Shown: piece after piece, positions 1 through 64,000 of the stretch
How the letters are laid out: each line of letters begins with the position of its first letter
How positions within the stretch are numbered: the first letter of the stretch is position 1
From: Dyella silvae
GTDB taxonomy: Bacteria > Pseudomonadota > Gammaproteobacteria > Xanthomonadales > Rhodanobacteraceae
Direction: 5' to 3'
Assembly (NCBI RefSeq): GCF_026421305.1
Contig: NZ_JAPJBQ010000006.1
Location: 186,001 to 250,000, forward strand
Length of the DNA stretch: 64,000 nucleotides
Made by a program: the position numbers and the translations under genes
The notes under the pieces: model-generated
What the model was told of the DNA's origin: nothing
The model's input: only the letters and a program-made list of their open reading frames with translations
Database searches by the model: none

Positions 1-66
1 GAGCACTGGCTGAAGCAGCGTGCAGGGCTGGATCTCGATGCGCTGGTAGCGCAGTACAAGCGCTAA
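1..66 (+). CDS. C-terminal end of an unidentified protein (partial)
   Basis: An open frame enters from the left edge and ends at TAA (64-66). It encodes the last 21 residues of a protein, ending DLDALVAQYKR. The composition is that of a normal coding frame and the strand matches the ampE gene that follows about 120 bp later. The fragment is too short to name; I do not recognise the family. Confidence 0.5.
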   Translation, partial: EHWLKQRAGLDLDALVAQYKR

Positions 67-189
67 GCCGTCACCCCCTGTCATTCCGGGGAAAGAGCAA
101 ACCGCGCTGTTGCAAAACGGAAGGCATTCCAACGCAAGCCGTCACAGCCCTTGCCCTACAATGCAGCCATCGACAGGAGAACCGCGTCC

Positions 190-1059
190 ATGGCTGTCAG
201 TTTGCTCACTGCCCTTATCGCTCTTGGCCTGCTCCACGTGATGCCGCAACTCGCGCATTGGCGTGGCGATGGTGGCTTTCGCCGCTGGGTGGCGCAGCTC
301 GGCGATACCAGCGGGCCCGCCCGCGTGGCGGTGACGCTGGGCGTACCGGTGGTGCTGTGCCTGGTTGCGATCTGGCTGATCACCCTGCTGCCCGGCCATG
401 ATCTGTTCCGGCTGATCTTCTCGCTGGTGGTGCTGCTGTACTGCTTCGGCCCGCATGCGTTCGAGGCCGATCTCGAAGCCATCCTCAAGGCACCGGACCA
501 GCCTTCCCGCGAAACCGCCGCACAAGCGCTGTCGGACGATGGCGACGCGGTCGCCTGGAATGCCGTCGCGCTTGGCGAAGCCACGGCCTATGCCGCGCTG
601 CGCCGTCGCTTCGGCGTGCTGCTGTGGTTCTTCGTGCTGGGCCCCGCTGGCGCCCTGCTTTACCGCCTTGCGCAAACGCTGGGACGCGACCCCAGCCTGC
701 GCCTGGATCCGCAGGCGCGTAACGCGGCACACGCATTCGCCAACGTTGCCGACTGGCTGCCCGCGCAACTGATGGTGTTCACCCTGGCTCTGGTCGGCCA
801 TTGGGATGCCGTGATCGGTGCCTGGAAGCGCTGGCACCAGCAGCAGTCACCCAACAGCTGGTATGTGGAAGGCCCGGGCTTTCTGGGTGCCGCTGCGCGC
901 GCCGACGTGCAGGTAGATATCGAAGCGGGTGACGGCTACGCCGAAGAACGTATCGACACGCTCGCCGAACTGATTCGCCTGCGCAGCGCGCTGTTGCGTG
1001 CCCTGCTCGCGTGGCTGAGCGTGGTCGCCGTCATCGTGCTGGCAGGCTGGATGTCCTGA
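190..1059 (+). CDS. ampE: AmpE-like inner-membrane protein
   Basis: The product is 289 residues, matching AmpE (about 284 in E. coli), a polytopic inner-membrane protein encoded beside ampD and linked to beta-lactamase induction and peptidoglycan recycling. It shows an N-terminal hydrophobic stretch (MAVSLLTALIALGLLHVMP), two hydrophobic segments around residues 45-95, another near 145-165 and a C-terminal one ending AGWMS. The ATG at 190 is preferred to the one at 151 because an AGGAGA sequence lies at about 175-180 with good spacing and the 13-residue extension is not hydrophobic. ampD is not recognisable in the 66 bases available upstream. Its biochemical activity is not established, so the name rests on size, topology and overall resemblance. 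Confidence 0.8.
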   Translation: MAVSLLTALIALGLLHVMPQLAHWRGDGGFRRWVAQLGDTSGPARVAVTLGVPVVLCLVAIWLITLLPGHDLFRLIFSLVVLLYCFGPHAFEADLEAILKAPDQPSRETAAQALSDDGDAVAWNAVALGEATAYAALRRRFGVLLWFFVLGPAGALLYRLAQTLGRDPSLRLDPQARNAAHAFANVADWLPAQLMVFTLALVGHWDAVIGAWKRWHQQQSPNSWYVEGPGFLGAAARADVQVDIEAGDGYAEERIDTLAELIRLRSALLRALLAWLSVVAVIVLAGWMS

Positions 1060-1067
1060 GCATCACG

Positions 1068-1100
1068 GCCTGAACATCGCGTCTCTCGCGAGGTTCAGGC
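1068..1100. terminator. Hairpin between convergent ampE and MFS-acyltransferase genes
   Basis: GCCTGAAC (1068-1075) pairs with GTTCAGGC (1093-1100), with an inner TCGCG/CGCGA pairing. The hairpin spans the stop of the minus-strand gene and lies 9 bases after the ampE stop. There is no T-run on either side, so this is a candidate bidirectional terminator only. Confidence 0.4.
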
Positions 1101-2969
1101 GAAATCCCCGCGCAACTCGCGCACCCGCGCCTCCAACGCCGGCATACGCGCATCCGTCGGCGCCATAGGTGCGCCTGCCACCAGCTCGACGCGTGCACGA
1201 AAGCGTCGCGGCAAACGCGCACGATGCAGCATCGAGTCGCGACGGCTCCACACGCTACCCCACAAGCCACGCAACGCCAGCGGCACCACCGGCACCGGAC
1301 GACGTTCAAGAATGCGCGCCACGCCGGGCCGGAAAGGAGCGATGTCGCCATCGCGCGTCAGTCCGCCTTCCGGAAAAATGCACACGAGCTCGCCATCGGC
1401 GAGTGCCGCATCCACGTCTTCATACGCACGCTGCAATACGGCAGGGTCTTCCTTCTGCCCGGCGATGGGGATGGCCTTGGCCGTGTGGAACACGAACTTC
1501 AACACCGGGATGTTGAAGATCTTGTAGTACATGACGAAACGCGCGGGCCGGCGCAAATTCGCCATCAGCACCAACGGATCCATGAAGCTCACGTGGTTGC
1601 ATACCAGCAGCGCCGGACCCTCCTGCGGAATCTGCTCCAATCCATCCACGCGTACGCGATACAAGGTATTCACCAGCACCCAGGTGATGAATCGCATCAG
1701 GAATTCGGGCACCAGCGTGAAGATGTAAACCGCCACCACCACGTTGAGCACTGCCGCCGCCAGGAAAATCTGCACCGCGGTGAGACCCGCCATGCCGAGC
1801 GCCAGGCCGAAACCCGAAGCGAGGCAGATAAACAGCGCATTGAGGATGTTGTTGCCGGCGATGACACGCGACAGGCGATCACGCGGCGTGCGCGACTGCA
1901 CATAGGCAAACAACGGCACCACGTAGAAGCCGCTGAAAACTCCGATCAGCGTGAGGTCGAGCACTACGCGCCATGTGCCAGCACTGCGCAGGAAGCCCAG
2001 CCAGTCCAGACCGTGCACCGTAGCCAGCCCGGGATGGGCGAAGTACAGGTCGACGCCAAAGGCCGTCAGTCCGAAGGCACCCAGCGGCACCAGCCCCACT
2101 TCGACGCGCCGGCCCGACATGCGCTCGCACAGCAGCGCGCCCACGCCGGTGCCGATGGAAAACAGCGTCAGTACGAGTGTATTGACCGAACCATCACCGC
2201 CCAGATTCATGCGTGTGTAGTTGGGTAGTTGCGCCACCAGCACCGTGCCGAAAAACCAGAACCAGGAAATACCGAGCACCGCGTTGAAGACGCGGCGATC
2301 CTCACGCGTAATGCCGAGCACACGTGCCGTCTCGGTGAGCGGGTTCCAGTTGAACACGAGGTCGGGCGCCGTTGCGGGCGCAGGTGGAATGCGGCGGCTG
2401 GCGAGATAACCGAGTACCGCGATGAATATAGTCACCCCAGATGCCGCCACCGGACCGTAGCCGGCGATCAGCATCAATGAGTTGCCGGCGATCATGCCGA
2501 TCAGCATGGCCAGCTGTGTCCCCATCTCCACCAGGCCGTTGCCGCCGACCAGCTCCTCCGGCTTCAATGCTTGCGGCAGGATCGCGTACTTGATCGGCCC
2601 GAACGTGGTCGAGTGCAAGCCCATCAGAAACAGCACCACCAGCAGCAGCGTGGTGTGGTGCGTGTAGAAGCCGATCGCCGCAATTACCATGGCCGCGATC
2701 TCAAACAGCTTCACGTAACGGATGATGCGCGACTTCTCATACTTCTCTGCCAGCTGCCCGGCAGTGGCCGAGAACAGGAAATAGGGAAGGATGAACAATG
2801 CCGGCGCGAGATTGGTATAGAGCGACACCGCTCTGTCATTCAGCCCCATCTGGAAGGCCACCAGCATGACCAGCGCATTGCGGAATGCGTTGTCATTGAA
2901 CGCACCGAGCGCCTGGGTCCAGAAGAACGGGGCGAAGCGGCGGCTTCCAAGCAGCTTGAACTGGCTCAT
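1095..2969 (-). CDS. MFS transporter fused to PlsC-type acyltransferase (LplT-PlsC)
   Basis: A 624-residue two-domain protein. Residues about 1-410 form a 12-helix major facilitator domain like the lysophospholipid transporter LplT. Residues about 425-624 form a glycerol-phosphate acyltransferase domain with the catalytic H-x4-D motif (NHVSFMD) and the substrate-binding PEG motif (FPEGGLTRDG). Such proteins flip lyso-phospholipids across the inner membrane and re-acylate them. In Aas-type proteins a third AMP-binding domain can follow; here the protein stops after the acyltransferase, so the acyl donor is probably acyl-CoA or acyl-ACP made elsewhere. The gene is alone on the minus strand. Exact substrate (lysoPE, lysoPG or other) cannot be read from the sequence. 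Confidence 0.88.
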   Translation of the reverse strand: MSQFKLLGSRRFAPFFWTQALGAFNDNAFRNALVMLVAFQMGLNDRAVSLYTNLAPALFILPYFLFSATAGQLAEKYEKSRIIRYVKLFEIAAMVIAAIGFYTHHTTLLLVVLFLMGLHSTTFGPIKYAILPQALKPEELVGGNGLVEMGTQLAMLIGMIAGNSLMLIAGYGPVAASGVTIFIAVLGYLASRRIPPAPATAPDLVFNWNPLTETARVLGITREDRRVFNAVLGISWFWFFGTVLVAQLPNYTRMNLGGDGSVNTLVLTLFSIGTGVGALLCERMSGRRVEVGLVPLGAFGLTAFGVDLYFAHPGLATVHGLDWLGFLRSAGTWRVVLDLTLIGVFSGFYVVPLFAYVQSRTPRDRLSRVIAGNNILNALFICLASGFGLALGMAGLTAVQIFLAAAVLNVVVAVYIFTLVPEFLMRFITWVLVNTLYRVRVDGLEQIPQEGPALLVCNHVSFMDPLVLMANLRRPARFVMYYKIFNIPVLKFVFHTAKAIPIAGQKEDPAVLQRAYEDVDAALADGELVCIFPEGGLTRDGDIAPFRPGVARILERRPVPVVPLALRGLWGSVWSRRDSMLHRARLPRRFRARVELVAGAPMAPTDARMPALEARVRELRGDFA

Positions 2970-3146
2970 GCGCGGTCTTGATGGGAGGTCGGGCCAAGCC
3001 TAACGCGAAAACGGCACCGTCACATGAGGGCCCCTACCTATGCCACTTGCAGGCCCCGGACCAGCGTGGAAGCATGCCGCGGCCCCCAACCCATGCACAC
3101 TCTGTGCTTGCCGCCGCAACTCGATCGATAACGAGGAATGGCCGCT

Positions 3147-3629
3147 GTGACCACCGCCCGCATTGTATTGAAACAAGTGGCAGACCCCACGCTTTGCGCC
3201 ACGGCCCGTGAACTGTTTCTTGAATATGCCGAGATGATCGGCACGGATCTCGAGTACCAGGGATTCTCCGCTGAACTGCATGCGCTACCCGGACCCTACA
3301 AGCCACCCTTCGGCGCGCTGCTCGTTGCCCTTATCGACGAGGAGGTGGCGGGTTGCGTTGCCATGCGGCCGCTCGATGACCATGCAGCCGAGATGAAACG
3401 CCTGTATGTCCGCCCTGCCTATCGCAGCTTCGGCCTGGGCCAGCGGCTTGTTGAGTCGGTGATTGAGGCGTCCCGTGCGGCGGGATACCGGGAATTGCGA
3501 CTGGACACGCTGGCAAGCATGTCCGCGGCACAAGGGCTCTATCAACGGCTGGGTTTTGTTGAAATCCCGCCGTACAACACGCGGCATTTACCCGGTACGC
3601 GCTTTTATTCCCTACCGCTAGCGGCCTGA
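3147..3629 (+). CDS. GNAT family N-acetyltransferase
   Basis: About 160 residues with a GNAT fold. Motif A, which binds the acetyl-CoA pyrophosphate, is visible as RLYVRPAYRSFGLGQRLVE, followed by the typical AxGLYQRLGF element of motif B (SAAQGLYQRLGF). The acceptor is unknown. An ATG at 3138 directly abuts a GAGGA sequence (3133-3137), whereas the in-frame GTG at 3147 has it at 9 bases, so the GTG is the more likely start. It begins a short plus-strand run with the reductase at 3665. Confidence 0.88.
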   Translation: MTTARIVLKQVADPTLCATARELFLEYAEMIGTDLEYQGFSAELHALPGPYKPPFGALLVALIDEEVAGCVAMRPLDDHAAEMKRLYVRPAYRSFGLGQRLVESVIEASRAAGYRELRLDTLASMSAAQGLYQRLGFVEIPPYNTRHLPGTRFYSLPLAA

Positions 3630-3664
3630 ACATTCATCCAGGGCCACGTCATGACGAGGTCAAT

Positions 3665-4312
3665 ATGTCCAAGCTTCGCGTCCAGAGTTTTGCGGTTTCA
3701 CTCGATGGCTACGGTGCGGGTCCCGATCAGGACCTGCAGAACCCGCTGGGAATTCGCGGGCCGGAGTTGATGCAGTGGTTCTTCGCCACTCGCCTGTGGC
3801 AGCAAATGCAGGGTGGCGATGGTGGAGAAACCGGTGTCGACAACGACATGGTGACCCAGGGTTTTGCCAACATCGGCGCGTGGATCATCGGGCGCAATAT
3901 GTTTGGTCCGGTGCGGGGCCCATGGCCGGATGAAAGCTGGCAAGGCTGGTGGGGCGACGAGCCGCCGTATCACGTGCCGGTCTTCGTGCTTACACATCAC
4001 CCGAGGCCGTCATTGACGATGGCTGGCGGCACCGTCTTTCACTTTGTCACGGAAGGTATTCACGTGGCGCTCGAACAAGCCAAGGCCGCGGCGGGTGGCC
4101 TCGACGTTCGACTTGGCGGTGGCGTATCCACGATCCGCCAATACTTGCGCGACGGATTGATCGACGAACTGCACCTGGCCATCCAGCCCGTTCTGCTAGG
4201 CAAAGGCGAGCATCTGATGCAGGGCCTTGATTTACACGCGCTCGGCTATGAGTGCTTTGACTGGGTGCCCGGCGAGCGAGCGACGCACGCTTTTCTCCGC
4301 AAACGCCTCTGA
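3665..4312 (+). CDS. Dihydrofolate reductase family protein (RibD C-terminal domain)
   Basis: A 215-residue protein of the RibD-C/DHFR-like fold, of the type usually annotated YwjB/YyaP-like. It starts with the characteristic KLRVQSFAVSLDGYGAGPDQ segment and carries the C-terminal block GGVSTIRQYLRDGLIDELHL with IQPVLLGKGEHL, which matches the NADPH-binding core of the family. The physiological substrate of these stand-alone proteins is generally unknown; a role in riboflavin synthesis is unlikely because the deaminase half of RibD is missing. GAGG lies just ahead of the ATG. It follows the GNAT gene by 35 bp. Confidence 0.88.
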   Translation: MSKLRVQSFAVSLDGYGAGPDQDLQNPLGIRGPELMQWFFATRLWQQMQGGDGGETGVDNDMVTQGFANIGAWIIGRNMFGPVRGPWPDESWQGWWGDEPPYHVPVFVLTHHPRPSLTMAGGTVFHFVTEGIHVALEQAKAAAGGLDVRLGGGVSTIRQYLRDGLIDELHLAIQPVLLGKGEHLMQGLDLHALGYECFDWVPGERATHAFLRKRL

Positions 4313-4389
4313 TTCGGGCATGTCGAATTCGTTATGGTCCCATCGTCGGATAAAGGCAACACGTTCACTTTGCGCATGAGGGCCATCTT

Positions 4390-4836
4390 GTGACTACCAA
4401 TACTGTCAACCTGCACCGCGTACTCCGCACGTCGCCCGAGAAAATCTACAAAGCGTTCCTGGACCCCGATGCCATGGCGCGCTGGCTTCCGCCCAACGGA
4501 TTCACCGGCAAGGTGCACCACCTGGAACCCACGGTGGGCGGGACCTACCGCATGTCGTTCACCAACTTCACCACCAGCCATGGCCACACGTTCGGCGGTA
4601 CCTACCTTGAGCTGCAACCGTATGAGCGCATTCGGTACTCCTGCACTTTCGACGATCCGAACCTACCCGGTGACATGCAGACCACCGTCACCTTGAAGCA
4701 GGTGTTCTGCGGCACAGAGCTGACGATCGTGCAGGAAGGTATTCCTGCCGTCATTCCCACCGAAGCCTGTTACATGGGCTGGCAGGAGTCGCTGGTTCAC
4801 CTGGCGCAGCTGGTCGAGCCAGACATCAAGGATTGA
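4390..4836 (+). CDS. SRPBCC/AHSA1-type domain protein
   Basis: A 148-residue single-domain protein. The segment HRVLRTSPEKIYKAFLDPDA followed by MARWLPPNGFTGKVH is the standard start of an activator-of-Hsp90 (AHSA1)-like START fold, a hydrophobic-pocket fold used for diverse small ligands; WQESLVHLAQLVEP is the C-terminal helix. The start is GTG at 4390; the nearby ATG at 4376 is out of frame. Function is unknown. It is followed 61 bp later by a second protein with the same fold, suggesting local duplication or a shared pathway. Confidence 0.85.
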   Translation: MTTNTVNLHRVLRTSPEKIYKAFLDPDAMARWLPPNGFTGKVHHLEPTVGGTYRMSFTNFTTSHGHTFGGTYLELQPYERIRYSCTFDDPNLPGDMQTTVTLKQVFCGTELTIVQEGIPAVIPTEACYMGWQESLVHLAQLVEPDIKD

Positions 4837-4897
4837 TGCACATCCAGCGCCGGTTACCTGGCCAGTTATCCGAAACGCATTCAAACGGAGAGAGCGC

Positions 4898-5788
4898 GTG
4901 AGCACTCAGATGGATCCCTTTGCGCAAGTCATCGATGCCTACAAGGCAGCGGTGCTCGCGAAAGACGTCAATGCCTTTGTCTCCCTGTATGACGACAACG
5001 TGGTCGTCTTCGACCTGTGGGGCACGTGGGCCATGCGCGGTGTCGCTTCATGGCGACACGCAATCGGCGAATGGTTTTCCTCGGTCGGCTCGGAGCAGGT
5101 GGTTGTCAGCTTCAGGGATGCAAGCTCGCTGGCCAGTGACGAGCTTGCCGTCGGGCATGCCATCGTGACCTATGCGGCGTTCTCGCCAGAAGGGACACCG
5201 CTGCGCTCGCTCAGCAACCGGCTGACCATGACCTTGAAGCGTTCTCAAGGAACCTGGCGGATCGTGCATGAGCACACATCGGCGCCGGTGGATCCGTCCA
5301 CGCTGAAAGCCGAGATTCACTACAAGGACGCCACAAAGTGTTCGACACCACACCTATCCACTCAGACACAAGGAGCCGTCATGTGGACACATGAGGAGAG
5401 CATCGACATCACCGCCACGCCTGCGCGCATTTGGCGGCTGTTTGCGGATGTGCCGGGCTGGAAGTCATGGAATGCAGGTATCGAGCGTATCGAACTGCAT
5501 GGACCGTTTACGACAGGTGCCACCTTCACGATGCAGCCACCGGGTATGGACGCATTCGTCAGCACCCTGATCGACGTGCAGGAGCACACGGGTTTCACGG
5601 ATGAGACGGTCGTCGATGACACGCGCGTCATCGTGGAGCACCGGATCGAGTCGCAGGCTTCCGGACAATCGCGCGTGGTCTACAGCACGCGTATCACTGG
5701 ACCGGATGCGGAAGAGATCGGCCCCATGGTGACCGGTGACTTTGGGGATGTCTTGCGCGCGTTGAAGGAAATGGCGGAGCGAGGCTAA
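4898..5788 (+). CDS. SnoaL-like domain joined to SRPBCC domain
   Basis: A 296-residue open frame with two different domains. Residues about 5-145 resemble the SnoaL/NTF2-like fold (DPFAQVIDAYKAAVLAKDVN, YDDNVVVFDLWG, WRIVHEHTSAPVD). Residues 162-296 are a complete polyketide-cyclase/SRPBCC domain starting MWTHEESIDITATPARIWRL. The 15 to 20 residues between them look like translated intergenic sequence, and an AAGGAG ribosome-binding site (5370-5375) sits six bases before the ATG that opens the second domain (5381). So this may be two genes whose stop codon was lost or masked by a frameshift, or a true fusion with internal reinitiation. GTG at 4898 is the start, with GGAG upstream. Ligands are unknown. 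Confidence 0.75.
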   Translation: MSTQMDPFAQVIDAYKAAVLAKDVNAFVSLYDDNVVVFDLWGTWAMRGVASWRHAIGEWFSSVGSEQVVVSFRDASSLASDELAVGHAIVTYAAFSPEGTPLRSLSNRLTMTLKRSQGTWRIVHEHTSAPVDPSTLKAEIHYKDATKCSTPHLSTQTQGAVMWTHEESIDITATPARIWRLFADVPGWKSWNAGIERIELHGPFTTGATFTMQPPGMDAFVSTLIDVQEHTGFTDETVVDDTRVIVEHRIESQASGQSRVVYSTRITGPDAEEIGPMVTGDFGDVLRALKEMAERG

Positions 5789-5851
5789 GCAGCCTCGCTT
5801 CTTTGATACGGTTTCGCGAACACACGCCCTTTACCACCCTTAGATGGCTTA

Positions 5852-5872
5852 CCCGCGCCCCTAGGGCGCGGG
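5852..5872 (-). terminator. Hairpin after purD
   Basis: CCCGCGCCC (5852-5860) and GGGCGCGGG (5864-5872) form a perfect 9-bp GC stem around CTA. It lies 11 bases beyond the purD stop and between convergent genes. No T-run follows on the minus strand, so intrinsic termination is not certain. Confidence 0.45.
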
Positions 5873-5882
5873 GTCAACAGGC

Positions 5883-7166
5883 TCAGCCGCGATGCAGGGC
5901 GCGATGAGCGATATCACGACGGCAGAAGGCGCCCTCGTAGTGAATCTTGCCGACCGCGGCATAGGCATGCTCACGGGCGGCGGTAATGTCCTTGCCGAGC
6001 GCGCATACGGTGAGTACGCGACCGCCGGCGGTCACGACATCACCTTGCGCATCGAGCTGGGTGCCTGCGTGGAACACCTTCACGTCGGGTCCGAAATCGC
6101 CATCCAGGCCGGTGATGACATCACCGTTGCGCACCTTGCCCGGATAACCGCCAGCCGCCATCACCACGCCCAGTGACGGACGCGCATCCCACTGCACGTG
6201 GGTGTGATGCAATTCGCCGTCGAGCGCTGCTTCGATGAGATCAACCAGATCGGACTTCAGGCGCAGCATGATGGGCTGCGTTTCCGGATCGCCAAAGCGC
6301 ACGTTGAACTCGATGACCTTGGGGGCGCCGCTCTTGTCGATCATCAGGCCCGCGTAGAGGAAACCAATGAAGGGCGCGCCCTCCATGGCCATGCCATGCA
6401 GGGTAGGTTCGATCACTTCCTTGAGAATGCGCTTCTCGACCTCGGGCGTAACGACCGGCGCGGGCGAATAAGCGCCCATGCCACCGGTGTTGGGACCCAT
6501 GTCACCTTCGTCGCGGCGCTTGTGGTCCTGGCTGCTCGCCATGGGCAGCGCGTGCTGGCCATCGCTCATCACGATGTAGCTGGCTTCTTCGCCGTCGAGG
6601 AATTCTTCGATGACGACACGGGCCGATGCATCGCCAAACTGGTGCGCACCCAACATGTCATGCAGCGCCTGTTCGGCATCCGCCAGCGTCAACGCCACTA
6701 CCACGCCCTTGCCCGCCGCCAGGCCGTCCGCCTTGATGACGATGGGCGCGCCGTGTTTGCGCACATAGGCCAGCGCAGGGTTGAGCTCGGTGAACACCGC
6801 GTAGCGCGCGGTGGGGATGTTGTGGCGCTGCAGGAAGTCCTTGGCAAACGCCTTGGAGCCTTCCAACTGCGCGGCGATGGCGCGCGGACCGAAGCAGCGC
6901 AGGCCGGCGGCACGGAACTTGTCGACCAGGCCGGCTACCAGCGGCACTTCGGGTCCCACCACGGTGAGTTCGATCTTCTCGTCCCTGGCCAGCTTCAGCA
7001 GGCCGTCCAGATCGGTAACCGCCACATTGGCGTTGCGCAGGCCTTTCTCGCGCGCCGTGCCGGCGTTGCCGGGAGCCACGATCACTTCGCTGACGCGGGG
7101 GGATTGCTTGAGCTTCCACGCCAGCGCGTGTTCACGCCCGCCGCTGCCAATGACCAGGACTTTCAT
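5883..7166 (-). CDS. purD: Phosphoribosylamine--glycine ligase
   Basis: A 427-residue protein, the usual length of PurD, which joins phosphoribosylamine and glycine with ATP in the second step of de novo purine synthesis. It opens with MKVLVIGSGGREHALAWKL, the glycine-rich N-terminal motif of the family, and continues through the ATP-grasp domain (IKADGLAAGKGVVVA, EEASYIVMSDG, HKRRDEGDMGPNTGGMGAY, EFNVRFGDPETQ). The start at 7166 is chosen over an upstream frame extension because it places the canonical MKVLVIG at the N-terminus. purH, its frequent neighbour, is not in the window; purD is a single-gene unit here. Confidence 0.97.
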   Translation of the reverse strand: MKVLVIGSGGREHALAWKLKQSPRVSEVIVAPGNAGTAREKGLRNANVAVTDLDGLLKLARDEKIELTVVGPEVPLVAGLVDKFRAAGLRCFGPRAIAAQLEGSKAFAKDFLQRHNIPTARYAVFTELNPALAYVRKHGAPIVIKADGLAAGKGVVVALTLADAEQALHDMLGAHQFGDASARVVIEEFLDGEEASYIVMSDGQHALPMASSQDHKRRDEGDMGPNTGGMGAYSPAPVVTPEVEKRILKEVIEPTLHGMAMEGAPFIGFLYAGLMIDKSGAPKVIEFNVRFGDPETQPIMLRLKSDLVDLIEAALDGELHHTHVQWDARPSLGVVMAAGGYPGKVRNGDVITGLDGDFGPDVKVFHAGTQLDAQGDVVTAGGRVLTVCALGKDITAAREHAYAAVGKIHYEGAFCRRDIAHRALHRG

Positions 7167-7319
7167 GGGGACTCCAACTGCCGATGAGGTGCGCCGGGGC
7201 TGGCGCAATGGGGCATTGTAAGGGGCGTACGGGGATTTCGCAGCGCAGCATGGCGGGGGTGCTTCAGGCTGACGGCGGGTTTGGTGTGCGGTTTGGCGGG
7301 TGCTCGCCTCACCGTTTGG

Positions 7320-8104
7320 ACCGTCACCCCGGCGCAGGCCGGGGTCCAGAGCATCGGTGTTTGGTTTTTGCGATACGGCGATCTGGCTCGCCTGCGGCGG
7401 GCTTCCGACGATCTGCCGATCGCCGGGTCACTTTTCTTTGCTTGCCCAAAGAAAAGTAACCAAAAGAAACGGCACCCCCGCTTGGCGCTGGCCGGTGAAG
7501 CGGGCCAGTCCGTGAGGGGCGGCCGGGCTTTTCGACGGGGCTCCTGCCCCGACGAAAAGTGCCTGGCGTCCTGCCAGGCACCCCTACGGGGCCTGATCGT
7601 CCACCCCTCACCGCCGCACAGGGGGCCCGAAGGTCAAAAGCCCCAAGCGCACGGCTCGTGCAGCTGCGCTGCACATCGCGTCGCGGCAGGTCGCGTTGCG
7701 CCTGGATCAGTGCAACCGGGCGCACCGTTATGCAGCGAGTTCTCCACGACGGTCGGGAAGCGTAGCGTCCCCTTTTCCTCGCCTTTTCGGTCGGGAAGCG
7801 TAGCGAATACCTGCTTTAAGTCCTCTTCGCATCGGCGCGTTGCGAAGCGCTTGGAAGTACCCGCTGTGTAGCGGCGGAGGTTCCCAAGCAACAACGCGCC
7901 TCGCGCGTTCGGGCTTATCCCTGCGCAATGCTGCCAGCTCTTCAGGCCATTTTCTTTGGGTTACTTTTCTTTTGGGCCAGCAAAAGAAAAGTGACTCGGC
8001 CTCCGGCAGGAGGTCGAAACGCCCGCTGCGTAGGCGGCACGCTGGCGGTATCGCTAAAACCAAACACCGAGGCTCTGGATCCCGGCCTGCGCCGGGATGA
8101 CGGT
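7320..8104. repeat. 785-bp imperfect inverted-repeat element in a gene-free kilobase
   Basis: The gap between purD and the AMP-ligase (7167-8182) has no convincing gene. Its core is bounded by near-identical inverted ends: 7320-7376 and 8048-8104 match over about 57 positions with roughly 4 differences, each containing CCCGGCGCAGGCCGGG. Further in, both arms carry a second matching block, GTCACTTTTCTTTGCTTGCC near 7430 and its partner near 7975-7995, each able to fold on itself (CTTTTCTTT/AAAGAAAAG). The centre (about 7500-7900) holds the repeat CGGTCGGGAAGCGTAGCG twice (near 7751 and 7789). Frames read through it are Arg/Pro-rich and overlap on both strands, so I treat it as non-coding. It could be a non-autonomous mobile element or a structured RNA. 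Confidence 0.7.
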
Positions 8105-8147
8105 GAGGGGAATGAACGTTCCCGCGAGCACCCACCCCTCACCCCAA

Positions 8148-8170
8148 CCCTCTCCCCGGAGGGGAGAGGG
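8148..8170. repeat. Intergenic palindrome after the AMP-ligase gene
   Basis: CCCTCTCCCC (8148-8157) and GGGGAGAGGG (8161-8170) form a perfect 10-bp stem around GGA. The surrounding CTCACCCCAACCCTCTCCCC is of a kind found as scattered intergenic repeats in Xanthomonadales (general knowledge, not checked). It lies 13 bp beyond the AMP-ligase stop and may help end that transcript. Confidence 0.5.
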
Positions 8171-8182
8171 AGAAAAAGCGGG

Positions 8183-9547
8183 CTATAGCAGCGCCAGCAT
8201 CGCCGCGCGAGGCAACTTGCCCGTTTCGTTGCGCGGCAAGCGATTCACTAACTTAAGCGGACGCGGCAAAAACACCGGATCCACCGACGCACGCAGTCCA
8301 TCGAGAATTGCGTGCTCGTCCAGCCCCGGCGCCACGGCCAGCGCCGCGATGCGGTGTACGCCAAGCGCATCGCCACCATTGAGCTGAAACACCACGCCAT
8401 CCTTCACGCCCGGAATCGCCAGCAGGCGGCGAGTGAGATCGCCCAGCGAAGCGCGCTTGCCGGCAATCTCCAGCATGTCCGCATGACGCCCGCACAAGCG
8501 GAAGCTGCGGCCACCGTCGTGCAGGGTCACGATATCCGCCAGCGTCATGGGCTGGTCCAGTTGTGGCGCCCGCACCTGGGTGCCATCAGGCTGCGGATGC
8601 AGTTGCACGTCGTCGTACAAGGCCCATGCCTCGTCGGTGGCGGTGCGGCGACTGGCGAAAACGCAGGTTTCGGTTGAGCCAAACACTTCCAGCATGGGCG
8701 CGCCGTAGCGAGCCTCGGCTGCCTGCGCCAGCTCCACGGGCATCGGCGCGGTGGCCGACACCATCGCAGCCATTGGCGGCAAAGCGACCCCCGATTCGAT
8801 CAACGCCCGCAGATGCACCGGTGTCGTCACCAGTACGCGAGGCGCGGGCACATCAGCCAGCGCCGTGGCCACGTCGGCCGGGAAGAACGGGCGCCCTGCA
8901 TGCACGCTCACGTTGTCGAGCAGCGGCAGCAGCACCGACATTTCCATGCCGAACATGTGCTGGGGCGGCACGGTGGCGACTACGTGGAAATCGCTGCCCA
9001 CCGCCGCATGCAGCATGCGCAGATTGCCCGCATTGCTGGCGTTGAAGCTGCCCCAGGTCTTCAGGTTGCCCTTGGGCACACCGGTGGACCCGGAGGTATA
9101 GCCAATCGCCACCACCTGATCCGCCGGAATGGCCGGGGCGTCGAACACGGCGCCGGTCGGTGGCGTGTCCAGCAGCGCTGGCAAATGGTGGTAGTGCGGC
9201 GGCGATGGATCCAGCGGCAGCTCGCCGACGGCGTAGCAACCCGGATGCGTTGCCATCACTTCTGCCACGGCCTGCGGCGCGCGCGAGGGAGGTAGCAGGT
9301 TGGCCTGGCCGCGCAACGCGATCGCGCAGAAGGCGACCAGAAAGGCGTAACGGTCTTCGCACAGGTTCACGGCCGTCATCGCCGGCGGCAGCTGCGCGGC
9401 GATCTCCTGCACATGGGCAAGAAAGCGCGCAGCACTCACCGGCTCGCCGTTGCGCCACGCCAGCGTGCGCTGCGGATCGCCCGCCACCAGCAGCGGCAGG
9501 CCCTGGGCCTCCCGGTTGAGCTGGTAGTTTTCAAAAACAATGGCCAA
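8183..9547 (-). CDS. AMP-dependent synthetase/ligase (adenylate-forming, acyl-CoA synthetase-like)
   Basis: A protein of about 454 residues of the adenylate-forming superfamily, which activates a carboxylic acid as an acyl-AMP. The ATP-binding motif is clear (YTSGSTGVPKGNLKTW), as is the acyl-adenylate motif (EVFGSTETCVFASRR) and a shortened C-terminal domain with LVNRLPRNETGKLPR, which contains the catalytic Lys. It is about 50 to 100 residues shorter than typical acyl-CoA ligases, similar to AMP-ligases of aryl-polyene/xanthomonadin clusters, but no such cluster is present. No ATG start is available; TTG at 9547 has GGAG seven bases upstream and is preferred to TTG at 9568. Substrate unknown. 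Confidence 0.8.
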   Translation of the reverse strand: MAIVFENYQLNREAQGLPLLVAGDPQRTLAWRNGEPVSAARFLAHVQEIAAQLPPAMTAVNLCEDRYAFLVAFCAIALRGQANLLPPSRAPQAVAEVMATHPGCYAVGELPLDPSPPHYHHLPALLDTPPTGAVFDAPAIPADQVVAIGYTSGSTGVPKGNLKTWGSFNASNAGNLRMLHAAVGSDFHVVATVPPQHMFGMEMSVLLPLLDNVSVHAGRPFFPADVATALADVPAPRVLVTTPVHLRALIESGVALPPMAAMVSATAPMPVELAQAAEARYGAPMLEVFGSTETCVFASRRTATDEAWALYDDVQLHPQPDGTQVRAPQLDQPMTLADIVTLHDGGRSFRLCGRHADMLEIAGKRASLGDLTRRLLAIPGVKDGVVFQLNGGDALGVHRIAALAVAPGLDEHAILDGLRASVDPVFLPRPLKLVNRLPRNETGKLPRAAMLALL

Positions 9548-9738
9548 GGTGTTCTCCGGCAACTGCAATCAGTCTGTCGATCCAGCTCGCGCTGGGTCGG
9601 CTTGCGGACGATGAAGAGGGCCCGCGAGGATCCCCACTTATCCTCGGGGTAGCCACTGAATCGGCCCCTACCGGGGCTTCGTGGCGTGCTGAAACCATTC
9701 ATCCTGCCCGTTACGCCGGGCAGGGCGTCTGGCCCCTG

Positions 9739-10311
9739 TCAGCCGCGAATAATAGCGCCGGAAAGGGCGTCGCGTATGACCGAGGGGCGCTGCTGGTCGC
9801 CCAGCGGGGCGTCGAGCAGGCCATCCAGCGCGGCGCCGAAGTAGCTCTCGACCGTCGCCGCCGAGCGCGCGGACGGCTCGCCATGCGGATTGGCGCTGGT
9901 GGATACGAGGGCACCGCCGAAGGCCCGGCACAGTGCGGCTGCCGGCTCGTGAGCAGTCACGCGCAGGGCGATCCCCGCATGCGCGCCAGCCACCCAGGCA
10001 GGCACGTCGGAGGAGCGGGGAAAGATCCAGGTGTAGGGCCCGGGCCAGCTGGCCTGAACCTGCGTCAGCACCTCGGCCGGCACGGCAGCGAGGTCGATGT
10101 AGCGCTCCACTTGTGCGAAATCCGCCGCGATCAGCAACACGCCCTGCGTGGGCGGGCGCTGCTTGAGCGCAAACAGCCGCTCAAACGCCACGCGGTCGTG
10201 CGGGTCGCAACCAAGACCGAAGACGGCCTCGGTGGGATAAGCCAGCACGCCGCCCTGGCGCAATAGCGCTGCGGCGGCGTCGAGCTCGGCCAGCGTGAAG
10301 CGCTTAGCCAC
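9739..10311 (-). CDS. tsaC: L-threonylcarbamoyladenylate synthase (Sua5/YciO/YrdC family)
   Basis: A 190-residue single-domain YrdC protein, the standard size for TsaC. It makes threonylcarbamoyl-AMP from threonine, bicarbonate and ATP, the first step of t6A modification at position 37 of ANN-decoding tRNAs. Visible family motifs include LAYPTEAVFGLGCDP (substrate pocket), FALKQRPPTQGVLLIAA and the SANPHGEPSA block near the C-terminus. The GTG start at 10311 follows the topA stop with no gap, so the two are probably cotranscribed, as in many gammaproteobacteria where dprA, a topoisomerase and tsaC cluster. Confidence 0.93.
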   Translation of the reverse strand: MAKRFTLAELDAAAALLRQGGVLAYPTEAVFGLGCDPHDRVAFERLFALKQRPPTQGVLLIAADFAQVERYIDLAAVPAEVLTQVQASWPGPYTWIFPRSSDVPAWVAGAHAGIALRVTAHEPAAALCRAFGGALVSTSANPHGEPSARSAATVESYFGAALDGLLDAPLGDQQRPSVIRDALSGAIIRG

Positions 10312-12819
10312 TCAGGTGGCGGCCTTGGCCGGGGCCTTCTTGGCGGTCGCTTTCTTCGTCGCGGTCTTGGCCGTAGCTTTCTTCGCAGCGGCCTTCTTTG
10401 CCGGCGCCTTCTTGGCCGCGGTCTTTTTCACTGCGGCTTTCTTGGTGGCGGTCTTGGCGGTCGCCTTCTTGGCCGCCGGGGCTTTCTTGGCCGCTGCCTT
10501 CTTGAACGCACCGCGACCCTTCTTGACCGGAGCCGCCGCGAGCAGTTCGATGCACTGCGCCTCGGTCAGGTCTTTCGGCTCCTGGTCCTTGGGAATGCGC
10601 GCGTTCTTTTCGCCATCGGTGATGTACGGACCGAAGCGGCCGTTAAGCACCTGCACGCCGTTGCCGAAATCCTTGATGGTGCGGTTGGCAATCATCTCCA
10701 GCTTTTCCTGCACGATCTGCAGGGCACGCGGCAGCTCGATGGTGTACGGATCGTCTTCCGCCTTGAGCGAGGCATAGGTGCTGCCCTGCTTCACGAACGG
10801 ACCGAAGCGGCCGACACCCACCGAGACTTCGTCACCGTTCTCCGTCTGGCCGAGCTTGCGCGGCAGCTTGAACAGCTCCAGCGCCTCTTCCAGCGTGATG
10901 GTGTGCATGCTCTGGCCAGGGCGCAGGCTGGCGAACTGCAGCTTTTCGTCCGTGTCCTTGTCGCCGATCTGCGCATACGGCCCGTAGCGGCCGAGACGCA
11001 CCGATATGGGCTTGCCGGTTTTCGGATCGCTGCCCAGCTCGCGCGCGCCGGTGGCTTCGCTGCGGTCGACCGATTCGGTCTTCTCGTCCACCTGCTGCTT
11101 GAACGGCTGCCAGAAGCGCTCCATCAGCGGTACCCACGCTTCCTCGCCACGGCTCACCGCGTCGAGCTCGTCTTCGAGCTTGGCGGTGAAGTCGTAGTCG
11201 ACGTAGCGGGTGAAGTGCGAGGTGAGGAATTTACTCACCGCACGGCCCACGTCGGTGGGCTTGAAGCGGCGGCTGTCGAGGAACACGTACTCGCGGTTCA
11301 GCAGCACCTGGATGATGCTGGCGTAGGTCGACGGACGGCCGATGCCATATTCCTCCAGCGTCTTCACCAGACTCGCTTCGGAATAGCGCGGCGGCGGTTC
11401 GGTGAAGTGCTGGTCGGCCAGAATGTCTTGCAACGCCACGCGCTCGCCCACGTCCAGCTTGGGCAGGCGACGGCCTTCGTCTTCGTCTTCCGCCGTCTTC
11501 TGGTCGCGGCCTTCTTCGTACACGGCAAGGAAGCCCGGATCGACCACGGTGGTACCGGTAGAGCGGAACGACGCGTCACCGCCATGCACGTGCGGCACGG
11601 CGAAGTCCACCGACACGGTGTTGAGCGTGGCGTGGATCATCTGGCAGGCGACCGTGCGCTTCCAGATCAACTCGTACAGCTTGCGCTGCTCGTCGTTGAG
11701 GAACGATGCCACCTCGCGCGGCGAGCGCATGGCCGAGGTGGGACGAATCGCTTCGTGCGCTTCCTGGGCGTTCTTGGACTTGGATTTGTAGACCTGTGCG
11801 TGATCCGGCAGCGCCTTGGCGCCGAAATCGCGCGTGATGAGCTGGCGCAGCTCACCCACGGCGTCCTCGGAAAGGGCGACCGAGTCGGTACGCATGTAGG
11901 TAATCAGACCGACGTTGCCTTCGCTGCCGAGCGACACGCCTTCGTACAGGCCCTGGGCCACCTTCATCGTGCGGCTGGTGGAGAAGCCGAGCTTGCGCGC
12001 GGCTTCCTGTTGCAGCGTGGACGTGGTGAAGGGCGGCGCCGGACGGCGCTTGCGCTCCTTGCTGCCGACCTCGCTGACCGTGAGGTGGCCACGCGCCGCC
12101 TGGCTCAGGGCGTGACGGGCCGCCAGCGCGTCGTGCTCGTTGGTGAGGTCGAACTGCTCGAACTTCTTGCCGTTGAGCTTGGTGAGCCGGGCGGTGAAGT
12201 CACCCTCGGGATGGCGCAGCGAGGCCTCGATGGTCCAGTACTCGCGTGCCTTGAAGGCTTCGATCTCTTCCTCGCGCTCCACGATCATGCGCAGCGCCGG
12301 CGACTGCACGCGGCCGGCGGAAAGGCCGCGCTGCACCTTGCGCCACAGCACCGGCGACAGGTTGAAGCCCACCAGGTAATCCAGCGCACGACGCGCCTGC
12401 TGCGCATCGACCATGTCCAGCGAGAGCTGGCGCGGACTGGCTACGGCGGCCTTGATCGCCTTCGGGGTGATCTCGGAGAACACCACGCGATGGAGCTGCT
12501 TGCCCTTGGTGAGCCCGCGCTCTTTCAGGATCTCGCTGATATGCCAGGAGATCGCCTCACCTTCGCGATCCAAGTCGGTCGCGAGATAGATGTCGTCGGC
12601 CACCTTGGCCGCCTTGGCGATGGCATCGACGTGCTTCTCGTTGCGATCGATCACCTCGTAGGCCATGGCAAAGCCGTTATCGGGATCCACCGCCCCTTCC
12701 TTCGGCTTCAGGTCACGCACGTGACCGTAGGAGGCCAGGACCTGGAAATCCTTGCCGAGGTATTTGTTGATCGTCTTGGCCTTGGCCGGTGACTCGACGA
12801 TAAGCAGGTTTTTTGCCAT
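10312..12819 (-). CDS. topA: DNA topoisomerase I
   Basis: An 835-residue type IA topoisomerase, which relaxes negative supercoils. The TOPRIM domain opens with LIVESPAKAKTINKYLG and holds the metal-binding DLDREGEA; the catalytic tyrosine lies in LITYMRTDS. Several C-terminal zinc-finger-like topo_C repeats follow but with few cysteines (RLGRYGPYAQIGD, VGRFGPFVKQG, NGRFGPYITDG), matching the Xanthomonadales/Legionella-type protein rather than E. coli. The last 70 residues (766-835) are almost only Lys, Ala, Thr and Pro in AAKK-type repeats, resembling a histone H1 tail, likely to bind DNA non-specifically. It overlaps no neighbour: tsaC begins at the next base, dprA ends 113 bp upstream. Confidence 0.97.
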   Translation of the reverse strand: MAKNLLIVESPAKAKTINKYLGKDFQVLASYGHVRDLKPKEGAVDPDNGFAMAYEVIDRNEKHVDAIAKAAKVADDIYLATDLDREGEAISWHISEILKERGLTKGKQLHRVVFSEITPKAIKAAVASPRQLSLDMVDAQQARRALDYLVGFNLSPVLWRKVQRGLSAGRVQSPALRMIVEREEEIEAFKAREYWTIEASLRHPEGDFTARLTKLNGKKFEQFDLTNEHDALAARHALSQAARGHLTVSEVGSKERKRRPAPPFTTSTLQQEAARKLGFSTSRTMKVAQGLYEGVSLGSEGNVGLITYMRTDSVALSEDAVGELRQLITRDFGAKALPDHAQVYKSKSKNAQEAHEAIRPTSAMRSPREVASFLNDEQRKLYELIWKRTVACQMIHATLNTVSVDFAVPHVHGGDASFRSTGTTVVDPGFLAVYEEGRDQKTAEDEDEGRRLPKLDVGERVALQDILADQHFTEPPPRYSEASLVKTLEEYGIGRPSTYASIIQVLLNREYVFLDSRRFKPTDVGRAVSKFLTSHFTRYVDYDFTAKLEDELDAVSRGEEAWVPLMERFWQPFKQQVDEKTESVDRSEATGARELGSDPKTGKPISVRLGRYGPYAQIGDKDTDEKLQFASLRPGQSMHTITLEEALELFKLPRKLGQTENGDEVSVGVGRFGPFVKQGSTYASLKAEDDPYTIELPRALQIVQEKLEMIANRTIKDFGNGVQVLNGRFGPYITDGEKNARIPKDQEPKDLTEAQCIELLAAAPVKKGRGAFKKAAAKKAPAAKKATAKTATKKAAVKKTAAKKAPAKKAAAKKATAKTATKKATAKKAPAKAAT

Positions 12820-12874
12820 GAAACTCGGTATCCGCCATCTGTGGCCATGCCCGTCCGGGCCGGCTTCTTATTTA

Positions 12875-12904
12875 GTTAAAGGCATGGCGGCTGGACGGCG
12901 TCAA
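12875..12904 (-). promoter_or_regulatory. Candidate sigma-70 promoter of topA
   Basis: On the minus strand TTGACG (12904-12899) and TTTAAC (12880-12875) are separated by 18 bases, in the 113-bp gap between dprA and topA and about 55 bp ahead of the topA start. The -35 is a five-of-six match to consensus; the -10 is weaker. Confidence 0.45.
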
Positions 12905-12932
12905 GCTGGACCATGTGAAAACGCGCTCCCGG

Positions 12933-14057
12933 TCAACCCGGAAGGCGCTGATAACGATTGCCAGGCAATGCTTCGACCCGGCCCTCCAGCTCCAGCATCA
13001 ACAAGGCCGATGTCAGGTCTGCGACAGCCCGCCCGGTCGATGCCGCCAGCTCATCGAGCGCTATCGGCCCATGGCCGAGCGCATTGAGCAGGTCTTGGCT
13101 TTCCGGGTCAGCCATAGGGGGCGGATCACCCGCTACAGACCCCGCCAGCTCCAGCCGGCTGGCCAGCTCACGTCCGAGTGAGACGGCCGCAGGCGCCAGT
13201 ATCTCAACCATTTCGCCTGCCGTCTCAACCAGCCGTGCGCCATCGCGAATCAGCCGGTGGCAGCCTTGGGCAAGCGGATTATGAATGGAACCGGGCAAGG
13301 CGAACACCTCGCGTCCCTGCTCGGCGGCAAGCCGGGCCGTAATCAACGAGCCGGACTCCAGCCCCGCCTCGACCACCAGGGTGCCCAGAGAGAGGCCCGA
13401 GATGATGCGGTTGCGGCGCGGAAAGTGGTCCGCACGGGCAGCCGTGCCCGGGGGAAACTCGCTCACCATCGCCCCATGCGATGCCAGCCTGCGCGCCAGC
13501 GCATGGTGCTTGCTGGGGTAGACCCGATCCGGCCCGGTACCGATCACCGCGACGGTGGGCAGGTCGGCATCCAGAGCAGCCACATGCGCGGCGCCATCGA
13601 TGCCGTCGGCCATACCGCTGGTGATGGTGAAACCGGCCATGCCCAGCGCCTGCGCAAATGCTCGCGCGTGGGTGCATCCGCTCAGCGTGGCCGCACGGGC
13701 GCCCACGATGGCCACCTGGGGGTGGAGCAGCAGGCTGGCGTCGCCTGCCACGAACAAGGCCGCCGGAGGCTGAGGGATCGCCTCCAGCAGCGGCGGGAAG
13801 TCCTCGTCCGTACACAGCAGTAACCGGTGACCGGGCGCGGCCAGCCAGGCCATGTCGTCAGCCAGGCGCCGTTCGTCGGGCTGCCGCAGCCATCGGCGCG
13901 CGGGGTCGCGAAGTGTCTGGGCGCGTGCCTGCAACGCGGCCAGTACGGCATGGATGTCTCCTCCATGCGCCGCCAGCTGTTCGCGCAAGCCACCGGGGCC
14001 CATGCCCGGCGTGCGCAGGAGGATCAGCCAGGGGCGATAACGTTCCAGTTCGTTCAT
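12933..14057 (-). CDS. dprA: DNA-processing protein DprA (Smf)
   Basis: A 374-residue DprA/Smf protein. DprA binds incoming single-stranded DNA during natural transformation and loads RecA. An N-terminal helix-hairpin-like region (RPWLILLRTPGMGPGGLREQL) is followed by the Rossmann-like core with VAIVGARAATLSGC, SGMADGIDGAAHVAAL, GTGPDRVYPSKH, SEFPPGTAARADHFPRRNRI and EAGLESGSLITA, and a C-terminal winged-helix domain (LLNALGHGPIALDELAAST). The start at 14057 gives the normal N-terminus MNELERYRPW; the longer frame adds 16 unrelated residues. It lies between the LysM gene and topA on the same strand. The smg gene often found between dprA and topA is absent. Confidence 0.95.
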   Translation of the reverse strand: MNELERYRPWLILLRTPGMGPGGLREQLAAHGGDIHAVLAALQARAQTLRDPARRWLRQPDERRLADDMAWLAAPGHRLLLCTDEDFPPLLEAIPQPPAALFVAGDASLLLHPQVAIVGARAATLSGCTHARAFAQALGMAGFTITSGMADGIDGAAHVAALDADLPTVAVIGTGPDRVYPSKHHALARRLASHGAMVSEFPPGTAARADHFPRRNRIISGLSLGTLVVEAGLESGSLITARLAAEQGREVFALPGSIHNPLAQGCHRLIRDGARLVETAGEMVEILAPAAVSLGRELASRLELAGSVAGDPPPMADPESQDLLNALGHGPIALDELAASTGRAVADLTSALLMLELEGRVEALPGNRYQRLPG

Positions 14058-14081
14058 GGCCGCCAAGCCTAGGCGGGGCCC

Positions 14082-14114
14082 AAAAAGAAACGGCGCGGTG
14101 ATCACCGCGCCGTT
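14082..14114 (-). terminator. Rho-independent terminator after the LysM gene
   Basis: A perfect 13-bp palindrome (14089-14114, AACGGCGCGGTGA and its complement) lies 25 bp beyond the LysM stop. On the minus strand it is followed by TTCTTTTTG. This is a GC stem with a T-rich tail, so the LysM message probably ends before dprA, at least in part. Confidence 0.75.
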
Positions 14115-14138
14115 CTGTCGTCCTCTGCCGCCGTGTGA

Positions 14139-15266
14139 TTATTCCGGCAGTTCGAGCTTGTCGTGCTTATGCACCGGGCGCAGGCCGTCCATGATCAGGC
14201 CGTAGCTCACGCGGTCGAAGGTGCGGAACACCATCACGTGGCCCACGAACTCCTGCGGCAGCGTCACCGTGGTGCCGGTACCGCGGTTCCAGCTGTTATG
14301 CGCGACGTCATCGGGAATGTCTTCGCCCGGCTGGTAGATCGAGTAGGTCTGGCCATTCTCGACGCCATCCTGCGCGCCGATATTCAGCGCCACTACCTGG
14401 TGCGGACCCACGGCATCGTAGGCATCGGTGAAGGCAATCACGCGAGCATTGCCGGGCACCGACTTCGGCGCATGGGGGTAGTAGTAGGGATCGTACGGCT
14501 TGTCGTCGATCGGCATGATGCGATCGCCCTTGCGGATTTCCATGGTGGAATCCAGCAGGAGCAGGGTGGAAGGATCGCCGGTACGAAGCACCTCGGCGGT
14601 GCCGATGACGCTCACTTCCGTGCCGATTTCCTTGCCGCGCCCGTAATGGCCGTCAGCGCGGAAGTCTTCCTTCCACGGCGTCTGGATCATGGACACATCG
14701 CTGTCGAGCGGATGCCCGACCAGGTCAGCGCCATTATCCCGGCCCTTGCTCTCGTTGAAGTTACGGAACACCTGGGTCGGACGCACGATCACGAAGCGCT
14801 GACCCGGCTGCGCATCGAGATGACGCACATAGACGTTCTTGCCGGGCGTACCACGCAGGTCCGCCTCTTCGAAGCCCACCACATAGGGCAACGCGGAGAC
14901 CTCGTTGGAGTCGAGTACGCGCATTTCCTTCAGGAAGGTCTGCAGCTTCGCCAGCGGAATCGCCGGAACAGCCTCACCCTCCGTGCGTACGCGCGGCTGC
15001 AAGCCAAGGCGCGGACCGTTGACGAAGGAAAGATTGAGCACGTCACCCGGGTAAATCAGGTGCGGATTCTGCACCTGCGGGTTCGCCTGCCAGATCTCCG
15101 GCCACAGCCACGGCTTGGAAAGGAAACGTGCGGAAATCGCCCAGAGCGTATCGCCCTTTTTCACCGTATAGGTATCGGGGTGATCGGCACGCAATTGCGC
15201 ACCCGCAGCATAAACAGCGACTGTGACCAGCATGCCGGCCAGCAGCCCAATGGACTTTCTGATCAT
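14139..15266 (-). CDS. LysM peptidoglycan-binding domain protein, secreted
   Basis: A 375-residue exported protein. The N-terminus MIRKSIGLLAGMLVTVAVYA is a signal peptide. Residues about 33-85 form a LysM domain (TYTVKKGDTLWAISARFL, IYPGDVLNL), which binds glycan strands of peptidoglycan. The remaining 290 residues have no catalytic motif that I recognise. The placement upstream of dprA-topA and divergent from def-fmt-rsmB is the usual position for this gene family in Xanthomonadales and other gammaproteobacteria. A cell-envelope structural or adaptor role is likely; enzymatic activity is not supported. Confidence 0.92.
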   Translation of the reverse strand: MIRKSIGLLAGMLVTVAVYAAGAQLRADHPDTYTVKKGDTLWAISARFLSKPWLWPEIWQANPQVQNPHLIYPGDVLNLSFVNGPRLGLQPRVRTEGEAVPAIPLAKLQTFLKEMRVLDSNEVSALPYVVGFEEADLRGTPGKNVYVRHLDAQPGQRFVIVRPTQVFRNFNESKGRDNGADLVGHPLDSDVSMIQTPWKEDFRADGHYGRGKEIGTEVSVIGTAEVLRTGDPSTLLLLDSTMEIRKGDRIMPIDDKPYDPYYYPHAPKSVPGNARVIAFTDAYDAVGPHQVVALNIGAQDGVENGQTYSIYQPGEDIPDDVAHNSWNRGTGTTVTLPQEFVGHVMVFRTFDRVSYGLIMDGLRPVHKHDKLELPE

Positions 15267-15287
15267 AAACGGGAATCCCCCATCCCC

Positions 15288-15335
15288 CGACGCTCGGGCG
15301 AGTGTAACCGAACAACTTGTTCACGCAACCGTGTC
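15288..15335 (-). promoter_or_regulatory. Candidate promoter of the LysM gene
   Basis: In the 189-bp divergent region between the LysM gene and def, the minus strand reads TTGCGT, 16 bases, then TACACT, roughly 35 bases upstream of the LysM ATG. On the plus strand a TACAAT at about 15376-15381 could be a -10 for def, but I see no good -35 for it. Confidence 0.3.
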
Positions 15336-15455
15336 CAGTTGGCAAAACGGCATGCCAGACGGGGGCTTGGCGGCGTACAATGAGGCCCATTCTAGATCGC
15401 GCCGCGGCTTGGTTTTCACCGACTCGCCCGCACTTTTGGCGCTGAGGTAAAAGCC

Positions 15456-15965
15456 ATGTCCGTGTTGACCATTCTCGAATTCCCCGACCCCCGCCTGCGC
15501 ACCAAGGCCGAGCCCGTGCGCGTATTCGACGCCGAACTCAAGCAGTTCGTGGCCGACATGTTCGAGACCATGTATGCGGCCAATGGCGTGGGCCTGGCCG
15601 CCACCCAGGTCAACGTGCACCAGCAAGTGCTGGTGGCCGACATGAGCGACGAGCGCAACCAGCCGCTGGTGCTCATCAACGCGCAGATCCTCGAAAAGGA
15701 CGGGGCGCAGGTGTATCAGGAAGGCTGCCTGTCGTTCCCGGGCATCTATGCCGACGTTGCCCGCGCCCTGAAAGTGAAGGTGAAGGCGCATGACGTGGAC
15801 GGCAACGAGGTCGTGATGGATTTTGAAGGCCCGCTCGCCGTGTGCATCCAGCATGAGATGGACCATCTGGCCGGCAAGGTGTTCGTGGACTACCTGTCGC
15901 CGCTCAAGCGTTCCATGCTGCTCAAGCGCATGGATAAGCAGCGCAAGCAGGCGGCCAGCGCTTGA
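15456..15965 (+). CDS. def: Peptide deformylase
   Basis: A 169-residue enzyme that removes the N-formyl group from new proteins. All three metal-site motifs are present and in order: [17 protein letters not shown] (metal-binding Cys) and QHEMDHLAG (HExxH metal/catalytic site). Length is typical for the type I enzyme. It is the first gene of def-fmt-rsmB; its TGA overlaps the fmt start, so translation is probably coupled. A GAGG sequence lies just ahead of the ATG. Confidence 0.97.
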
Positions 15966-16891
15966 AGCTCCGCGTTGTCTTCGCGGGCACCCCCGACTTT
16001 TCCGTACCCTGCCTTGAAGCGTGCCGCGCCAGCGGCGCCGAGGTGGTGGCCGTCTATACCCAGCCAGACCGCCCCGCCGGCCGTGGCCGCAAGCTGACGC
16101 CCAGCCCGGTCAAGCAGGCCGCGCTGGCCGCCGGCATTCCCGTCGAACAGCCCGAATCGCTGAAATCGGAAGACGCACGCGCCACGCTGGCGGCCTACGC
16201 GCCGGATCTGATGATCGTGGTGGCGTATGGCCTGATCCTGCCGCGCAAGGTGTTGGCCATTCCCCGGCTGGGCTGCTGGAACGTCCATGCCAGCCTGCTG
16301 CCGCGCTGGCGCGGCGCGGCGCCCATCCAGCGCGCCATTCTCGCCGGCGATGCCGAAAGCGGCGTGGATCTGATGCAGATGGAGGCCGGGCTCGATACCG
16401 GCCCCGTCCTGCTGGAACGACGCACGCCGATCGGCCGCGACGATACCGGCGGCTCGTTGCACGACCGCCTTGCTGCGCTGGGCGCCGAGGTGTTGGCGGA
16501 AGGCCTGTCGCGTGTGATGGCGGGAGAAACGCTGCTGCCGCGACCGCAGCCGGAAGAGGGCGTCACCTACGCCCACAAGCTGGACAAAGCCGAGGCGCGA
16601 CTGGACTTCTCCCGGCCGGCCCAGGCGCTGGAACGCCAGGTGCGCGCGTTCGATCCGTGGCCGGTGGCCGAGGGCGACATCCACGATGAAACCTTGCGTG
16701 TCTGGGCTGCGCACGCCATCGAAGGCCAGCCTGGCACCGCGCCGGGCACCGTGCTGACCATGACCCGCGATGGTATCGATGTCGCCTGCGGTGAAGGCGC
16801 CTTGCGCGTCACTGCACTACAGCGTGCCGGCGGCAAGCGCATCAGTGCCGCCGATTACGTCAACGCCACGAAGACCCGCAGCGCATCATAG
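15962..16891 (+). CDS. fmt: Methionyl-tRNA formyltransferase
   Basis: A 309-residue protein that formylates initiator Met-tRNA with 10-formyl-THF. The N-terminal formyltransferase domain has [37 protein letters not shown] and the catalytic region [20 protein letters not shown] with [11 protein letters not shown]; the C-terminal OB-like tRNA-binding domain begins near [14 protein letters not shown]. It overlaps def by 4 bases (TTGA), which makes TTG the start codon. A less efficient TTG start with translational coupling fits the pairing of these two enzymes, which act at the two ends of the same formylation cycle. Confidence 0.97.
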
Positions 16892-16892
16892 T

Positions 16893-16915
16893 CGTCATTC
16901 CGGCGCAGGCCGGAG
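16893..16915. repeat. REP-like palindrome between fmt and rsmB
   Basis: CGTCATTCCGG (16893-16903) and CCGGAGTGACG (16910-16920 approximately) pair with one mismatch around CGCAGG. The core resembles the ends of the element at 7320-8104 (CCGGCGCAGGCCGG). It lies directly after the fmt stop and may slow the polymerase or protect the message end. Confidence 0.5.
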
Positions 16916-16980
16916 TGACGAGCAAGCGCGCACAGTCTTTAACTCTCGCTTCTCACTCCTCTCCACTATTTTCTCGCCCT

Positions 16981-18276
16981 ATGACCGACACCCGCGCCAT
17001 CGCCGCTCAGGCCCTCGCCGACGTCGCGCTTCGCGGCGCTTCGCTTCGCGACGCCATGGAGCGCTACGCCCCCAAGCTGGGTGACTCACGCGACCGTGCA
17101 CTGCTGATGGCGTTGCTAAGCGACGGCTCGCGCTGGTGGCTGCGGTTCGACGCCGCGCTCGATCGCCTGCTGGAGAAGCCGCTCCGTCAGAAGGAGCCGG
17201 CCATCCATGCACTGCTGGTGCTGGGTCTGGTCCAGCTGGAGATTCTTGAGTTGCCGGACTACGCCGCCGTCGCGGCCACCGTGCAGGCAGCGCGTTCACT
17301 TCAGCGCCCCCGGCTGGCTGGCCTGGTGAACGCCGTGCTGCGCCGCTGGCAACGCGAACGCACCGAACTGCTGGCAGCGCTCGATGCGAAACCGCAGACG
17401 CGGCATGCCCATCCCGCCTGGCTGGCGAAAACCATGGCCCGCGACTGGCCCGATCAGGCCGACGCCGTGATGGCCGCCGACAACGTCGAGCCACCGCTGA
17501 TGCTGCGCGCCAATCGCCGGCGCACCGAACGCGACAACCTGATCGAGCGCCTGCGTTCGGACGGCTATACCGTTGATGCACATGCGTGGCTGGCCGACGC
17601 CATCGTGCTGCCGCACAGCGCGGATGTGACCCGCATGCCCGGCTTCGCCACCGGCGAGTTCGCAGTACAGGATGGCGCTGCGCAGATCGCTGCAGACCTC
17701 GCCGATGTGCGTGACGGCCAGCGCGTGCTGGACGCCTGTGCCGCACCCGGCGGCAAGGCCTGCCATCTGCTGGAACGCGCCGACATCGCGCTGACAGCAC
17801 TGGAGTTCGACGCCAAACGCGCGCAGCGCATCACGCAGAACCTCGAGCGTCTTGGCTTGCAGGCCAACGTGGTGATGGGCGATGCCGGCGAACCGGCCGC
17901 ATGGTGGGATGGCAAACCGTTCGACCGTATTCTGATCGACGCACCGTGCTCGGCCACCGGCGTGTTGCGCCGCCGCCCTGACGTGCGCCTGCACCGCCGT
18001 GACAGCGACATCGCACCACTCGTAGCGCAGCAGCGCCGCATCCTTGAAGGGCTGTGGCCATTGCTCGCGCCCGGCGGTCGCATGATCTACATCACCTGCT
18101 CGCTGCTGAGGGCCGAGAACGAAGCGGTGGTGAACGCGTGGCTGGAACACCATGCCGACGCACGCGCCGTGGCGATCGAGCTGCCCATCGGCCGGCCCGC
18201 TGCGGTGGGCTGGCAAGTGTTGCCGGGCGATGGTGACCTGGACGGCATGTACTATGCCGTTCTCGAAAAGGCCTGA
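16981..18276 (+). CDS. rsmB: 16S rRNA (cytosine(967)-C(5))-methyltransferase
   Basis: A 431-residue RNA methyltransferase that makes m5C967 in 16S rRNA. Residues 1-140 are a NusB-like RNA-binding domain (TRAIAAQALADVALRGASLR, YAAVAATVQAARSL). The catalytic domain has the SAM motif DACAAPGGKACHLLE, the conserved IDAPCSATGVLRRRPDVR (general-base cysteine) and the nucleophile region IYITCSLLRAENEAVV. The ATG at 16981 gives the standard N-terminus; the frame extends upstream only through the repeat at 16893-16960. It is the last gene of def-fmt-rsmB. Confidence 0.96.
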   Translation: MTDTRAIAAQALADVALRGASLRDAMERYAPKLGDSRDRALLMALLSDGSRWWLRFDAALDRLLEKPLRQKEPAIHALLVLGLVQLEILELPDYAAVAATVQAARSLQRPRLAGLVNAVLRRWQRERTELLAALDAKPQTRHAHPAWLAKTMARDWPDQADAVMAADNVEPPLMLRANRRRTERDNLIERLRSDGYTVDAHAWLADAIVLPHSADVTRMPGFATGEFAVQDGAAQIAADLADVRDGQRVLDACAAPGGKACHLLERADIALTALEFDAKRAQRITQNLERLGLQANVVMGDAGEPAAWWDGKPFDRILIDAPCSATGVLRRRPDVRLHRRDSDIAPLVAQQRRILEGLWPLLAPGGRMIYITCSLLRAENEAVVNAWLEHHADARAVAIELPIGRPAAVGWQVLPGDGDLDGMYYAVLEKA

Positions 18277-18357
18277 CGCCTCCGCCTCACGCACGGCACA
18301 AGCGCGCCGGCCCGACACCTTTCGTTTGTAAGCGGCGTTGCCGCGCCGGAATCACGT

Positions 18358-20088
18358 ATGTTCGCTTCATCCCAAGCCACTCCGCAGGAACGCCGTACCT
18401 TCTGGTTGCTGCTCCTGATCGCCCTGGTGGTGATCGGTGCGGGTATGGGTCTGCGCGATCCGTGGCCATCGGACGAGCCGCGCTTTGCATTGGCGGCAAA
18501 GCAGATGGTGGAGAGCGGCGACTGGCTGTTCCCGCATCGCGGCAGCGAGTTGTATTCGGACAAACCGCCGATGCTGTTCTGGCTGGAGGCCGCCAGCTAC
18601 ACCGTGATCGGCAGCTGGCGCATCGCTTTCCTGCTGCCGTCGCTGCTGGCGGCGCTGGGTTGTCTGGTGCTGGTTTACGACCTTGGGCGGCGCCTGTGGA
18701 ACCGGCAAACGGGCCTGTATGCCGCTTCCGCGCTGTTGATCACGTTCCAGTTCATCTACCAGACCAAGCGCGCGCAGATCGATCCGCTGGTGATGTTCTA
18801 CATCACCGCCGCGAACTGGGGCCTGCTGATACATCTGTTGAAAGGACCGTGCTGGCGGGCCTTCTGGTTCGGTTGTTTCTGCGCGGGCCTGGGGATCATC
18901 ACCAAGGGCGTCGGCATTCTCTCGCTGCTGCTGCTCATCCCTTATGTGTTTGCTGTGCGTTGGCAATGGGATGGCGTGGCTCGCATGGGCGCCGGCGCAT
19001 GGTGGCGCTGGTCGCTGGGCCTGGTGGCCCTGCTTTCCGCGATGGCGCTGTGGCTGGTGCCGATGTTGCTTGGTGCGAAAGCGCATGCCAGCGATCCGGC
19101 CTACGCGACCTACGTTAGCGACATCCTGTTCCATCAGACCGCCGGACGTTATGGCAAGTCGTGGGATCACCATCATTCCGCGCTGTTCTATGTCCCCATC
19201 GTGCTGTTCACCTGGCTGCCGTTGTCGCTGACCTATCCAGGCACGCTGCCGCACTGGTGGCGCGCGTTGAAGGCAAAGGACGCCCGCGTGCTGTTGCCGC
19301 TGGTCTGGATTGCGTTGCTGCTGGTGTTCTTCTCGATTCCCAAAGGCAAGCGCGACGTCTACATCATGCCGGCGCTGCCGATGTTGGCGTTGGTGTCCGC
19401 GCCGTATCTCGGCGAACTGCTGCAGAAGCGCTGGCTGCGCGTCGCCGGCCTGCTCTTTATCGGTGTGATGGGTACGGCCATGCTGGGCGTTGGCAGCGCG
19501 GCCCTGATGGCACACCCGAAGTTTGCCAGTGAGTTCGCTACCGCACGCGGCTTCGACGATGGTGGTCACGCGCTGTGGTGGATGTTCGTCACCATCGGCG
19601 CCATCCAGCTGCTGTTGATCGCCACGCTGCGGGTGCGCCACGCCGTCACCGCCGTGGCGGGTGGCATGGCAGCGATGTGGCTGGTGTGGAGTTTGTGGGC
19701 TTATCCCATTCTCAACGACTCCAGCTCGGCCGCCGGCCTGATGCAGGAAGTGCGTGAACACCTCGCCCCCGGCGACGAGCTGGGCATGGTGGCGTGGAAG
19801 GAGCAAAACCTGCTGATGCTTGACCGCCCGGCCACCGACTTCGGCTTCACCCAGCCGTGGCACGACCAGTACGCCGCCGCAGTGACGTGGCAGGCACAGG
19901 ATCCCGCTCATCGCTGGCTGTTCGCACTGGATCCGGTGATGGGACAGTGCGTGGATCGCAGCAAGGCCGTGAGCCTGGGCCACGCCAATCGCCGCGAATG
20001 GTGGATGTTCAAGGCCGATGCCGTCGTGCCGGGCTGCGTGCCCGACCAGAGTGTCGACCGCGTGCCTCAGGCAGCGCTGGAGGACTGA
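18358..20088 (+). CDS. ArnT-like glycosyltransferase, GT39/GT83 family (paralogue 1)
   Basis: A 576-residue polytopic membrane protein of the ArnT/PMT class, which transfers a sugar from an undecaprenyl- or dolichyl-linked donor on the periplasmic side of the inner membrane. About 12 hydrophobic segments are visible. The first periplasmic loop keeps the acidic pair of the family (PWPSDEPRFALAAK, D39-E40), followed by GSELYSDKPPMLFWLEA with the D-K-P motif. Substrate cannot be read; candidates are lipid A, core oligosaccharide or O-chain modification, given the adjacent glycan genes. A C-terminal periplasmic region of about 130 residues follows the last helices. Compare the divergent paralogue at 25778-27484. 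Confidence 0.85.
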   Translation: MFASSQATPQERRTFWLLLLIALVVIGAGMGLRDPWPSDEPRFALAAKQMVESGDWLFPHRGSELYSDKPPMLFWLEAASYTVIGSWRIAFLLPSLLAALGCLVLVYDLGRRLWNRQTGLYAASALLITFQFIYQTKRAQIDPLVMFYITAANWGLLIHLLKGPCWRAFWFGCFCAGLGIITKGVGILSLLLLIPYVFAVRWQWDGVARMGAGAWWRWSLGLVALLSAMALWLVPMLLGAKAHASDPAYATYVSDILFHQTAGRYGKSWDHHHSALFYVPIVLFTWLPLSLTYPGTLPHWWRALKAKDARVLLPLVWIALLLVFFSIPKGKRDVYIMPALPMLALVSAPYLGELLQKRWLRVAGLLFIGVMGTAMLGVGSAALMAHPKFASEFATARGFDDGGHALWWMFVTIGAIQLLLIATLRVRHAVTAVAGGMAAMWLVWSLWAYPILNDSSSAAGLMQEVREHLAPGDELGMVAWKEQNLLMLDRPATDFGFTQPWHDQYAAAVTWQAQDPAHRWLFALDPVMGQCVDRSKAVSLGHANRREWWMFKADAVVPGCVPDQSVDRVPQAALED

Positions 20089-20140
20089 GTCCGCTCCGTG
20101 CTTCTACTCGTCATACCGCTCCAGATCGGGATGACGACCC

Positions 20141-21262
20141 TTAGCCCTGCCGCGAACGAAGCAAGTCTTGATACGCCGCTTCTGTCCGTTCCACAAACAG
20201 CGGTAGCCCAAACTCACGCTCCGCGCGCTGCCGCGCCGCCTCGCCCATCGAAGGCAACGCATCGCGCTTTTCCAGCAGCCTCGTTACCGCCGCTGCTATC
20301 GCCGTGCGATCGCGCACGGGCACCAGCCAGCCATCGACACCCGGCTCGATGTTCTCCGGCAAACCGGCGTAGTCGGTAAGCAACACCGGCTTACCCATGG
20401 CCATCATTTCGCGGCAGGCGAACGAGATGGTTTCGACGTCGTAGGAAAGCACGAAGCCAGCGTCGAGCGCGGCGACCATCGGCCGCGGATCGGACAACAC
20501 GCCCGGAAACACGACCTGCTCACCCAGGCCAAGTGCCGCGACCTTCTGCAGGTCAGCGGGCTTGGGCGGCACACCGGCAATCAGCACCCGGATGCGCTGG
20601 CGCGCCCCGGCGGGTAGCTGCGCCAACGCTTCGAGCAGATCCATCCAGCCCTTGTAGTCCGCGGTACCGGCGTTGCTGCCAAACAACAGCAGGCCTTCGT
20701 CACCGCGGTTCCAGCGCTGCCGCTCGGCGGCCATGTCGCCGGCATCCCACGGCACCCAGTGAACGGTGTCGACACCATTAGGGATGGTGACGAGCGGGTG
20801 ATGCCGGTAGGCCGTGTTCGCCAGTTCACGACGGGTGTACTCGCAGACGGCAATCACCAGGTCGGTATGCCGTGCGCGGAACCAGTGACCTATGCCACGA
20901 ACCGGCTTGGAGTTGTGCTTGGTCCACACCAGTGCCGGACGCCTCGCCGGCATGGCCGACAACACCAGGCGGTGATCGGCCGAACCGTTCACGTGGATCA
21001 CATCAAATGCCTGGCGCTGCAGATAGTCGGCCAGCTGCGCACGCGCACGGCTTCTCGCACGCCACTTGTTCAGGCCGTTGGGAAAGGGCTGGTCCAGCAC
21101 GAACACGCCGGGCCATGCCCGGGCTTCCCGATTGAGGCGACTGCCCGGAGGGGCGGCTACATGCACCTCGTGGCGCGATGCCAGCGCGGCCGCAAGGGCA
21201 CGGATATACGTCGTATGGCCGCCACCGTCACCGGCATGAAAATTGGTGAACAAAAGCTTCAC
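20141..21262 (-). CDS. Glycosyltransferase family 4
   Basis: A 373-residue GT-B glycosyltransferase. The N-terminal domain begins KLLFTNFHAGDGGGHTTYIR, typical of the acceptor-binding side. The C-terminal domain has the nucleotide-sugar-binding E-x7-E-like region (SFACREMMAMGKPVLLTDYA) plus LLFGSNAGTADYKGWMDLLE. The start is set to GTG at 21262 because GAGG lies seven bases upstream; the TTG at 21268 would be only one base from it. It lies on the opposite strand to the rest of the glycan genes, so it is likely expressed separately. Donor and acceptor sugars are unknown; LPS or capsule synthesis is inferred from context. Confidence 0.88.
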   Translation of the reverse strand: MKLLFTNFHAGDGGGHTTYIRALAAALASRHEVHVAAPPGSRLNREARAWPGVFVLDQPFPNGLNKWRARSRARAQLADYLQRQAFDVIHVNGSADHRLVLSAMPARRPALVWTKHNSKPVRGIGHWFRARHTDLVIAVCEYTRRELANTAYRHHPLVTIPNGVDTVHWVPWDAGDMAAERQRWNRGDEGLLLFGSNAGTADYKGWMDLLEALAQLPAGARQRIRVLIAGVPPKPADLQKVAALGLGEQVVFPGVLSDPRPMVAALDAGFVLSYDVETISFACREMMAMGKPVLLTDYAGLPENIEPGVDGWLVPVRDRTAIAAAVTRLLEKRDALPSMGEAARQRAEREFGLPLFVERTEAAYQDLLRSRQG

Positions 21263-21483
21263 GCCCAAACCTCAAATGGACGACAGCAACCTTTCACGAA
21301 AGGGTGATGTAGGGAACGGCAGGCCTTGCTGCGAGTAGCAGCGTAAGCCCTGTTTTCCCCATAGAATGCCATAGATCGCGCGCCGACATGCCTGGCCTAT
21401 GGCCAGGACCATGCAACGGCGGCGAGTGGCATGCCCGCAAGACAAGGATCGGTCTTGCGCCGCCCGACAACGAAGAGGATTGA

Positions 21484-22758
21484 ATGAAAGCAGTTCCCCA
21501 TGCCACCTCGGCCTCGCGTGCGATACCTACCGTCGTCACGCTGCTTCTGGCCTTGATGCCGCTCCTGTTCGCTGTGTCGATTCGTGCCAAGGCTGCCATT
21601 CCGGGCATCCTGATGCTGTACGGGATTTATCTTCTGGCGTTCAACCGCGAAGCCCGCGCGATCTATGGCGGCGCCAGATCGGTGGCAACGGTTTTTGCGC
21701 TGAGCATGCTGTACGCCGCAGCGAATATTGCCGGGCATCATCTGCGATGGAACGAGTTCGATCTGCCCTCGCACATCCTGCTATTCCTGTTCGTCGCTGC
21801 CGCTTTCACCCAGCCCATCCGCATACGCTGGTTCTGGTTGGCCCTCAGCCTCACCACCGCCTTGCTCGGCGTGGTGTGCATCTATCAACACCACATCGAA
21901 GGCGCTCCGCGCGCCTATGGGCTGGATGGCGGCGACTGGGGCGTCATCGAGTTGGGCATGTTCATGCTGGTACTGGCCCTCAGTGCTGTAGTGCAGTTGC
22001 TACGCGAAGGGCTGCCCCGGATGGAGCGCATCATCCACGGGGTATGCGCCGTGCTCGGCATGTACGGCGCTTTGCTGACGCAAAGCCGTGGGCCCTTGCT
22101 GGCCTGCGTGCCGGTGTTTCTGTTGGTGGTTGGCCTCCACGCGATGCGCACAAAAAAGTGGCGGCAAACGTTGCTCGTGCTGGCAGGTGCCGCGGTCATC
22201 GCCCTGATTTCGATGGTCTTCGTACGCAGCGAAATCCTCGAACGCTTCAACGCCATCGGCCAGGAAGTGAGCACGTACGATGCCAACGACTCGCGCGGCG
22301 CTGTGCGCGAGCGCCTGGAGATGTGGCGCGTTGCCAGCCATGCCTTCATGGAACACCCCGTGACCGGCGTCGGCATCGATCAGTTCGGCAAGTACGCGCA
22401 ATCGCAGGTGATGGCCGGCACGGCCAGTGATGCCATCGCCAAGTACCAGCACCCGCACAGTGAGTACTTCGAAGCCGCAGTGGCCGGTGGTGTACCGGGT
22501 CTGCTGATGCTGCTCTTCGTTCTCGGCACGCCACTGGTGTTTTTCGGTCGCCGCGTGCTCGATCCGGAGGACGGCGTAGCCACCGCCGCCACGGCCGGCC
22601 TGCTCACCGTGACGATGTACGCCTTGTGCGGACTGACCGACAACGTGTTCTATCGCGCCATGCCGCATTCGCTGTTCTTCTTCCTGACATTGGGCCTGGC
22701 GGTATGGATCAGCCGCCTGCAACGCGAACCGGCGCCGCGCGATGCCGCGGCACACTGA
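21484..22758 (+). CDS. O-antigen ligase/polymerase-like membrane protein
   Basis: A 424-residue protein with about 12 hydrophobic segments and the Wzy_C-type region typical of O-antigen ligases. The large periplasmic loop between roughly residues 235 and 335 contains EVSTYDANDSRGAVRERLEM and TGVGIDQFGKY, and ends HPHSEYFEAAVAGGVPGLL, where the conserved His-x-E/H motif of WaaL proteins lies. WaaL joins undecaprenyl-linked glycan to lipid A-core. A polymerase role (Wzy) cannot be excluded from sequence alone. GAGG precedes the ATG, and the gene starts the plus-strand run that continues to 27804. Confidence 0.85.
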   Translation: MKAVPHATSASRAIPTVVTLLLALMPLLFAVSIRAKAAIPGILMLYGIYLLAFNREARAIYGGARSVATVFALSMLYAAANIAGHHLRWNEFDLPSHILLFLFVAAAFTQPIRIRWFWLALSLTTALLGVVCIYQHHIEGAPRAYGLDGGDWGVIELGMFMLVLALSAVVQLLREGLPRMERIIHGVCAVLGMYGALLTQSRGPLLACVPVFLLVVGLHAMRTKKWRQTLLVLAGAAVIALISMVFVRSEILERFNAIGQEVSTYDANDSRGAVRERLEMWRVASHAFMEHPVTGVGIDQFGKYAQSQVMAGTASDAIAKYQHPHSEYFEAAVAGGVPGLLMLLFVLGTPLVFFGRRVLDPEDGVATAATAGLLTVTMYALCGLTDNVFYRAMPHSLFFFLTLGLAVWISRLQREPAPRDAAAH

Positions 22759-22790
22759 GGCGCGCGCCATGCATTCGGTGAGCTGACGCC

Positions 22791-23768
22791 ATGGCCAGCA
22801 TCAACCTGATCGCCTGGGACAACGGGCGTGGCCTCAGTCACGACATCCGCCTGCTCAGCGACGCGCTGCGGAGTCTTGGCCACGAGGTGAGCTTTACGCC
22901 CGTCGATGCGCCACGGCAGCGGCGGTGGTGGAAGTCGCTGGCGGCGCGTTGGCAGCGCCTGCGTCACCGGGCGCCTCGATACGACCTCAATATCACCCTT
23001 GAGCACGCCAGCCCCGATCATCTGTGGCTGGCGCGCCGCAACGCCTTTGTACCGAATCCGGAATGGTTTTCGCGGCGAGACCACCGCTATCTCGACCGTT
23101 ACGATGCCGTACTCACCAAGACACGCTCGGCCACCGAAGGCTTCACGGCACTGGGCGTGCGCGCACTGCATATCGGTTTTCTGAGTACCGATTGCCATTT
23201 GCCAGAGCGCACGCGCCAGCCGACTTTTTTGCATCTGGCCGGCGCCAGCCGCATGAAGGGCACCGAGCGATTGCTCGCCGTCTGGAAGAAACACCCTGAG
23301 TGGCCCACGCTGCACGTGCTGCAGGCGCCAGGGTCGAACCCGGGCACGGACACGCCCGCACCCAACATCGTGCATCGCCGCGAGTACGTGGCCGATATCG
23401 CCGAGATACGCCAGCTGCAGAACACGCACGTCTTCCAGTGCTGCCTTTCGGAAGCCGAAGGCTGGGGCCATTACATTGCCGAGGCGCTGAGCTGCCGCGC
23501 CGTGGTGCTGACCTGTGATGCGCCACCGATGAACGAGCTGGTAAGCCCGGATCACGGCATCACCGTCGCGGCCACGGAAGACGGGCCGCTGAATCTGGCC
23601 ACCCGCTACCTGTTCAACGAGGAGGCGCTGGAGGCAGCCGTCGAGCGCTGCATGCGCATGGAGCGCCCGGAGTGGGAACGCCTGGGCGACAGTGCACGCA
23701 GCTGGTATCTCGACAATCAGCAGGGTTTCGCCGCGCGGCTGGCAGCGGCGCTGCAGCAGCTGCTTTAG
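22791..23768 (+). CDS. Glycosyltransferase (GT-B fold, GT1/GT4-like)
   Basis: A 325-residue protein, shorter than usual for the fold. It begins ASINLIAWDNGRGLSHDIRLL, and the C-terminal half has a GT4-like donor-binding region (THVFQCCLSEAEGWGHYIAE followed by ALSCRAVVLTCDAPPMNELV), where SEAEGWG..EALS corresponds to the E-x7-E motif. FLHLAGASRMKGTERLL is the start of the C-terminal Rossmann domain. It follows the ligase-like gene by 32 bp and precedes a GT2 gene by 58 bp on the same strand, so a shared LPS or exopolysaccharide role is likely. Substrates unknown. Confidence 0.82.
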   Translation: MASINLIAWDNGRGLSHDIRLLSDALRSLGHEVSFTPVDAPRQRRWWKSLAARWQRLRHRAPRYDLNITLEHASPDHLWLARRNAFVPNPEWFSRRDHRYLDRYDAVLTKTRSATEGFTALGVRALHIGFLSTDCHLPERTRQPTFLHLAGASRMKGTERLLAVWKKHPEWPTLHVLQAPGSNPGTDTPAPNIVHRREYVADIAEIRQLQNTHVFQCCLSEAEGWGHYIAEALSCRAVVLTCDAPPMNELVSPDHGITVAATEDGPLNLATRYLFNEEALEAAVERCMRMERPEWERLGDSARSWYLDNQQGFAARLAAALQQLL

Positions 23769-23826
23769 CGAGGCGGACCACGCGCCTTGGTGGTCTTGGC
23801 CTAACCACACACTCTAGAATCCCGCC

Positions 23827-24642
23827 ATGCCTACCATGCCCCTCACCCTCGTCGTCATCACCTACAACGAGGCGCACTGTATTGCGCGCTGTCTCGACAG
23901 CGTGCCGTTTGCCACCGAAAAGCTGGTAATCGACAGTGGCAGCACGGACGACACCGTGGCCATTGCACAGGCACACGGCGCCCGCGTCGTGCATCAGTCC
24001 TGGCTGGGGTTCGGGCCGCAGCGCAATTTCGCGACCACCCAGTGCAGCCATGACTGGATTCTTGCGCTGGATGCCGATGAATATCTTTCGCCGGAGCTGG
24101 TGGCCGAGCTGGAACAGCGCCTGCCCGAATTGATGGCCAGCAACATCTGCGCGGCCATCCTGCGCCGCGCCACCATTTTCATGGGCGCGCCCATGCGCTG
24201 GTATCTGCCGTCGGTGGGCGAGAAGATGGCACGCCTGTTCCATCGCGACCGGGCGCGCTGGGCGGACGTACGCGTGCATGAGTCGCTGCGTTTTGACGGC
24301 CCTTCCGTGACGCTGAAGGCGGCGTTCAACCATGAGAACAACCCCAGCCTGCCGCAGAAGCAAATCAAGGTACTGCGCTACGCGGAACTGAAATGCCGCG
24401 ACTGGCTGGAAAAGGGTAAGCCTGAGCGCATGTGGCAGACGCCCTTCGTATTCTGGCTGGCCTTTATCAAGGATTATTTTTTTCGCCTGGGCTTTCTGGA
24501 TGGCTGGCGCGGGTTCATCATTGCCCAGACGGGTGCTTCGTATGCCGCCTACAAGCGCATGCGTTATTACGAGATGCGCCGCAATCCCGCGTCGCTGGAA
24601 CATGCAACGGACGCCCTGATTCGCCACGGCATTGATCGATGA
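23827..24642 (+). CDS. Glycosyltransferase family 2 (WaaE/KdtX-like)
   Basis: A 271-residue GT-A protein resembling the LPS-core beta-1,4-glucosyltransferase WaaE. Motifs are clear: VVITYNEAHCIARCLDSV at the N-terminus, IDSGSTDDTVAIAQ, and the metal-binding DxD region as LALDADEYLSPEL. A C-terminal membrane-associated segment (FVFWLAFIKDYFFRLGFLDG) matches the family. Its TGA overlaps the ATG of the next gene (ATGA at 24639), so translation is likely coupled. The exact core sugar is not known. Confidence 0.88.
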   Translation: MPTMPLTLVVITYNEAHCIARCLDSVPFATEKLVIDSGSTDDTVAIAQAHGARVVHQSWLGFGPQRNFATTQCSHDWILALDADEYLSPELVAELEQRLPELMASNICAAILRRATIFMGAPMRWYLPSVGEKMARLFHRDRARWADVRVHESLRFDGPSVTLKAAFNHENNPSLPQKQIKVLRYAELKCRDWLEKGKPERMWQTPFVFWLAFIKDYFFRLGFLDGWRGFIIAQTGASYAAYKRMRYYEMRRNPASLEHATDALIRHGIDR

Positions 24643-25688
24643 GTAAACAGTCCGCTCGAAAAGAGCACTACCTCCTCTACGGCTCGGAGCGCTACGCGCT
24701 CGCCATTCTTCGTCCGGTACAGGACGCGATTCGCGCGCGCGGCGATGAAGCTGCGTGGTTCTTCGACGGCCCGGGCGCGGAAGATCTGGTGGAAGGCGAA
24801 CGCCTGCTCACCGTGGAAGAAGTGCGCGCATGGAACCCGCGTGCGGTGATCACCTCCAGCAACGCGGTGCCGCATTTCTTTCCCGGCGTGAAGGTGGAAA
24901 CGTTTCACGGTTTCGACGCAGGCAAGCCGCGCCACATTTACGTGCGCGGCTTCTTCGATCTCTACTGCACCACCGGTCCGCGCGACACCGCCAAGTTCAG
25001 GGAAATCGCCGACCGCGTGGGTCATTTCACGGTGACGGAAACGGGCTTTCCCAAGCTCGACCCCTTCATGAAGCAGATCACCGGCCCGCTGCCGCCGGTG
25101 CGCCAACCCCCGGTGATTCTTTACCACTCCACCTTCTCGCCCTCGTGGAGCGCCGCCGAAACGCTGTACGAAGACGTGAAGCGCCTTTCGCGCGATGGAC
25201 GCTGGCGCTGGATTGTCACCTTCCATCCGAAGATGAACCCGGAAACCACCGCGAAGTACAAGGCGCTGCAGAACGAGTACCTGACGTTCGCCGAGAACGA
25301 CAACATCCTCGAACTGTTCCCGCAGGTGGACATGATGTGCTCGGACACCTCGTCCGCGCTCAACGAGTTTCTGCTCACCGGCAAGCCGGTGGTGACGTTC
25401 AAGAATCGCCGCCCGGGTCCGCAGCTGATCGATATCCACGAGGCGGCGCAGTTCGAGCCGGCGATCGAGCGCGCGCTGTCACGCCCGCCGGACCTGATGC
25501 AAGCCATCCGTGAGTACGGCGACGCCATTCACCCCTACCGCGATGGGCAATCCAGCGAGCGCATCCTTCAGGCGGTGGACGACTTCATTGCCGCCGGTGG
25601 ACGCAACCGCAAGCGCAAGCCTTGGAATTTCTGGCGAAAACTGAAGATTCGCCGCCGCATCGGGTATTGGGGCCCAGCCCGGGTCTGA
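24639..25688 (+). CDS. CDP-glycerol glycerophosphotransferase-like protein
   Basis: A 349-residue protein of the TagB/TagF-like superfamily. Visible features are TSSNAVPHFFPGVKVETFHG near residue 80, ILYHSTFSPSW, WIVTFHPKMNPETTAKY with the conserved HP, and the donor-site region MCSDTSSALNEFLLTGKPVV, which corresponds to the D-x-S-S motif of the family. In Gram-positives such enzymes polymerise teichoic-acid glycerol phosphate; in Gram-negatives they can add glycerol phosphate or other phosphopolyols to surface glycans. Here it is sandwiched between two glycosyltransferases with 4-base overlap upstream, so an LPS or O-chain decoration is inferred. The last 40 residues are Arg/Lys-rich (NRKRKPWNFWRKLKIRRRIG). 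Confidence 0.83.
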   Translation: MSKQSARKEHYLLYGSERYALAILRPVQDAIRARGDEAAWFFDGPGAEDLVEGERLLTVEEVRAWNPRAVITSSNAVPHFFPGVKVETFHGFDAGKPRHIYVRGFFDLYCTTGPRDTAKFREIADRVGHFTVTETGFPKLDPFMKQITGPLPPVRQPPVILYHSTFSPSWSAAETLYEDVKRLSRDGRWRWIVTFHPKMNPETTAKYKALQNEYLTFAENDNILELFPQVDMMCSDTSSALNEFLLTGKPVVTFKNRRPGPQLIDIHEAAQFEPAIERALSRPPDLMQAIREYGDAIHPYRDGQSSERILQAVDDFIAAGGRNRKRKPWNFWRKLKIRRRIGYWGPARV

Positions 25689-25777
25689 CCGGCAGCCGGC
25701 GGCAATCGCCGCCGGGTAAGCGTGGAGCAAGGCTGGGTCGGGCTAGAATCGTCTCACCGACATCAAGAAGACTGCCC

Positions 25778-27484
25778 GTGGCATCCAGCAGCTACAGCCG
25801 CTCCGAACACCTGCGCTCCCTCTGGCCCTGGCTGCCACTGTGGGCACTCGCCGCCTTGCTGGCGATTTTCTCGCATGGTCCGATGCCGCTGTACTCCACA
25901 CGTACCCTCGCAGTGGCGTGGGAAATGTGGAACCACAACCACTGGCTGGTGCCGCATATCAACGGCACGCCGTACAGCGAAAAGGTGCCGCTGCTGTTCT
26001 GGCTGATCCACGCCGGCTGGTTCGTGTTCGGCGTCAACGACGTTTGGCCGCGCGTGCTCGAGGTGATCTTCGGCGGCACCCAGCTGGTGATGGTGTCGCT
26101 GCTGGCACGCCGCCTTTTTCCGAACCGCCCGTGGGTGGCCAAGGGCGCACCGTGGATATTGCTGGCGCTGGGTTACGCGTTCCTGTTCGGCCTGCAGATC
26201 ATGTACGAGGTGCTGCTGGCCGTATGGGTACTGGCGGCGCTGCTGGCGCTGACGCCCAGGGCGGATCGCGTTGAACCGCGCTGGTGGCTGTTCGGCATCT
26301 GCATCGGCCTGGGCCTGCTCACCAAGGGGCCGGTGATGTTTCTGCACGTCGCCTTCCCGTGGCTGCTGGGCCCGCTTTGGAACGACTGGGCACGCGACAA
26401 CCGCGCCCGCTGGTATGGCCGCGGCGTACTCGCCATGTTGCTCGGCGGCGCCATGCTGCTTGCGTGGGCGCTGCCGGCAGGTTTCAGCGGCGGCGAGGCC
26501 TACCGCCAGCGCCTGTTCTTCACGCAGACGGCCGGCCGCGTGGTGGATGCGTTCGACCACGCCCGCCCGTTCTGGTGGTACCTGCCGGTGATTCCGGGAC
26601 TGCTGTTCCCGTTCAGTGGCTGGCCGCGTGCCTGGGCTGCGCTGATCACACTGCGCCGGCCGCTGGATACCGGCCTGCGTTTTGCGCTGTGCTGGCTGAT
26701 TCCGGTGATGGTCGCGTTCTCCTTCATCAGTGGCAAACAGCTGTATTACCCGCTGCCGGAGTATGCCGGCGGCGCGCTGCTGATTGCCGGTGCCATCGCC
26801 GTGCTGCGCGACCAGCGTCCACAGCTGGCCAGCAACCCCTGGCTTGGCACCTGGCCATTGGGCGTTGGCGGCATTCTGTTCGGCGTGTTCCTGTTCGTTT
26901 TGCCCATGCTGGTGGCGCACAACGACATACATGGCGAATGGTTCGACAATACGCAGCGCTACAGCCGCTTCTTCAGCGTGGTGTTTGTACTGCTGGGCGC
27001 ACTGCTGTTGCTGCGCGGACGCGGTGAAATGCGCCGACTGGCATTTGCCGGACTGCTCGGCACGCTCGCGCTCAATACGCTGTTCACGCTGACCATGTGG
27101 CAGAACTTCGACATGCGCCCCTCCGCGCATCTGCTGGGCGCGGCTGACCGTGACGGGCGGGCGATTGGCTACCTGGGCAATTACGAAGGGCAGTTTCATT
27201 TCGAGGGACGGCTCACCCATCCGATCCAGCGTCTGTCCGAAGGCGATGCATTGCAGCAGTTCGCGCTGGAACATCCGGACGGCCTGATCGTGGCACGACC
27301 GGAGAAACTGGAACCCGCCGACCTGCGCTATCCGTTGCTGGTGCAGCCGTTCCGCTCGACGTGGGTAGTGATCTGGCCGGCCAAGTCGCTGGCGGATCTG
27401 CGTGCGGGCCGCGTACCTGCCGAACCGCCGCACCCGACCCGGGTCTATCAGGTCGACGAGTGGCGCTTCCGCGCCCTGCAATGA
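25778..27484 (+). CDS. ArnT-like glycosyltransferase family protein (divergent paralogue 2)
   Basis: A 568-residue polytopic protein aligned without gaps to the protein at 18358 through the first loop. It keeps the second motif as GTPYSEKVPLLFWLIHAG, but the acidic pair seen in paralogue 1 (S-D-E-P-R) reads L-Y-S-T-R here, so both acidic residues at 39-40 are gone. About 12 membrane segments and a C-terminal soluble domain with FHFEGRLTHPIQRLSEGD are visible. It may be inactive as a transferase, use another residue, or have a different role. The GTG at 25778 has AAGAAG at seven bases; the longer frame to 25622 overlaps the upstream gene. TGA overlaps the next ATG (ATGA, 27481). Confidence 0.78.
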   Translation: MASSSYSRSEHLRSLWPWLPLWALAALLAIFSHGPMPLYSTRTLAVAWEMWNHNHWLVPHINGTPYSEKVPLLFWLIHAGWFVFGVNDVWPRVLEVIFGGTQLVMVSLLARRLFPNRPWVAKGAPWILLALGYAFLFGLQIMYEVLLAVWVLAALLALTPRADRVEPRWWLFGICIGLGLLTKGPVMFLHVAFPWLLGPLWNDWARDNRARWYGRGVLAMLLGGAMLLAWALPAGFSGGEAYRQRLFFTQTAGRVVDAFDHARPFWWYLPVIPGLLFPFSGWPRAWAALITLRRPLDTGLRFALCWLIPVMVAFSFISGKQLYYPLPEYAGGALLIAGAIAVLRDQRPQLASNPWLGTWPLGVGGILFGVFLFVLPMLVAHNDIHGEWFDNTQRYSRFFSVVFVLLGALLLLRGRGEMRRLAFAGLLGTLALNTLFTLTMWQNFDMRPSAHLLGAADRDGRAIGYLGNYEGQFHFEGRLTHPIQRLSEGDALQQFALEHPDGLIVARPEKLEPADLRYPLLVQPFRSTWVVIWPAKSLADLRAGRVPAEPPHPTRVYQVDEWRFRALQ

Positions 27485-27804
27485 ACGAAACCCTCATCGC
27501 CAATCTGCGCGCCCAATGCGGCGGTCCCCGCGATGGGGCGCTGCTGCGGTTTTCGCTGGGCAACGCGCTGCTGACCTCGGGCGATGCGGCGGCAGCGGCG
27601 GTGGAGTTCCGCCAGGCCGTGACGTTCGATCCTCACTATTCCGCTGCGTGGAAGCTGCTGGGCAAGGCGTGTCTGGCACTGGATGACAAAGCCGGCGCCG
27701 CCGACGCGTGGCGCCAGGGCATCGACGTGGCGCAGGCCCGCGGCGACAAGCAGGCCGAGAAAGAGATGACGGTGTTCTTGCGCAGGGCGGAAAAGCAGGA
27801 GTGA
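27481..27804 (+). CDS. Small TPR-containing protein
   Basis: A 107-residue soluble protein. One TPR-like unit is evident (LRFSLGNALLTSGDAAAAAV followed by EFRQAVTFDPHYSAAW) and a second partial helix pair follows (LLGKACLALDDKAGAADAWR). It begins with 4-base overlap on the glycosyltransferase-like gene, so coupled translation is likely. TPR proteins act as docking modules; the likely partner is a membrane protein of the same operon. No catalytic motif. Confidence 0.85.
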   Translation: MNETLIANLRAQCGGPRDGALLRFSLGNALLTSGDAAAAAVEFRQAVTFDPHYSAAWKLLGKACLALDDKAGAADAWRQGIDVAQARGDKQAEKEMTVFLRRAEKQE

Positions 27805-27868
27805 GTTGAGAGGAGTGAGAAGTGAGAGAACGGCGGTCTGCTCTCTCACTTCTCACTCCTCTTCACTC
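27803..27868. repeat. Long hairpin between convergent TPR and acyltransferase genes
   Basis: Left arm 27803-27829 and right arm 27842-27868 pair over 27 bases with about two mismatches; the motif is GAGGAGTGAGAAGTGAGAGA against its complement, with a 12-base loop. It lies directly after the TPR stop and close to the stop of the minus-strand gene. A related sequence (CTTCTCACTCCTC, about 16949-16961) is found before rsmB. No T-run; it could be a transcription or mRNA-stability hairpin or a scattered repeat. Confidence 0.65.
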
Positions 27869-27880
27869 ACTTCTCGCTCT

Positions 27881-28762
27881 TCAATCGTAAGGGCTGGTCC
27901 AGATGTCCGCCGAATACCGCTTGTAGTGCCACTGGTATTGGCTGAAGGCCAGGTTCACGCAGTTCTCCACGCCTCGATTGAGGGCGCGGCAACCCACGGC
28001 GATATCCGCATCGGCCAGACCTTCCGGCGCCGGCAGCAGATGGATGCGGTAACCCTCGCCCCTGGGCAGGCGCTCGGCAAAGGCGAACAGCACGGTCGCT
28101 CCCGTGCGGGCAGCCAGTCGCGGCAACAGCACCATGGTCAATGCGTCGCGGCCGAAGAACGGCGCCACTTCACCTTCGCCTGCGCGCGGCTTTTGGTCCG
28201 GCAGGATGCCTACCGTGCCGCCGGCCGCCAGCCGCTTGTACAGCGTTCGCACGCCCGCGCCTTCGGCGCGCACCTGTTCGGGCGCCAGCGCGCCGCGCAC
28301 TTTGCGCAGTAGGCCTTCCACGGCGGCAATGCGCGGAGGCCGGTACAGGATCGCCATCGGTGTCTTGCGGCAGAGCCAGTAGTTGAGCAACTCCCAGCAG
28401 CCCAGATGGGGGGCGGCGATGATGACGCCCTTGCCGGACGCCAGTGCGGCGTCGAACAGCGCCTCGCCACGCACCTCTCGTACCAGATCCAGCGCGCGTT
28501 CGGCATCGTTGCCCCAGATCTTGGCGATCTCGGTGGCCGACTTGCCGCTGTCCATCATCACTTCGCGAAGCAAAGCGGCGTGGGCCGCAGGATCCAGCCC
28601 GGGGCGGGCAATACCCAGGTTCACCGAAGTGTTGTGCGCCGTGCCGCTCCGGCACCACAGCGAGAAGCGGCCGATACCGGCGCCCATGGCATGCAGCGTG
28701 CGCAATGGCAGCTTTCCGAGCAGGCGCAGGAGGAAATAGAGAAGGGCAATGTCAGGTCGCAT
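27881..28762 (-). CDS. Lipid A biosynthesis acyltransferase (LpxL/LpxM family)
   Basis: A 293-residue protein of the HtrB/LpxL-type late acyltransferases, which add a secondary acyl chain to lipid A precursors at the inner membrane. The H-x4-E catalytic motif is HLGCWE, and IIAAPHLGCWELLNYWL, LYRPPRIAAVEGLL and GTVGILPDQKPRAGEGE are the usual neighbouring blocks. The N-terminal hydrophobic segment (IALLYFLLRLLGKLPL) anchors the enzyme. It is not adjacent to other lpx genes but lies beside the glycan block, consistent with LPS assembly. Whether it is LpxL- or LpxM-like cannot be set from sequence alone. Confidence 0.9.
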   Translation of the reverse strand: MRPDIALLYFLLRLLGKLPLRTLHAMGAGIGRFSLWCRSGTAHNTSVNLGIARPGLDPAAHAALLREVMMDSGKSATEIAKIWGNDAERALDLVREVRGEALFDAALASGKGVIIAAPHLGCWELLNYWLCRKTPMAILYRPPRIAAVEGLLRKVRGALAPEQVRAEGAGVRTLYKRLAAGGTVGILPDQKPRAGEGEVAPFFGRDALTMVLLPRLAARTGATVLFAFAERLPRGEGYRIHLLPAPEGLADADIAVGCRALNRGVENCVNLAFSQYQWHYKRYSADIWTSPYD

Positions 28763-28898
28763 GGGCGACGAAGTGTACCTGTCTGCCTTACCAGTTCACG
28801 GGTAAACGACACATCGGCTGCGACGTTTGTGCTTTCGAAGCTACCGGCTGGCATGGCCACGCCCTAAGCTTCGGCTGTCTTCCGCCACCTCTTTACTC

Positions 28899-29339
28899 AT
28901 GATTGCTCTGATCCAGCGCGTCCTGTCCGCCCGTGTCGAAGTCGAAAACCATGCCGTAGGCGCGATCGGGCCCGGACTGCTGGCGCTGGTGGCCGTGCAG
29001 CCCGGCGACGACGAACCCCGCACCAGGCGCATGCTGGAGCGCCTGCTCGGCTACCGCGTATTCGCAGACGACCAGGGCCGCATGAACCGCTCGCTGGCCG
29101 ATACCGGTGGCGAGCTGCTGCTGGTCAGCCAGTTCACCCTGGCCGCCGACACCCGTTCCGGCATGCGTCCCAGCTTCACCAGCGCGGCGACGCCTGAGGA
29201 AGGCCGGCGCTGGTTTGACCGGCTGGTGGAATTGGCCCGCGCTACCCACCCGAGGGTGGAAATTGGCCGGTTCGGTGCCCATATGCAGGTGCACCTGGTC
29301 AACGATGGACCGGTCACCTTCTGGCTGGAGACGCCATGA
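28899..29339 (+). CDS. dtd: D-aminoacyl-tRNA deacylase
   Basis: A 146-residue protein, the standard length, which removes D-amino acids from mischarged tRNA. It begins [16 protein letters not shown] and has the signature [15 protein letters not shown] (SQFTL active site) and the C-terminal [10 protein letters not shown], the GPxxx element that gives chiral selectivity. The ATG at 28899 matches the family N-terminus; the frame extends further upstream without a good start. It is divergent from the LpxL-type gene and 164 bp ahead of rpoD. Confidence 0.96.
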
Positions 29340-29445
29340 GCATCTTTGCCACGACGAGCCCTCTTTTCTACGACAAAACCACCTAAAGATGCCTATTTGG
29401 CGCGATTTTTGCGTGTCAGCCATGCCAATTTTCTTCCTTGAAAAC

Positions 29446-29474
29446 TGGTCAAAAAAGCATCACATAGGTATACT
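29446..29474 (+). promoter_or_regulatory. Candidate promoter of rpoD
   Basis: TGGTCA (29446-29451) and TATACT (29469-29474) are separated by 17 bases about 30 bp before the rpoD ATG. The -10 is a five-of-six match; the -35 is weak. The 164-bp region is distinctly A/T richer than its neighbours. Confidence 0.5.
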
Positions 29475-29503
29475 GATCGGTTCCTGCATCCGCGGCGGCA
29501 AGT

Positions 29504-31366
29504 ATGAATAGCAAAGCTCCTGAGCAACAGTCTGAAATCAAGGCGCTCATCTCCAAGGGTCTGGAGCAGGGCTACCTGACTTACGCCGAGATCAACGATC
29601 ACCTGCCCGACGACATCGTCGATCCGGAGCAGATCGAAGACATCATGGCGGTGCTCAAGGGCGTCGGCATCGAGGTGCACGACGCCGCCCCCGACTCCGA
29701 CCCGCTGTCGGACAACGCTCCGGGCGCGTCCACCGACGACGAGGCTGCCGCTGAAGAAGCCGTGGCCCTGCTGTCGGCCGTCGACTCCGAAGTGGGCCGC
29801 ACCACCGACCCGGTGCGCATGTATATGCGCGAAATGGGTACGGTCGAGCTGCTGACCCGCGAAGGCGAAATCGCCATCGCCAAGCGCATCGAGGAAGGCC
29901 TGGGCCAGGTGCAGACCGCCTTGGCCAGCTTCCCGCTGACTATCCAGTTGCTGCTCGAGGAATACGACCAGCACCTGGACGGCAAGCGCCGCCTGAGCGA
30001 AATCCTGGCCGGCTTTGCCGACCTTGAAGAAGCTGCCGACGCAGCCCAGGCCGCCCTGGCCGATGCCGAGGTGGATGATTCCGACGCCGAAACCGACGAG
30101 GACGAAGGCGTCGAGGGCGCTACCGAAGACGAAGAGGCCGGCCCGACTGGCCCGGACCCGGAAGAGGTCAAGCGCCGCATGGAACTGCTGCGCGACTACT
30201 ACAGCAAGTTCCAGAAGGCGGCCCCCAAGGCGGCCGACATCAACGACAAGAAGGTCGTGAAGCTGCGTGACCAGATGGCTGAGGAGTTCCTCAAGCTCAA
30301 GCTGCCGTCTGCGCTGATCGACGGCTTCGTGCGCAAGCTGCGCGACGTGGTCAACGACATTCGTCATCACGAGCGCGTGCTGATGGACATCTTCGTCAAG
30401 CACGTGAAGATGCCCAAAGCGGAGTTCCTCAAGGCGTTCCCGAGCAACGAGGGCAACCTCGAGTGGGCCAACGAACTGGGCCGCAAGCGCCAGAAGTGGT
30501 CGCCCAACATCAAGCCTTATAAAGAAGCGATCGATGGCGAACAGGAAAAACTCGCCAGCATCGAGCGCCAGCTGTTCCTGCCGCTGACCGACATCAAGGA
30601 AATCAACCGCACGATGTCGATCGGTGAGGCCAAGGCCCGCCGCGCGAAGAAGGAAATGGTCGAGGCCAACCTGCGTCTCGTCATCTCCATCGCCAAGAAG
30701 TACACCAACCGCGGCCTGCAGTTCCTCGACCTGATCCAGGAAGGCAACATCGGCCTGATGAAGGCGGTGGACAAGTTCGAATACCGCCGCGGCTACAAGT
30801 TCTCCACGTACGCCACGTGGTGGATCCGCCAGGCCATCACCCGCTCGATCGCCGACCAGGCGCGCACCATCCGTATTCCGGTGCACATGATCGAGACGAT
30901 CAACAAGTTGAACCGCATTTCCCGCCAGATGCTTCAGCAGTTCGGCCGCGAGCCGACGCCGGAAGAGCTGGCCAAGGAAATGGACATGCCCGAGGACAAG
31001 ATCCGCAAGGTGCTGAAGATCGCGAAGGAACCGATCTCGATGGAAACCCCCATCGGCGACGACGAAGATTCGCATCTTGGCGACTTCATCGAGGATTCCA
31101 ACGCGGCCTCGCCGATCGAATCGGCCACGGAAACGGGCCTGATGGAAACGGTGCGCGATGTGCTCGCCGGCCTCACCCCGCGCGAGGCCAAGGTGCTGCG
31201 CATGCGCTTCGGCATCGACATGAACACGGATCACACGCTGGAAGAAGTCGGCAAGCAGTTTGACGTCACCCGCGAGCGTATCCGCCAGATCGAAGCCAAG
31301 GCACTGCGCAAGCTGCGTCATCCGAGCCGTTCGGAACAGCTGCGTTCGTTCCTCGATATCGACTAA
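29504..31366 (+). CDS. rpoD: RNA polymerase sigma factor RpoD (sigma-70)
   Basis: A 620-residue primary sigma factor. Region 1.1 is the N-terminal [20 protein letters not shown] segment; region 1.2 is [20 protein letters not shown]; an acidic non-conserved region with a long D/E run lies around residues 180-220. The core regions 2.1-2.4 are visible as [20 protein letters not shown] and [17 protein letters not shown]; region 4.2 is [20 protein letters not shown] with [18 protein letters not shown] at the end. The ATG begins the usual MNSKAPEQQ. Downstream is a strong terminator. It is a standalone unit; the usual rpsU-dnaG neighbours are not present. Confidence 0.98.
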
Positions 31367-31386
31367 GCGCTACTCAGCTACACAAT

Positions 31387-31419
31387 CAAAAAAGCCCCGC
31401 TTCTGCGGGGCTTTTTTTT
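31387..31419 (+). terminator. Strong intrinsic terminator after rpoD
   Basis: A GC stem AGCCCCGC/GCGGGGCT around TTCT is preceded by an A-run and followed by eight T residues. It lies about 25 bp after the rpoD stop. The A-run on the other side makes it able to work for the minus strand as well. Confidence 0.95.
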
Positions 31420-31510
31420 GTTTTTCCGATCAACTCGATGCACCGAAGGAAACACTACGTCGTGACACGCACACCAAGATGCAACAAAACAAGCTCATCA
31501 AGCACCTGAC

Positions 31511-32359
31511 TCAGTCGCCTCTCTTATAAACGCCCGCAATCGTGTTCCGGCATAGCGGATTATCCGCACCAAAAGTGGAGACGAACTCACTGGCAAAGGC
31601 AGCCCCTCCCGCACGCCAGTTCGAATAATCGTTCAGCCCCCACGACGCCAACCTGTCAAAGCCTGCATTCACCATGAGCTGATCGACTTCCTGCGGCGCA
31701 TACTCGCGATTATGCCGATCAAGACTGCCGTAGAAGATCTCCGGCGCCCAGAAGATATTCTGGCCCTTCAACAGCGCATACAAGTTGGAAACATTGCAAA
31801 CGTTGGGCGTTGAGAATATGAGTACACCGCCTGGCTTCAGGACACGACGCATATCCCTGACAATATCGAGAGGATGCTTGATCCCAATATGTTCAAGTAC
31901 TTCTGTAAACAAGATAGCGTCGAACGACTCGTCTTCGAACGGCAGGCTGGCCGCTTCGATATCGCTCTCAACGATCTGGAATCGGTTGAACCACGCTTCG
32001 CTTGGATAGGTGCTACGCCAATTGGAATTCAGGTTCAGCCCTTGAACACGATGCCCCATTAGCGTGAAGCCAATACCCACGTGCCCCGGAGCATTACCAA
32101 TGTCCAGAATTTTTGCGCCCGGAGTGAGGACCGCCATTCCAGCGGCGAAGTAATGCGCGTAGCGATTCTTCGACACCTCAAAATACGGGCCATGTGTCCC
32201 AGCGCCGATTTCATCAGCGACCTTTTCGACGAGCTCGTGCGCCTGGGGAAGATGCGCAGCAATCTCGTCAGGGACATCACCCAGCAACGGCATCCCATCC
32301 GCGTAAGCCAGAAATTCCTTCATCAAGGAAAACAGATTGTTCTCAACAAGCTCCGGCAT
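31511..32359 (-). CDS. Class I SAM-dependent methyltransferase
   Basis: A 282-residue methyltransferase of the Methyltransf_11/23 type. The SAM site is ILDIGNAPGHVGIGF (motif I), with SLPFEDESFDAILFTEVLEH (motifs II/III), RDMRRVLKPGGVLIFSTPN after it, and a C-terminal lid with EYAPQEVDQLMVNAGF. N-terminal 60 residues (PELVENNLFSLMKEFLAYAD) are not typical and may bind substrate. Local base composition is visibly less GC-rich than the flanks, consistent with acquisition or relaxed evolution. Substrate unknown; LPS, small-molecule and protein targets are all possible. The next open frame upstream is a broken-looking remnant. Confidence 0.88.
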   Translation of the reverse strand: MPELVENNLFSLMKEFLAYADGMPLLGDVPDEIAAHLPQAHELVEKVADEIGAGTHGPYFEVSKNRYAHYFAAGMAVLTPGAKILDIGNAPGHVGIGFTLMGHRVQGLNLNSNWRSTYPSEAWFNRFQIVESDIEAASLPFEDESFDAILFTEVLEHIGIKHPLDIVRDMRRVLKPGGVLIFSTPNVCNVSNLYALLKGQNIFWAPEIFYGSLDRHNREYAPQEVDQLMVNAGFDRLASWGLNDYSNWRAGGAAFASEFVSTFGADNPLCRNTIAGVYKRGD

Positions 32360-32393
32360 ACATGTTCCCGATATGCAAATGATGAATTCTAGA

Positions 32394-32624
32394 TTACCAA
32401 TCTGACAAACAGAAACGCCCTATACCACGCAATCGCTCTGCTGGTAATGCAAGCACGCTCCTATCTGAATCATCGTCGATATTGCCCTGAATGGCCATTG
32501 CAGGCTCGCATATTATCGGGACGACTCGCCACCCAATGAAGGACGCGGCCTCATTCATAGCGTGATACTTGCTGTTCAATAGTCGTGCCGTATGTCTGGC
32601 GTCTGCATCAACGTTGCCGAGCCA
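32394..32624 (-). pseudogene. Open frame upstream of the methyltransferase, possibly a gene fragment
   Basis: A frame of 76 codons on the minus strand is open from just after a stop at 32625-32627. It holds protein-like sequence (NVDADARHTARLLNSKYHAM then NEAASFIGWRVVPIICEPAM), but the only internal start is a TTG at 32579 without a convincing ribosome-binding site. It ends 34 bases before the methyltransferase start. It may be a small real gene or the remnant of a larger one that used to precede the methyltransferase. I do not recognise the family. The remainder of 32360-32666 shows nothing further. Confidence 0.3.
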
Positions 32625-32666
32625 TCACTTTGCAGAAGGCACTCATATCGCATTGATGACATAGGC

Positions 32667-33038
32667 TCAGCCCATGTCGTAGAAGAACTGCTCCTGCACG
32701 ATCTTGTCGTTCTTCACGTGATACACGCAAACCTCGGTCATGGTGATGCGCCCGTACTCCTTCATGGTCACGTCCATCGTCATCACCACGGTGAACCAGT
32801 TGCCGGCAATCAGCGGCTCACTGACATCGATGCTGTGGACCTGCACCACGTTTGCCTGAAAGCGTTTGCCTTTCTCCAGTATCGCTGCCAGGCCTTCGAC
32901 ATTGCCAAGCGGCCCATTGGCCGCCGCTTCAGGCTCGATGCTCACCGCATCCTTGGCATACAACTCGTGCTGGGCTTCTTCGAACTGACCGTGGCGGCAC
33001 ATGGCAACCAGACGCTTCGCGACAGCTTCGGTACTCAT
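32667..33038 (-). CDS. SnoaL-like/NTF2-fold protein
   Basis: A 123-residue single-domain protein. EAVAKRLVAMCRHGQFEEAQ with HELYAKDAVSIEPE is the standard first helix-strand unit of a SnoaL-like domain, and VCVYHVKNDKIVQEQFFYDM is the closing strand pair. The cone-shaped pocket is used by many unrelated enzymes and binding proteins, so no function is assigned. It is alone on the minus strand, about 95 bp downstream of the S10 peptidase and possibly transcribed with it. Confidence 0.88.
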   Translation of the reverse strand: MSTEAVAKRLVAMCRHGQFEEAQHELYAKDAVSIEPEAAANGPLGNVEGLAAILEKGKRFQANVVQVHSIDVSEPLIAGNWFTVVMTMDVTMKEYGRITMTEVCVYHVKNDKIVQEQFFYDMG

Positions 33039-33133
33039 GAGGCAACTCCGGTGGAAATGGGTTTATCGAGGCTAGCGCCAGCTACCGGAGGCCCACGTGA
33101 AGGCGCAGCGGATGGCCGCTGCGCCAGCCGTCG

Positions 33134-34738
33134 TCAGTGCTTGCTGACGTTGTCGGTTTCTTCGATGAAGCGCGCCACGTTGTCATGCAGGCGTTTCAGC
33201 GAATCTTCGTGCGCGTAAACCATGTGGCCGGAGGGATACCACGCGTACGAGATGTTCTTCTGCAACGCGCCCGGAATCGGCATGTGGTGCATCTCGTAGT
33301 CGGCCGCGTAATACGGCGTGGCGAGATCGTAGTAGCCACCGTGCAGCGACACCCGCAGATTCGGGTTGGTCTTCATGGCGGTGGCGAGATCCGGCATCAC
33401 GTTGGTCGACTGCTGCAGCGCTTCTTTGCTGCCTGGCGCCTTGTGCGCGAAGTCCCAGTTGTCGATGTCGGCGAACAGACGATAGGTCTGGCCATCACCG
33501 AACTTCAGTTGACGCCGCACATAGTCGTTAAAGGCCGCCACGTAGGCAGAGCTGATAGCCGACGATTGCGGGTCGTACTCGGAATCCTTGCTCAACGGAT
33601 CGAGCGACGGCCCGGAGAAACGGGTATCCAGGCGGCCGGTGGTCACGTCGCCGTCGGCCTGCAGCTGGTGCTCGAACATGCCGCCGTCGACGCGAAGGTT
33701 GGCCTTGAGCAGATACGCGACCGGTAGCCCGGTGTACTCATGCAACTTCTGCGCGACGGCCTGGCGACGCGCGTCGTCGAGCTGCGAGCCTTGCATCAAT
33801 GCCGAGGCGTACTCGTTGATGGCGTACCGTTCCACCTCGCGCAGGAACGGCTCCAACGCTGCCGGCTGCTGCGGCAGCTTGTGATGGTAGTAAGCGGTGG
33901 CGGCAAAGGTGGGCAAGCCCACGACGTAGGGGAGATCCACGCCAGGATTATTGGTGGGCCCGTCGATGCTGGTGTCGAAATTGAGAATCTGCGACAGCAG
34001 AATCACGCCGTTGAGGTCGACGGCGTGCTCGTTCTCCAGAATGTTGGCCACCACGGCGGAACGCGTGGTGCCGTAGCTTTCGCCGAAGAGGTACTTGGGC
34101 GAATTCCAGCGGTTGTACCTGGACAGGAACTGCGTAATGAATTTCGCAAAGGCATGGCCATCGCCGTCGACGGCAAAGATCTGCTTCTTGCGCTCCTTCA
34201 TCAGCTCTTCGCGCTTGCCTTTGTCGGCGTCGTCGGCAATCAGACGGCTGAAACCCGCACCGGGTGCGTCGATAAATACCAGGTCAGAGGCATCGAGCAG
34301 GCTGTAGTCGTTGTTGACAAGAACATACGGCGCGGCGGGCGTGTGCGAATCGTCGCTGGTCACCACGCGTCTGGGCCCGAACGCCCCCATGTGCAACCAC
34401 ACCGTGGCCGAGCCCGGGCCGCCGTTATAGATGAACGTAATGGGCCGCTTGCCCGGCTCGACGCCCTTCTTGAGGTAAGCGGTGTAGAACATGCTGACCT
34501 GCGGCTCGCCCTCCTTGTCGCCATCGCCATGCAGCACGAGCGTTCCTGCCACCGCCTTATAGTCGATGCTCTTGCCCTCGACTTTCACCGTACCGGTCGT
34601 TTCGGAAGTCTGCGGTTTGAGCAGTGCGGCGTCAGGGCGATCTTCTGGCTTTTGATCCTTGTCGTTCTTGTCGGCGGCGTAGGCGCCGGTGCCTAGCATC
34701 AGAGCAGCAAGGGCCAAAGCCAGCGGGAGCTTGCGCAT
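33134..34738 (-). CDS. Exported S10-family serine carboxypeptidase
   Basis: A 534-residue secreted peptidase. The N-terminus MRKLPLALALAALMLGTGAYA is a signal peptide. The catalytic serine is in KYLFGESYGTTRSA; the substrate-binding NGGPGSATVWLHMGAFGP block and the C-terminal WYPSGHMVYAHED with the catalytic histidine are also present. S10 enzymes release C-terminal residues at acidic pH. The ATG at 34738 is preferred to TTG at 34747 because a GAGG motif lies ten bases ahead of it rather than one. Likely periplasmic or secreted nutrient acquisition. Confidence 0.93.
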   Translation of the reverse strand: MRKLPLALALAALMLGTGAYAADKNDKDQKPEDRPDAALLKPQTSETTGTVKVEGKSIDYKAVAGTLVLHGDGDKEGEPQVSMFYTAYLKKGVEPGKRPITFIYNGGPGSATVWLHMGAFGPRRVVTSDDSHTPAAPYVLVNNDYSLLDASDLVFIDAPGAGFSRLIADDADKGKREELMKERKKQIFAVDGDGHAFAKFITQFLSRYNRWNSPKYLFGESYGTTRSAVVANILENEHAVDLNGVILLSQILNFDTSIDGPTNNPGVDLPYVVGLPTFAATAYYHHKLPQQPAALEPFLREVERYAINEYASALMQGSQLDDARRQAVAQKLHEYTGLPVAYLLKANLRVDGGMFEHQLQADGDVTTGRLDTRFSGPSLDPLSKDSEYDPQSSAISSAYVAAFNDYVRRQLKFGDGQTYRLFADIDNWDFAHKAPGSKEALQQSTNVMPDLATAMKTNPNLRVSLHGGYYDLATPYYAADYEMHHMPIPGALQKNISYAWYPSGHMVYAHEDSLKRLHDNVARFIEETDNVSKH

Positions 34739-34918
34739 AGCGGTCAAACCTCTGAGTGGACGCGGTGGGCGTGAAGCATCCAGCTTAGGTAGCGCGATGG
34801 GCGGGTTTCATACGCCAGAAGTCACTACACCCCGTTATTTTCCCTTCGGGGTACGTTGGAAACGGCCATGGATGCCCGTGGCTCCGGGGAGCGAGGAGAT
34901 GGCCGGGATGGAGAACCG

Positions 34919-35776
34919 CTAACCCCACGCAATCAACCCGATAGCCCCCAGCGCCAACAGCAGACCAAGCACATTCACTCCACTGAGCCGCTCACGAAAG
35001 GCCACCGTGCCCACTAACGCGCCCAGCGCGACCACACCGAGATTCATGCTGGCGAACACCAGCGAAGGGTGATCGGGCAAGGCCTGGTGCCCCCGTACGT
35101 AAAACACGATGTTTCCGAAGTTGGCCAGGCCCAACAGCAGACCCGCCACGGCATCGCGCAGGGTAAAGAAGGTCCGGTCATGCCAGCGGCGCCACAGCAG
35201 CAATGCCACCGACACGATCAAGGCGAGCGCAAACATCGCCTGCAGCGAGGCGGCGAACGGCGTGCCCGCCTGCGCCACGCGTTTGAACAGAATATCGATG
35301 GCGCCAAAGCCGGCAAACACCAGCAGAGGCCACAGCCACGCATGCTCGCCATCCTCGGTGCCTCGCGAATCCACGCGCCACACCATGCACACCAACGCCA
35401 ACAGTCCCAGCGCGACGCCTGAGCCTTTGAAGACACTCAACGTCTCGCCAAACAGCAGGAACGCCGCGAGCAGGGAGATCAGCAGCGACAGTCGTTGTGC
35501 CGCATCCGTGCGCACGATGCCAGCGCTGCGTACCGATGCGCCGAGCGCCAGGAAAATCAGCGGCAGCAAGAGCCCCAGGCCAACGAAACTCAGCCATGGC
35601 GCCTGCTGGCTACGCAGCACATCCAACGATGGATGGAACACTGCATAGGTCAGCACGCTGGTCGCCACATAGTTCCACGCGACAGCCTGCCCGATATCGA
35701 CGGAAAGCCTGCGCGCCAGCTTCAGCAGCACAGAAACCAGCACGCTGCACGCCACAGCCATCAACACGTAGATCAT
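34919..35776 (-). CDS. EamA/DMT-family transporter
   Basis: A 285-residue protein with about ten hydrophobic helices arranged as two five-helix EamA repeats (residues roughly 1-135 and 145-285). The glycine/alanine-rich ends (VNVLGLLLALGAIGLIAWG) are typical of the drug/metabolite exporter superfamily. Substrate unknown. It is the only gene between the peptidase and the AraC-type regulator on the minus strand; no binding motif is visible. Confidence 0.88.
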   Translation of the reverse strand: MIYVLMAVACSVLVSVLLKLARRLSVDIGQAVAWNYVATSVLTYAVFHPSLDVLRSQQAPWLSFVGLGLLLPLIFLALGASVRSAGIVRTDAAQRLSLLISLLAAFLLFGETLSVFKGSGVALGLLALVCMVWRVDSRGTEDGEHAWLWPLLVFAGFGAIDILFKRVAQAGTPFAASLQAMFALALIVSVALLLWRRWHDRTFFTLRDAVAGLLLGLANFGNIVFYVRGHQALPDHPSLVFASMNLGVVALGALVGTVAFRERLSGVNVLGLLLALGAIGLIAWG

Positions 35777-35881
35777 GAAGCATCCTTTTCGAGTGCAGCG
35801 GAGCTGCCCGTCACCCAGAGTGGTTTAGCGTTCCCATGCACGGCTCCCGGCGGCAGCCGGTATGCGGAGAGTCCACGGAAA

Positions 35882-36883
35882 CTATGTCGAGTGCGTGAAA
35901 CGCTCACGGTAGCGGGCAGGGCTGAGCTTGAGATGGTGCCGAAAGTGATGGCGCAGCGTATCCGCACTGCCGAAGCCACACACTTCCGCCACGCGCTCAA
36001 CGCCCATGTCGCTGCCCTCGAGCAACTCGCGGGCGCGGCCAAGCCTTTCTTGCGTCAACCACTGCTTGGGCGAACAGCCGGTCGCCTCTTCGAACCGTCG
36101 CAGTAGCGTGCGTTCGCTCATGCGCGCGCGCTCCGCCAGCTGGGGCAGGGGTAGCGGCTGATCCAGATGCCGCCGCATCCATTCCAGCAGCTTGCCGAGT
36201 GTGGCGCCCTGCTCAGGCAACGGTGACTGGATGAACTGCGCCTGCCCGCCATCGCGATGCGCGGGCACGACCGCGCGGCGCGCCACGCTGTTGGCGACCT
36301 CAGGGCCATAGTCGCGACGGATCAGGTGCAGCGAAAGATCCAGCGCTGCCGCACTGCCCGCCGAGGTCAGCAGGCTGCCTTCATCGACATACAGCACATC
36401 GGGTTCGATATGGATGCGCGGATAGCGTTCGGCCAGCGCGTCCACGTAGCGCCAATGGGTGGTGGCGCGGTGACCATCCAGCAAGCCGGTTGCCGCCAGC
36501 ACGAATACACCGGAACAGAACGACAGCAACCGCGCCCCGCGGGCATGTGCCAGGCGCAGTGCGTCGAGCAAAGCCTCCGGTGGTGGAGCATCCACCCCGC
36601 GCCAGCCGGGCACGATCACCGTGCCGGCGCCGGTAAGTTGCTCCAGGCCGCCATCCGCCAGCACGCGCATGCCGCCAGCGGCACGCATCGGGCCGGCATC
36701 CACGGCGCTCAAGCCAAACCGGTACCAGTCCGCGAGCTCCGGCCGTGGCAGGCCAAACATTTCCACCGCGATACCGAGCTCGAAGGTACATAGCCCGTCG
36801 TACACCAGCACCGCCACGTTGCGGTTGGCCGGTCCGGATGGACGTCTGGATCGTTTTGGCGGATTTTTCATGGTGACTGTCAT
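35882..36883 (-). CDS. ftrA: GlxA/FtrA-type transcriptional regulator (DJ-1/PfpI + AraC domains)
   Basis: About 333 residues in two domains. The N-terminal DJ-1/PfpI-like domain (VAVLVYDGLCTFELGIAVEM, IVPGWRG, LLSFCSGVFVLAATGLLDG) probably senses a ligand or stress; the C-terminal AraC DNA-binding domain has two helix-turn-helices (PLPQLAERARMSERTLLRRF and GVERVAEVCGFGSADTLRHH). This is the FtrA arrangement. It is divergent from a rhodanese gene with 67 bp between, so that gene is a likely target. Several close starts exist (36883, 36871); none has a strong ribosome-binding site, and 36883 is used here. Confidence 0.88.
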   Translation of the reverse strand: MTVTMKNPPKRSRRPSGPANRNVAVLVYDGLCTFELGIAVEMFGLPRPELADWYRFGLSAVDAGPMRAAGGMRVLADGGLEQLTGAGTVIVPGWRGVDAPPPEALLDALRLAHARGARLLSFCSGVFVLAATGLLDGHRATTHWRYVDALAERYPRIHIEPDVLYVDEGSLLTSAGSAAALDLSLHLIRRDYGPEVANSVARRAVVPAHRDGGQAQFIQSPLPEQGATLGKLLEWMRRHLDQPLPLPQLAERARMSERTLLRRFEEATGCSPKQWLTQERLGRARELLEGSDMGVERVAEVCGFGSADTLRHHFRHHLKLSPARYRERFTHST

Positions 36884-36950
36884 TCTTGCCAATGTCGGTG
36901 CCGGACGCCAGTGCCGATACTGGCGCCGTCATCCACATATGGAGCCTTCC

Positions 36951-37343
36951 ATGAGCAGTGTCGTCCAGCGTTTTTCCGCCGCCGCCAGCACCGATGCCCT
37001 CGCACACTTCCAGGCCCGTCTCGGCTTCGAGACCGATTGCGCGGACGTGTACTACGCAACGAATCACGAGGCCAAGGACTTCGTGCTGCTCGATGTGCGC
37101 ACGCCGACGCTCTACGCCGCCGGGCATGTGCCCGGTGCGATCAATATGCCCACCCGCACCATCAGCGAGCAGCGGCTTACCGAATACCCGGCAGACACGC
37201 TGTTCGTCGTCTATTGCGCCGGCCCGCACTGCAATGGCGCCAACAAGGCGGCGGTGAAGCTCGCCCAGCTTGGCCGCCCGGTGAAAGAAATGATCGGCGG
37301 CCTCACCGGCTGGCTGGACGAAGGATTCGGTCTGGAGCGCTGA
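36951..37343 (+). CDS. Rhodanese-like domain protein
   Basis: A 130-residue single rhodanese domain, which transfers sulfane sulfur. The sequence LDVRTPTLYAAGHVPGAINM is the conserved entry motif and FVVYCAGPHCNGANKAAVKL holds the active-site cysteine loop (C-A-G-P-H-C-N). IGGLTGWLDEGF closes the fold. GGAG at 36941-36944 sits six bases before the ATG at 36951, favouring it over ATG 36939. Divergent from ftrA and followed by a DUF1272 gene 44 bp later; these three genes probably form one regulatory and functional group. Confidence 0.92.
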   Translation: MSSVVQRFSAAASTDALAHFQARLGFETDCADVYYATNHEAKDFVLLDVRTPTLYAAGHVPGAINMPTRTISEQRLTEYPADTLFVVYCAGPHCNGANKAAVKLAQLGRPVKEMIGGLTGWLDEGFGLER

Positions 37344-37387
37344 GGTGGGCGATGCGATCATGGCGCCCACCCACCCCCGGAGGTTTC

Positions 37388-37690
37388 ATGCTGGAACTTC
37401 GCCCCACCTGCGAGCATTGCAACAAGGCACTGCCGCCGGCCTCTACCGAGGCCATGATCTGTACGTACGAATGCACGTTCTGCAGCGATTGCGTGGCGCT
37501 CCTTGAGAACGTCTGCCCCAACTGCGGCGGCGGTTTTACACCACGACCGATCCGGCCGGCGCATATGTGGAAGCGTGTATGGCTGGGCACCCATCCGGCC
37601 ACGCAGCAGGTCACCCATAAGCCCGTGAATCTGGCCGACCATGCCGCTTTCGTCGCACTGGTGGGAGGACGGCCACCGGAGCAGCGCTGA
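37388..37690 (+). CDS. DUF1272 zinc-binding protein
   Basis: A 100-residue protein beginning MLELRPTCEHCNKALPPAST, with the eight-cysteine pattern CEHC, CTYECTFCSDC and CPNCGG typical of DUF1272. The cysteines are spaced as two zinc sites, a RING-like arrangement. The function is unknown. The start is well placed after the rhodanese gene with GGAGG upstream. C-terminal residues 60-100 are less conserved and lack motifs. Confidence 0.9.
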   Translation: MLELRPTCEHCNKALPPASTEAMICTYECTFCSDCVALLENVCPNCGGGFTPRPIRPAHMWKRVWLGTHPATQQVTHKPVNLADHAAFVALVGGRPPEQR

Positions 37691-37748
37691 CCGGTCGGGG
37701 GGCGCCCACCATCATCACGACGGCGCTTTGACGTACGCCGTCTTAAAC

Positions 37749-39968
37749 ATGGCGCCTCCCCTACCGCCATTGGCCGCAGCGCTCCGGAGCATGGCCACTC
37801 AAGACCCACGCCAAATGCGTCGCCAACGACTACGCCTGCTGGGCGGGTCAACGGCATTGTTCGTCGTGCTTCTTGCCTCGGTTGCCACGTCGCTGCTGCT
37901 GGCGCAGCACGCCGGCACCATGGTCTCGATCTGGACCGCCAACGGCATCGCGACCGGTGTGTTGCTGTCGACGCCACGTCGTTACTGGCCCACGCTCATC
38001 ACCGTCACGTTGGCCGCTCTGGTGGCCGGGCTGGCCATCGCGTTTGGCACGTTGTTCACCATCAGTCTGCTGATGGTGCCGGTGGAGCTGACTGAGATCG
38101 TCATCGTGACGGCCATCATTCATCACTACTTCCCGGTCATCACCGGGCAGCAGAGCGGATACCTGCGGTTCGGCCGCGTAACCATCTGCGCGGCGCTAGC
38201 CGGCTGCAGCGTAGCCACCCTGTTGGCCAGTTTCGTGCAGCGGCTGCCCACGGGCGGCGCCTCCCTCGGTACTCCCAGCGACTGGTTCCGCGCCCATCTG
38301 CTCGGCATGGTGATCACCGGCATGCTCACCCTGGTGGCCTTTCGCGAACGCGGCCGCATGCTCGGCGAGCGAGGGCAGCGATGGCGCATGCTGCGCGACG
38401 TGCTGTTACTGGTCGCCATCACCATCGCGGTATTCGCGTGGACGCGCTACCCGCTGCTGTTCGTGATCTTTGCGCCTTTGCTGTACCTGATATTCCAGTA
38501 CCGCCTTCCGGGGCTGGTCCTGGGTGTGGCCATCGTGGCGCTGGTGACCAACGTATGCACCACCATCAACCTGGGGCCCTTCACACTCATCCCCACCAGC
38601 AATCCAGCGGAACGGGCGATGATCGCACAGGCTTTTCTGGGCGTTGTGTGCCTGGTGGCCGTACCGGTGGCGCTGGCGCTCGCCGACCGGCAACGGCTTG
38701 GCCGGCGGGTGGCCGAGAGCGAAAACCTTTATCGTCTGCTGGCGGAGTATGCGAGCGACATCATTGTGCGCATGGGCAGTGATGGCACCCGCCGTTATGT
38801 ATCGCCGTCCGTCAGGGAAATGCTGGGTTGGAGCCCCGAGGAATTTGCCGCGCAGGGAAGCGAGCTGATTCATCCCGACGACCGTGAGTACGTGTCGGCC
38901 ATCGTCACGCGTTTGCGCGAAACGGGTCAGCCGGCTGTCACGCGATACCGCCTGCGCCATCGCACGGGCAACTATCTCTGGATTGAATCGCTGGGCAGAC
39001 TGGCCCCGAGTCCGGACCATCCCGGCGAAACAGAAATCATCTATTCAGGCCGCGACGTCACGGAGCGGGTGCTTGCCGAAGAGGCACTGGCCGATAGCGA
39101 AAAGCGCTTGCGCACCATCGCCGACAATGTTCCGGCCGTCATTGCGCATGTCGACACGGAACAGCGCTACACCTTTATCAACGCTTTTGCCTCGCAGGTC
39201 ATGGATGCCGAAGCAGAATCAAGCATCGGCCGCACCGTCGAAGAAGCCCGGGGACCCACCGTTTATGCCTTACTCAAGCCGCATATAGCGCAAGCCCTGA
39301 ATGGCACCCCCTCCACCTTCGAGTACGAAGTGCACGCGGGAGACCGCAGCCGCTACTTTCAGGCCGCCTACGTACCGGCGACCGCTGCCGACGGCACGCT
39401 TACTGGCTTCTACACCCTGATCACCGACATCACCGCCATCAAACTGGCGGAGCAGCAACTGGATTTTCTTGCCCACCACGACGCACTCACCGGCATTGCC
39501 AACCGGCTGTCGTTCCGCGAGAGCGCCGGCGTGGCCGTACAGCATGCAGGAGTCACACAAGAACCCTTGTTGTTGATGATGATCGATGTCGACTACTTCA
39601 AGCACATCAACGATACCTACGGCCACGCCGCCGGCGACCTGGCCCTGAGCGAGGTTGCGGTCAGGCTCAAGGCCAGCATCCGTAAAACCGACCTGCTTGC
39701 CCGCCTGGGTGGCGACGAGTTCGTCATCCTTTGCCGTGACATCGAAGACACCGCCACCGCCCACCAGCTGGCGCAGAAAATTACCGATGCGATGCGTCCG
39801 CCGGTATCGATCGGCACGACAGAGATCCAGGTGTCGCTCAGTATCGGCGTGGCGCTATGCCGGAACGCTGCCTCCTCCGACGCGCTGTTGCAGTGCGCCG
39901 ACGAGGCGCTTTACCAGGCCAAGGAAGCCGGGCGAGCTTGCTACCGCCTCACCACCGATGGCATCTGA
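37749..39968 (+). CDS. MASE1-PAS-PAS-GGDEF diguanylate cyclase
   Basis: A protein of about 739 residues. The N-terminal 290 residues form a MASE1-like membrane sensor of eight helices. Two PAS domains follow: SENLYRLLAEYASDIIVRMG with YVSPSVREMLGWSPEEF, then EKRLRTIADNVPAVIAHVDT. The GGDEF domain at about 590-735 has an intact RLGGDEFVILCRDIED active site and a RKTD inhibitory site five residues upstream, so it should make cyclic-di-GMP with product inhibition. No EAL domain follows. The 5' end is uncertain: ATG at 37749 and 37791 are both possible and neither has a strong ribosome-binding site. The signal is unknown. Confidence 0.92.
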   Translation: MAPPLPPLAAALRSMATQDPRQMRRQRLRLLGGSTALFVVLLASVATSLLLAQHAGTMVSIWTANGIATGVLLSTPRRYWPTLITVTLAALVAGLAIAFGTLFTISLLMVPVELTEIVIVTAIIHHYFPVITGQQSGYLRFGRVTICAALAGCSVATLLASFVQRLPTGGASLGTPSDWFRAHLLGMVITGMLTLVAFRERGRMLGERGQRWRMLRDVLLLVAITIAVFAWTRYPLLFVIFAPLLYLIFQYRLPGLVLGVAIVALVTNVCTTINLGPFTLIPTSNPAERAMIAQAFLGVVCLVAVPVALALADRQRLGRRVAESENLYRLLAEYASDIIVRMGSDGTRRYVSPSVREMLGWSPEEFAAQGSELIHPDDREYVSAIVTRLRETGQPAVTRYRLRHRTGNYLWIESLGRLAPSPDHPGETEIIYSGRDVTERVLAEEALADSEKRLRTIADNVPAVIAHVDTEQRYTFINAFASQVMDAEAESSIGRTVEEARGPTVYALLKPHIAQALNGTPSTFEYEVHAGDRSRYFQAAYVPATAADGTLTGFYTLITDITAIKLAEQQLDFLAHHDALTGIANRLSFRESAGVAVQHAGVTQEPLLLMMIDVDYFKHINDTYGHAAGDLALSEVAVRLKASIRKTDLLARLGGDEFVILCRDIEDTATAHQLAQKITDAMRPPVSIGTTEIQVSLSIGVALCRNAASSDALLQCADEALYQAKEAGRACYRLTTDGI

Positions 39969-39971
39969 AGC

Positions 39972-41303
39972 TCATTCCCTCGCCGCCAGCGCCCGATTCA
40001 CGCGCAGCGCCACCAGCGTGCAGAGCACACCTGACAGCAGATAAGCGCTGACCGCTACCAGCCCAAAGCGCACCGACAAACTCAGTGCCACCAACGGCGC
40101 GAACGCGGCGCCGATCAACCAGGCGAAGTCTGTCGTGAGTGCGGCGCCTGCGTAGCGCAGCCGCATCTCAAAGTTGGCGGTCACGCTGCCGGCGGCCTGC
40201 CCATACGACAGCCCCAGGCCGGCAAAGCCAAGAATGATGAAAGCGTTCTGGCCAAGCTTGCCGCCACCCAGCAGCCACGGCGTAATCAGCGCGAATACGC
40301 CGATCAAGGCCGCCATCAGACCCAGCGTCGTGCGTCGGCCGATGCGATCGGCCAGCAGGCCCGAAACGATCATGCCGACAATGCACGCCACCGCGCCGAT
40401 CATCTCCGACACCAGCACGTCGGACACCGTTTCGGTGCTGCCAAGCACGATCCACGACAGCGGAAAGATCGTGACCAGATGGAACAACGCATAGCTGGCC
40501 AGCGACGCGAAAGCGCCGATGAAGATGTTGTAACCCTGCGTCCGCAGCAGCTCGATGATGCCGATCGGCTCCAGCTCGCGTTCCTCCATCGCCACCGTGT
40601 ACTCCTCCGTCACCACCAGGCGAAGTCGTGCGAACAAAGCCACCACATTGATGGCAAGCGCCACGAAGAACGGATAGCGCCAACCCCAGTCGATGAAGTC
40701 TTCCTGATTGAGGCTGGAGTGCAGGAAAAGGAAGAGGGCCGCCGCCACGATGAACCCGATCGGTGCGCTCAGCTGGCCCAACATGGCGTACCACCCACGG
40801 CGCTGAGGCGGGGTGTTGAGCGCCAGCAGCGAAGGCAGGCCATCCCACGAACCACCGAAGGCGATGCCTTGCAGGATGCGAAACAGCACGAGCAACCCGA
40901 TCGACCAGGTTCCGGCAACCTGGTAACTCGGCAGAAAAGCCATGCCCGCGGTGGCAGTGCCCAGCAGGAATAGTGCAATGGTGAGCTTGGTGCCGCGACT
41001 CCAGCGGCGCTGAAAGCTCATGAACAGCGCGGTGCCGAACGGCCGCGCGATGAAGGCCAGTGAAAAGACCGTGAAAGCGTAAAGAATGCCATCCAGCAGG
41101 CTGGCGAACGGAAACACCACCGACGGAAACACCAGCACGCAAGAAATACCGAACACGAAAAAGTCGAAGTATTCCGACATGCGCCCGACGATGACGCCAA
41201 CGGCAATCTCGCCCGGCGCCACTTTCGCATGGGCCTGCATCCGGATCAGTTGCTCCGGCGTCGGACCCGCCGCGCCACCCCGCTCAGGGAACGTGCTTGA
41301 CAT
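39972..41303 (-). CDS. MFS transporter, MHS (metabolite:H+ symporter) type
   Basis: A 443-residue protein with twelve hydrophobic segments. The N-terminal VIVGRMSEYFDFFVFGISCV is close to the Y-x-F-F-x-F-G start of the metabolite:H+ symporter group, and motif A is present as AFIARPFGTALFMSFQRRWSR. It is divergent from cyoA with 89 bp between, which is unusual but consistent with a shared regulatory region. Start at 41303 gives MSSTFPERGG; the longer frame adds 22 residues lacking membrane character. The substrate (dicarboxylate, alpha-ketoglutarate or other) cannot be read from the sequence. Confidence 0.9.
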   Translation of the reverse strand: MSSTFPERGGAAGPTPEQLIRMQAHAKVAPGEIAVGVIVGRMSEYFDFFVFGISCVLVFPSVVFPFASLLDGILYAFTVFSLAFIARPFGTALFMSFQRRWSRGTKLTIALFLLGTATAGMAFLPSYQVAGTWSIGLLVLFRILQGIAFGGSWDGLPSLLALNTPPQRRGWYAMLGQLSAPIGFIVAAALFLFLHSSLNQEDFIDWGWRYPFFVALAINVVALFARLRLVVTEEYTVAMEERELEPIGIIELLRTQGYNIFIGAFASLASYALFHLVTIFPLSWIVLGSTETVSDVLVSEMIGAVACIVGMIVSGLLADRIGRRTTLGLMAALIGVFALITPWLLGGGKLGQNAFIILGFAGLGLSYGQAAGSVTANFEMRLRYAGAALTTDFAWLIGAAFAPLVALSLSVRFGLVAVSAYLLSGVLCTLVALRVNRALAARE

Positions 41304-41392
41304 AGTCGTTACTCGGAAAGAGGGAGGATGTTCCAGCCGCGCACCGAACGGCGTACCGTTTTCCACCACTAAAAGCGTCGTCGGACACGTCT

Positions 41393-42376
41393 ATGAAGGG
41401 TTTCCGCGGACTGCTCATCACGGCCACCGGCTTGCTTGCGGGCTGCCAGACTGTGCTCATGTCGCCCTCGGGCGACCTTGCGCTGCAGCAGCGCAACCTC
41501 ATCATTACGTCCACTGTGCTCATGCTGCTCATCATCGTTCCGGTGATCGCGCTGACACTGTTGTTCGCCTGGCATTACCGCGCATCCAACAAGAAAGCCA
41601 CTTACGATCCCGAGTGGGATCATTCCACCGTGCTGGAGCTGCTGATCTGGTCTGCTCCGCTGCTGATCATCATCGCACTCGGCGCCATCACCTGGGTAAG
41701 TACGCACAAGCTCGACCCGTATCGCCCACTCGATCGCCTTGCTGCCGGCCGCCCGGTACCCGCTGAAGCAAAACCGCTGACGGTCAACGTCGTGGCGCTC
41801 GACTGGAAATGGTTGTTCATATACCCCGAGCAGGGCATTGCCACCGTGAACGAAATGGCCGCGCCGGTGGATCGCCCCATTCGCTTCAAGATTACGGCCA
41901 CCTCGGTGATGAATTCGTTCTTCATTCCCGCGCTGGCCGGCCAGATCTACGCCATGCCCGGCATGGAGACCCAGTTGCAGGCGGTGATCAATGCGCCCGG
42001 CGAGTTCCAGGGCTTTTCAGCCAACTACAGCGGCAACGGTTTCTCCGGCATGCACTTCGTGTTTCACGGCGTGAGCGAGGCAGAGTTTGCGCAGTGGGTG
42101 CAAAAGGCCAGGTCCAGCGGTGGCGACCTCAGTCGTGATGCCTATGTAAAGCTGGCCCAGCCGAGCGAAAACGTGCCAGTGACGTATTACGCCACCGTCG
42201 AGCCGGGGCTCTACCGCGCCATTCTTACGCGCTGCGTGGATCCGGAAAGCCGCTCGTGCATGACCCGCGTGGATCTGAGTCCCCATGAATCGGCAGACGC
42301 GTCCAGGACCATGCACGTTAACGCGGGCTCGGCCGGTATGGCCGATAGCCCGATGCCGCAACCTCATTCCGACTGA
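41393..42376 (+). CDS. cyoA: Cytochrome bo3 ubiquinol oxidase subunit II
   Basis: A 327-residue lipoprotein: LLAGC (Cys18) is a lipobox. Two transmembrane helices follow (LIITSTVLMLLIIVPVIALT and LELLIWSAPLLIIIALGAIT), then the cupredoxin domain. The CuA ligands of cytochrome c oxidases (C-x3-C) are missing: the region reads FSANYSGNGFSGMHFVFHGV, so this is a quinol oxidase. WKWLFIYPEQGIATVNE is the family signature. It opens cyoABCD. A SURF1-like gene is downstream rather than cyoE. Confidence 0.96.
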   Translation: MKGFRGLLITATGLLAGCQTVLMSPSGDLALQQRNLIITSTVLMLLIIVPVIALTLLFAWHYRASNKKATYDPEWDHSTVLELLIWSAPLLIIIALGAITWVSTHKLDPYRPLDRLAAGRPVPAEAKPLTVNVVALDWKWLFIYPEQGIATVNEMAAPVDRPIRFKITATSVMNSFFIPALAGQIYAMPGMETQLQAVINAPGEFQGFSANYSGNGFSGMHFVFHGVSEAEFAQWVQKARSSGGDLSRDAYVKLAQPSENVPVTYYATVEPGLYRAILTRCVDPESRSCMTRVDLSPHESADASRTMHVNAGSAGMADSPMPQPHSD

Positions 42377-42400
42377 TCTCTACCACCGGTGGTGTCCACG

Positions 42401-44404
42401 ATGCTCGCCCATCCCGACCTTGCCAAGCTGATCTTCGGACGCCTCACGCTGGAGGAGCTGCCCCTGCATGTGCCCATCGTGCTGGGCACCTTCGCCGTGG
42501 TGGCTCTTGGCGCCATCGTCGTGCTCGGCGCCATCACTTACTTCAAGCTATGGGGCTACCTGTGGCACGAATGGTTCACCAGCATCGATCACAAGAAGAT
42601 CGGCATCATGTACATGATTCTTGGCTTCGTTATGCTGCTTCGCGGCTTTGCCGACGCCATCATGATGCGCGCGCAGCAGGCGATCTCGTTTGGCGACAAC
42701 ATGGGCTACCTGCCGCCTGAGCATTACGACCAGATTTTCACCGCGCACGGCGTGATCATGATCTTCTTCGTCGCCATGCCCATGGTGACGGGCTTGATGA
42801 ACTTCGTGATGCCGCTGCAGATCGGCGCGCGCGACGTGGCGTTTCCCTTCCTCAACAACTTCAGCTTCTGGATGACGGTGGCCGGCGCCATGCTGGTCAT
42901 GGCGTCGCTGTTCATCGGCGAGTTCGCTCGCACCGGCTGGCTCGCCTACCCGCCGTTGTCCGACATCGTCTCCAGCCCCGATGCCGGCGTGGACTACTAC
43001 ATCTGGGCGCTACAGATAGCAGGTGTGGGCACCCTCTTATCGGGCATCAATCTGCTGGTCACCATCGTCAAGATGCGTGCGCCGGGCATGACACTGATGA
43101 AAATGCCGGTATTCACCTGGACGGCGTTGTGCACCAACGTGCTTATCGTCGCCGCGTTTCCAGTACTCACCGCGGTGCTGGCGCTGCTGGCGATGGACCG
43201 CTACGTGGGCACCAACTTCTTCACTACCGAGCTTGGCGGCAACGCCATGATGTACGTAAACCTCATCTGGATCTGGGGCCATCCGGAGGTTTACATCCTG
43301 GTATTGCCTGCGTTCGGCATTTTCTCCGAAGTCACCGCCACCTTCAGCCGCAAACCGCTGTTTGGCTACACCTCGATGGTGTACGCCACGGTGGTGATCA
43401 CGGTGCTGTCCTACCTGGTGTGGCTGCACCACTTCTTCACCATGGGTTCGGGTGCAAGCGTCAACTCGTTCTTCGGCATCACGACGATGATCATTTCGAT
43501 CCCCACCGGCGCCAAGATCTTCAACTGGCTGTTCACCATGTACCGGGGCCGCGTGGAATTCGAAGTGCCGATGCTGTGGACCGTGGCCTTCATGGTCACC
43601 TTCGTGATCGGCGGCATGACGGGCGTGCTGCTGGCCGTGCCTCCGGCCGATTTCTCGCTGCACAACAGCCTGTTCCTGATCGCGCACTTCCATAACGTGA
43701 TCATCGGCGGCGTGCTGTTCGGCTTGTTCGCCGGCATTACGTACTGGTTCCCCAAAGCGTTCGGTTTCCGGCTCGACCCCTTCTGGGGCAAGTGCGCATT
43801 CTGGTTCTGGGTGGTGGGCTTCTATTTCGCCTTCATGCCGCTGTACATGCTGGGCCTGATGGGCGTGACGCGCCGCCTGAGTCACTTCGAGGATCCCACG
43901 CTGCAGATCTGGTTTCTGCTGGCGGCATTCGGCGCCTTCCTGATTTTGCTTGGCATCGGCTGCATGATCACGCAGTTCGTGGTGAGCTTCCGCCGCCGCG
44001 AGGCGCTGCGCGATGTCACCGGCGACCCATGGAACGGGCGTACGCTGGAATGGTCCACCTCATCACCACCGCCACCGTACAACTTCGCTTTCACCCCGCG
44101 TGTGCACGACCACGATGCGTGGTGGATGATGAAGAAGCACCACTATCAACGTCCGCTGAGCGGCTTCCTGCCCATCCATATGCCGCTCAACACTGGCGCG
44201 GGCATCATGCTCGCCGGCCTGAGTTTCGTCTTTGGTTTCGCCATGATCTGGTACATGTGGCTAATTGCAGCCGTGTCGTTTGCGCTGCTGTTGTTGGTAG
44301 CCATCGCGCACACCTTCAACTACCACCGCGATTACTACCTTTCGGCCGACGAGGTGAATCGCGTCGAGGCATCCCGTACGGAGCTGCTGGCCCGCCATGT
44401 CTGA
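42401..44404 (+). CDS. cyoB: Cytochrome bo3 ubiquinol oxidase subunit I
   Basis: A 667-residue heme-copper oxidase subunit I. The metal ligands are all visible: low-spin heme His in [11 protein letters not shown], CuB site [12 protein letters not shown] (His and cross-linked Tyr), WLHHFFTMG, and [12 protein letters not shown] for the hemes. Glu in GHPEVY marks the A1-type D-channel. About 15 transmembrane helices. GTG at 42389 is possible, but ATG at 42401 has GGTGGTG six bases upstream and gives the length closest to E. coli CyoB. It overlaps cyoC by 8 bases. Confidence 0.97.
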
Positions 44405-45035
44405 TATCGCTACCACCATGCCCGCCGACGGCGGTCCGGCGCAGCCGCTGGTCTTCCACGAAGCGCAGGATCATCACCCAGAGAACGGCACGCTGCTGGG
44501 CTTCTGGATTTACCTGATGAGCGACTGCCTCGTGTTCGCCTGCCTGTTCGCCGCGTACGGTGTACTCGGCCGCGAATACGCAGGCGGCCCCACCGGCAAA
44601 GAGGTGTTGGAGCTGCCTACCGTGGCGCTCAACACGACGCTTTTGCTGCTTTCGTCGATCACCTATGGCTTCGCGGTGCTGGAGATGCAGCGTGACCGGC
44701 GCAATCCCATGCTGGTCTGGCTGATCATCACCGGTTTGCTCGGAGCCGGCTTCCTCACCATTGAACTGCGGGAGTTTGCACACCTCATCTCGATCGGGGC
44801 GGGCCCGCAACGCAGCGCGTTCCTGTCGTCGTTTTTCACCCTGGTGGGCACGCATGGCCTGCACGTGACCTGCGGCATCCTCTGGCTCATCGTGCTGATG
44901 ATCCAGGTGCTCAAGAAGGGACTGATTCCCGCCAACAAACGCCGGCTGATGTGCCTGTCGATGTTCTGGCACTTTCTCGACGTGGTGTGGGTGGGCGTGT
45001 TCAGCTTCGTCTATCTGATGGGAGTGCTGCCATGA
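44397..45035 (+). CDS. cyoC: Cytochrome bo3 ubiquinol oxidase subunit III
   Basis: A 212-residue five-helix subunit III. Helices begin [20 protein letters not shown], with [53 protein letters not shown] and the closing [20 protein letters not shown]. The H-G-L-H and F-H motifs match subunit III. Supports assembly and proton entry. Overlaps cyoB by 8 and cyoD by 4 bases. Confidence 0.96.
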
Positions 45036-45418
45036 GTGCGCATGACGGCGGGCAGCCTGCCCACGACGATCACGGCCACGACGACCTGGGTATCCATGCC
45101 ACCCTGAAGGGCTACCTCACTGGTTTCGTTCTGGCCTGTGTCCTCACCATCATCCCATTCTGGATCGTGATGAGCGGCGGCTTCGCCAAGTCGAGCACCA
45201 CGGCGGTGTTCGTGCTGGGCCTCGCCGCCGTGCAGATCGTGGTGCACATGATCTACTTCCTGCACATGAACGCCAAATCCGAAGGCGGCTGGAACATGCT
45301 CGCGCTGGTGTTTACCATCGTGCTGGTGGTTATCACGCTGAGCGGGTCGATATGGATCATGTATCACCTCAACAGCAACATGATGCCGACCATGATGGAT
45401 CCGTCGAACCTGCCTTGA
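45032..45418 (+). CDS. cyoD: Cytochrome bo3 ubiquinol oxidase subunit IV
   Basis: A 128-residue small subunit of three helices: GYLTGFVLACVLTIIPFWIV, STTAVFVLGLAAVQIVVHM with IYFLHMNAK, and the last NMLALVFTIVLVVITLSGS. The N-terminal stretch ([20 protein letters not shown]) is His/Asp-rich as in many CyoD proteins. Start by ATGA overlap with cyoC. Its C-terminal tail is Met-rich (NSNMMPTMMDPSNLP). Confidence 0.95.
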   Translation: MSAHDGGQPAHDDHGHDDLGIHATLKGYLTGFVLACVLTIIPFWIVMSGGFAKSSTTAVFVLGLAAVQIVVHMIYFLHMNAKSEGGWNMLALVFTIVLVVITLSGSIWIMYHLNSNMMPTMMDPSNLP

Positions 45419-45452
45419 CGGTCTTCGCGCAACCTCCATACGTGTAACGCCG

Positions 45453-46220
45453 ATGAATGCTGTTGATGAATCCGGCCGCCAACCGCGCGGCCCCGTAGCG
45501 TTGGGCCTGCTGACGCTGCTTGGCGTGGTGCTGTTTGCGGGATTCGTGTCGCTGGGCACGTGGCAGGTTTACCGACTGGCGTGGAAGCGCGACCTGATCG
45601 CGCGTGTCGATGCGCGCGTTCATGCCGCACCGGTGGACGCGCCCGGGCGGGCGCAATGGCGTGACGTCAACGCAGCATCATCGGAGTACCGGCATGTGCA
45701 ATTGCGCGGCACGTTCCTGTATGACCGCCAGACACTGGTATGGACCGCCACCGATCTGGGCAGCGGCTACTGGGTGATGACGCCGCTGCAACAGGCCGAC
45801 GGCTCGGTCGTGCTGGTGAATCGCGGCTTTGCGCCGGCCGACTGGTGTGGCGCCAAGGACCAGTGCGCCCCGGGCCCCTCGGGCGAAACGACCCTGACGG
45901 GCCTGCTGCGCATGAGCGAACCCTCCGGCCTCATCCGTCACAACGACCCTGCGCGCAATAGCTGGTACACCCGCGACGTGCCCGCGATAGCGAATGCCCG
46001 GGGGCTGAAGGATGCTGCGCCTTACTTTGTCGACGAGGACGCGGCGCCGGGCACGCTTGACGCCGGCAAACCCGCCTGGCCGCAGGGCGGCCTCACCGTG
46101 ATCGCGTTTCCCAACAACCACCTCAGCTACCTGATCACCTGGTACGCGCTGGCGCTGATGGTGTTGGGCGCGGGCTTTTACGTGGCGCGCGACGAGTATC
46201 GCCAGCGCCGAAAGCCATAA
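45453..46220 (+). CDS. SURF1 family protein
   Basis: A 255-residue protein with two terminal membrane helices (ALGLLTLLGVVLFAGFVSLG and the C-terminal LITWYALALMVLGAGFYVAR) around a periplasmic domain, the SURF1/Shy1 arrangement. GTWQVYRLAWKRDLIARVDA and EYRHVQLRGTFLYDRQ are family blocks. SURF1 helps insert heme into subunit I of heme-copper oxidases; in Paracoccus a dedicated copy (Surf1q) serves the quinol oxidase. Being last in cyoABCD, 34 bp after cyoD, fits that role. cyoE is absent here, so heme O is made from a gene elsewhere. Confidence 0.92.
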   Translation: MNAVDESGRQPRGPVALGLLTLLGVVLFAGFVSLGTWQVYRLAWKRDLIARVDARVHAAPVDAPGRAQWRDVNAASSEYRHVQLRGTFLYDRQTLVWTATDLGSGYWVMTPLQQADGSVVLVNRGFAPADWCGAKDQCAPGPSGETTLTGLLRMSEPSGLIRHNDPARNSWYTRDVPAIANARGLKDAAPYFVDEDAAPGTLDAGKPAWPQGGLTVIAFPNNHLSYLITWYALALMVLGAGFYVARDEYRQRRKP

Positions 46221-46226
46221 TGCTGC

Positions 46227-46256
46227 GTGTAGGAGCGCACTTGTGCGCTCCTACAC
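46227..46256. terminator. Palindromic hairpin after the SURF1 gene
   Basis: GTGTAGGAGCGCAC (46227-46240) and GTGCGCTCCTACAC (46243-46256) form a perfect 14-bp stem around TT, seven bases after the SURF1 stop and 10 before the stop of the DUF2501 gene. A REP-type repeat that may also end both convergent transcripts; no T-run. Confidence 0.55.
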
Positions 46257-46265
46257 AAGAAGCGC

Positions 46266-46799
46266 TTACATGTGCAGGAACGACTTGCCCTGCTTGAGCA
46301 CGGTATCGCAGACCTTGGTGGTGAGCTGCGACTTCAGGTCGCTGGAGCCGCCACCGAGCGAATTGAGATCCATGCTCTCGCCATTGCCGCCCTGCAGAAT
46401 GCCCTTGGCGCCACTGAGGTAGCCCGGGTCGTTGGTAGCACCGCCCGGGGCGGCCGCGCCGCTGTGCGACTTCGATTTGCTGCCGGTCAGCTCACCAAGC
46501 ATGTCCGAGGCGCTGCTGCCGTGACTTGCGTTACTCGCTGTCGCGCCGGAGCCGCCGCCCAGTTTGCCCATCAGCTGGTTCTGGATACCGGAGGCGCCCG
46601 AGTTGCCGCCGAGGTAGTTGTTCTTCACGCAGTACTCGAGCAGGCCGGCCACGTTGCCCATGCTGCCGGACGTCATGGAGCTGCCGCCGGGAATCATGCT
46701 GCCGAGCTTGCCCAGGTCCTGCGCGCTGCCGGCGCTGCAGACGAGGCTGAGAGCGACGGCCATGCAGGCCGTACCGATGCTGCCAATGCGCTTGTTCAT
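46266..46799 (-). CDS. DUF2501 exported protein
   Basis: A 177-residue secreted protein. The N-terminus MNKRIGSIGTACMAVALSLV ends in CSAGSAQ, a signal peptide. The mature part contains the DUF2501 (YjjA-like) pattern: GNVAGLLEYCVKNNYLGG, then PGYLSGAKGILQGG and SDLKSQLTTKVCDTVLKQGK with a conserved cysteine pair. The middle is Gly/Ser-rich and low complexity. GGAGGGA lies just ahead of the ATG at 46799, which sets the start. Function unknown; periplasmic. Confidence 0.9.
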   Translation of the reverse strand: MNKRIGSIGTACMAVALSLVCSAGSAQDLGKLGSMIPGGSSMTSGSMGNVAGLLEYCVKNNYLGGNSGASGIQNQLMGKLGGGSGATASNASHGSSASDMLGELTGSKSKSHSGAAAPGGATNDPGYLSGAKGILQGGNGESMDLNSLGGGSSDLKSQLTTKVCDTVLKQGKSFLHM

Positions 46800-46970
46800 G
46801 AGTTTCCCTCCGTCTAAGAACCTGATTACGTCTTCCCGTAACCCGCGCATTCAATACCTCACATCGTTACGTTTGCGTCATCGCGGCGAGGGTGGTGTAC
46901 GTTTGCGGTTCAGGTATGCGCCGTCGTGGCGCTGCGCGATCATTCACCCGACCCATGGAAGCTCTGTCCG

Positions 46971-47333
46971 ATGAAACACTATGTGGCCCTCGCCGTGCTG
47001 GCGACACTTCTGTCCGGCTGTGCCAGCTCCGGCAGTCTGCGCAACTCCAAGCCCACCGCCGCCTATGAAGGCCGGGGCAGCGTTGCCAACATTGCGTCCT
47101 GTGTATCGGAAGCCTGGGGCACCAAGCCCGTGCACCTCGAGTCGTACGTGCTCTACACCGGCACCACCATCGAGATTCACAAGACCGAGAAGAGCCCCAC
47201 GGTGGCGCTCGTCGATATCAAACCGGTCGCCGATCGTACGGTGGCCACCTATTACTCGAACTTCGACGAGGACGACACCTGGTACTTCAGGCAGGTCGAA
47301 CAGTGCGTGGAGATCTCAGCGCCCGCGGAATGA
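46971..47333 (+). CDS. Small lipoprotein, unknown function
   Basis: A 120-residue lipoprotein. MKHYVALAVLATLLSGC has a clean lipobox with acylated Cys17. The mature part (about 104 residues) has one cysteine pair (IASCVSEAWG and VEQCVEIS) that could form a disulfide. No known domain recognised. It is divergent from DUF2501 and convergent with eda. Small stable envelope lipoproteins of this size are common; no context links it to its neighbours. Confidence 0.8.
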   Translation: MKHYVALAVLATLLSGCASSGSLRNSKPTAAYEGRGSVANIASCVSEAWGTKPVHLESYVLYTGTTIEIHKTEKSPTVALVDIKPVADRTVATYYSNFDEDDTWYFRQVEQCVEISAPAE

Positions 47334-47376
47334 ACAGGCTGCGGCTGAAGGCATAACCAGCCGCTGGTCCCGTCTG

Positions 47377-47400
47377 CCATGCCGGTGCGAACCGGCATGG
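47377..47400. terminator. Hairpin between convergent lipoprotein and eda genes
   Basis: CCATGCCGGT (47377-47386) and ACCGGCATGG (47391-47400) form a 10-bp perfect stem around GCGA, a GNRA-type tetraloop. It lies 44 bases after the lipoprotein stop and 15 bases beyond the eda stop. No T-run in either direction; probably structural rather than a strong intrinsic terminator. Confidence 0.5.
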
Positions 47401-47414
47401 CGCGATGAAGATGG

Positions 47415-48056
47415 TCAGCGCAACGCCGCCGCTTCCCGCGCCAATTGCTCGATGCCGGCCCAATCGCCGCTATGTAGTTTGTCGGCAGGGGTAAGCCACG
47501 AGCCGCCCACGCACACCACGTTTGGCAATGCCAGGAAATCCGGCGCTGTCGCAAGAGTGATGCCGCCGGTGGGGCAGAACTTCATCTGTGGCAGCGGACT
47601 GGCCCAGGCGCCGATCAGCTTGTGGCCACCGGCCGGCACGGCAGGGAAGAACTTCACGTGGTGATAGCCGCGCTCCAGCAGCGCCATGACTTCGCTCGCC
47701 GTAGCCGTGCCCGGCAATAGCGGCAGCTCGCTGTCGTCAGCCGCATCCAGCAACCCGGGCGATACGCCCGGCGATACCGCAAAACGCGCACCGGCTTTGT
47801 AGGCTGCGCGCAGATCCTTCGCGCTGAGTACGGTGCCGACACCCACCACGGCGCCTTCCACTTCCTCAGCAATGGCCTTGATGGCATCGAGCGCCGCAGG
47901 CGTGCGCAGCGTCACTTCGATGGCCGGTGTACCACCAGCCACCAAAGCGCGCGCCATCGGCACGGCGGCCCGTGCGTCTTCGATAATCACCACCGGCACC
48001 ACGGGCGCCAGGCGCAGGGTGGATTCAATCAGCTTCTGCTTCTGTTCGATGCTCAT
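47415..48056 (-). CDS. eda: KDPG aldolase (2-dehydro-3-deoxy-phosphogluconate aldolase)
   Basis: A 213-residue aldolase that splits KDPG to pyruvate and glyceraldehyde-3-phosphate, the last Entner-Doudoroff step. The Schiff-base lysine lies in [15 protein letters not shown], the catalytic Glu in [32 protein letters not shown] and [19 protein letters not shown] complete the TIM-barrel phosphate sites. It is the last gene of zwf-pgl-edd-eda, 34 bp after edd. Confidence 0.97.
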
Positions 48057-48090
48057 GGTGTTCCGTCAATGTTGAAAGTGTGGCGTTCGC

Positions 48091-49908
<1,818 letters not shown>

Positions 49909-49974
49909 GTTCGAACTCCGATAATCAGGCGGCACGCAACCATGCGCGCCATTCATGCAGGTGACGCCAGCGAC

Positions 49975-50688
49975 TCACGGGCACCAGTAGACGGCGACGG
50001 GCACTCGCGACTGGGTAAGCACGGCGCGCACAGGAAAGCCTGCCGCTTCGCCCAGGCCAAGGCGCGCATCCGCCAGCAACTGACGCTTCGCTTCGCCCTC
50101 GATGTGAAGGAACAACGCACGCGTGTCGAGCAGCGCGGGCAGGGTGAAGGTAATGCGCGGCTCGCCCGCGCCTTCCGCGCGCATGGGCAATACGCGTGCG
50201 GCGTTGGTCAGATCCAACGCCTCCGGCAGGCGGTCGCCACCGGGGAAGAACGACGCGGTGTGGCCGTCGTTGCCCATACCAAGCACCACCGCATCGAACG
50301 GCAGCGGCAAGGTGGCCATGCGTGCACGCACCACAGCCAGCCCGGCTTCGGGCGTCGGCGCATCCGCGTACAGAGGTACGAACTGCGCGGTGGTAGCTGC
50401 GTGCTTCAACAGCAACGCCTTCACCATGCCCGCATTGGAACGCTCATGGCTTTCAGGCACCCAGCGTTCGTCCACCAGCGTGACCTGCACTTTCGACCAA
50501 TCGAGCATCTGGCGCGATAGCCGCTCAAAGAAATGACGCGGCGTACTGCCACCGGACACGGCCAGCAGCGCCGTATTCCGTTGATCGATACTTTCGCGCA
50601 AACGCTCCGCTACCCGCTCCGCCAGCGCTGCGGCGAGCGCCTGGCAATCGCTAAAGCTATGCGTGGTGACGTTCAGAATCTCAGGCAT
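49975..50688 (-). CDS. pgl: 6-phosphogluconolactonase
   Basis: A 237-residue DevB/Pgl-type lactonase that opens 6-phosphogluconolactone. Motifs: LLAVSGGSTPRHFFERLS at the N-terminus, TLVDERWVPESHERSNAGMV and VVLGMGNDGHTASFFPGGD, the latter holding the phosphate-binding and catalytic residues. It sits between zwf and edd on the same strand, with a 120-bp gap upstream that shows nothing else. Confidence 0.95.
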   Translation of the reverse strand: MPEILNVTTHSFSDCQALAAALAERVAERLRESIDQRNTALLAVSGGSTPRHFFERLSRQMLDWSKVQVTLVDERWVPESHERSNAGMVKALLLKHAATTAQFVPLYADAPTPEAGLAVVRARMATLPLPFDAVVLGMGNDGHTASFFPGGDRLPEALDLTNAARVLPMRAEGAGEPRITFTLPALLDTRALFLHIEGEAKRQLLADARLGLGEAAGFPVRAVLTQSRVPVAVYWCP

Positions 50689-50807
50689 GGTGTGAAGAGA
50701 GCAGGGCTACGCGGACGACACGCGCGCGGGGTAGGGAGTTTAGGCACGAACAGGCGATGCACAGGTGAAGCGACTGTGCATCGCGGCGAGTGACGGCAAG
50801 CTGCCGT

Positions 50808-52274
50808 TTACTCACTGTCCTCGTACCAGTTGCGGCCGTCGCGCTCGATCAGCGCCACCGCGGCGCTCGGCCCCCAGGTACCCGACGTGTACTGGCGCGG
50901 TGTTTCGCCACTATCCGCCCAGGCAGCCAGAATGGGGTCGGCCCAGCGCCAGGCCGCTTCCACTTCGTCGCGGCGCATGAACAGCGTGGGATTGCCGCGC
51001 ACCACATCCAGCAGCAGACGCTCGTAAGCGTCGGGCTGCTGTACGCCAAAGGCTTCGGCAAAACTCATGTCGAGCGAGACGTAGCGCAGGCGCAAGCCAC
51101 CGGGGCCCGGATGCTTGATGGTGACCCACAGCTTGATGTTCTCGTCCGGCTGCAGTCGCAACACCAGACGATTCTGCGCAAGCACGCCCGCCGACGGATC
51201 GAAAATGGAGTGCGGCACTTCCTTGAACACCACCACGATCTCGGACACACGCTCCGGCAACCGCTTGCCCGTGCGTAGATAGAACGGCACGCCGGCCCAA
51301 CGCCAGTTGGCGATCTCGGCCTTCAGCGCCGTAAACGTTTCGGTGTTGGACTTGTGGTCCTTCAGCTCATCCAGATAGCCCGGCACGCCCTGGCCATCCG
51401 CTGCGCCCGCGCGATACTGGCCGCGCACTGTGAGCTGCGCCGCGTTGCCGCCATCAATCGGCTTGAGCGAGCGCAGCACCTTGAGCTTCTCATCGCGCAC
51501 CGCATCGGGCGCCAGCGACGAGGGTGGCTCCATCGCCACCATGCACAGCAGCTGCAGAATATGGTTCTGCACCATGTCGCGCAGCGCGCCGGCATGGTCG
51601 TAGTACGCCACGCGCTGGCCCACGCCCAGCGTTTCGGCCACGGTGATCTGCACGTGATCGATGTGTTCGGCATTCCACAGCGGCTCGAACAGCGCATTGC
51701 CAAAGCGCAATGCCAACAGGTTCTGCACCGTTTCCTTGCCAAGGTAGTGGTCGATGCGGAAGGTCTGCGATTCGTCGAATACGCGGCCCACAGCGTCATT
51801 GATCTGATTGGCGCTCGCCAGATTGCGGCCAATCGGCTTCTCCAGCACCACGCGCGCCTCGCCCTTGTTGAGGCCGTAGCTGCCAAGGCGGTTACAGATA
51901 TCAACAAACAAGTCTGGCGAGGTGGAGAGGTAGAACACGCGCACGTGATTGGGCTGCTCGCCCATCAGTGTCGCAAACGCGTCCCAACCGTCGTCTTTGC
52001 GCGCATCGAGCGAGCGATAACTCACCTGGGGCAAAAACGTATCCACCTTGGAGGCGTCTGCACCGCCTTCCAGCAACGCCTTGCGTATCGTGGTGCGGTA
52101 GCCGTCGTCATCGAGGCCTTCGCGCGCGACGCCGATGATGCGGCTGGATCCGGGGATCTGCCCGTCCACAAAGCGGTGATACAGCGCGGGCAGCAGTTTG
52201 CGTACGGCGAGGTCGCCGGTTCCACCAAAAATCACCAGGTCAAAAGGGTCGACCGGCTGGGGAGAAGCAGTCAC
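50808..52274 (-). CDS. zwf: Glucose-6-phosphate 1-dehydrogenase
   Basis: A 488-residue enzyme of the usual length. The Rossmann start is [20 protein letters not shown], the active-site motif is [14 protein letters not shown], and [20 protein letters not shown] and [20 protein letters not shown] are conserved. It supplies 6-phosphogluconate and NADPH and starts zwf-pgl-edd-eda. The GTG at 52274 is set as start because GAGGTGA lies five bases upstream and the protein then begins [12 protein letters not shown]; the frame stays open far upstream but through the regulatory region at 52311-52485. Confidence 0.95.
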
Positions 52275-52310
52275 TTCAGTCACCTCAAGGCGATGCGGGG
52301 AGCGGCACGT

Positions 52311-52485
52311 GGCATGCATACCACGTGCAGTGCTCGCTGATCGTACCAGTGTCATACCAGACAACACCAGTTGTTCATTAAGTCCTCGCAAGCGAGGCGC
52401 AAGGCCAAAGTACGACCAAAAACTGGTACCGCCAAAAAGCCGCGCCACAACGGCCCATACAGCAAGTGGTATGCCTACTGGTATC
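52311..52485. promoter_or_regulatory. Operator array upstream of zwf (copy A)
   Basis: Seven TGGTAT/ACCAG-type half-sites are visible, upstream of zwf. Leftward ones: ATACCA (52318-52323), ACCAGT (52345-52350), ATACCAG (52354-52360), ACCAGTT (52366-52372). Rightward ones: ACTGGTA (52422-52428), TGGTAT (52467-52472), TGGTATC (52479-52485). The same array lies in front of the GntR/UTRA gene with spacing that differs by at most one base. The start GGCATGCATACCACGTG is identical in both. ACTGGT/ACCAGT dyads are typical for HutC-type GntR regulators. Confidence 0.75.
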
Positions 52486-53187
52486 TTTTTGGAGTGCGTG
52501 GCGACGTGTGAGGGAGCCGCCCCACGCGGGCCTCCGCCCCCGGCTGGCGCATCCTGTGCCTGGGCCGGCGCCGCTCGCAATGGCGATACCAGACCACCAC
52601 GGCAATATGCCGCGAACGTCGTATCCATCACGTGCAACCCGGCACCGGCAGGCCCGAGTCCACCTGCGGTCGACGTGCCGAGTCATGGCGACACTCAGCC
52701 ACTGCCCGAACGATGCACCAGTGATCTCGAGTGCAACCGATGCATGCGCTCGACACGCCGTGTCATCCCATGATCGCAACCACGAAACCGACAACGGTCG
52801 GTGATGCGCACGTCTTCGTGTCCTACTCACTACGCAGCGCAAGTTTGAGATCTTTCTGATAGTCCCCTCTCTATGCGCCACCTACCATCCCTGTAATCAA
52901 CTTCACGTCAGAAGTTGCGGTGCAAAGCCCTGGAAGTAGCAGTTCGTGGCGAAGCTCCACATGGTGCACATCGTGCGCGCGGCCCCGCCACGCAGCCAGC
53001 AGGCATCGAAGCCAAGCCTCACTCACACCACACAACGCGATGGACTTGAAGGGTCACGGTTATCCGCATGGCCAGCATGCTCGCGCGCCAGGTTGCCACC
53101 GACATCGGCTTTGTTTCGGTCGACTTCGACTGAAGCGAAGACATTCGCCGGAGGGCGGATGTTTGCAAACCAACCTGTATTCAAGGA
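52486..53187. other. 702-bp gene-free leader between the zwf operator and the fimbrial operon
   Basis: No open frame here looks like a gene: the frames that cross it are short, Arg/His/Pro-rich and overlap on both strands. The last 100 bases lead to the pilin start. I see no clear -35/-10 pair for the fimbrial operon, no invertible repeat that would suggest phase switching and no tRNA. A long regulated leader is plausible. Confidence 0.5.
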
Positions 53188-53196
53188 ATGTCTACT

Positions 53197-53772
53197 ATGA
53201 AGCACATCAAGCTTGCCTCCGCGATCGCCTTTGTCATGGGCGCTGCCGTCTCCGCTTCGTCGTTCGCTGCCCCGGCAGGCAGCGGCGGCACCATCACCTT
53301 CACCGGCCAGATCAACGACACCACCTGTACCGTGACTGGCGGCACCGGCACCAACGAGGGTACCGGCAACTTCATCGTTGCGCTGGACCCGGCAGACGCC
53401 AACCAGCTGGCCACCGTCGGCGCCACCGCCAACCAGAAGCAGTTCGACGTAATTTTCAGTGGTCCGAACTGCGCGAGCGGCAAGACCGCCTATATGTCCT
53501 ACATGCTCTCCAGCCCGCAGATCGACGCCGGCACCGGCGCCCTGAAGAACGCGCTGAGCGGCGAAGCCACCAACGTGCAGATCCAGCTGGCTGACAGCAG
53601 CAAGACGGCGATTAACCTGGCCAACCCGGGCCAGAGCTGGTCGACCCTCATTGGTGCCACCACCGCGAACACCGGCAAGCTGTCGTTCTTCGCCCAGTAC
53701 CTGGCCGTCAACGGCCCCGCCACGCCGGGCAAGGTCAGCACGAGCGTCGTGTACTCGGTGGTCTACAACTAA
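53197..53772 (+). CDS. Major fimbrial subunit (pilin)
   Basis: A protein of about 191 residues with a signal peptide (MKHIKLASAIAFVMGAAVSA then SSFAAP). The mature protein shows the pilin fold: TFTGQINDTTCTV with Cys1, a partner in SGPNCASGKT, and a closing YSVVYN beta strand for the chaperone-usher donor-strand scheme. AAGGA at 53183-53187 is nine bases ahead of the ATG at 53197, whereas the ATG at 53188 would touch it. It is the first gene of a full chaperone-usher operon and is followed by a strong hairpin, as expected when the main subunit is needed in excess. Confidence 0.88.
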   Translation: MKHIKLASAIAFVMGAAVSASSFAAPAGSGGTITFTGQINDTTCTVTGGTGTNEGTGNFIVALDPADANQLATVGATANQKQFDVIFSGPNCASGKTAYMSYMLSSPQIDAGTGALKNALSGEATNVQIQLADSSKTAINLANPGQSWSTLIGATTANTGKLSFFAQYLAVNGPATPGKVSTSVVYSVVYN

Positions 53773-53791
53773 TCCGCTTGCGGATCTGTCG

Positions 53792-53820
53792 TGCACCGGC
53801 GGCTTATCGCCGCCGGTGCA
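53792..53820 (+). terminator. Intercistronic hairpin after the major pilin
   Basis: TGCACCGGCGGC (53792-53803) and GCCGCCGGTGCA (53809-53820) form a perfect 12-bp stem around TTATC, 20 bp after the pilin stop and 20 bp before the chaperone. It has no T-run; a partial terminator or a stabiliser of the upstream message would raise pilin relative to the rest. Confidence 0.65.
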
Positions 53821-53840
53821 CTCTTCTCATCAGGTGATGT

Positions 53841-54590
53841 ATGTCCAACGTTTTGCGCTATGCCATGGCAGGCATGCTGGTGATGGCAGGGGTGTTCGCC
53901 GCGCGCAGCGAAGCCAGTGTGGTGATTGGCGGCACCCGTGTCATCTATCCCGCCCGGGAAAAAGAAATCACCGTCAAGCTCACCAATGACAGCAGCCGAC
54001 CGGCGCTTGTGCAGGTGTGGCTCGACGACGGTGATGAGCGATCGACGCCCGACACAGCCAAGGTGCCGTTTACGGTAGCTCCACCCATCTTCCGCATGGA
54101 GCCCGGCAAAGGCCAGGCGGTGCGCGTGATGTACACCAAGGAACCGCTGCCTACGGATAAGGAAACCCTTTTCTGGGTCAACGTGCTGGAGGTTCCGCCC
54201 AAGGCGGACAACAGCGAAGGCCGCAACCTGCTGCAATTTGCCTTTCGCACGCGCATCAAGTTGCTGTTCCGTCCGGCCGGACTGCCGGGTGACGTCACCG
54301 ACGCCCCCGACAAACTGAGCTGGACATGGGTGCCCGGCGAAGACGGCAAGGGTTTCGCACTGCGAGTCACCAATCCCACGCCCTACTACGTGAACTTTGC
54401 CCGCGTGGACGTTCGCGTCGGCGACCGTGACGTGGGTAACCACGGTGGTGGCATGGTCGCACCGGGTGGTACCTCGACGTTTCCGCTCAAGGACGTCACG
54501 ACGCGCCCCTCAGGCGAGGTGAAAGCTTCGTTCGGGGTGATCACCGACTACGGCGCCATCAAGGATCTGGTCAAGCCGCTGTCGCCCTGA
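53841..54590 (+). CDS. Fimbrial periplasmic chaperone (PapD-like)
   Basis: A 249-residue periplasmic chaperone with a signal peptide (LRYAMAGMLVMAGVFAARS). The first Ig domain begins VVIGGTRVIYPAREKEITVK and contains the G1 strand region PPIFRMEPGKGQAVRVMY; the family F/W-x-N element is ETLFWVNVLEVPPK. The second domain covers residues about 150-249. It binds each pilin by donating a strand and delivers it to the usher. Lies 68 bp after the pilin. Confidence 0.92.
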   Translation: MSNVLRYAMAGMLVMAGVFAARSEASVVIGGTRVIYPAREKEITVKLTNDSSRPALVQVWLDDGDERSTPDTAKVPFTVAPPIFRMEPGKGQAVRVMYTKEPLPTDKETLFWVNVLEVPPKADNSEGRNLLQFAFRTRIKLLFRPAGLPGDVTDAPDKLSWTWVPGEDGKGFALRVTNPTPYYVNFARVDVRVGDRDVGNHGGGMVAPGGTSTFPLKDVTTRPSGEVKASFGVITDYGAIKDLVKPLSP

Positions 54591-54675
54591 ACGCCTCGAT
54601 CTTTGTTCGTATCTGCAGGTGCCTCGCGACGCGTGAGGCGCGGGCTCTACGTTGCCTCGTTTACAGGAGTTGTGC

Positions 54676-57528
54676 ATGGGCCGCCGTGTCATCGGATCAC
54701 AAACAAGCCGTGCTGCGTGGACCATGCTGCGCCTGGCCGTGTTGCCGATGACGATACTCGGCGCTCTGGCGCAGAACACCCATGCGGCTGCCGCAGCGGC
54801 ACCCGCATCCCCTATAGGAGGTGCGGCGAGCTTTGATACGGATTTCTTTCCGACCGGCATGGCGCCCAAGATGGATATTTCCCGCTTTGAAAAGAGCGGT
54901 TATGTCGCGCCGGGCACCTATCGCGGCGATGTGCTGTTCAACGGTGAATGGCGCGCACGTACCGACATCGTCTTTCAATCCGTTCCCGGACAGGACGATT
55001 CCCTGCCGTGCTTCGACGCAGACGCATTGGCGCGCTATGGCGTCGACTGGAAGAAAGTCAGGGCGGATACACAGCGCCCGGCGCTCAAGGCCGTGCCTGC
55101 TGGCCCGTTCTGCGGTCCGTTGAGTGACTATATTCCGGACGCCAGCTCCAGCTTCGATCCCAGTACCCAAGAGTTGTCGCTGTCGGTGCCGCAGTTCTAT
55201 ACGCGACAGGCCGCGCGTGGCTATGTCGATCCGTCGCAATGGGATGCTGGCATTACCGCTGCCACGTTGTCCTATAACGCCAACGTTTACCGCTCCAACC
55301 ATAGCGGCAGCGGACTGACCTCCGGGTACCTTGGCATCAACGCGTCGCTCAATGTCGGTTCGTGGCACCTGACGCAGCTCGGCTCGCTGAACTGGGCAAG
55401 TCGCGGTGGCACGCATTACCAGAACACAGCCACTTATCTGCAGCACGACATTCCTTCGCTGCAAGCCCAGCTTGCCATTGGCGATACGTATACGACGGGT
55501 GCGCTGTTCGACAGCGTGCGCTTGCGCGGCGTCAACCTGATCAGCGATGACCGCATGCTTCCGCAATCCATGCGAGGGTATGCGCCGGTTATTCACGGCG
55601 TGGCGGAAACCAACGCCAAAGTCACCATTCGCCAGCGCGGTTACATCATTTACGAAACCAGCGTCGCGCCGGGCCCGTTCTCCATCAACGATTTGTATCC
55701 CACCGGTTATGGCGGCGACCTCAATGTCGATATCACGGAAGCTGACGGCCGCATCAAAAGTTTTTCCGTGCCGTTTTCCGCCGTGCCGCAGCTGCTGCGT
55801 GCAGGCCAAAGCCAATGGAACATCGTTGCCGGCAAGATTCACCAGCAGAACCTGAAGGACGAGCCGAACTTGATTCAGGCCACTTATCAGCGTGGCCTCA
55901 ACAACCGTATCACCGGGTATACCGGCGTGGTGATCGCCAGTGGCTACGTGTCGGCACTGGCCGGTGCCGCGCTCAATACCAACATTGGCGCTTTCTCTGC
56001 CGACGTTACGCTGGCACGCAACTCCCTGCCCGGCCAGCCTTCCACCGATGGCGCCAGCTTCCGCCTTGGCTACAACAAGAACATCATCGAGACCGGCACC
56101 AATTTTGCGGTGGCGGCGTATCGCTATTCGACACCGGGCTTCGTTGGCCTGAGCGATGCCGTGGTGCTTCGCGATGCCGCTGCACGCGGCTACAGCAACG
56201 CCCTCACGCAGCGCCAGCGCAGCCGTCTGGACCTGAGCATCAACCAGACACTGGGTGACCGCTACGGCTACCTCTACGTTGCCGGTTCCGTGCGCGACTT
56301 TTGGAACCGCTCGGGACGTCAGGTCGACTTCTCCGGCGGCTACAGCAACCGGTGGCGTTCGATCAGCTACAACCTCTCAGTGCAGCGCTCGCGCGACAGC
56401 GTGCAGGGCTTCACCATGTCGAACCTGTCGAACCGTATCCCGGGTGCGCCGGATGGTTACATCGTGCCTGTCATCCCAACGCGCCGGGACACCAGCGTGT
56501 TCTTCAGCGTTTCGATGCCGCTGGGCCAGACGCTACGCGCACCGTCCTTCAACGCGATGTACAACCACTCCGAGGCGAGTGGCAGCTCGACCATGGCGTC
56601 GCTGAGCGGTACGGCCGGTGCGGACAACCGCTTCGCCTATGGCGCGACCATGAGCCATGCGAATGGCAGCAACACCTACAGCCTCAACGGCCAGTACAAC
56701 GGCAGCAAGGGCAATGTAGCCGCGGGCTACAGCAAGGGCGGCGGCTACCAGCAGTGGAATGCGGGCCTCACCGGCGGCATGGTCGTGCATGCCGGCGGAG
56801 TGACGCTGTCGCCGTCGCTGGGCGATACGGTGGGAGTGGTCGACGCACCCGATGCCGCCGGTGCGAGCGTCTCCAGCGCGCAGGGCGCGGTGGTGGATTC
56901 ACGCGGCTACGCCGTGGTCCCGTACCTGGCGCCGTACGAACTCAATACTGTCGCGCTCGACCCCAAGGGCACCGCCGCAGGTGTGGAGCTGAAGGAAACC
57001 ACGCAGAGCGTGGCGCCACGTGCGCACTCGGTCGTTCGCCTGCGCTACGAAACATCGAATGGTCGCGCCTTCATGGTGGAAACCATGCTGCCGGACGGAC
57101 GTCCCGTGCCCTTCGGTGCGGATGTCTTCGACGAGCAAGGCAACAAGATTGGCGTCGCCGGTCAGGCGAGCCGCCTGGTCATCGGCAACATGCCCGAGTC
57201 GGGCGTGCTCACCGTGCGCTGGAGCGACGATCCCACCGACAGTTGCCGCATTGCGGTGAATGTTCCCCCATTGGACAAGGCGCATCGCGGCGATCTGGAG
57301 TGGGCACAGGTCGCCTGCAAGGGCACGTCCGCGAACACTGGCCAAGCCACCAGCACTACCCATCCGCCCAACGAACCGTCAGTTGGCGGTCCATCGGGCA
57401 TCCAGGCCGATGAACAGCGCGCGTTGCCTGCATCGCGCGAATCTGACCGTTTTTCCCCTTCGATGAAAACATCCTCGGGTCACGCGACGGCAGGCACGCA
57501 AGAGAACTCAGGTCGTCTTTATGAATGA
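54676..57528 (+). CDS. Outer-membrane fimbrial usher
   Basis: A 950-residue usher. Order of parts: signal peptide (LRLAVLPMTILGALA), N-terminal periplasmic domain (FDTDFFPTGMAPKMDISRFE with CFDADALARYGVDW), a beta-barrel with internal plug, and two C-terminal domains ending DSCRIAVNVPPL and EWAQVACKG with a cysteine pair. Unusually, about 67 residues continue past the last cysteine, rich in Ser, Thr, Gly and Pro. CAGGAG precedes the ATG at 54676 by eight bases. It exports subunits and anchors the fimbria. Its 3' end overlaps the adhesin gene by 8 bases. Confidence 0.93.
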   Translation: MGRRVIGSQTSRAAWTMLRLAVLPMTILGALAQNTHAAAAAAPASPIGGAASFDTDFFPTGMAPKMDISRFEKSGYVAPGTYRGDVLFNGEWRARTDIVFQSVPGQDDSLPCFDADALARYGVDWKKVRADTQRPALKAVPAGPFCGPLSDYIPDASSSFDPSTQELSLSVPQFYTRQAARGYVDPSQWDAGITAATLSYNANVYRSNHSGSGLTSGYLGINASLNVGSWHLTQLGSLNWASRGGTHYQNTATYLQHDIPSLQAQLAIGDTYTTGALFDSVRLRGVNLISDDRMLPQSMRGYAPVIHGVAETNAKVTIRQRGYIIYETSVAPGPFSINDLYPTGYGGDLNVDITEADGRIKSFSVPFSAVPQLLRAGQSQWNIVAGKIHQQNLKDEPNLIQATYQRGLNNRITGYTGVVIASGYVSALAGAALNTNIGAFSADVTLARNSLPGQPSTDGASFRLGYNKNIIETGTNFAVAAYRYSTPGFVGLSDAVVLRDAAARGYSNALTQRQRSRLDLSINQTLGDRYGYLYVAGSVRDFWNRSGRQVDFSGGYSNRWRSISYNLSVQRSRDSVQGFTMSNLSNRIPGAPDGYIVPVIPTRRDTSVFFSVSMPLGQTLRAPSFNAMYNHSEASGSSTMASLSGTAGADNRFAYGATMSHANGSNTYSLNGQYNGSKGNVAAGYSKGGGYQQWNAGLTGGMVVHAGGVTLSPSLGDTVGVVDAPDAAGASVSSAQGAVVDSRGYAVVPYLAPYELNTVALDPKGTAAGVELKETTQSVAPRAHSVVRLRYETSNGRAFMVETMLPDGRPVPFGADVFDEQGNKIGVAGQASRLVIGNMPESGVLTVRWSDDPTDSCRIAVNVPPLDKAHRGDLEWAQVACKGTSANTGQATSTTHPPNEPSVGGPSGIQADEQRALPASRESDRFSPSMKTSSGHATAGTQENSGRLYE

Positions 57529-58591
57529 CATCCACAGCACATCATCCGCTCGCCTCCGCTTAGGCATCAGGCTTCTGACGTTGCTGCTCCTGCTGATCTG
57601 TTCGGGCGCGTGCTGGGCAGGACCCATGAATTACTGCAGGCACCTTATGCCGGTAGGCCCGGACGATTTCGCCATCACGTTTCCCGGTACGGTGACCGTG
57701 CAACCCAACGCGCCCGTAGGCCTCGTGCTAGCGACAGCCACTCTGGATACAGGGGCGCGTGGCTACTGGTCATGCGACACGCATGGCGCCCTCGCCCAGA
57801 CGGGGGTGGGTGTCGCAAGCACGAGCGGCACGTATGTCGACACCTACACCATTGGAGGAAACCCCATGGTGGTGTACAGCACCAATGTTCCCGGGGTGGG
57901 GTATGGGCTCTCCTTCACCATGTACAACACCGGCTGTGGTGGCTGGGTGTCCTTCCCGATTAACGTGGTACCCAATGGCTATAGCTGGACCGCCTGCAGG
58001 ACCATGGGCGTGTTCAATATCGGTGTAAAGATCGAGATCAGCCTGGTCAAAACCGGGCCCATCACTGCGGGCCTGCTGGCACCCGGTCCTATCGGAAAAT
58101 CGAACGTTTACGACGATGGCGCCGTCCTGACGGATGGTGCCGGCATGTTTCTTTTCCATCTGGCCGGATCGGTGCAGATCAACGATGGATCCGGCACCTG
58201 CTCGTTTACCGTACCCGACACCGACCTGGGCACGTATACGGCCGCGTCGTTCACAGGAAGCACGACCAAGCCCTGGTCGGACGCGATCAAAGTCAAGATC
58301 GTGAGCTGCTCGCCGGGTATCGACAACATCCACATGAAGTTCCTGGGTACACCGGATGCCAACAATAGCAACTACTTTGCCCCCATCAGCACCTCGGGCA
58401 ATGTCACCGGTATCGCCATCCAGCTTGCGAACTCTTTCATGGCACCGGCGATTCCCGGTGGCACCCTGGACTGGTCGCGGTCCGTGGTGGGCGACAGCTA
58501 TAACCTCCGTGCACGCTTCGTGCAGACGCTAGGCAACGTGACTGCCGGTGTCGTGAAAACGCCGATCACCATCCAGTTCACTTATAACTGA
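57521..58591 (+). CDS. Two-domain fimbrial tip adhesin
   Basis: A 356-residue protein with a signal peptide (RLLTLLLLLICSGACWA). Residues about 30-200 are the putative receptor-binding part with several cysteines (MNYCRHL, GYWSCDTHG, YNTGCGGW, WTACRTM). Residues about 215-356 are a pilin domain (GTCSFTVPDTDLGTYTAASF, VSCSPGIDNIHMKFLGTP, ending GVVKTPITIQFTYN) strikingly like the next gene's product. This layout and position suggest the tip adhesin. The ligand is unknown; I do not recognise the N-terminal domain. It starts within the usher gene (8-bp overlap). Confidence 0.83.
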   Translation: MNDIHSTSSARLRLGIRLLTLLLLLICSGACWAGPMNYCRHLMPVGPDDFAITFPGTVTVQPNAPVGLVLATATLDTGARGYWSCDTHGALAQTGVGVASTSGTYVDTYTIGGNPMVVYSTNVPGVGYGLSFTMYNTGCGGWVSFPINVVPNGYSWTACRTMGVFNIGVKIEISLVKTGPITAGLLAPGPIGKSNVYDDGAVLTDGAGMFLFHLAGSVQINDGSGTCSFTVPDTDLGTYTAASFTGSTTKPWSDAIKVKIVSCSPGIDNIHMKFLGTPDANNSNYFAPISTSGNVTGIAIQLANSFMAPAIPGGTLDWSRSVVGDSYNLRARFVQTLGNVTAGVVKTPITIQFTYN

Positions 58592-58601
58592 GCATCATCC
58601 G

Positions 58602-59117
58602 ATGAAACGGAAATCGTTCTATGGCCTGCTGACCTCGATGCTGCTTGTTGCTGCATCGCCAGGCCATGCGCAGTCAGTGACCTTCAACCTTACGGGCAAC
58701 ATCACCCAGGGCACGTGCAACTTCACGATTCCCGACGGCGACCTTGGCACTCATCCAGTCTCGTGGTTTACCGGCAGCCGCGTAACCGCCTGGTCCAATC
58801 CCATTGTCATCAAGGCGGTAAGCTGCTCGCCTGATATTCAGAACATCCGCATGACATTCATTGGTACGCCGGATACCAGCAACGGCAGCTACTTTGCGCC
58901 TGTAAGCACGTCGGGCAATGTCACGGGTGTGGCCATCGAACTCGGCCAAGCCGGCCCGCTCTTAACCGCCGGGATCAACCCAGGTAGTTCGCTGGACTGG
59001 CCACTTGGCACACTTGGAAACTCGTACAGCATCCATGCCCGCTTTACTCAGACCAAGCCCAGCGTGACGCCAGGCGTGGTGAAAACTCCTATCACCGTGC
59101 AGTTCACCTACTACTGA
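58602..59117 (+). CDS. Minor fimbrial subunit
   Basis: A 171-residue pilin with a signal peptide (FYGLLTSMLLVAASPGHAQ). The mature chain runs TFNLTGNITQGTCNFTIPDG to GVVKTPITVQFTYY and has the two typical cysteines (GTCNF and VSCSP). It is close in sequence to the C-terminal half of the preceding adhesin, with shared blocks YFAPVSTSGNVTGVAIEL and TPGVVKTPITVQFTYY, so the two probably arose by a domain duplication. It likely joins the adhesin to the shaft. 10 bp after the adhesin. Confidence 0.88.
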   Translation: MKRKSFYGLLTSMLLVAASPGHAQSVTFNLTGNITQGTCNFTIPDGDLGTHPVSWFTGSRVTAWSNPIVIKAVSCSPDIQNIRMTFIGTPDTSNGSYFAPVSTSGNVTGVAIELGQAGPLLTAGINPGSSLDWPLGTLGNSYSIHARFTQTKPSVTPGVVKTPITVQFTYY

Positions 59118-59141
59118 TAGCCATCAGGAGACGTGCATCCC

Positions 59142-59663
59142 ATGAAACGCCGCGGCTTACCGCTGTTTGCGCTGCTTGCGTTTACTGTCATAGGTGGCGG
59201 TGCGCATGCACAGTCAACGACATTCAACGTGTCAGGCACCATTTCGCCCAGCACATGCCAATGGTCCGTCGCTTCCGATGCAGATCGTACGGTGGCGCTG
59301 GACCCGATCCAGGCGTCCGCGCTGCCGGCGAGTGGCGCGACAGGATTCAAGGCATTCAGCCTCACCCTGGACCAATGCGATCCAGGTTTGAGCACCGCAA
59401 CGTTTTCATTCAGCGGCACCCCCGATTCACGCGACCCGCTGCGCTACAAGAACTCCGGCACGGCATCCGGCGTTGCGGTCGAACTGCAATCGACCGACGG
59501 CCTCACCATCGGTGCCAATGGCGCCAACAGCACGCGCACCACGGCGATCAGTGCGGGTACGACCTCACTTCCCTTGCGCGCTGCCTACTGGAGAGTGAGT
59601 GGCGCCAGCGTTAGCGCCGGCACGGTGAAGTCGGTGGCCACGGTATCCATCAGTTACAACTGA
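59142..59663 (+). CDS. Minor fimbrial subunit
   Basis: A 173-residue pilin with a signal peptide (LPLFALLAFTVIGGGAHAQ). STTFNVSGTISPSTCQWSVA and LTLDQCDPGLSTATFSFSGT give the cysteine pair and the closing SVATVSISYN strand. It resembles the other minor pilin less than the adhesin does. CAGGAG upstream favours ATG at 59142 over GTG at 59133. It is the last gene of the operon, followed by the second copy of the operator array at 59701. Confidence 0.87.
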   Translation: MKRRGLPLFALLAFTVIGGGAHAQSTTFNVSGTISPSTCQWSVASDADRTVALDPIQASALPASGATGFKAFSLTLDQCDPGLSTATFSFSGTPDSRDPLRYKNSGTASGVAVELQSTDGLTIGANGANSTRTTAISAGTTSLPLRAAYWRVSGASVSAGTVKSVATVSISYN

Positions 59664-59700
59664 TGGCCGCCCGGCCCTGTCGACCGCCATGCCTGCCAAT

Positions 59701-59876
59701 GGCATGCATACCACGTGAGGGTTTTGGTGGGCGAACCAGTCTCATACCAGAGCACACCAGTTTTCCGCTGATCCCGCCATACGCGGCTTCAGCTTAGGAA
59801 CTAGCCCGCGAAACTGGTAACACCAGATATCGGCGGCCGTGCAACCAATTGCCAAACTGGTATGGTCATTGGTATC
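59701..59876. promoter_or_regulatory. Operator array in front of the GntR/UTRA gene (copy B)
   Basis: Same array as upstream of zwf: ATACCA (59708-59713), ACCAGT (59735-59740), ATACCAG (59744-59750), ACCAGTT (59756-59762), ACTGGTA (59813-59819), TGGTAT (59858-59863), TGGTATC (59870-59876). The offset from copy A is 7390 for the left part and 7391 for the right part. Between sites the two copies are largely unrelated. It ends nine bases before the regulator start codon, so the gene is very probably autoregulated. An extra ACCAG (59822-59826) forms a CTGGT/ACCAG dyad only in this copy. Confidence 0.8.
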
Positions 59877-59884
59877 GTTCTGGC

Positions 59885-60637
59885 ATGGAAACCGCCCTCG
59901 TCAACGAATACCGCCGCCTTAGCCGCGACCCCGCCACCAGCCAGCCGCTGGCCTATCTGCGCTTGCGCCGGGCCATTCGCAACGTGGTGGAGCACCGTGA
60001 CATCGAGCCAGGGCAGGCGTTGCCGAGCGAACGCGATCTGTCGCGCCTGTTGCAGCTGTCGCGCGTGACAGTACGCAAGGCCATTGCCGGCCTGGTGGAA
60101 GAGGGCCTGCTCAACCAGCGTCATGGCGCCGGTACGTTTGTGGCCGAGCGCATCATCAAGCCTATGTCGCGCCTCACCAGCTTCACGGAAGACTTGCGCG
60201 CACGCGGCCTGAATCCGCGTTCGGAGTTCTCCGAGCGCATCGTCGGCGAAGTGACGCCGGAAGAATCCATGGCGCTCAACCTCTCGCCCGGCGTGCTGGT
60301 GGCACGCCTTCATCGCGTGCGTTATGCCAAGGAAGAGCCGCTCGCCATCGAGCGCAGCGTGGTTCCCGCCAGCATCCTGCCGGACCCCACCATCGTGCAC
60401 GACTCGCTGTATCAGGTGCTCGAAACGCTCGGCGCTCGCCCTCGCCGCGCACTGCAGCGCCTGCGTGCTGTTTCGCTCGGCGCACAACAAGCGCGCCTGC
60501 TGCACGTGCCTGCCGGCAGCGCTGGTCTGAACATCGAACGCCGCAGCTTTCTCGACGACGGCCGCGTGGTGGAGTTCACTACCTCCTGGTATCGCGGCGA
60601 CATCTACGACTTCGTGGCCGAGCTGCAAACCGATTGA
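59885..60637 (+). CDS. GntR family regulator, HutC/UTRA type, likely control of Entner-Doudoroff genes
   Basis: A 250-residue GntR protein. The winged helix is PLAYLRLRRAIRNVVEHRDI with LPSERDLSRLLQLSRVTVRK and GLLNQRHGAGTFVAE. The UTRA ligand domain starts about residue 85 (MSRLTSFTEDLRARGLNPRS, LNLSPGVLVARLHRVRYAKE, ERSVVPASILPDP) and ends WYRGDIYDFVAELQTD. HutC-subfamily proteins bind sugar phosphates or amino-acid metabolites. The duplicate operator arrays tie it to zwf-pgl-edd-eda; a ligand such as a sugar phosphate is inferred. ATG at 59885 is set by the family N-terminus; the upstream extension would cover the operator. Confidence 0.88.
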   Translation: METALVNEYRRLSRDPATSQPLAYLRLRRAIRNVVEHRDIEPGQALPSERDLSRLLQLSRVTVRKAIAGLVEEGLLNQRHGAGTFVAERIIKPMSRLTSFTEDLRARGLNPRSEFSERIVGEVTPEESMALNLSPGVLVARLHRVRYAKEEPLAIERSVVPASILPDPTIVHDSLYQVLETLGARPRRALQRLRAVSLGAQQARLLHVPAGSAGLNIERRSFLDDGRVVEFTTSWYRGDIYDFVAELQTD

Positions 60638-60800
60638 TGCATGCGGCGGCACTGCGGTGTTGCCACACTTGCCCCCAGCTACCGTCCTTGGCCGGCGGCG
60701 TTTTCAGTCACCACGACTTTGGCTGGTGGTGGTAGTCGATACGTTCGCTGGCCGATCGATGCGGCTTGATGGATAGCTGACCCGGCATCCGGTGACGCCT

Positions 60801-61181
60801 TCAATCCCAGCGATTGGCATTCTTCGGGAATCCTGGCCGCTGTATCCGGACCACGCAGAACCGTTGCCCGCTGGGCGCTTGCATCACTGTCCAGCGCTCA
60901 AGACGATTCACCACGTGCGCACCCAGCTTCTCCAGGCGAGCCACTTCGGCCGGAATGTCATCGGTCTCGATATCGATATGGACGCGGCTTTCGTGCGACA
61001 CGCGCTGAATCTGCACGATGGGTTCGTCGTCCGGCGTGGCCAGCATGCGGTAGTTGCCGCGCGTACCCGGGTGATCCATGTCGACCGGACGACCCAACGC
61101 ATCGGCCCAGAACCGGGCCGCCTCGTCGATATCCGGCGTGTTGCAATCGATGAGCAACGCGCAAAGACGAGAGTGATGCAT
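60801..61181 (-). CDS. Glyoxalase-like (VOC superfamily) protein
   Basis: A 126-residue single-VOC-domain protein. LCALLIDCNTPDIDEAARFW is the usual first strand and helix; HIDIETDDIPAEVARLEKLG and APSGQRFCVVRIQRPGFP are the second half, with FCVV metal-region pattern. A lone domain of this kind often binds small ligands or metal. AAGGAGG lies just upstream of the ATG at 61181, which sets the start. Unrelated to the neighbours; function unknown. Confidence 0.87.
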   Translation of the reverse strand: MHHSRLCALLIDCNTPDIDEAARFWADALGRPVDMDHPGTRGNYRMLATPDDEPIVQIQRVSHESRVHIDIETDDIPAEVARLEKLGAHVVNRLERWTVMQAPSGQRFCVVRIQRPGFPKNANRWD

Positions 61182-61270
61182 AACGTCCTCCTTCGAGCTG
61201 AGTCGTGAAGAAAGCAACGACGCGGCCACCGGGGACTGATTCACCATCGCTCGAACGCCTTGAGCAGATC

Positions 61271-61298
61271 AGAGGCTCCGCATCGCTGCGGAGCCTCT
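61271..61298 (-). terminator. Hairpin after the HAF-repeat gene
   Basis: AGAGGCTCCGCA (61271-61282) and TGCGGAGCCTCT (61287-61298) form a perfect 12-bp stem around TCGC, seven bases after the stop of the minus-strand gene. No T-run on the minus strand. Confidence 0.5.
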
Positions 61299-61305
61299 GG
61301 TTCAC

Positions 61306-62253
61306 TCAGTGCTTCTGCTCCGCCGGTGTAGGCGTGCCGATAAAGCCGTGTCGCTGGCCTTTCGTATCGATGTATTCGCCGGAGACCACGCCAAAGTTGT
61401 TTATGGTGGTGACAAGTACCTCCACCGTGCCCGGCATATCAAGTGACTGGAACTTGCCGTTCGACTCGACAAACGAATGGAGTGGGCTGTTGGGGCTCCA
61501 GTAGTAGCCGGCGATCTGACCCACGTCGTTGATCGCGAAAGCTACCGTATAGGCCGCGCCAGGTACGTCGAGCGTGGTGATCTTGCCTTCCGCGTCGCGG
61601 AAAAAGCCGTGCGGCTGGGGCGCCTTGGGGTTGGTGTCCCAGTAGCCGACGGATTCGCCCAGATCATTGAGCCCCAGCGGATAGGTTTCGGCTGCGCCTG
61701 CGACGTCAAAGGGCGTATCCCAGTTCTCGCCGCGACGCAGAATGCCGTGGAAGGCGCCATCCGCATCCCAGTAGACACCCAGAATGGTGCCGAACTCGTT
61801 GATGCCGTCGACGTTCGAATTGAGGTGGCCCGGAAAGTCCTCGGTTTTGAGGTGACCGCTACGCGAAATAAAACCGTGCTGAATACCCGAGGCGTCTGCG
61901 TAGGCGCCGTAGGTCACACCCCGATCATTGGGGCCACCGGCGGCACTGAAGTACGTGCCCAACTGGGCGGGGTCGAGCATTTCAAAATGGCCATGGCGAT
62001 ACACCATCGCGTGCGACGTGCCGCCGTTCATGGCGAACTGGCCCGCCAGCTCACCGAAATCGTTGATGCCCCAGAAAATCGTCTGCGACGAACCGGGGTA
62101 GTCGAGTGACTGAAAGGTGTAAGCGGCAGGGGTGACGGGCGATGCGGCAGGGCTATCGCCTGCCATGGCAACACCGGTAAGGCTGGCGAAGGCCAACGTC
62201 ACAAGACCCGCGGCCCTGCTGAGGCGACCGTACCTGGCACGATGATTCGACAT
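61306..62253 (-). CDS. Secreted protein with HAF-type repeats
   Basis: A 315-residue exported protein. The N-terminus (LSRAAGLVTLAFASLTGVAMA) is a signal peptide. The mature chain has at least five repeats of about 45 residues with the core G-I-N-D-x-G-x-x-x-G (WGINDFGELAGQF, DGINEFGTILGVYW, LGLNDLGESVGYWD, FAINDVGQIAGYYW, TTINNFGVVSGEYI), the HAF-repeat pattern, suggesting a beta-propeller-like fold. Between repeats, HGFxxx motifs recur. The function of HAF proteins is unknown, probably extracellular binding. No enzyme motif. The hairpin at 61271 closes it. Confidence 0.8.
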   Translation of the reverse strand: MSNHRARYGRLSRAAGLVTLAFASLTGVAMAGDSPAASPVTPAAYTFQSLDYPGSSQTIFWGINDFGELAGQFAMNGGTSHAMVYRHGHFEMLDPAQLGTYFSAAGGPNDRGVTYGAYADASGIQHGFISRSGHLKTEDFPGHLNSNVDGINEFGTILGVYWDADGAFHGILRRGENWDTPFDVAGAAETYPLGLNDLGESVGYWDTNPKAPQPHGFFRDAEGKITTLDVPGAAYTVAFAINDVGQIAGYYWSPNSPLHSFVESNGKFQSLDMPGTVEVLVTTINNFGVVSGEYIDTKGQRHGFIGTPTPAEQKH

Positions 62254-62421
62254 GATCTCTGTCCTCTATGGATGCGACGGGCGATGGCATTCCCAGGGTC
62301 TGCGGCCGTTCAAAACGGCACCATCTGCCTATACAGCGCAAAAGAGGGGCAAGTACCGACACGATGAGGCTGATGAATATCGACGAGGGCCGCCTTGCGT
62401 CTCGAGCGGCCAGGTTTCGCG

Positions 62422-64000
62422 TCAACCCGACGGCAAAGCCGTACTGGCCGCGGGAGCGGCGCCCTTGGTACGACGCTGTTCCAGCCACTGCAGGGTACGT
62501 TGCAACCACGCGCCTGCCTGGTGCGGGTTCCACACAAAGGTCGCCACACTTCGTGGCGGCATGGTGTACTCGAAGCGGAACTGTCCCTCGGCCACCGACA
62601 CCTGGCGCGCGTCCGTTGCGCTGTTCGCCATCACCAGCACGATGGATCCGCCGGAGGCGTTCTGAAAGGCCACATTGTCGAGGCCATTGTCGGTTTCGGT
62701 GGAGCCCACCCGGACGGCACCGGGCAAGACAAAGCTGCTGAAGTGCGCCAACGCGTAGTACTCGTCGTTGCGGCTCACATCTCCCGTCGCCGAGTCGATG
62801 GTGATCACGCCCTTGCAGGCTGCGCAGCCTCCGAAATGCGGCCCGTGGTTCTCATCGAGCGCAAGGTTCCAGTACACCACGCCGCGCGCCCACTGCCTGA
62901 TGCCTGTAATCAACAGGTTTCGTGAAAACCAGAGCAATTCGCCGTTCTTGCTGGACGCCCAATCGCCGCCCGAGCACTCGGTGATGTAGACATCTTTCCG
63001 TGGGTACGCACGATGCACGCGGCTCTGTGCGTATTGACTGCCTTCATAGCAATGCCACGCAACGCCATCGATGTAGCGCGCCGCGTCGGGATCGGCCAGC
63101 ACACTCAACGGTTGCTCGGGCTGATTCCAGTTGTGATCCCATTCCAGAATGTGTGTCGCTGGCTTGCGGCCTGCCAGCTTCGGGCCAAGGTATTGCCCCA
63201 CGACGCGCGCCCGCGTTGCGGCAGGCATTTCCATACCCGGGTACGTCACCGGCGTAAAGCTGGGCTCGTTCTGCAAGGTCAGCGCGGCGATGGGAATGCC
63301 ATACCCACGATACGTGTCGAGGTACTTGATGAGATAGTCCGCATAGGTACTTTCGTACTGCTCCAGCAACTCCCCGCCAATCAGGTTTTCGCTGGTCTTC
63401 ATCCACGCGGGCGCGCTCCACGACGACGCGATGATGAGCAGCCCTGGACGGATCGCGAGCACCTCACGCACGACCGGTATCACGTCGGCAAGATTGGCGG
63501 TGACATTGAAATGGGCCAATGACGGATCGGTCTGGCCAAAGGGAACATCATCCAGGGTGTAGGGCTTCAACGAGAAGTCCGAGGCCCCGATGGTCAGACG
63601 CATCATGTTGAGATTGAGGCTGGGCGGCGGACCATACAGCTCGTGCAACAAGGCACTCCGCTGCTGCGCGGTCAGCTTGTTCTGCAGCAACCACGCCGAT
63701 GAGTCCGTCATCGCGGCCCCGAAACCGGTCATGGTTTGATAGGTCCGATTGACATCGATGACCACATCGGCGGGCAACGTGCCTCGGGCGCTCAACGCAA
63801 TATCCGGCTGCCGCATAAGTTTCAGCCTGCGATCGCCCGTGCTAACCCACAGCGCCACGGCGGGCGTAAGTGGCCGCGCCGAAGGAATAGCCCTGGTCGC
63901 TATCGCAGGATGTTCAAAGCGCGGCAAGAAAAAGACAGCCAGCGTGATCAAGGAGAGCAGCGCGACGAAAACAGCAGTGGCGCGGCTGGAGCCTGAACTA
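62422..64000 (-). CDS. Glycoside hydrolase family 30 protein (5' end beyond the window)
   Basis: At least 520 residues of a GH30 beta-glycosidase (glucosylceramidase type). The acid/base Glu is in ALTLQNEPSF and the nucleophile Glu in VYITECSGGDW; TMTGFGAAMTDSSAWLLQNK and WSAPAWMKTSENLIGGEL are conserved, and a C-terminal beta-sandwich starts near residue 415. The frame is open through the right edge: the visible N-terminal segment (TAVFVALLSLITLAVFFLPR) is a membrane anchor or signal peptide, so a TTG at 63951 is probably internal and the true start lies outside. Natural substrate (glucosylceramide, beta-glucan or xylan) is unknown. The 168-bp gap to the HAF gene shows nothing else. Confidence 0.9.
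   Translation of the reverse strand, partial: SSGSSRATAVFVALLSLITLAVFFLPRFEHPAIATRAIPSARPLTPAVALWVSTGDRRLKLMRQPDIALSARGTLPADVVIDVNRTYQTMTGFGAAMTDSSAWLLQNKLTAQQRSALLHELYGPPPSLNLNMMRLTIGASDFSLKPYTLDDVPFGQTDPSLAHFNVTANLADVIPVVREVLAIRPGLLIIASSWSAPAWMKTSENLIGGELLEQYESTYADYLIKYLDTYRGYGIPIAALTLQNEPSFTPVTYPGMEMPAATRARVVGQYLGPKLAGRKPATHILEWDHNWNQPEQPLSVLADPDAARYIDGVAWHCYEGSQYAQSRVHRAYPRKDVYITECSGGDWASSKNGELLWFSRNLLITGIRQWARGVVYWNLALDENHGPHFGGCAACKGVITIDSATGDVSRNDEYYALAHFSSFVLPGAVRVGSTETDNGLDNVAFQNASGGSIVLVMANSATDARQVSVAEGQFRFEYTMPPRSVATFVWNPHQAGAWLQRTLQWLEQRRTKGAAPAASTALPSG

Follow-up and report, generated by a model that had tools for sequence, protein, structure and literature searches.

Duplicated control region of the divergent zwf and GntR/UTRA regulator genes in Dyella silvae, with predicted operator arrays at both promoters

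We analyzed a 64-kb stretch of Dyella silvae DNA (hereafter the window) in which two arrays of half-sites lie in front of zwf and in front of a gene encoding a GntR/UTRA regulator (here gntR), and we observed that both arrays are copies of one ancestral intergenic control region that the two genes shared. In each copy, the promoter of the adjacent gene and the half-sites of both clusters persist, and the context of the other promoter is lost. As the best reading of these data, the duplicated control region of divergent zwf and gntR probably serves a cooperative, autoregulated repressor of zwf-pgl-edd-eda that belongs to the HutC subfamily and is related to NagQ.

The 17-mer GGCATGCATACCACGTG was found exactly at positions 52311 and 59701. 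When up to 3 mismatches were allowed, the window contained 3 matches versus 0.32 expected from shuffled sequences, the third being its own opposite strand. Seven half-sites agree between array 1 and array 2 in order, orientation and spacing, with cores (first base of ACCA or TGGT) at 52320/59710, 52345/59735, 52356/59746 and 52366/59756 (offset 7390), then at 52424/59815, 52467/59858 and 52479/59870 (offset 7391). A seven-site template with the spacings of array 1 and 1 bp of slack on the last three sites was scanned along both strands of the window; it scored 7/7 at exactly two positions, those of the two arrays, and the runner-up scored 3. With the same template, the best score in 20 simulated 64-kb sequences was 2 in 16 of them and 3 in 4. 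The match reported in a preliminary description of this DNA is therefore real. The same description considered the bases between the sites to be unrelated, which holds for the spacers proper (identity 0.39) but not for the left block of 63 nt, 79% identical between the arrays. It also mentioned ACTGGT/ACCAGT dyads as the known type of site for HutC-type GntR proteins. By contrast, the main half-sites are mostly direct repeats of TGGTA, 10-12 bp apart, at both promoters, as published for NagQ, and 5 bases separate ATACCAG from ACCAGT. A 22-nt near-palindrome, with GTGG/CCAC eight nt apart, includes the 17-mer in array 1; of the 18 congeners, L019 and L021 lack it as such.

As presented in Table 1, profile matches confirmed the gene context first described, with zwf-pgl-edd-eda on one side and the GntR/UTRA gene on the other. 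The four metabolic genes presumably form one operon, judging from their order and gaps. The start of zwf is probably the GTG at 52274, with an alternative GTG at 52283 (picked by eye). The zwf operator of array 1 overlaps the presumed extended -10 of zwf, TGGTACGAT (52340-52348); a sigma-70 scan returned no promoter at this operator, and the zwf promoter is a putative one. In this -10 context, GATCGTACCA of array 1 is changed to GGGCGAACCA in array 2. On the other side, the gntR promoter combines a -35 TTGCCA (59849-59854), half-sites TGGTAT at 59858 and 59870, and a -10 TATCGT (59873-59878), and the TG-G-TAT of the half-site at 59870 forms an extended -10 with TATCGT. The ATG of gntR lies 6 nt past the -10 hexamer and its transcript is probably leaderless. 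Transcription is predicted to begin at this ATG (59885) for gntR, and near 52333 on the minus strand for zwf. A hairpin in the zwf leader mRNA was unconvincing, with z-scores from -2.5 to +0.3 among congeners.

Table 1. Genes, half-sites and predicted control elements of the zwf-gntR region (window coordinates).
Feature	Coordinates	Strand	Evidence
eda, KDPG aldolase, last gene of the presumed zwf-pgl-edd-eda operon	47415..48056	-	NCBIfam eda, 243.5 bits
edd, phosphogluconate dehydratase	48091..49956	-	NCBIfam TIGR01196, 984 bits
pgl, 6-phosphogluconolactonase	49975..50688	-	NCBIfam TIGR01198, 181 bits
zwf, glucose-6-phosphate dehydrogenase	50808..52274	-	NCBIfam TIGR00871, 585.7 bits
Array 1, near-palindrome CACGTGGCATGCATACCACGTG with first left-pointing half-site, in presumed zwf leader	52306..52327	.	
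Array 1, putative zwf operator with direct half-sites TACCA at 52344, TACCA at 52355 and CACCA at 52365	52339..52372	-	
Array 1, central half-site (TGGTA at 52424)	52420..52433	+	
Array 1, orphaned gntR-side half-site pair (TGGTAT at 52467 and 52479), promoter context decayed	52467..52484	+	
Fimbrial cluster of the chaperone-usher type, separating zwf from the regulator gene	53188..59663	+	Pfam Fimbrial, PapD, Usher, MrkD-like
Array 2, 17-mer containing the left-pointing first half-site, without the outer left palindrome arm	59701..59717	.	
Array 2, orphaned zwf-side block, half-sites intact, zwf -10 context gone	59729..59762	-	
Array 2, central half-site (TGGTA at 59815)	59811..59825	+	
Array 2, gntR promoter/predicted operator	59849..59878	+	Sigma-70 scan match, 9/12, TG before -10
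GntR/UTRA (HutC-type) regulator, 250 aa	59885..60637	+	Pfam GntR 53 bits, UTRA 121 bits

The arrangement in relatives identifies the ancestral state. The zwf gene and the GntR/UTRA gene are divergent neighbours in 80/80 named loci (80 kept of 139 found), with no fimbrial genes between them in any of the 80. In a second set of relatives' loci, zwf and gntR are likewise divergent neighbours in 33 of 38, and the other 5 hold homologues of 47-55% identity without an adjacent zwf; the locus sets (L048-L127 and L007-L045) overlap, so these counts are not independent. The search for the array in related genomes proposed in the preliminary description was run, and all 18 aligned congeners have one array each, between zwf and gntR. 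Only in the genome of the window does a 7.4-kb fimbrial cluster separate the two genes and the array occur twice. No gntR remnant was detected between array 1 and the fimbrial genes by tblastn (E 1), and nothing convincing by blastn. Since the arrays were copied from one ancestral region, common origin and not selection alone explains their match; the selection on the half-sites invoked earlier is supported as well. The half-site intervals (25/11/10/58/43/12) deviate by at most 1 bp across 20 arrays, two of which lack the first interval. As a rough control, neighbouring gene gaps vary by 6 to 152 nt, none of them being a matched spacer. Beyond the genus, conservation of the third, central and palindrome sites is not general, suggesting that the full array is not required everywhere.

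We then compared the two copies over conserved columns, defined as those kept in at least 90% of congeners. On the zwf side, 2/73 conserved columns were lost in array 1 and 23/73 in array 2, and on the gntR side 8/28 and 1/28, respectively. Decay is thus complementary, array 1 having mainly shed the gntR side and array 2 the zwf side (p = 2e-5). In the zwf operator block, array 1 kept 30 of 31 columns versus 24 of 31 for array 2, and in the gntR-side pair 18 of 26 versus 25 of 26. Despite decayed surroundings, the gntR-side half-site cores of array 1 were all kept (10/10). Over the orphaned sides, we observed a significantly higher retention of half-site cores (28/29) than of other conserved columns (42/72; p = 8e-5), and a stricter threshold gave p = 2e-4 for orphan-core retention.

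The zwf-side operator pattern gave one match per genome in 104 of 197 family genomes, and the reversed control gave 0. All 104 operator genomes carry the regulator, with no operator-only genome (Fisher p = 8e-23), which supports the tie first drawn between a HutC-type GntR protein, the zwf/Entner-Doudoroff genes and its own gene. The site lies at most 500 nt upstream of the regulator, in the same orientation, in 100 of the 104; of the remaining four, three sit at the start of the regulator gene itself, on the opposite strand, and one is that of the window's genome, 7,529 nt away. Among the 144 regulator-bearing genomes, 40 lacked a match to the pattern. TACCAC replaces TACCAG in L037-L040, which have the regulator and no match, and variant flanks were seen in L060-L062, close named relatives also lacking a match. 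For a wider regulon, TGGTA-N5,6-YTGGTA had 5 matches in the genome, 3 of them in the arrays, versus 8 in the reversed control, hence no excess of repeats outside the arrays. Other TGGTA-repeat matches recur in the 20 genus genomes, TGGTAGGCCTGCTGGTA in 10 and TGGTANAGCGTCTGGTA in 13; two examples of each lie inside long open frames, whose alignment between two genomes reaches 78-80%, and are therefore read as coding.

The regulator has an N-terminal GntR winged helix and a C-terminal UTRA domain, both over the Pfam cut-off, which places it in the HutC subfamily. The closest solved proteins are NagR/YvoA and DasR. In the sugar-phosphate pocket of NagR, 13 of the 15 listed residues are identical in the regulator (I166 is replaced by L and A224 by T), and so are the DNA contacts R38, R48 and G69 given in PMC4333415. 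In a tree with long outgroup branches, one branch of less than full support (94/95) separates the zwf-linked from the nag-linked proteins. Homologues of 47-55% identity within the same order stand directly before nagB-II and nagA in the four loci scanned (L041, L042, L043 and L045), and nag-linked homologues carry TGGTA/TGGTT repeats at their own starts.

These features resemble several known systems in part. NagQ, involved in N-acetylglucosamine use in Proteobacteria, is also of the HutC family; its motif is described as a TGGTATT direct repeat (PMC4494728) and its site as a tandem repeat (PMC5343134), like the operator predicted here. Unlike NagQ, the present regulator adjoins zwf-pgl-edd-eda, its presumed target, and not nag genes, and within about 450 nt upstream of nagB in the nagB-nagA locus of the same genome (on another contig) we found no TGGT direct repeat of that spacing. 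The TGGTAT half-site is also very similar to the (GGTATA)3 of E. coli NanR, of which several dimers are reported to bind tandem GGTATA cooperatively, longer spacers weakening binding (PMC8012715). However, NanR belongs to the FadR subfamily of GntR and responds to another effector, and its three repeats are tightly packed in one cluster, whereas here two opposed clusters flank a central site. With NagR/YvoA and DasR, the regulator largely shares pocket and DNA-contact residues, but in their dre sites, which are near-palindromes, six nt separate the half-sites (PMC4333415), and the main sites of the arrays are direct repeats. Finally, HexR, of the RpiR family, regulates zwf-edd-eda in gammaproteobacteria (PMC5343134, PMC5507952); it shares these target genes but is unrelated in protein family. 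The RpiR-type HTH_6 domain (PF01418) had 0 matches in the window's genome, and 8/14 control genomes were positive. Our literature search found no paper naming a GntR/HutC regulator beside zwf in Rhodanobacteraceae.

Binding by this protein, repression, the effector and cooperativity, as we infer them, would operate as follows. Several dimers of the regulator would bind the TGGTAT tandem repeats cooperatively, forming a phase-locked complex over the extended -10 elements of both promoters. The regulator would repress zwf and its own gene, and would be released by a phosphorylated sugar or sugar acid from the pathway. The fimbrial cluster would have come between the two genes, the control region being duplicated or its second copy imported, after which each copy retained its own promoter and the half-sites of both clusters. 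The constant spacing and the retained orphan half-sites lend indirect support to cooperative or looped binding. More tentatively, a NagQ-related HutC regulator may have taken over the zwf/Entner-Doudoroff operon in Rhodanobacteraceae, with a phase-locked complex joining the opposed clusters across about 58 bp and each single promoter still needing the distal cluster, since half-sites survive where the promoter that they covered has decayed.

Concerning the origin of the second copy, it is plausible, although we stop short of calling it probable, that the fimbrial cluster brought array 2 and gntR along from another Dyella lineage, the native gntR being replaced, so that the arrays would be xenologues. 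The gntR tree groups this genome with one clade (99/95; 98/94), a grouping that zwf rejects (AU p = 6e-4; 1e-4), and the spacer identity between the arrays is lower than for every congener pair (0.42-0.91). In addition, the related genome G005 has gntR 3'-end fragments (134 nt at 96%, 84 nt at 80%) upstream of a homologous fimbrial cluster. However, edd does not reject the gntR-tree grouping (p = 0.115), the zwf rejection disappears when G018 is added (p = 0.06, 0.10), gntR support is just 92/92 in the smaller named set, and no donor with an array-fimbriae-array order was found. As a general mark of integration, extra 3'-end fragments were seen among the 20 genus genomes in G005 (two) and G011 (one short) and not elsewhere. 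It is highly improbable that the arrays represent the termini of a mobile element bearing the fimbrial cluster, or its target-site repeats: they are indeed direct repeats flanking a 7.4-kb insertion, but congeners without fimbrial genes there have the single array between zwf and gntR, and the half-sites are kept where the spacers are not. Equally hard to credit is a separate origin of the two arrays with convergence under selection, which the strong difference of the spacers would suit, given that each copy can be aligned along its length with the single array of relatives, non-site columns of its own side included.

Other readings concern what acts on the half-sites. Activation of zwf in place of repression, or both effects at the two promoters, appears unlikely. 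Some activator-dependent promoters have no recognisable -35, and the three half-sites of the zwf operator do extend upstream of a presumed -10 for which no -35 was recognised. Nevertheless, a half-site overlaps each presumed -10, and a site over the -10 usually blocks the polymerase; moreover, the best-known HutC relatives are repressors, such as NagR (PMC4333415). We find it very doubtful that the half-sites serve another DNA-binding protein, the adjacent GntR gene being merely one of its targets. The near-palindrome is unlike the direct repeats in type and could be the site of a second protein, but operator and regulator stand side by side and co-occur throughout the operator genomes, a HutC-type protein has been published on TGGTATT direct repeats (NagQ, PMC4494728), and the nag-linked homologues have comparable repeats at their starts.

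Returning to the duplicated control region of a probable cooperative repressor, this locus offers a rare example of a bidirectional control region, shared by two genes, that was copied and whose copies divide the work, allowing promoter bases to be separated from regulator-binding bases by comparison alone. If the phase-locked arrangement is true, the split array would be a natural separation experiment. If our reading is true, the regulator would be a candidate controller of entry into the Entner-Doudoroff pathway where a HexR-type domain was not found, as in the genome tested here.

The seven half-sites that the preliminary description had placed in front of zwf and of the GntR/UTRA regulator were recovered in both arrays with equal order, orientation and spacing (offset 7390 or 7391), and the gene context was as claimed, array 1 preceding zwf-pgl-edd-eda and array 2 the gene of the GntR+UTRA protein, gntR. 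A template of the seven sites fitted in full only at the two arrays; elsewhere in the window at most 3/7 sites fitted, and 20 simulated sequences reached 2 or 3. The intervals between half-sites (25, 11, 10, 58, 43 and 12) each stayed within 1 bp across 20 arrays. In the central spacer (46 nt), just four columns were conserved at 90% despite the constant interval length, and gaps between neighbouring genes, a rough control only, varied more (18-24, 118-135 and 34-186). A chaperone-usher fimbrial cluster separates the two arrays; two adjacent fimbrial genes share 154-nt stretches that are 74% identical, suggesting duplication within the cluster.

Coordinates of the arrays and associated features (window positions unless a locus is named)
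Feature	Sequence	Coordinates
Array 1, before zwf	window	~52306-52484
Near-palindrome, presumed zwf leader	window	52306-52327
Fimbrial repeat, first copy	window	58272-58425
Fimbrial repeat, second copy	window	58789-58942
Array 2, before gntR	window	~59701-59878
gntR -10 hexamer to ATG	window	59873-59887
gntR (250 aa)	window	59885..60637 (+)
Partial regulator-like frame	L105 (Dyella flava)	10596-10973
gntR 3' fragments	L163 (G005:C318)	~3058-3211; ~6340-6431

In all 80 named loci retained from the 139 detected (Dyella, Rhodanobacter, Frateuria, Fulvimonas, Luteibacter and unplaced MAGs), zwf and the regulator gene were divergent neighbours, as they were in 33/38 relatives' loci read individually. 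The remaining five hold homologues at 47-55% without adjoining zwf, and the four of these that were scanned adjoin nagB-II and nagA. In 18 aligned Dyella congeners, one array occupies the intergenic space between zwf and gntR; array 1 aligns to this single region by its zwf-side DNA and array 2 by its gntR-side DNA. The resemblance therefore reflects common origin and then selection, so that selection, the explanation initially offered, stands but not alone. Downstream of the regulator, the genes differed among four Dyella loci compared (L048, L049, L053 and L059), suggesting a variable stretch; in D. flava, a second, partial regulator-like frame (51% identity, residues 124-249) lies just 3' of the intact gene.

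Decay of the two copies was measured on alignment columns with at least 85% conservation among the 18 congeners, and the measurement was repeated at 90%. Array 1 had lost 2/73 conserved columns on its zwf side and 8/28 on its gntR side, and array 2 23/73 and 1/28, respectively, an opposite pattern (p 2e-5; 9e-5 at 90%). Half-site core columns on the orphaned sides (gntR side of array 1, zwf side of array 2) were kept in 28/29 cases, versus 42/72 for other conserved columns (p 8e-5; 2e-4 at 90%), and the sole half-site base lost in array 2 also belonged to the former zwf -10. Gene conversion as the keeper of the half-sites fits poorly, as it would have levelled the spacers too: their identity between the arrays is 0.39, lower than in every congener pair (0.42-0.91). 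Array 2 may have been duplicated in place, or it may have been imported together with gntR, in line with the disagreement between the gntR and zwf trees; however, edd does not reject the gntR grouping, and the zwf conflict disappears on adding one genome. One relative (G005) has, besides its intact regulator gene, two 3'-end fragments of it (134 nt, 96% identity to the intact copy; 84 nt, 80%); both lie upstream of fimbrial genes homologous to the window's cluster (usher 59%), which hints at repeated rearrangement.

We searched 197 Rhodanobacteraceae genomes for a degenerate zwf operator (three predicted direct half-sites, one mismatch allowed), with the reversed pattern as control. One match per genome was observed in 104/197 and none with the control, and the regulator (E <= 1e-40) was present in 144. 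Both occurred in 104 genomes, the regulator alone in 40 and neither in 53 (Fisher p 8e-23). Conservation in relatives, proposed earlier as support for the link, was found for the single array in the congeners and for the zwf operator in the 104 genomes, all of which carry the regulator. In 100/104 genomes the operator lay upstream of the regulator at a distance of no more than 500 nt; three matches fell at the start of the regulator itself, on the opposite strand, and the last, in the window's genome, was 7,529 nt away. Among regulator-bearing genomes lacking a match, four of the 40 were read and have TACCAC half-sites (L037-L040), and three named close relatives (L060-L062) have variant flanks.

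The last half-site before gntR forms a TG-n extended -10, TGGTATCGT (sigma-70 scan, 9 of 12); before zwf, one was recognized by eye, TGGTACGAT, at whose location the sigma-70 scan gave no match. Protein bound to these last half-sites would cover the -10 of both genes. The last half-site lies 15-16 nt from the gntR ATG in 19 arrays preceding gntR. Because the ATG starts 6 nt past the -10 hexamer and no ribosome-binding site was seen by eye, the gntR mRNA is probably leaderless. Once transcribed, the 22-nt near-palindrome before zwf might fold; among congeners, RNAfold z-scores ranged from -2.5 to +0.3, and a different inverted repeat takes its place in one relative's locus (L021).

HexR governs zwf-edd-eda in many gammaproteobacteria (PMC5343134, PMC5507952). 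No RpiR-type domain (HexR family) was found in the window's genome, where two UTRA proteins are encoded. The half-sites of the window arrays are direct repeats, like those described for NagQ (PMC4494728), and resemble the GGTATA repeats that NanR dimers are described as binding cooperatively (PMC8012715). Elsewhere in the window's genome, nagB-nagA has no such repeats in the ~450 nt upstream. The excerpts of open-licence literature searched name no regulator of this kind beside zwf in Rhodanobacteraceae; one family protein in the database (P0093) is labelled putative regulator of N-acetylglucosamine utilization. In a protein tree, zwf-linked regulators stood apart from nag-linked ones with high but not full support (94/95). 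Among solved proteins, NagR and DasR are the closest, and 13/15 NagR ligand-site residues (PMC4333415) are identical in the regulator, including T90, R133, R135, S165 and Y167, which hold the phosphate; a phosphorylated sugar or sugar acid is therefore the likely effector. Overall, our reading of these sequences is that a NagQ-like regulator would serve zwf in this Dyella silvae genome.
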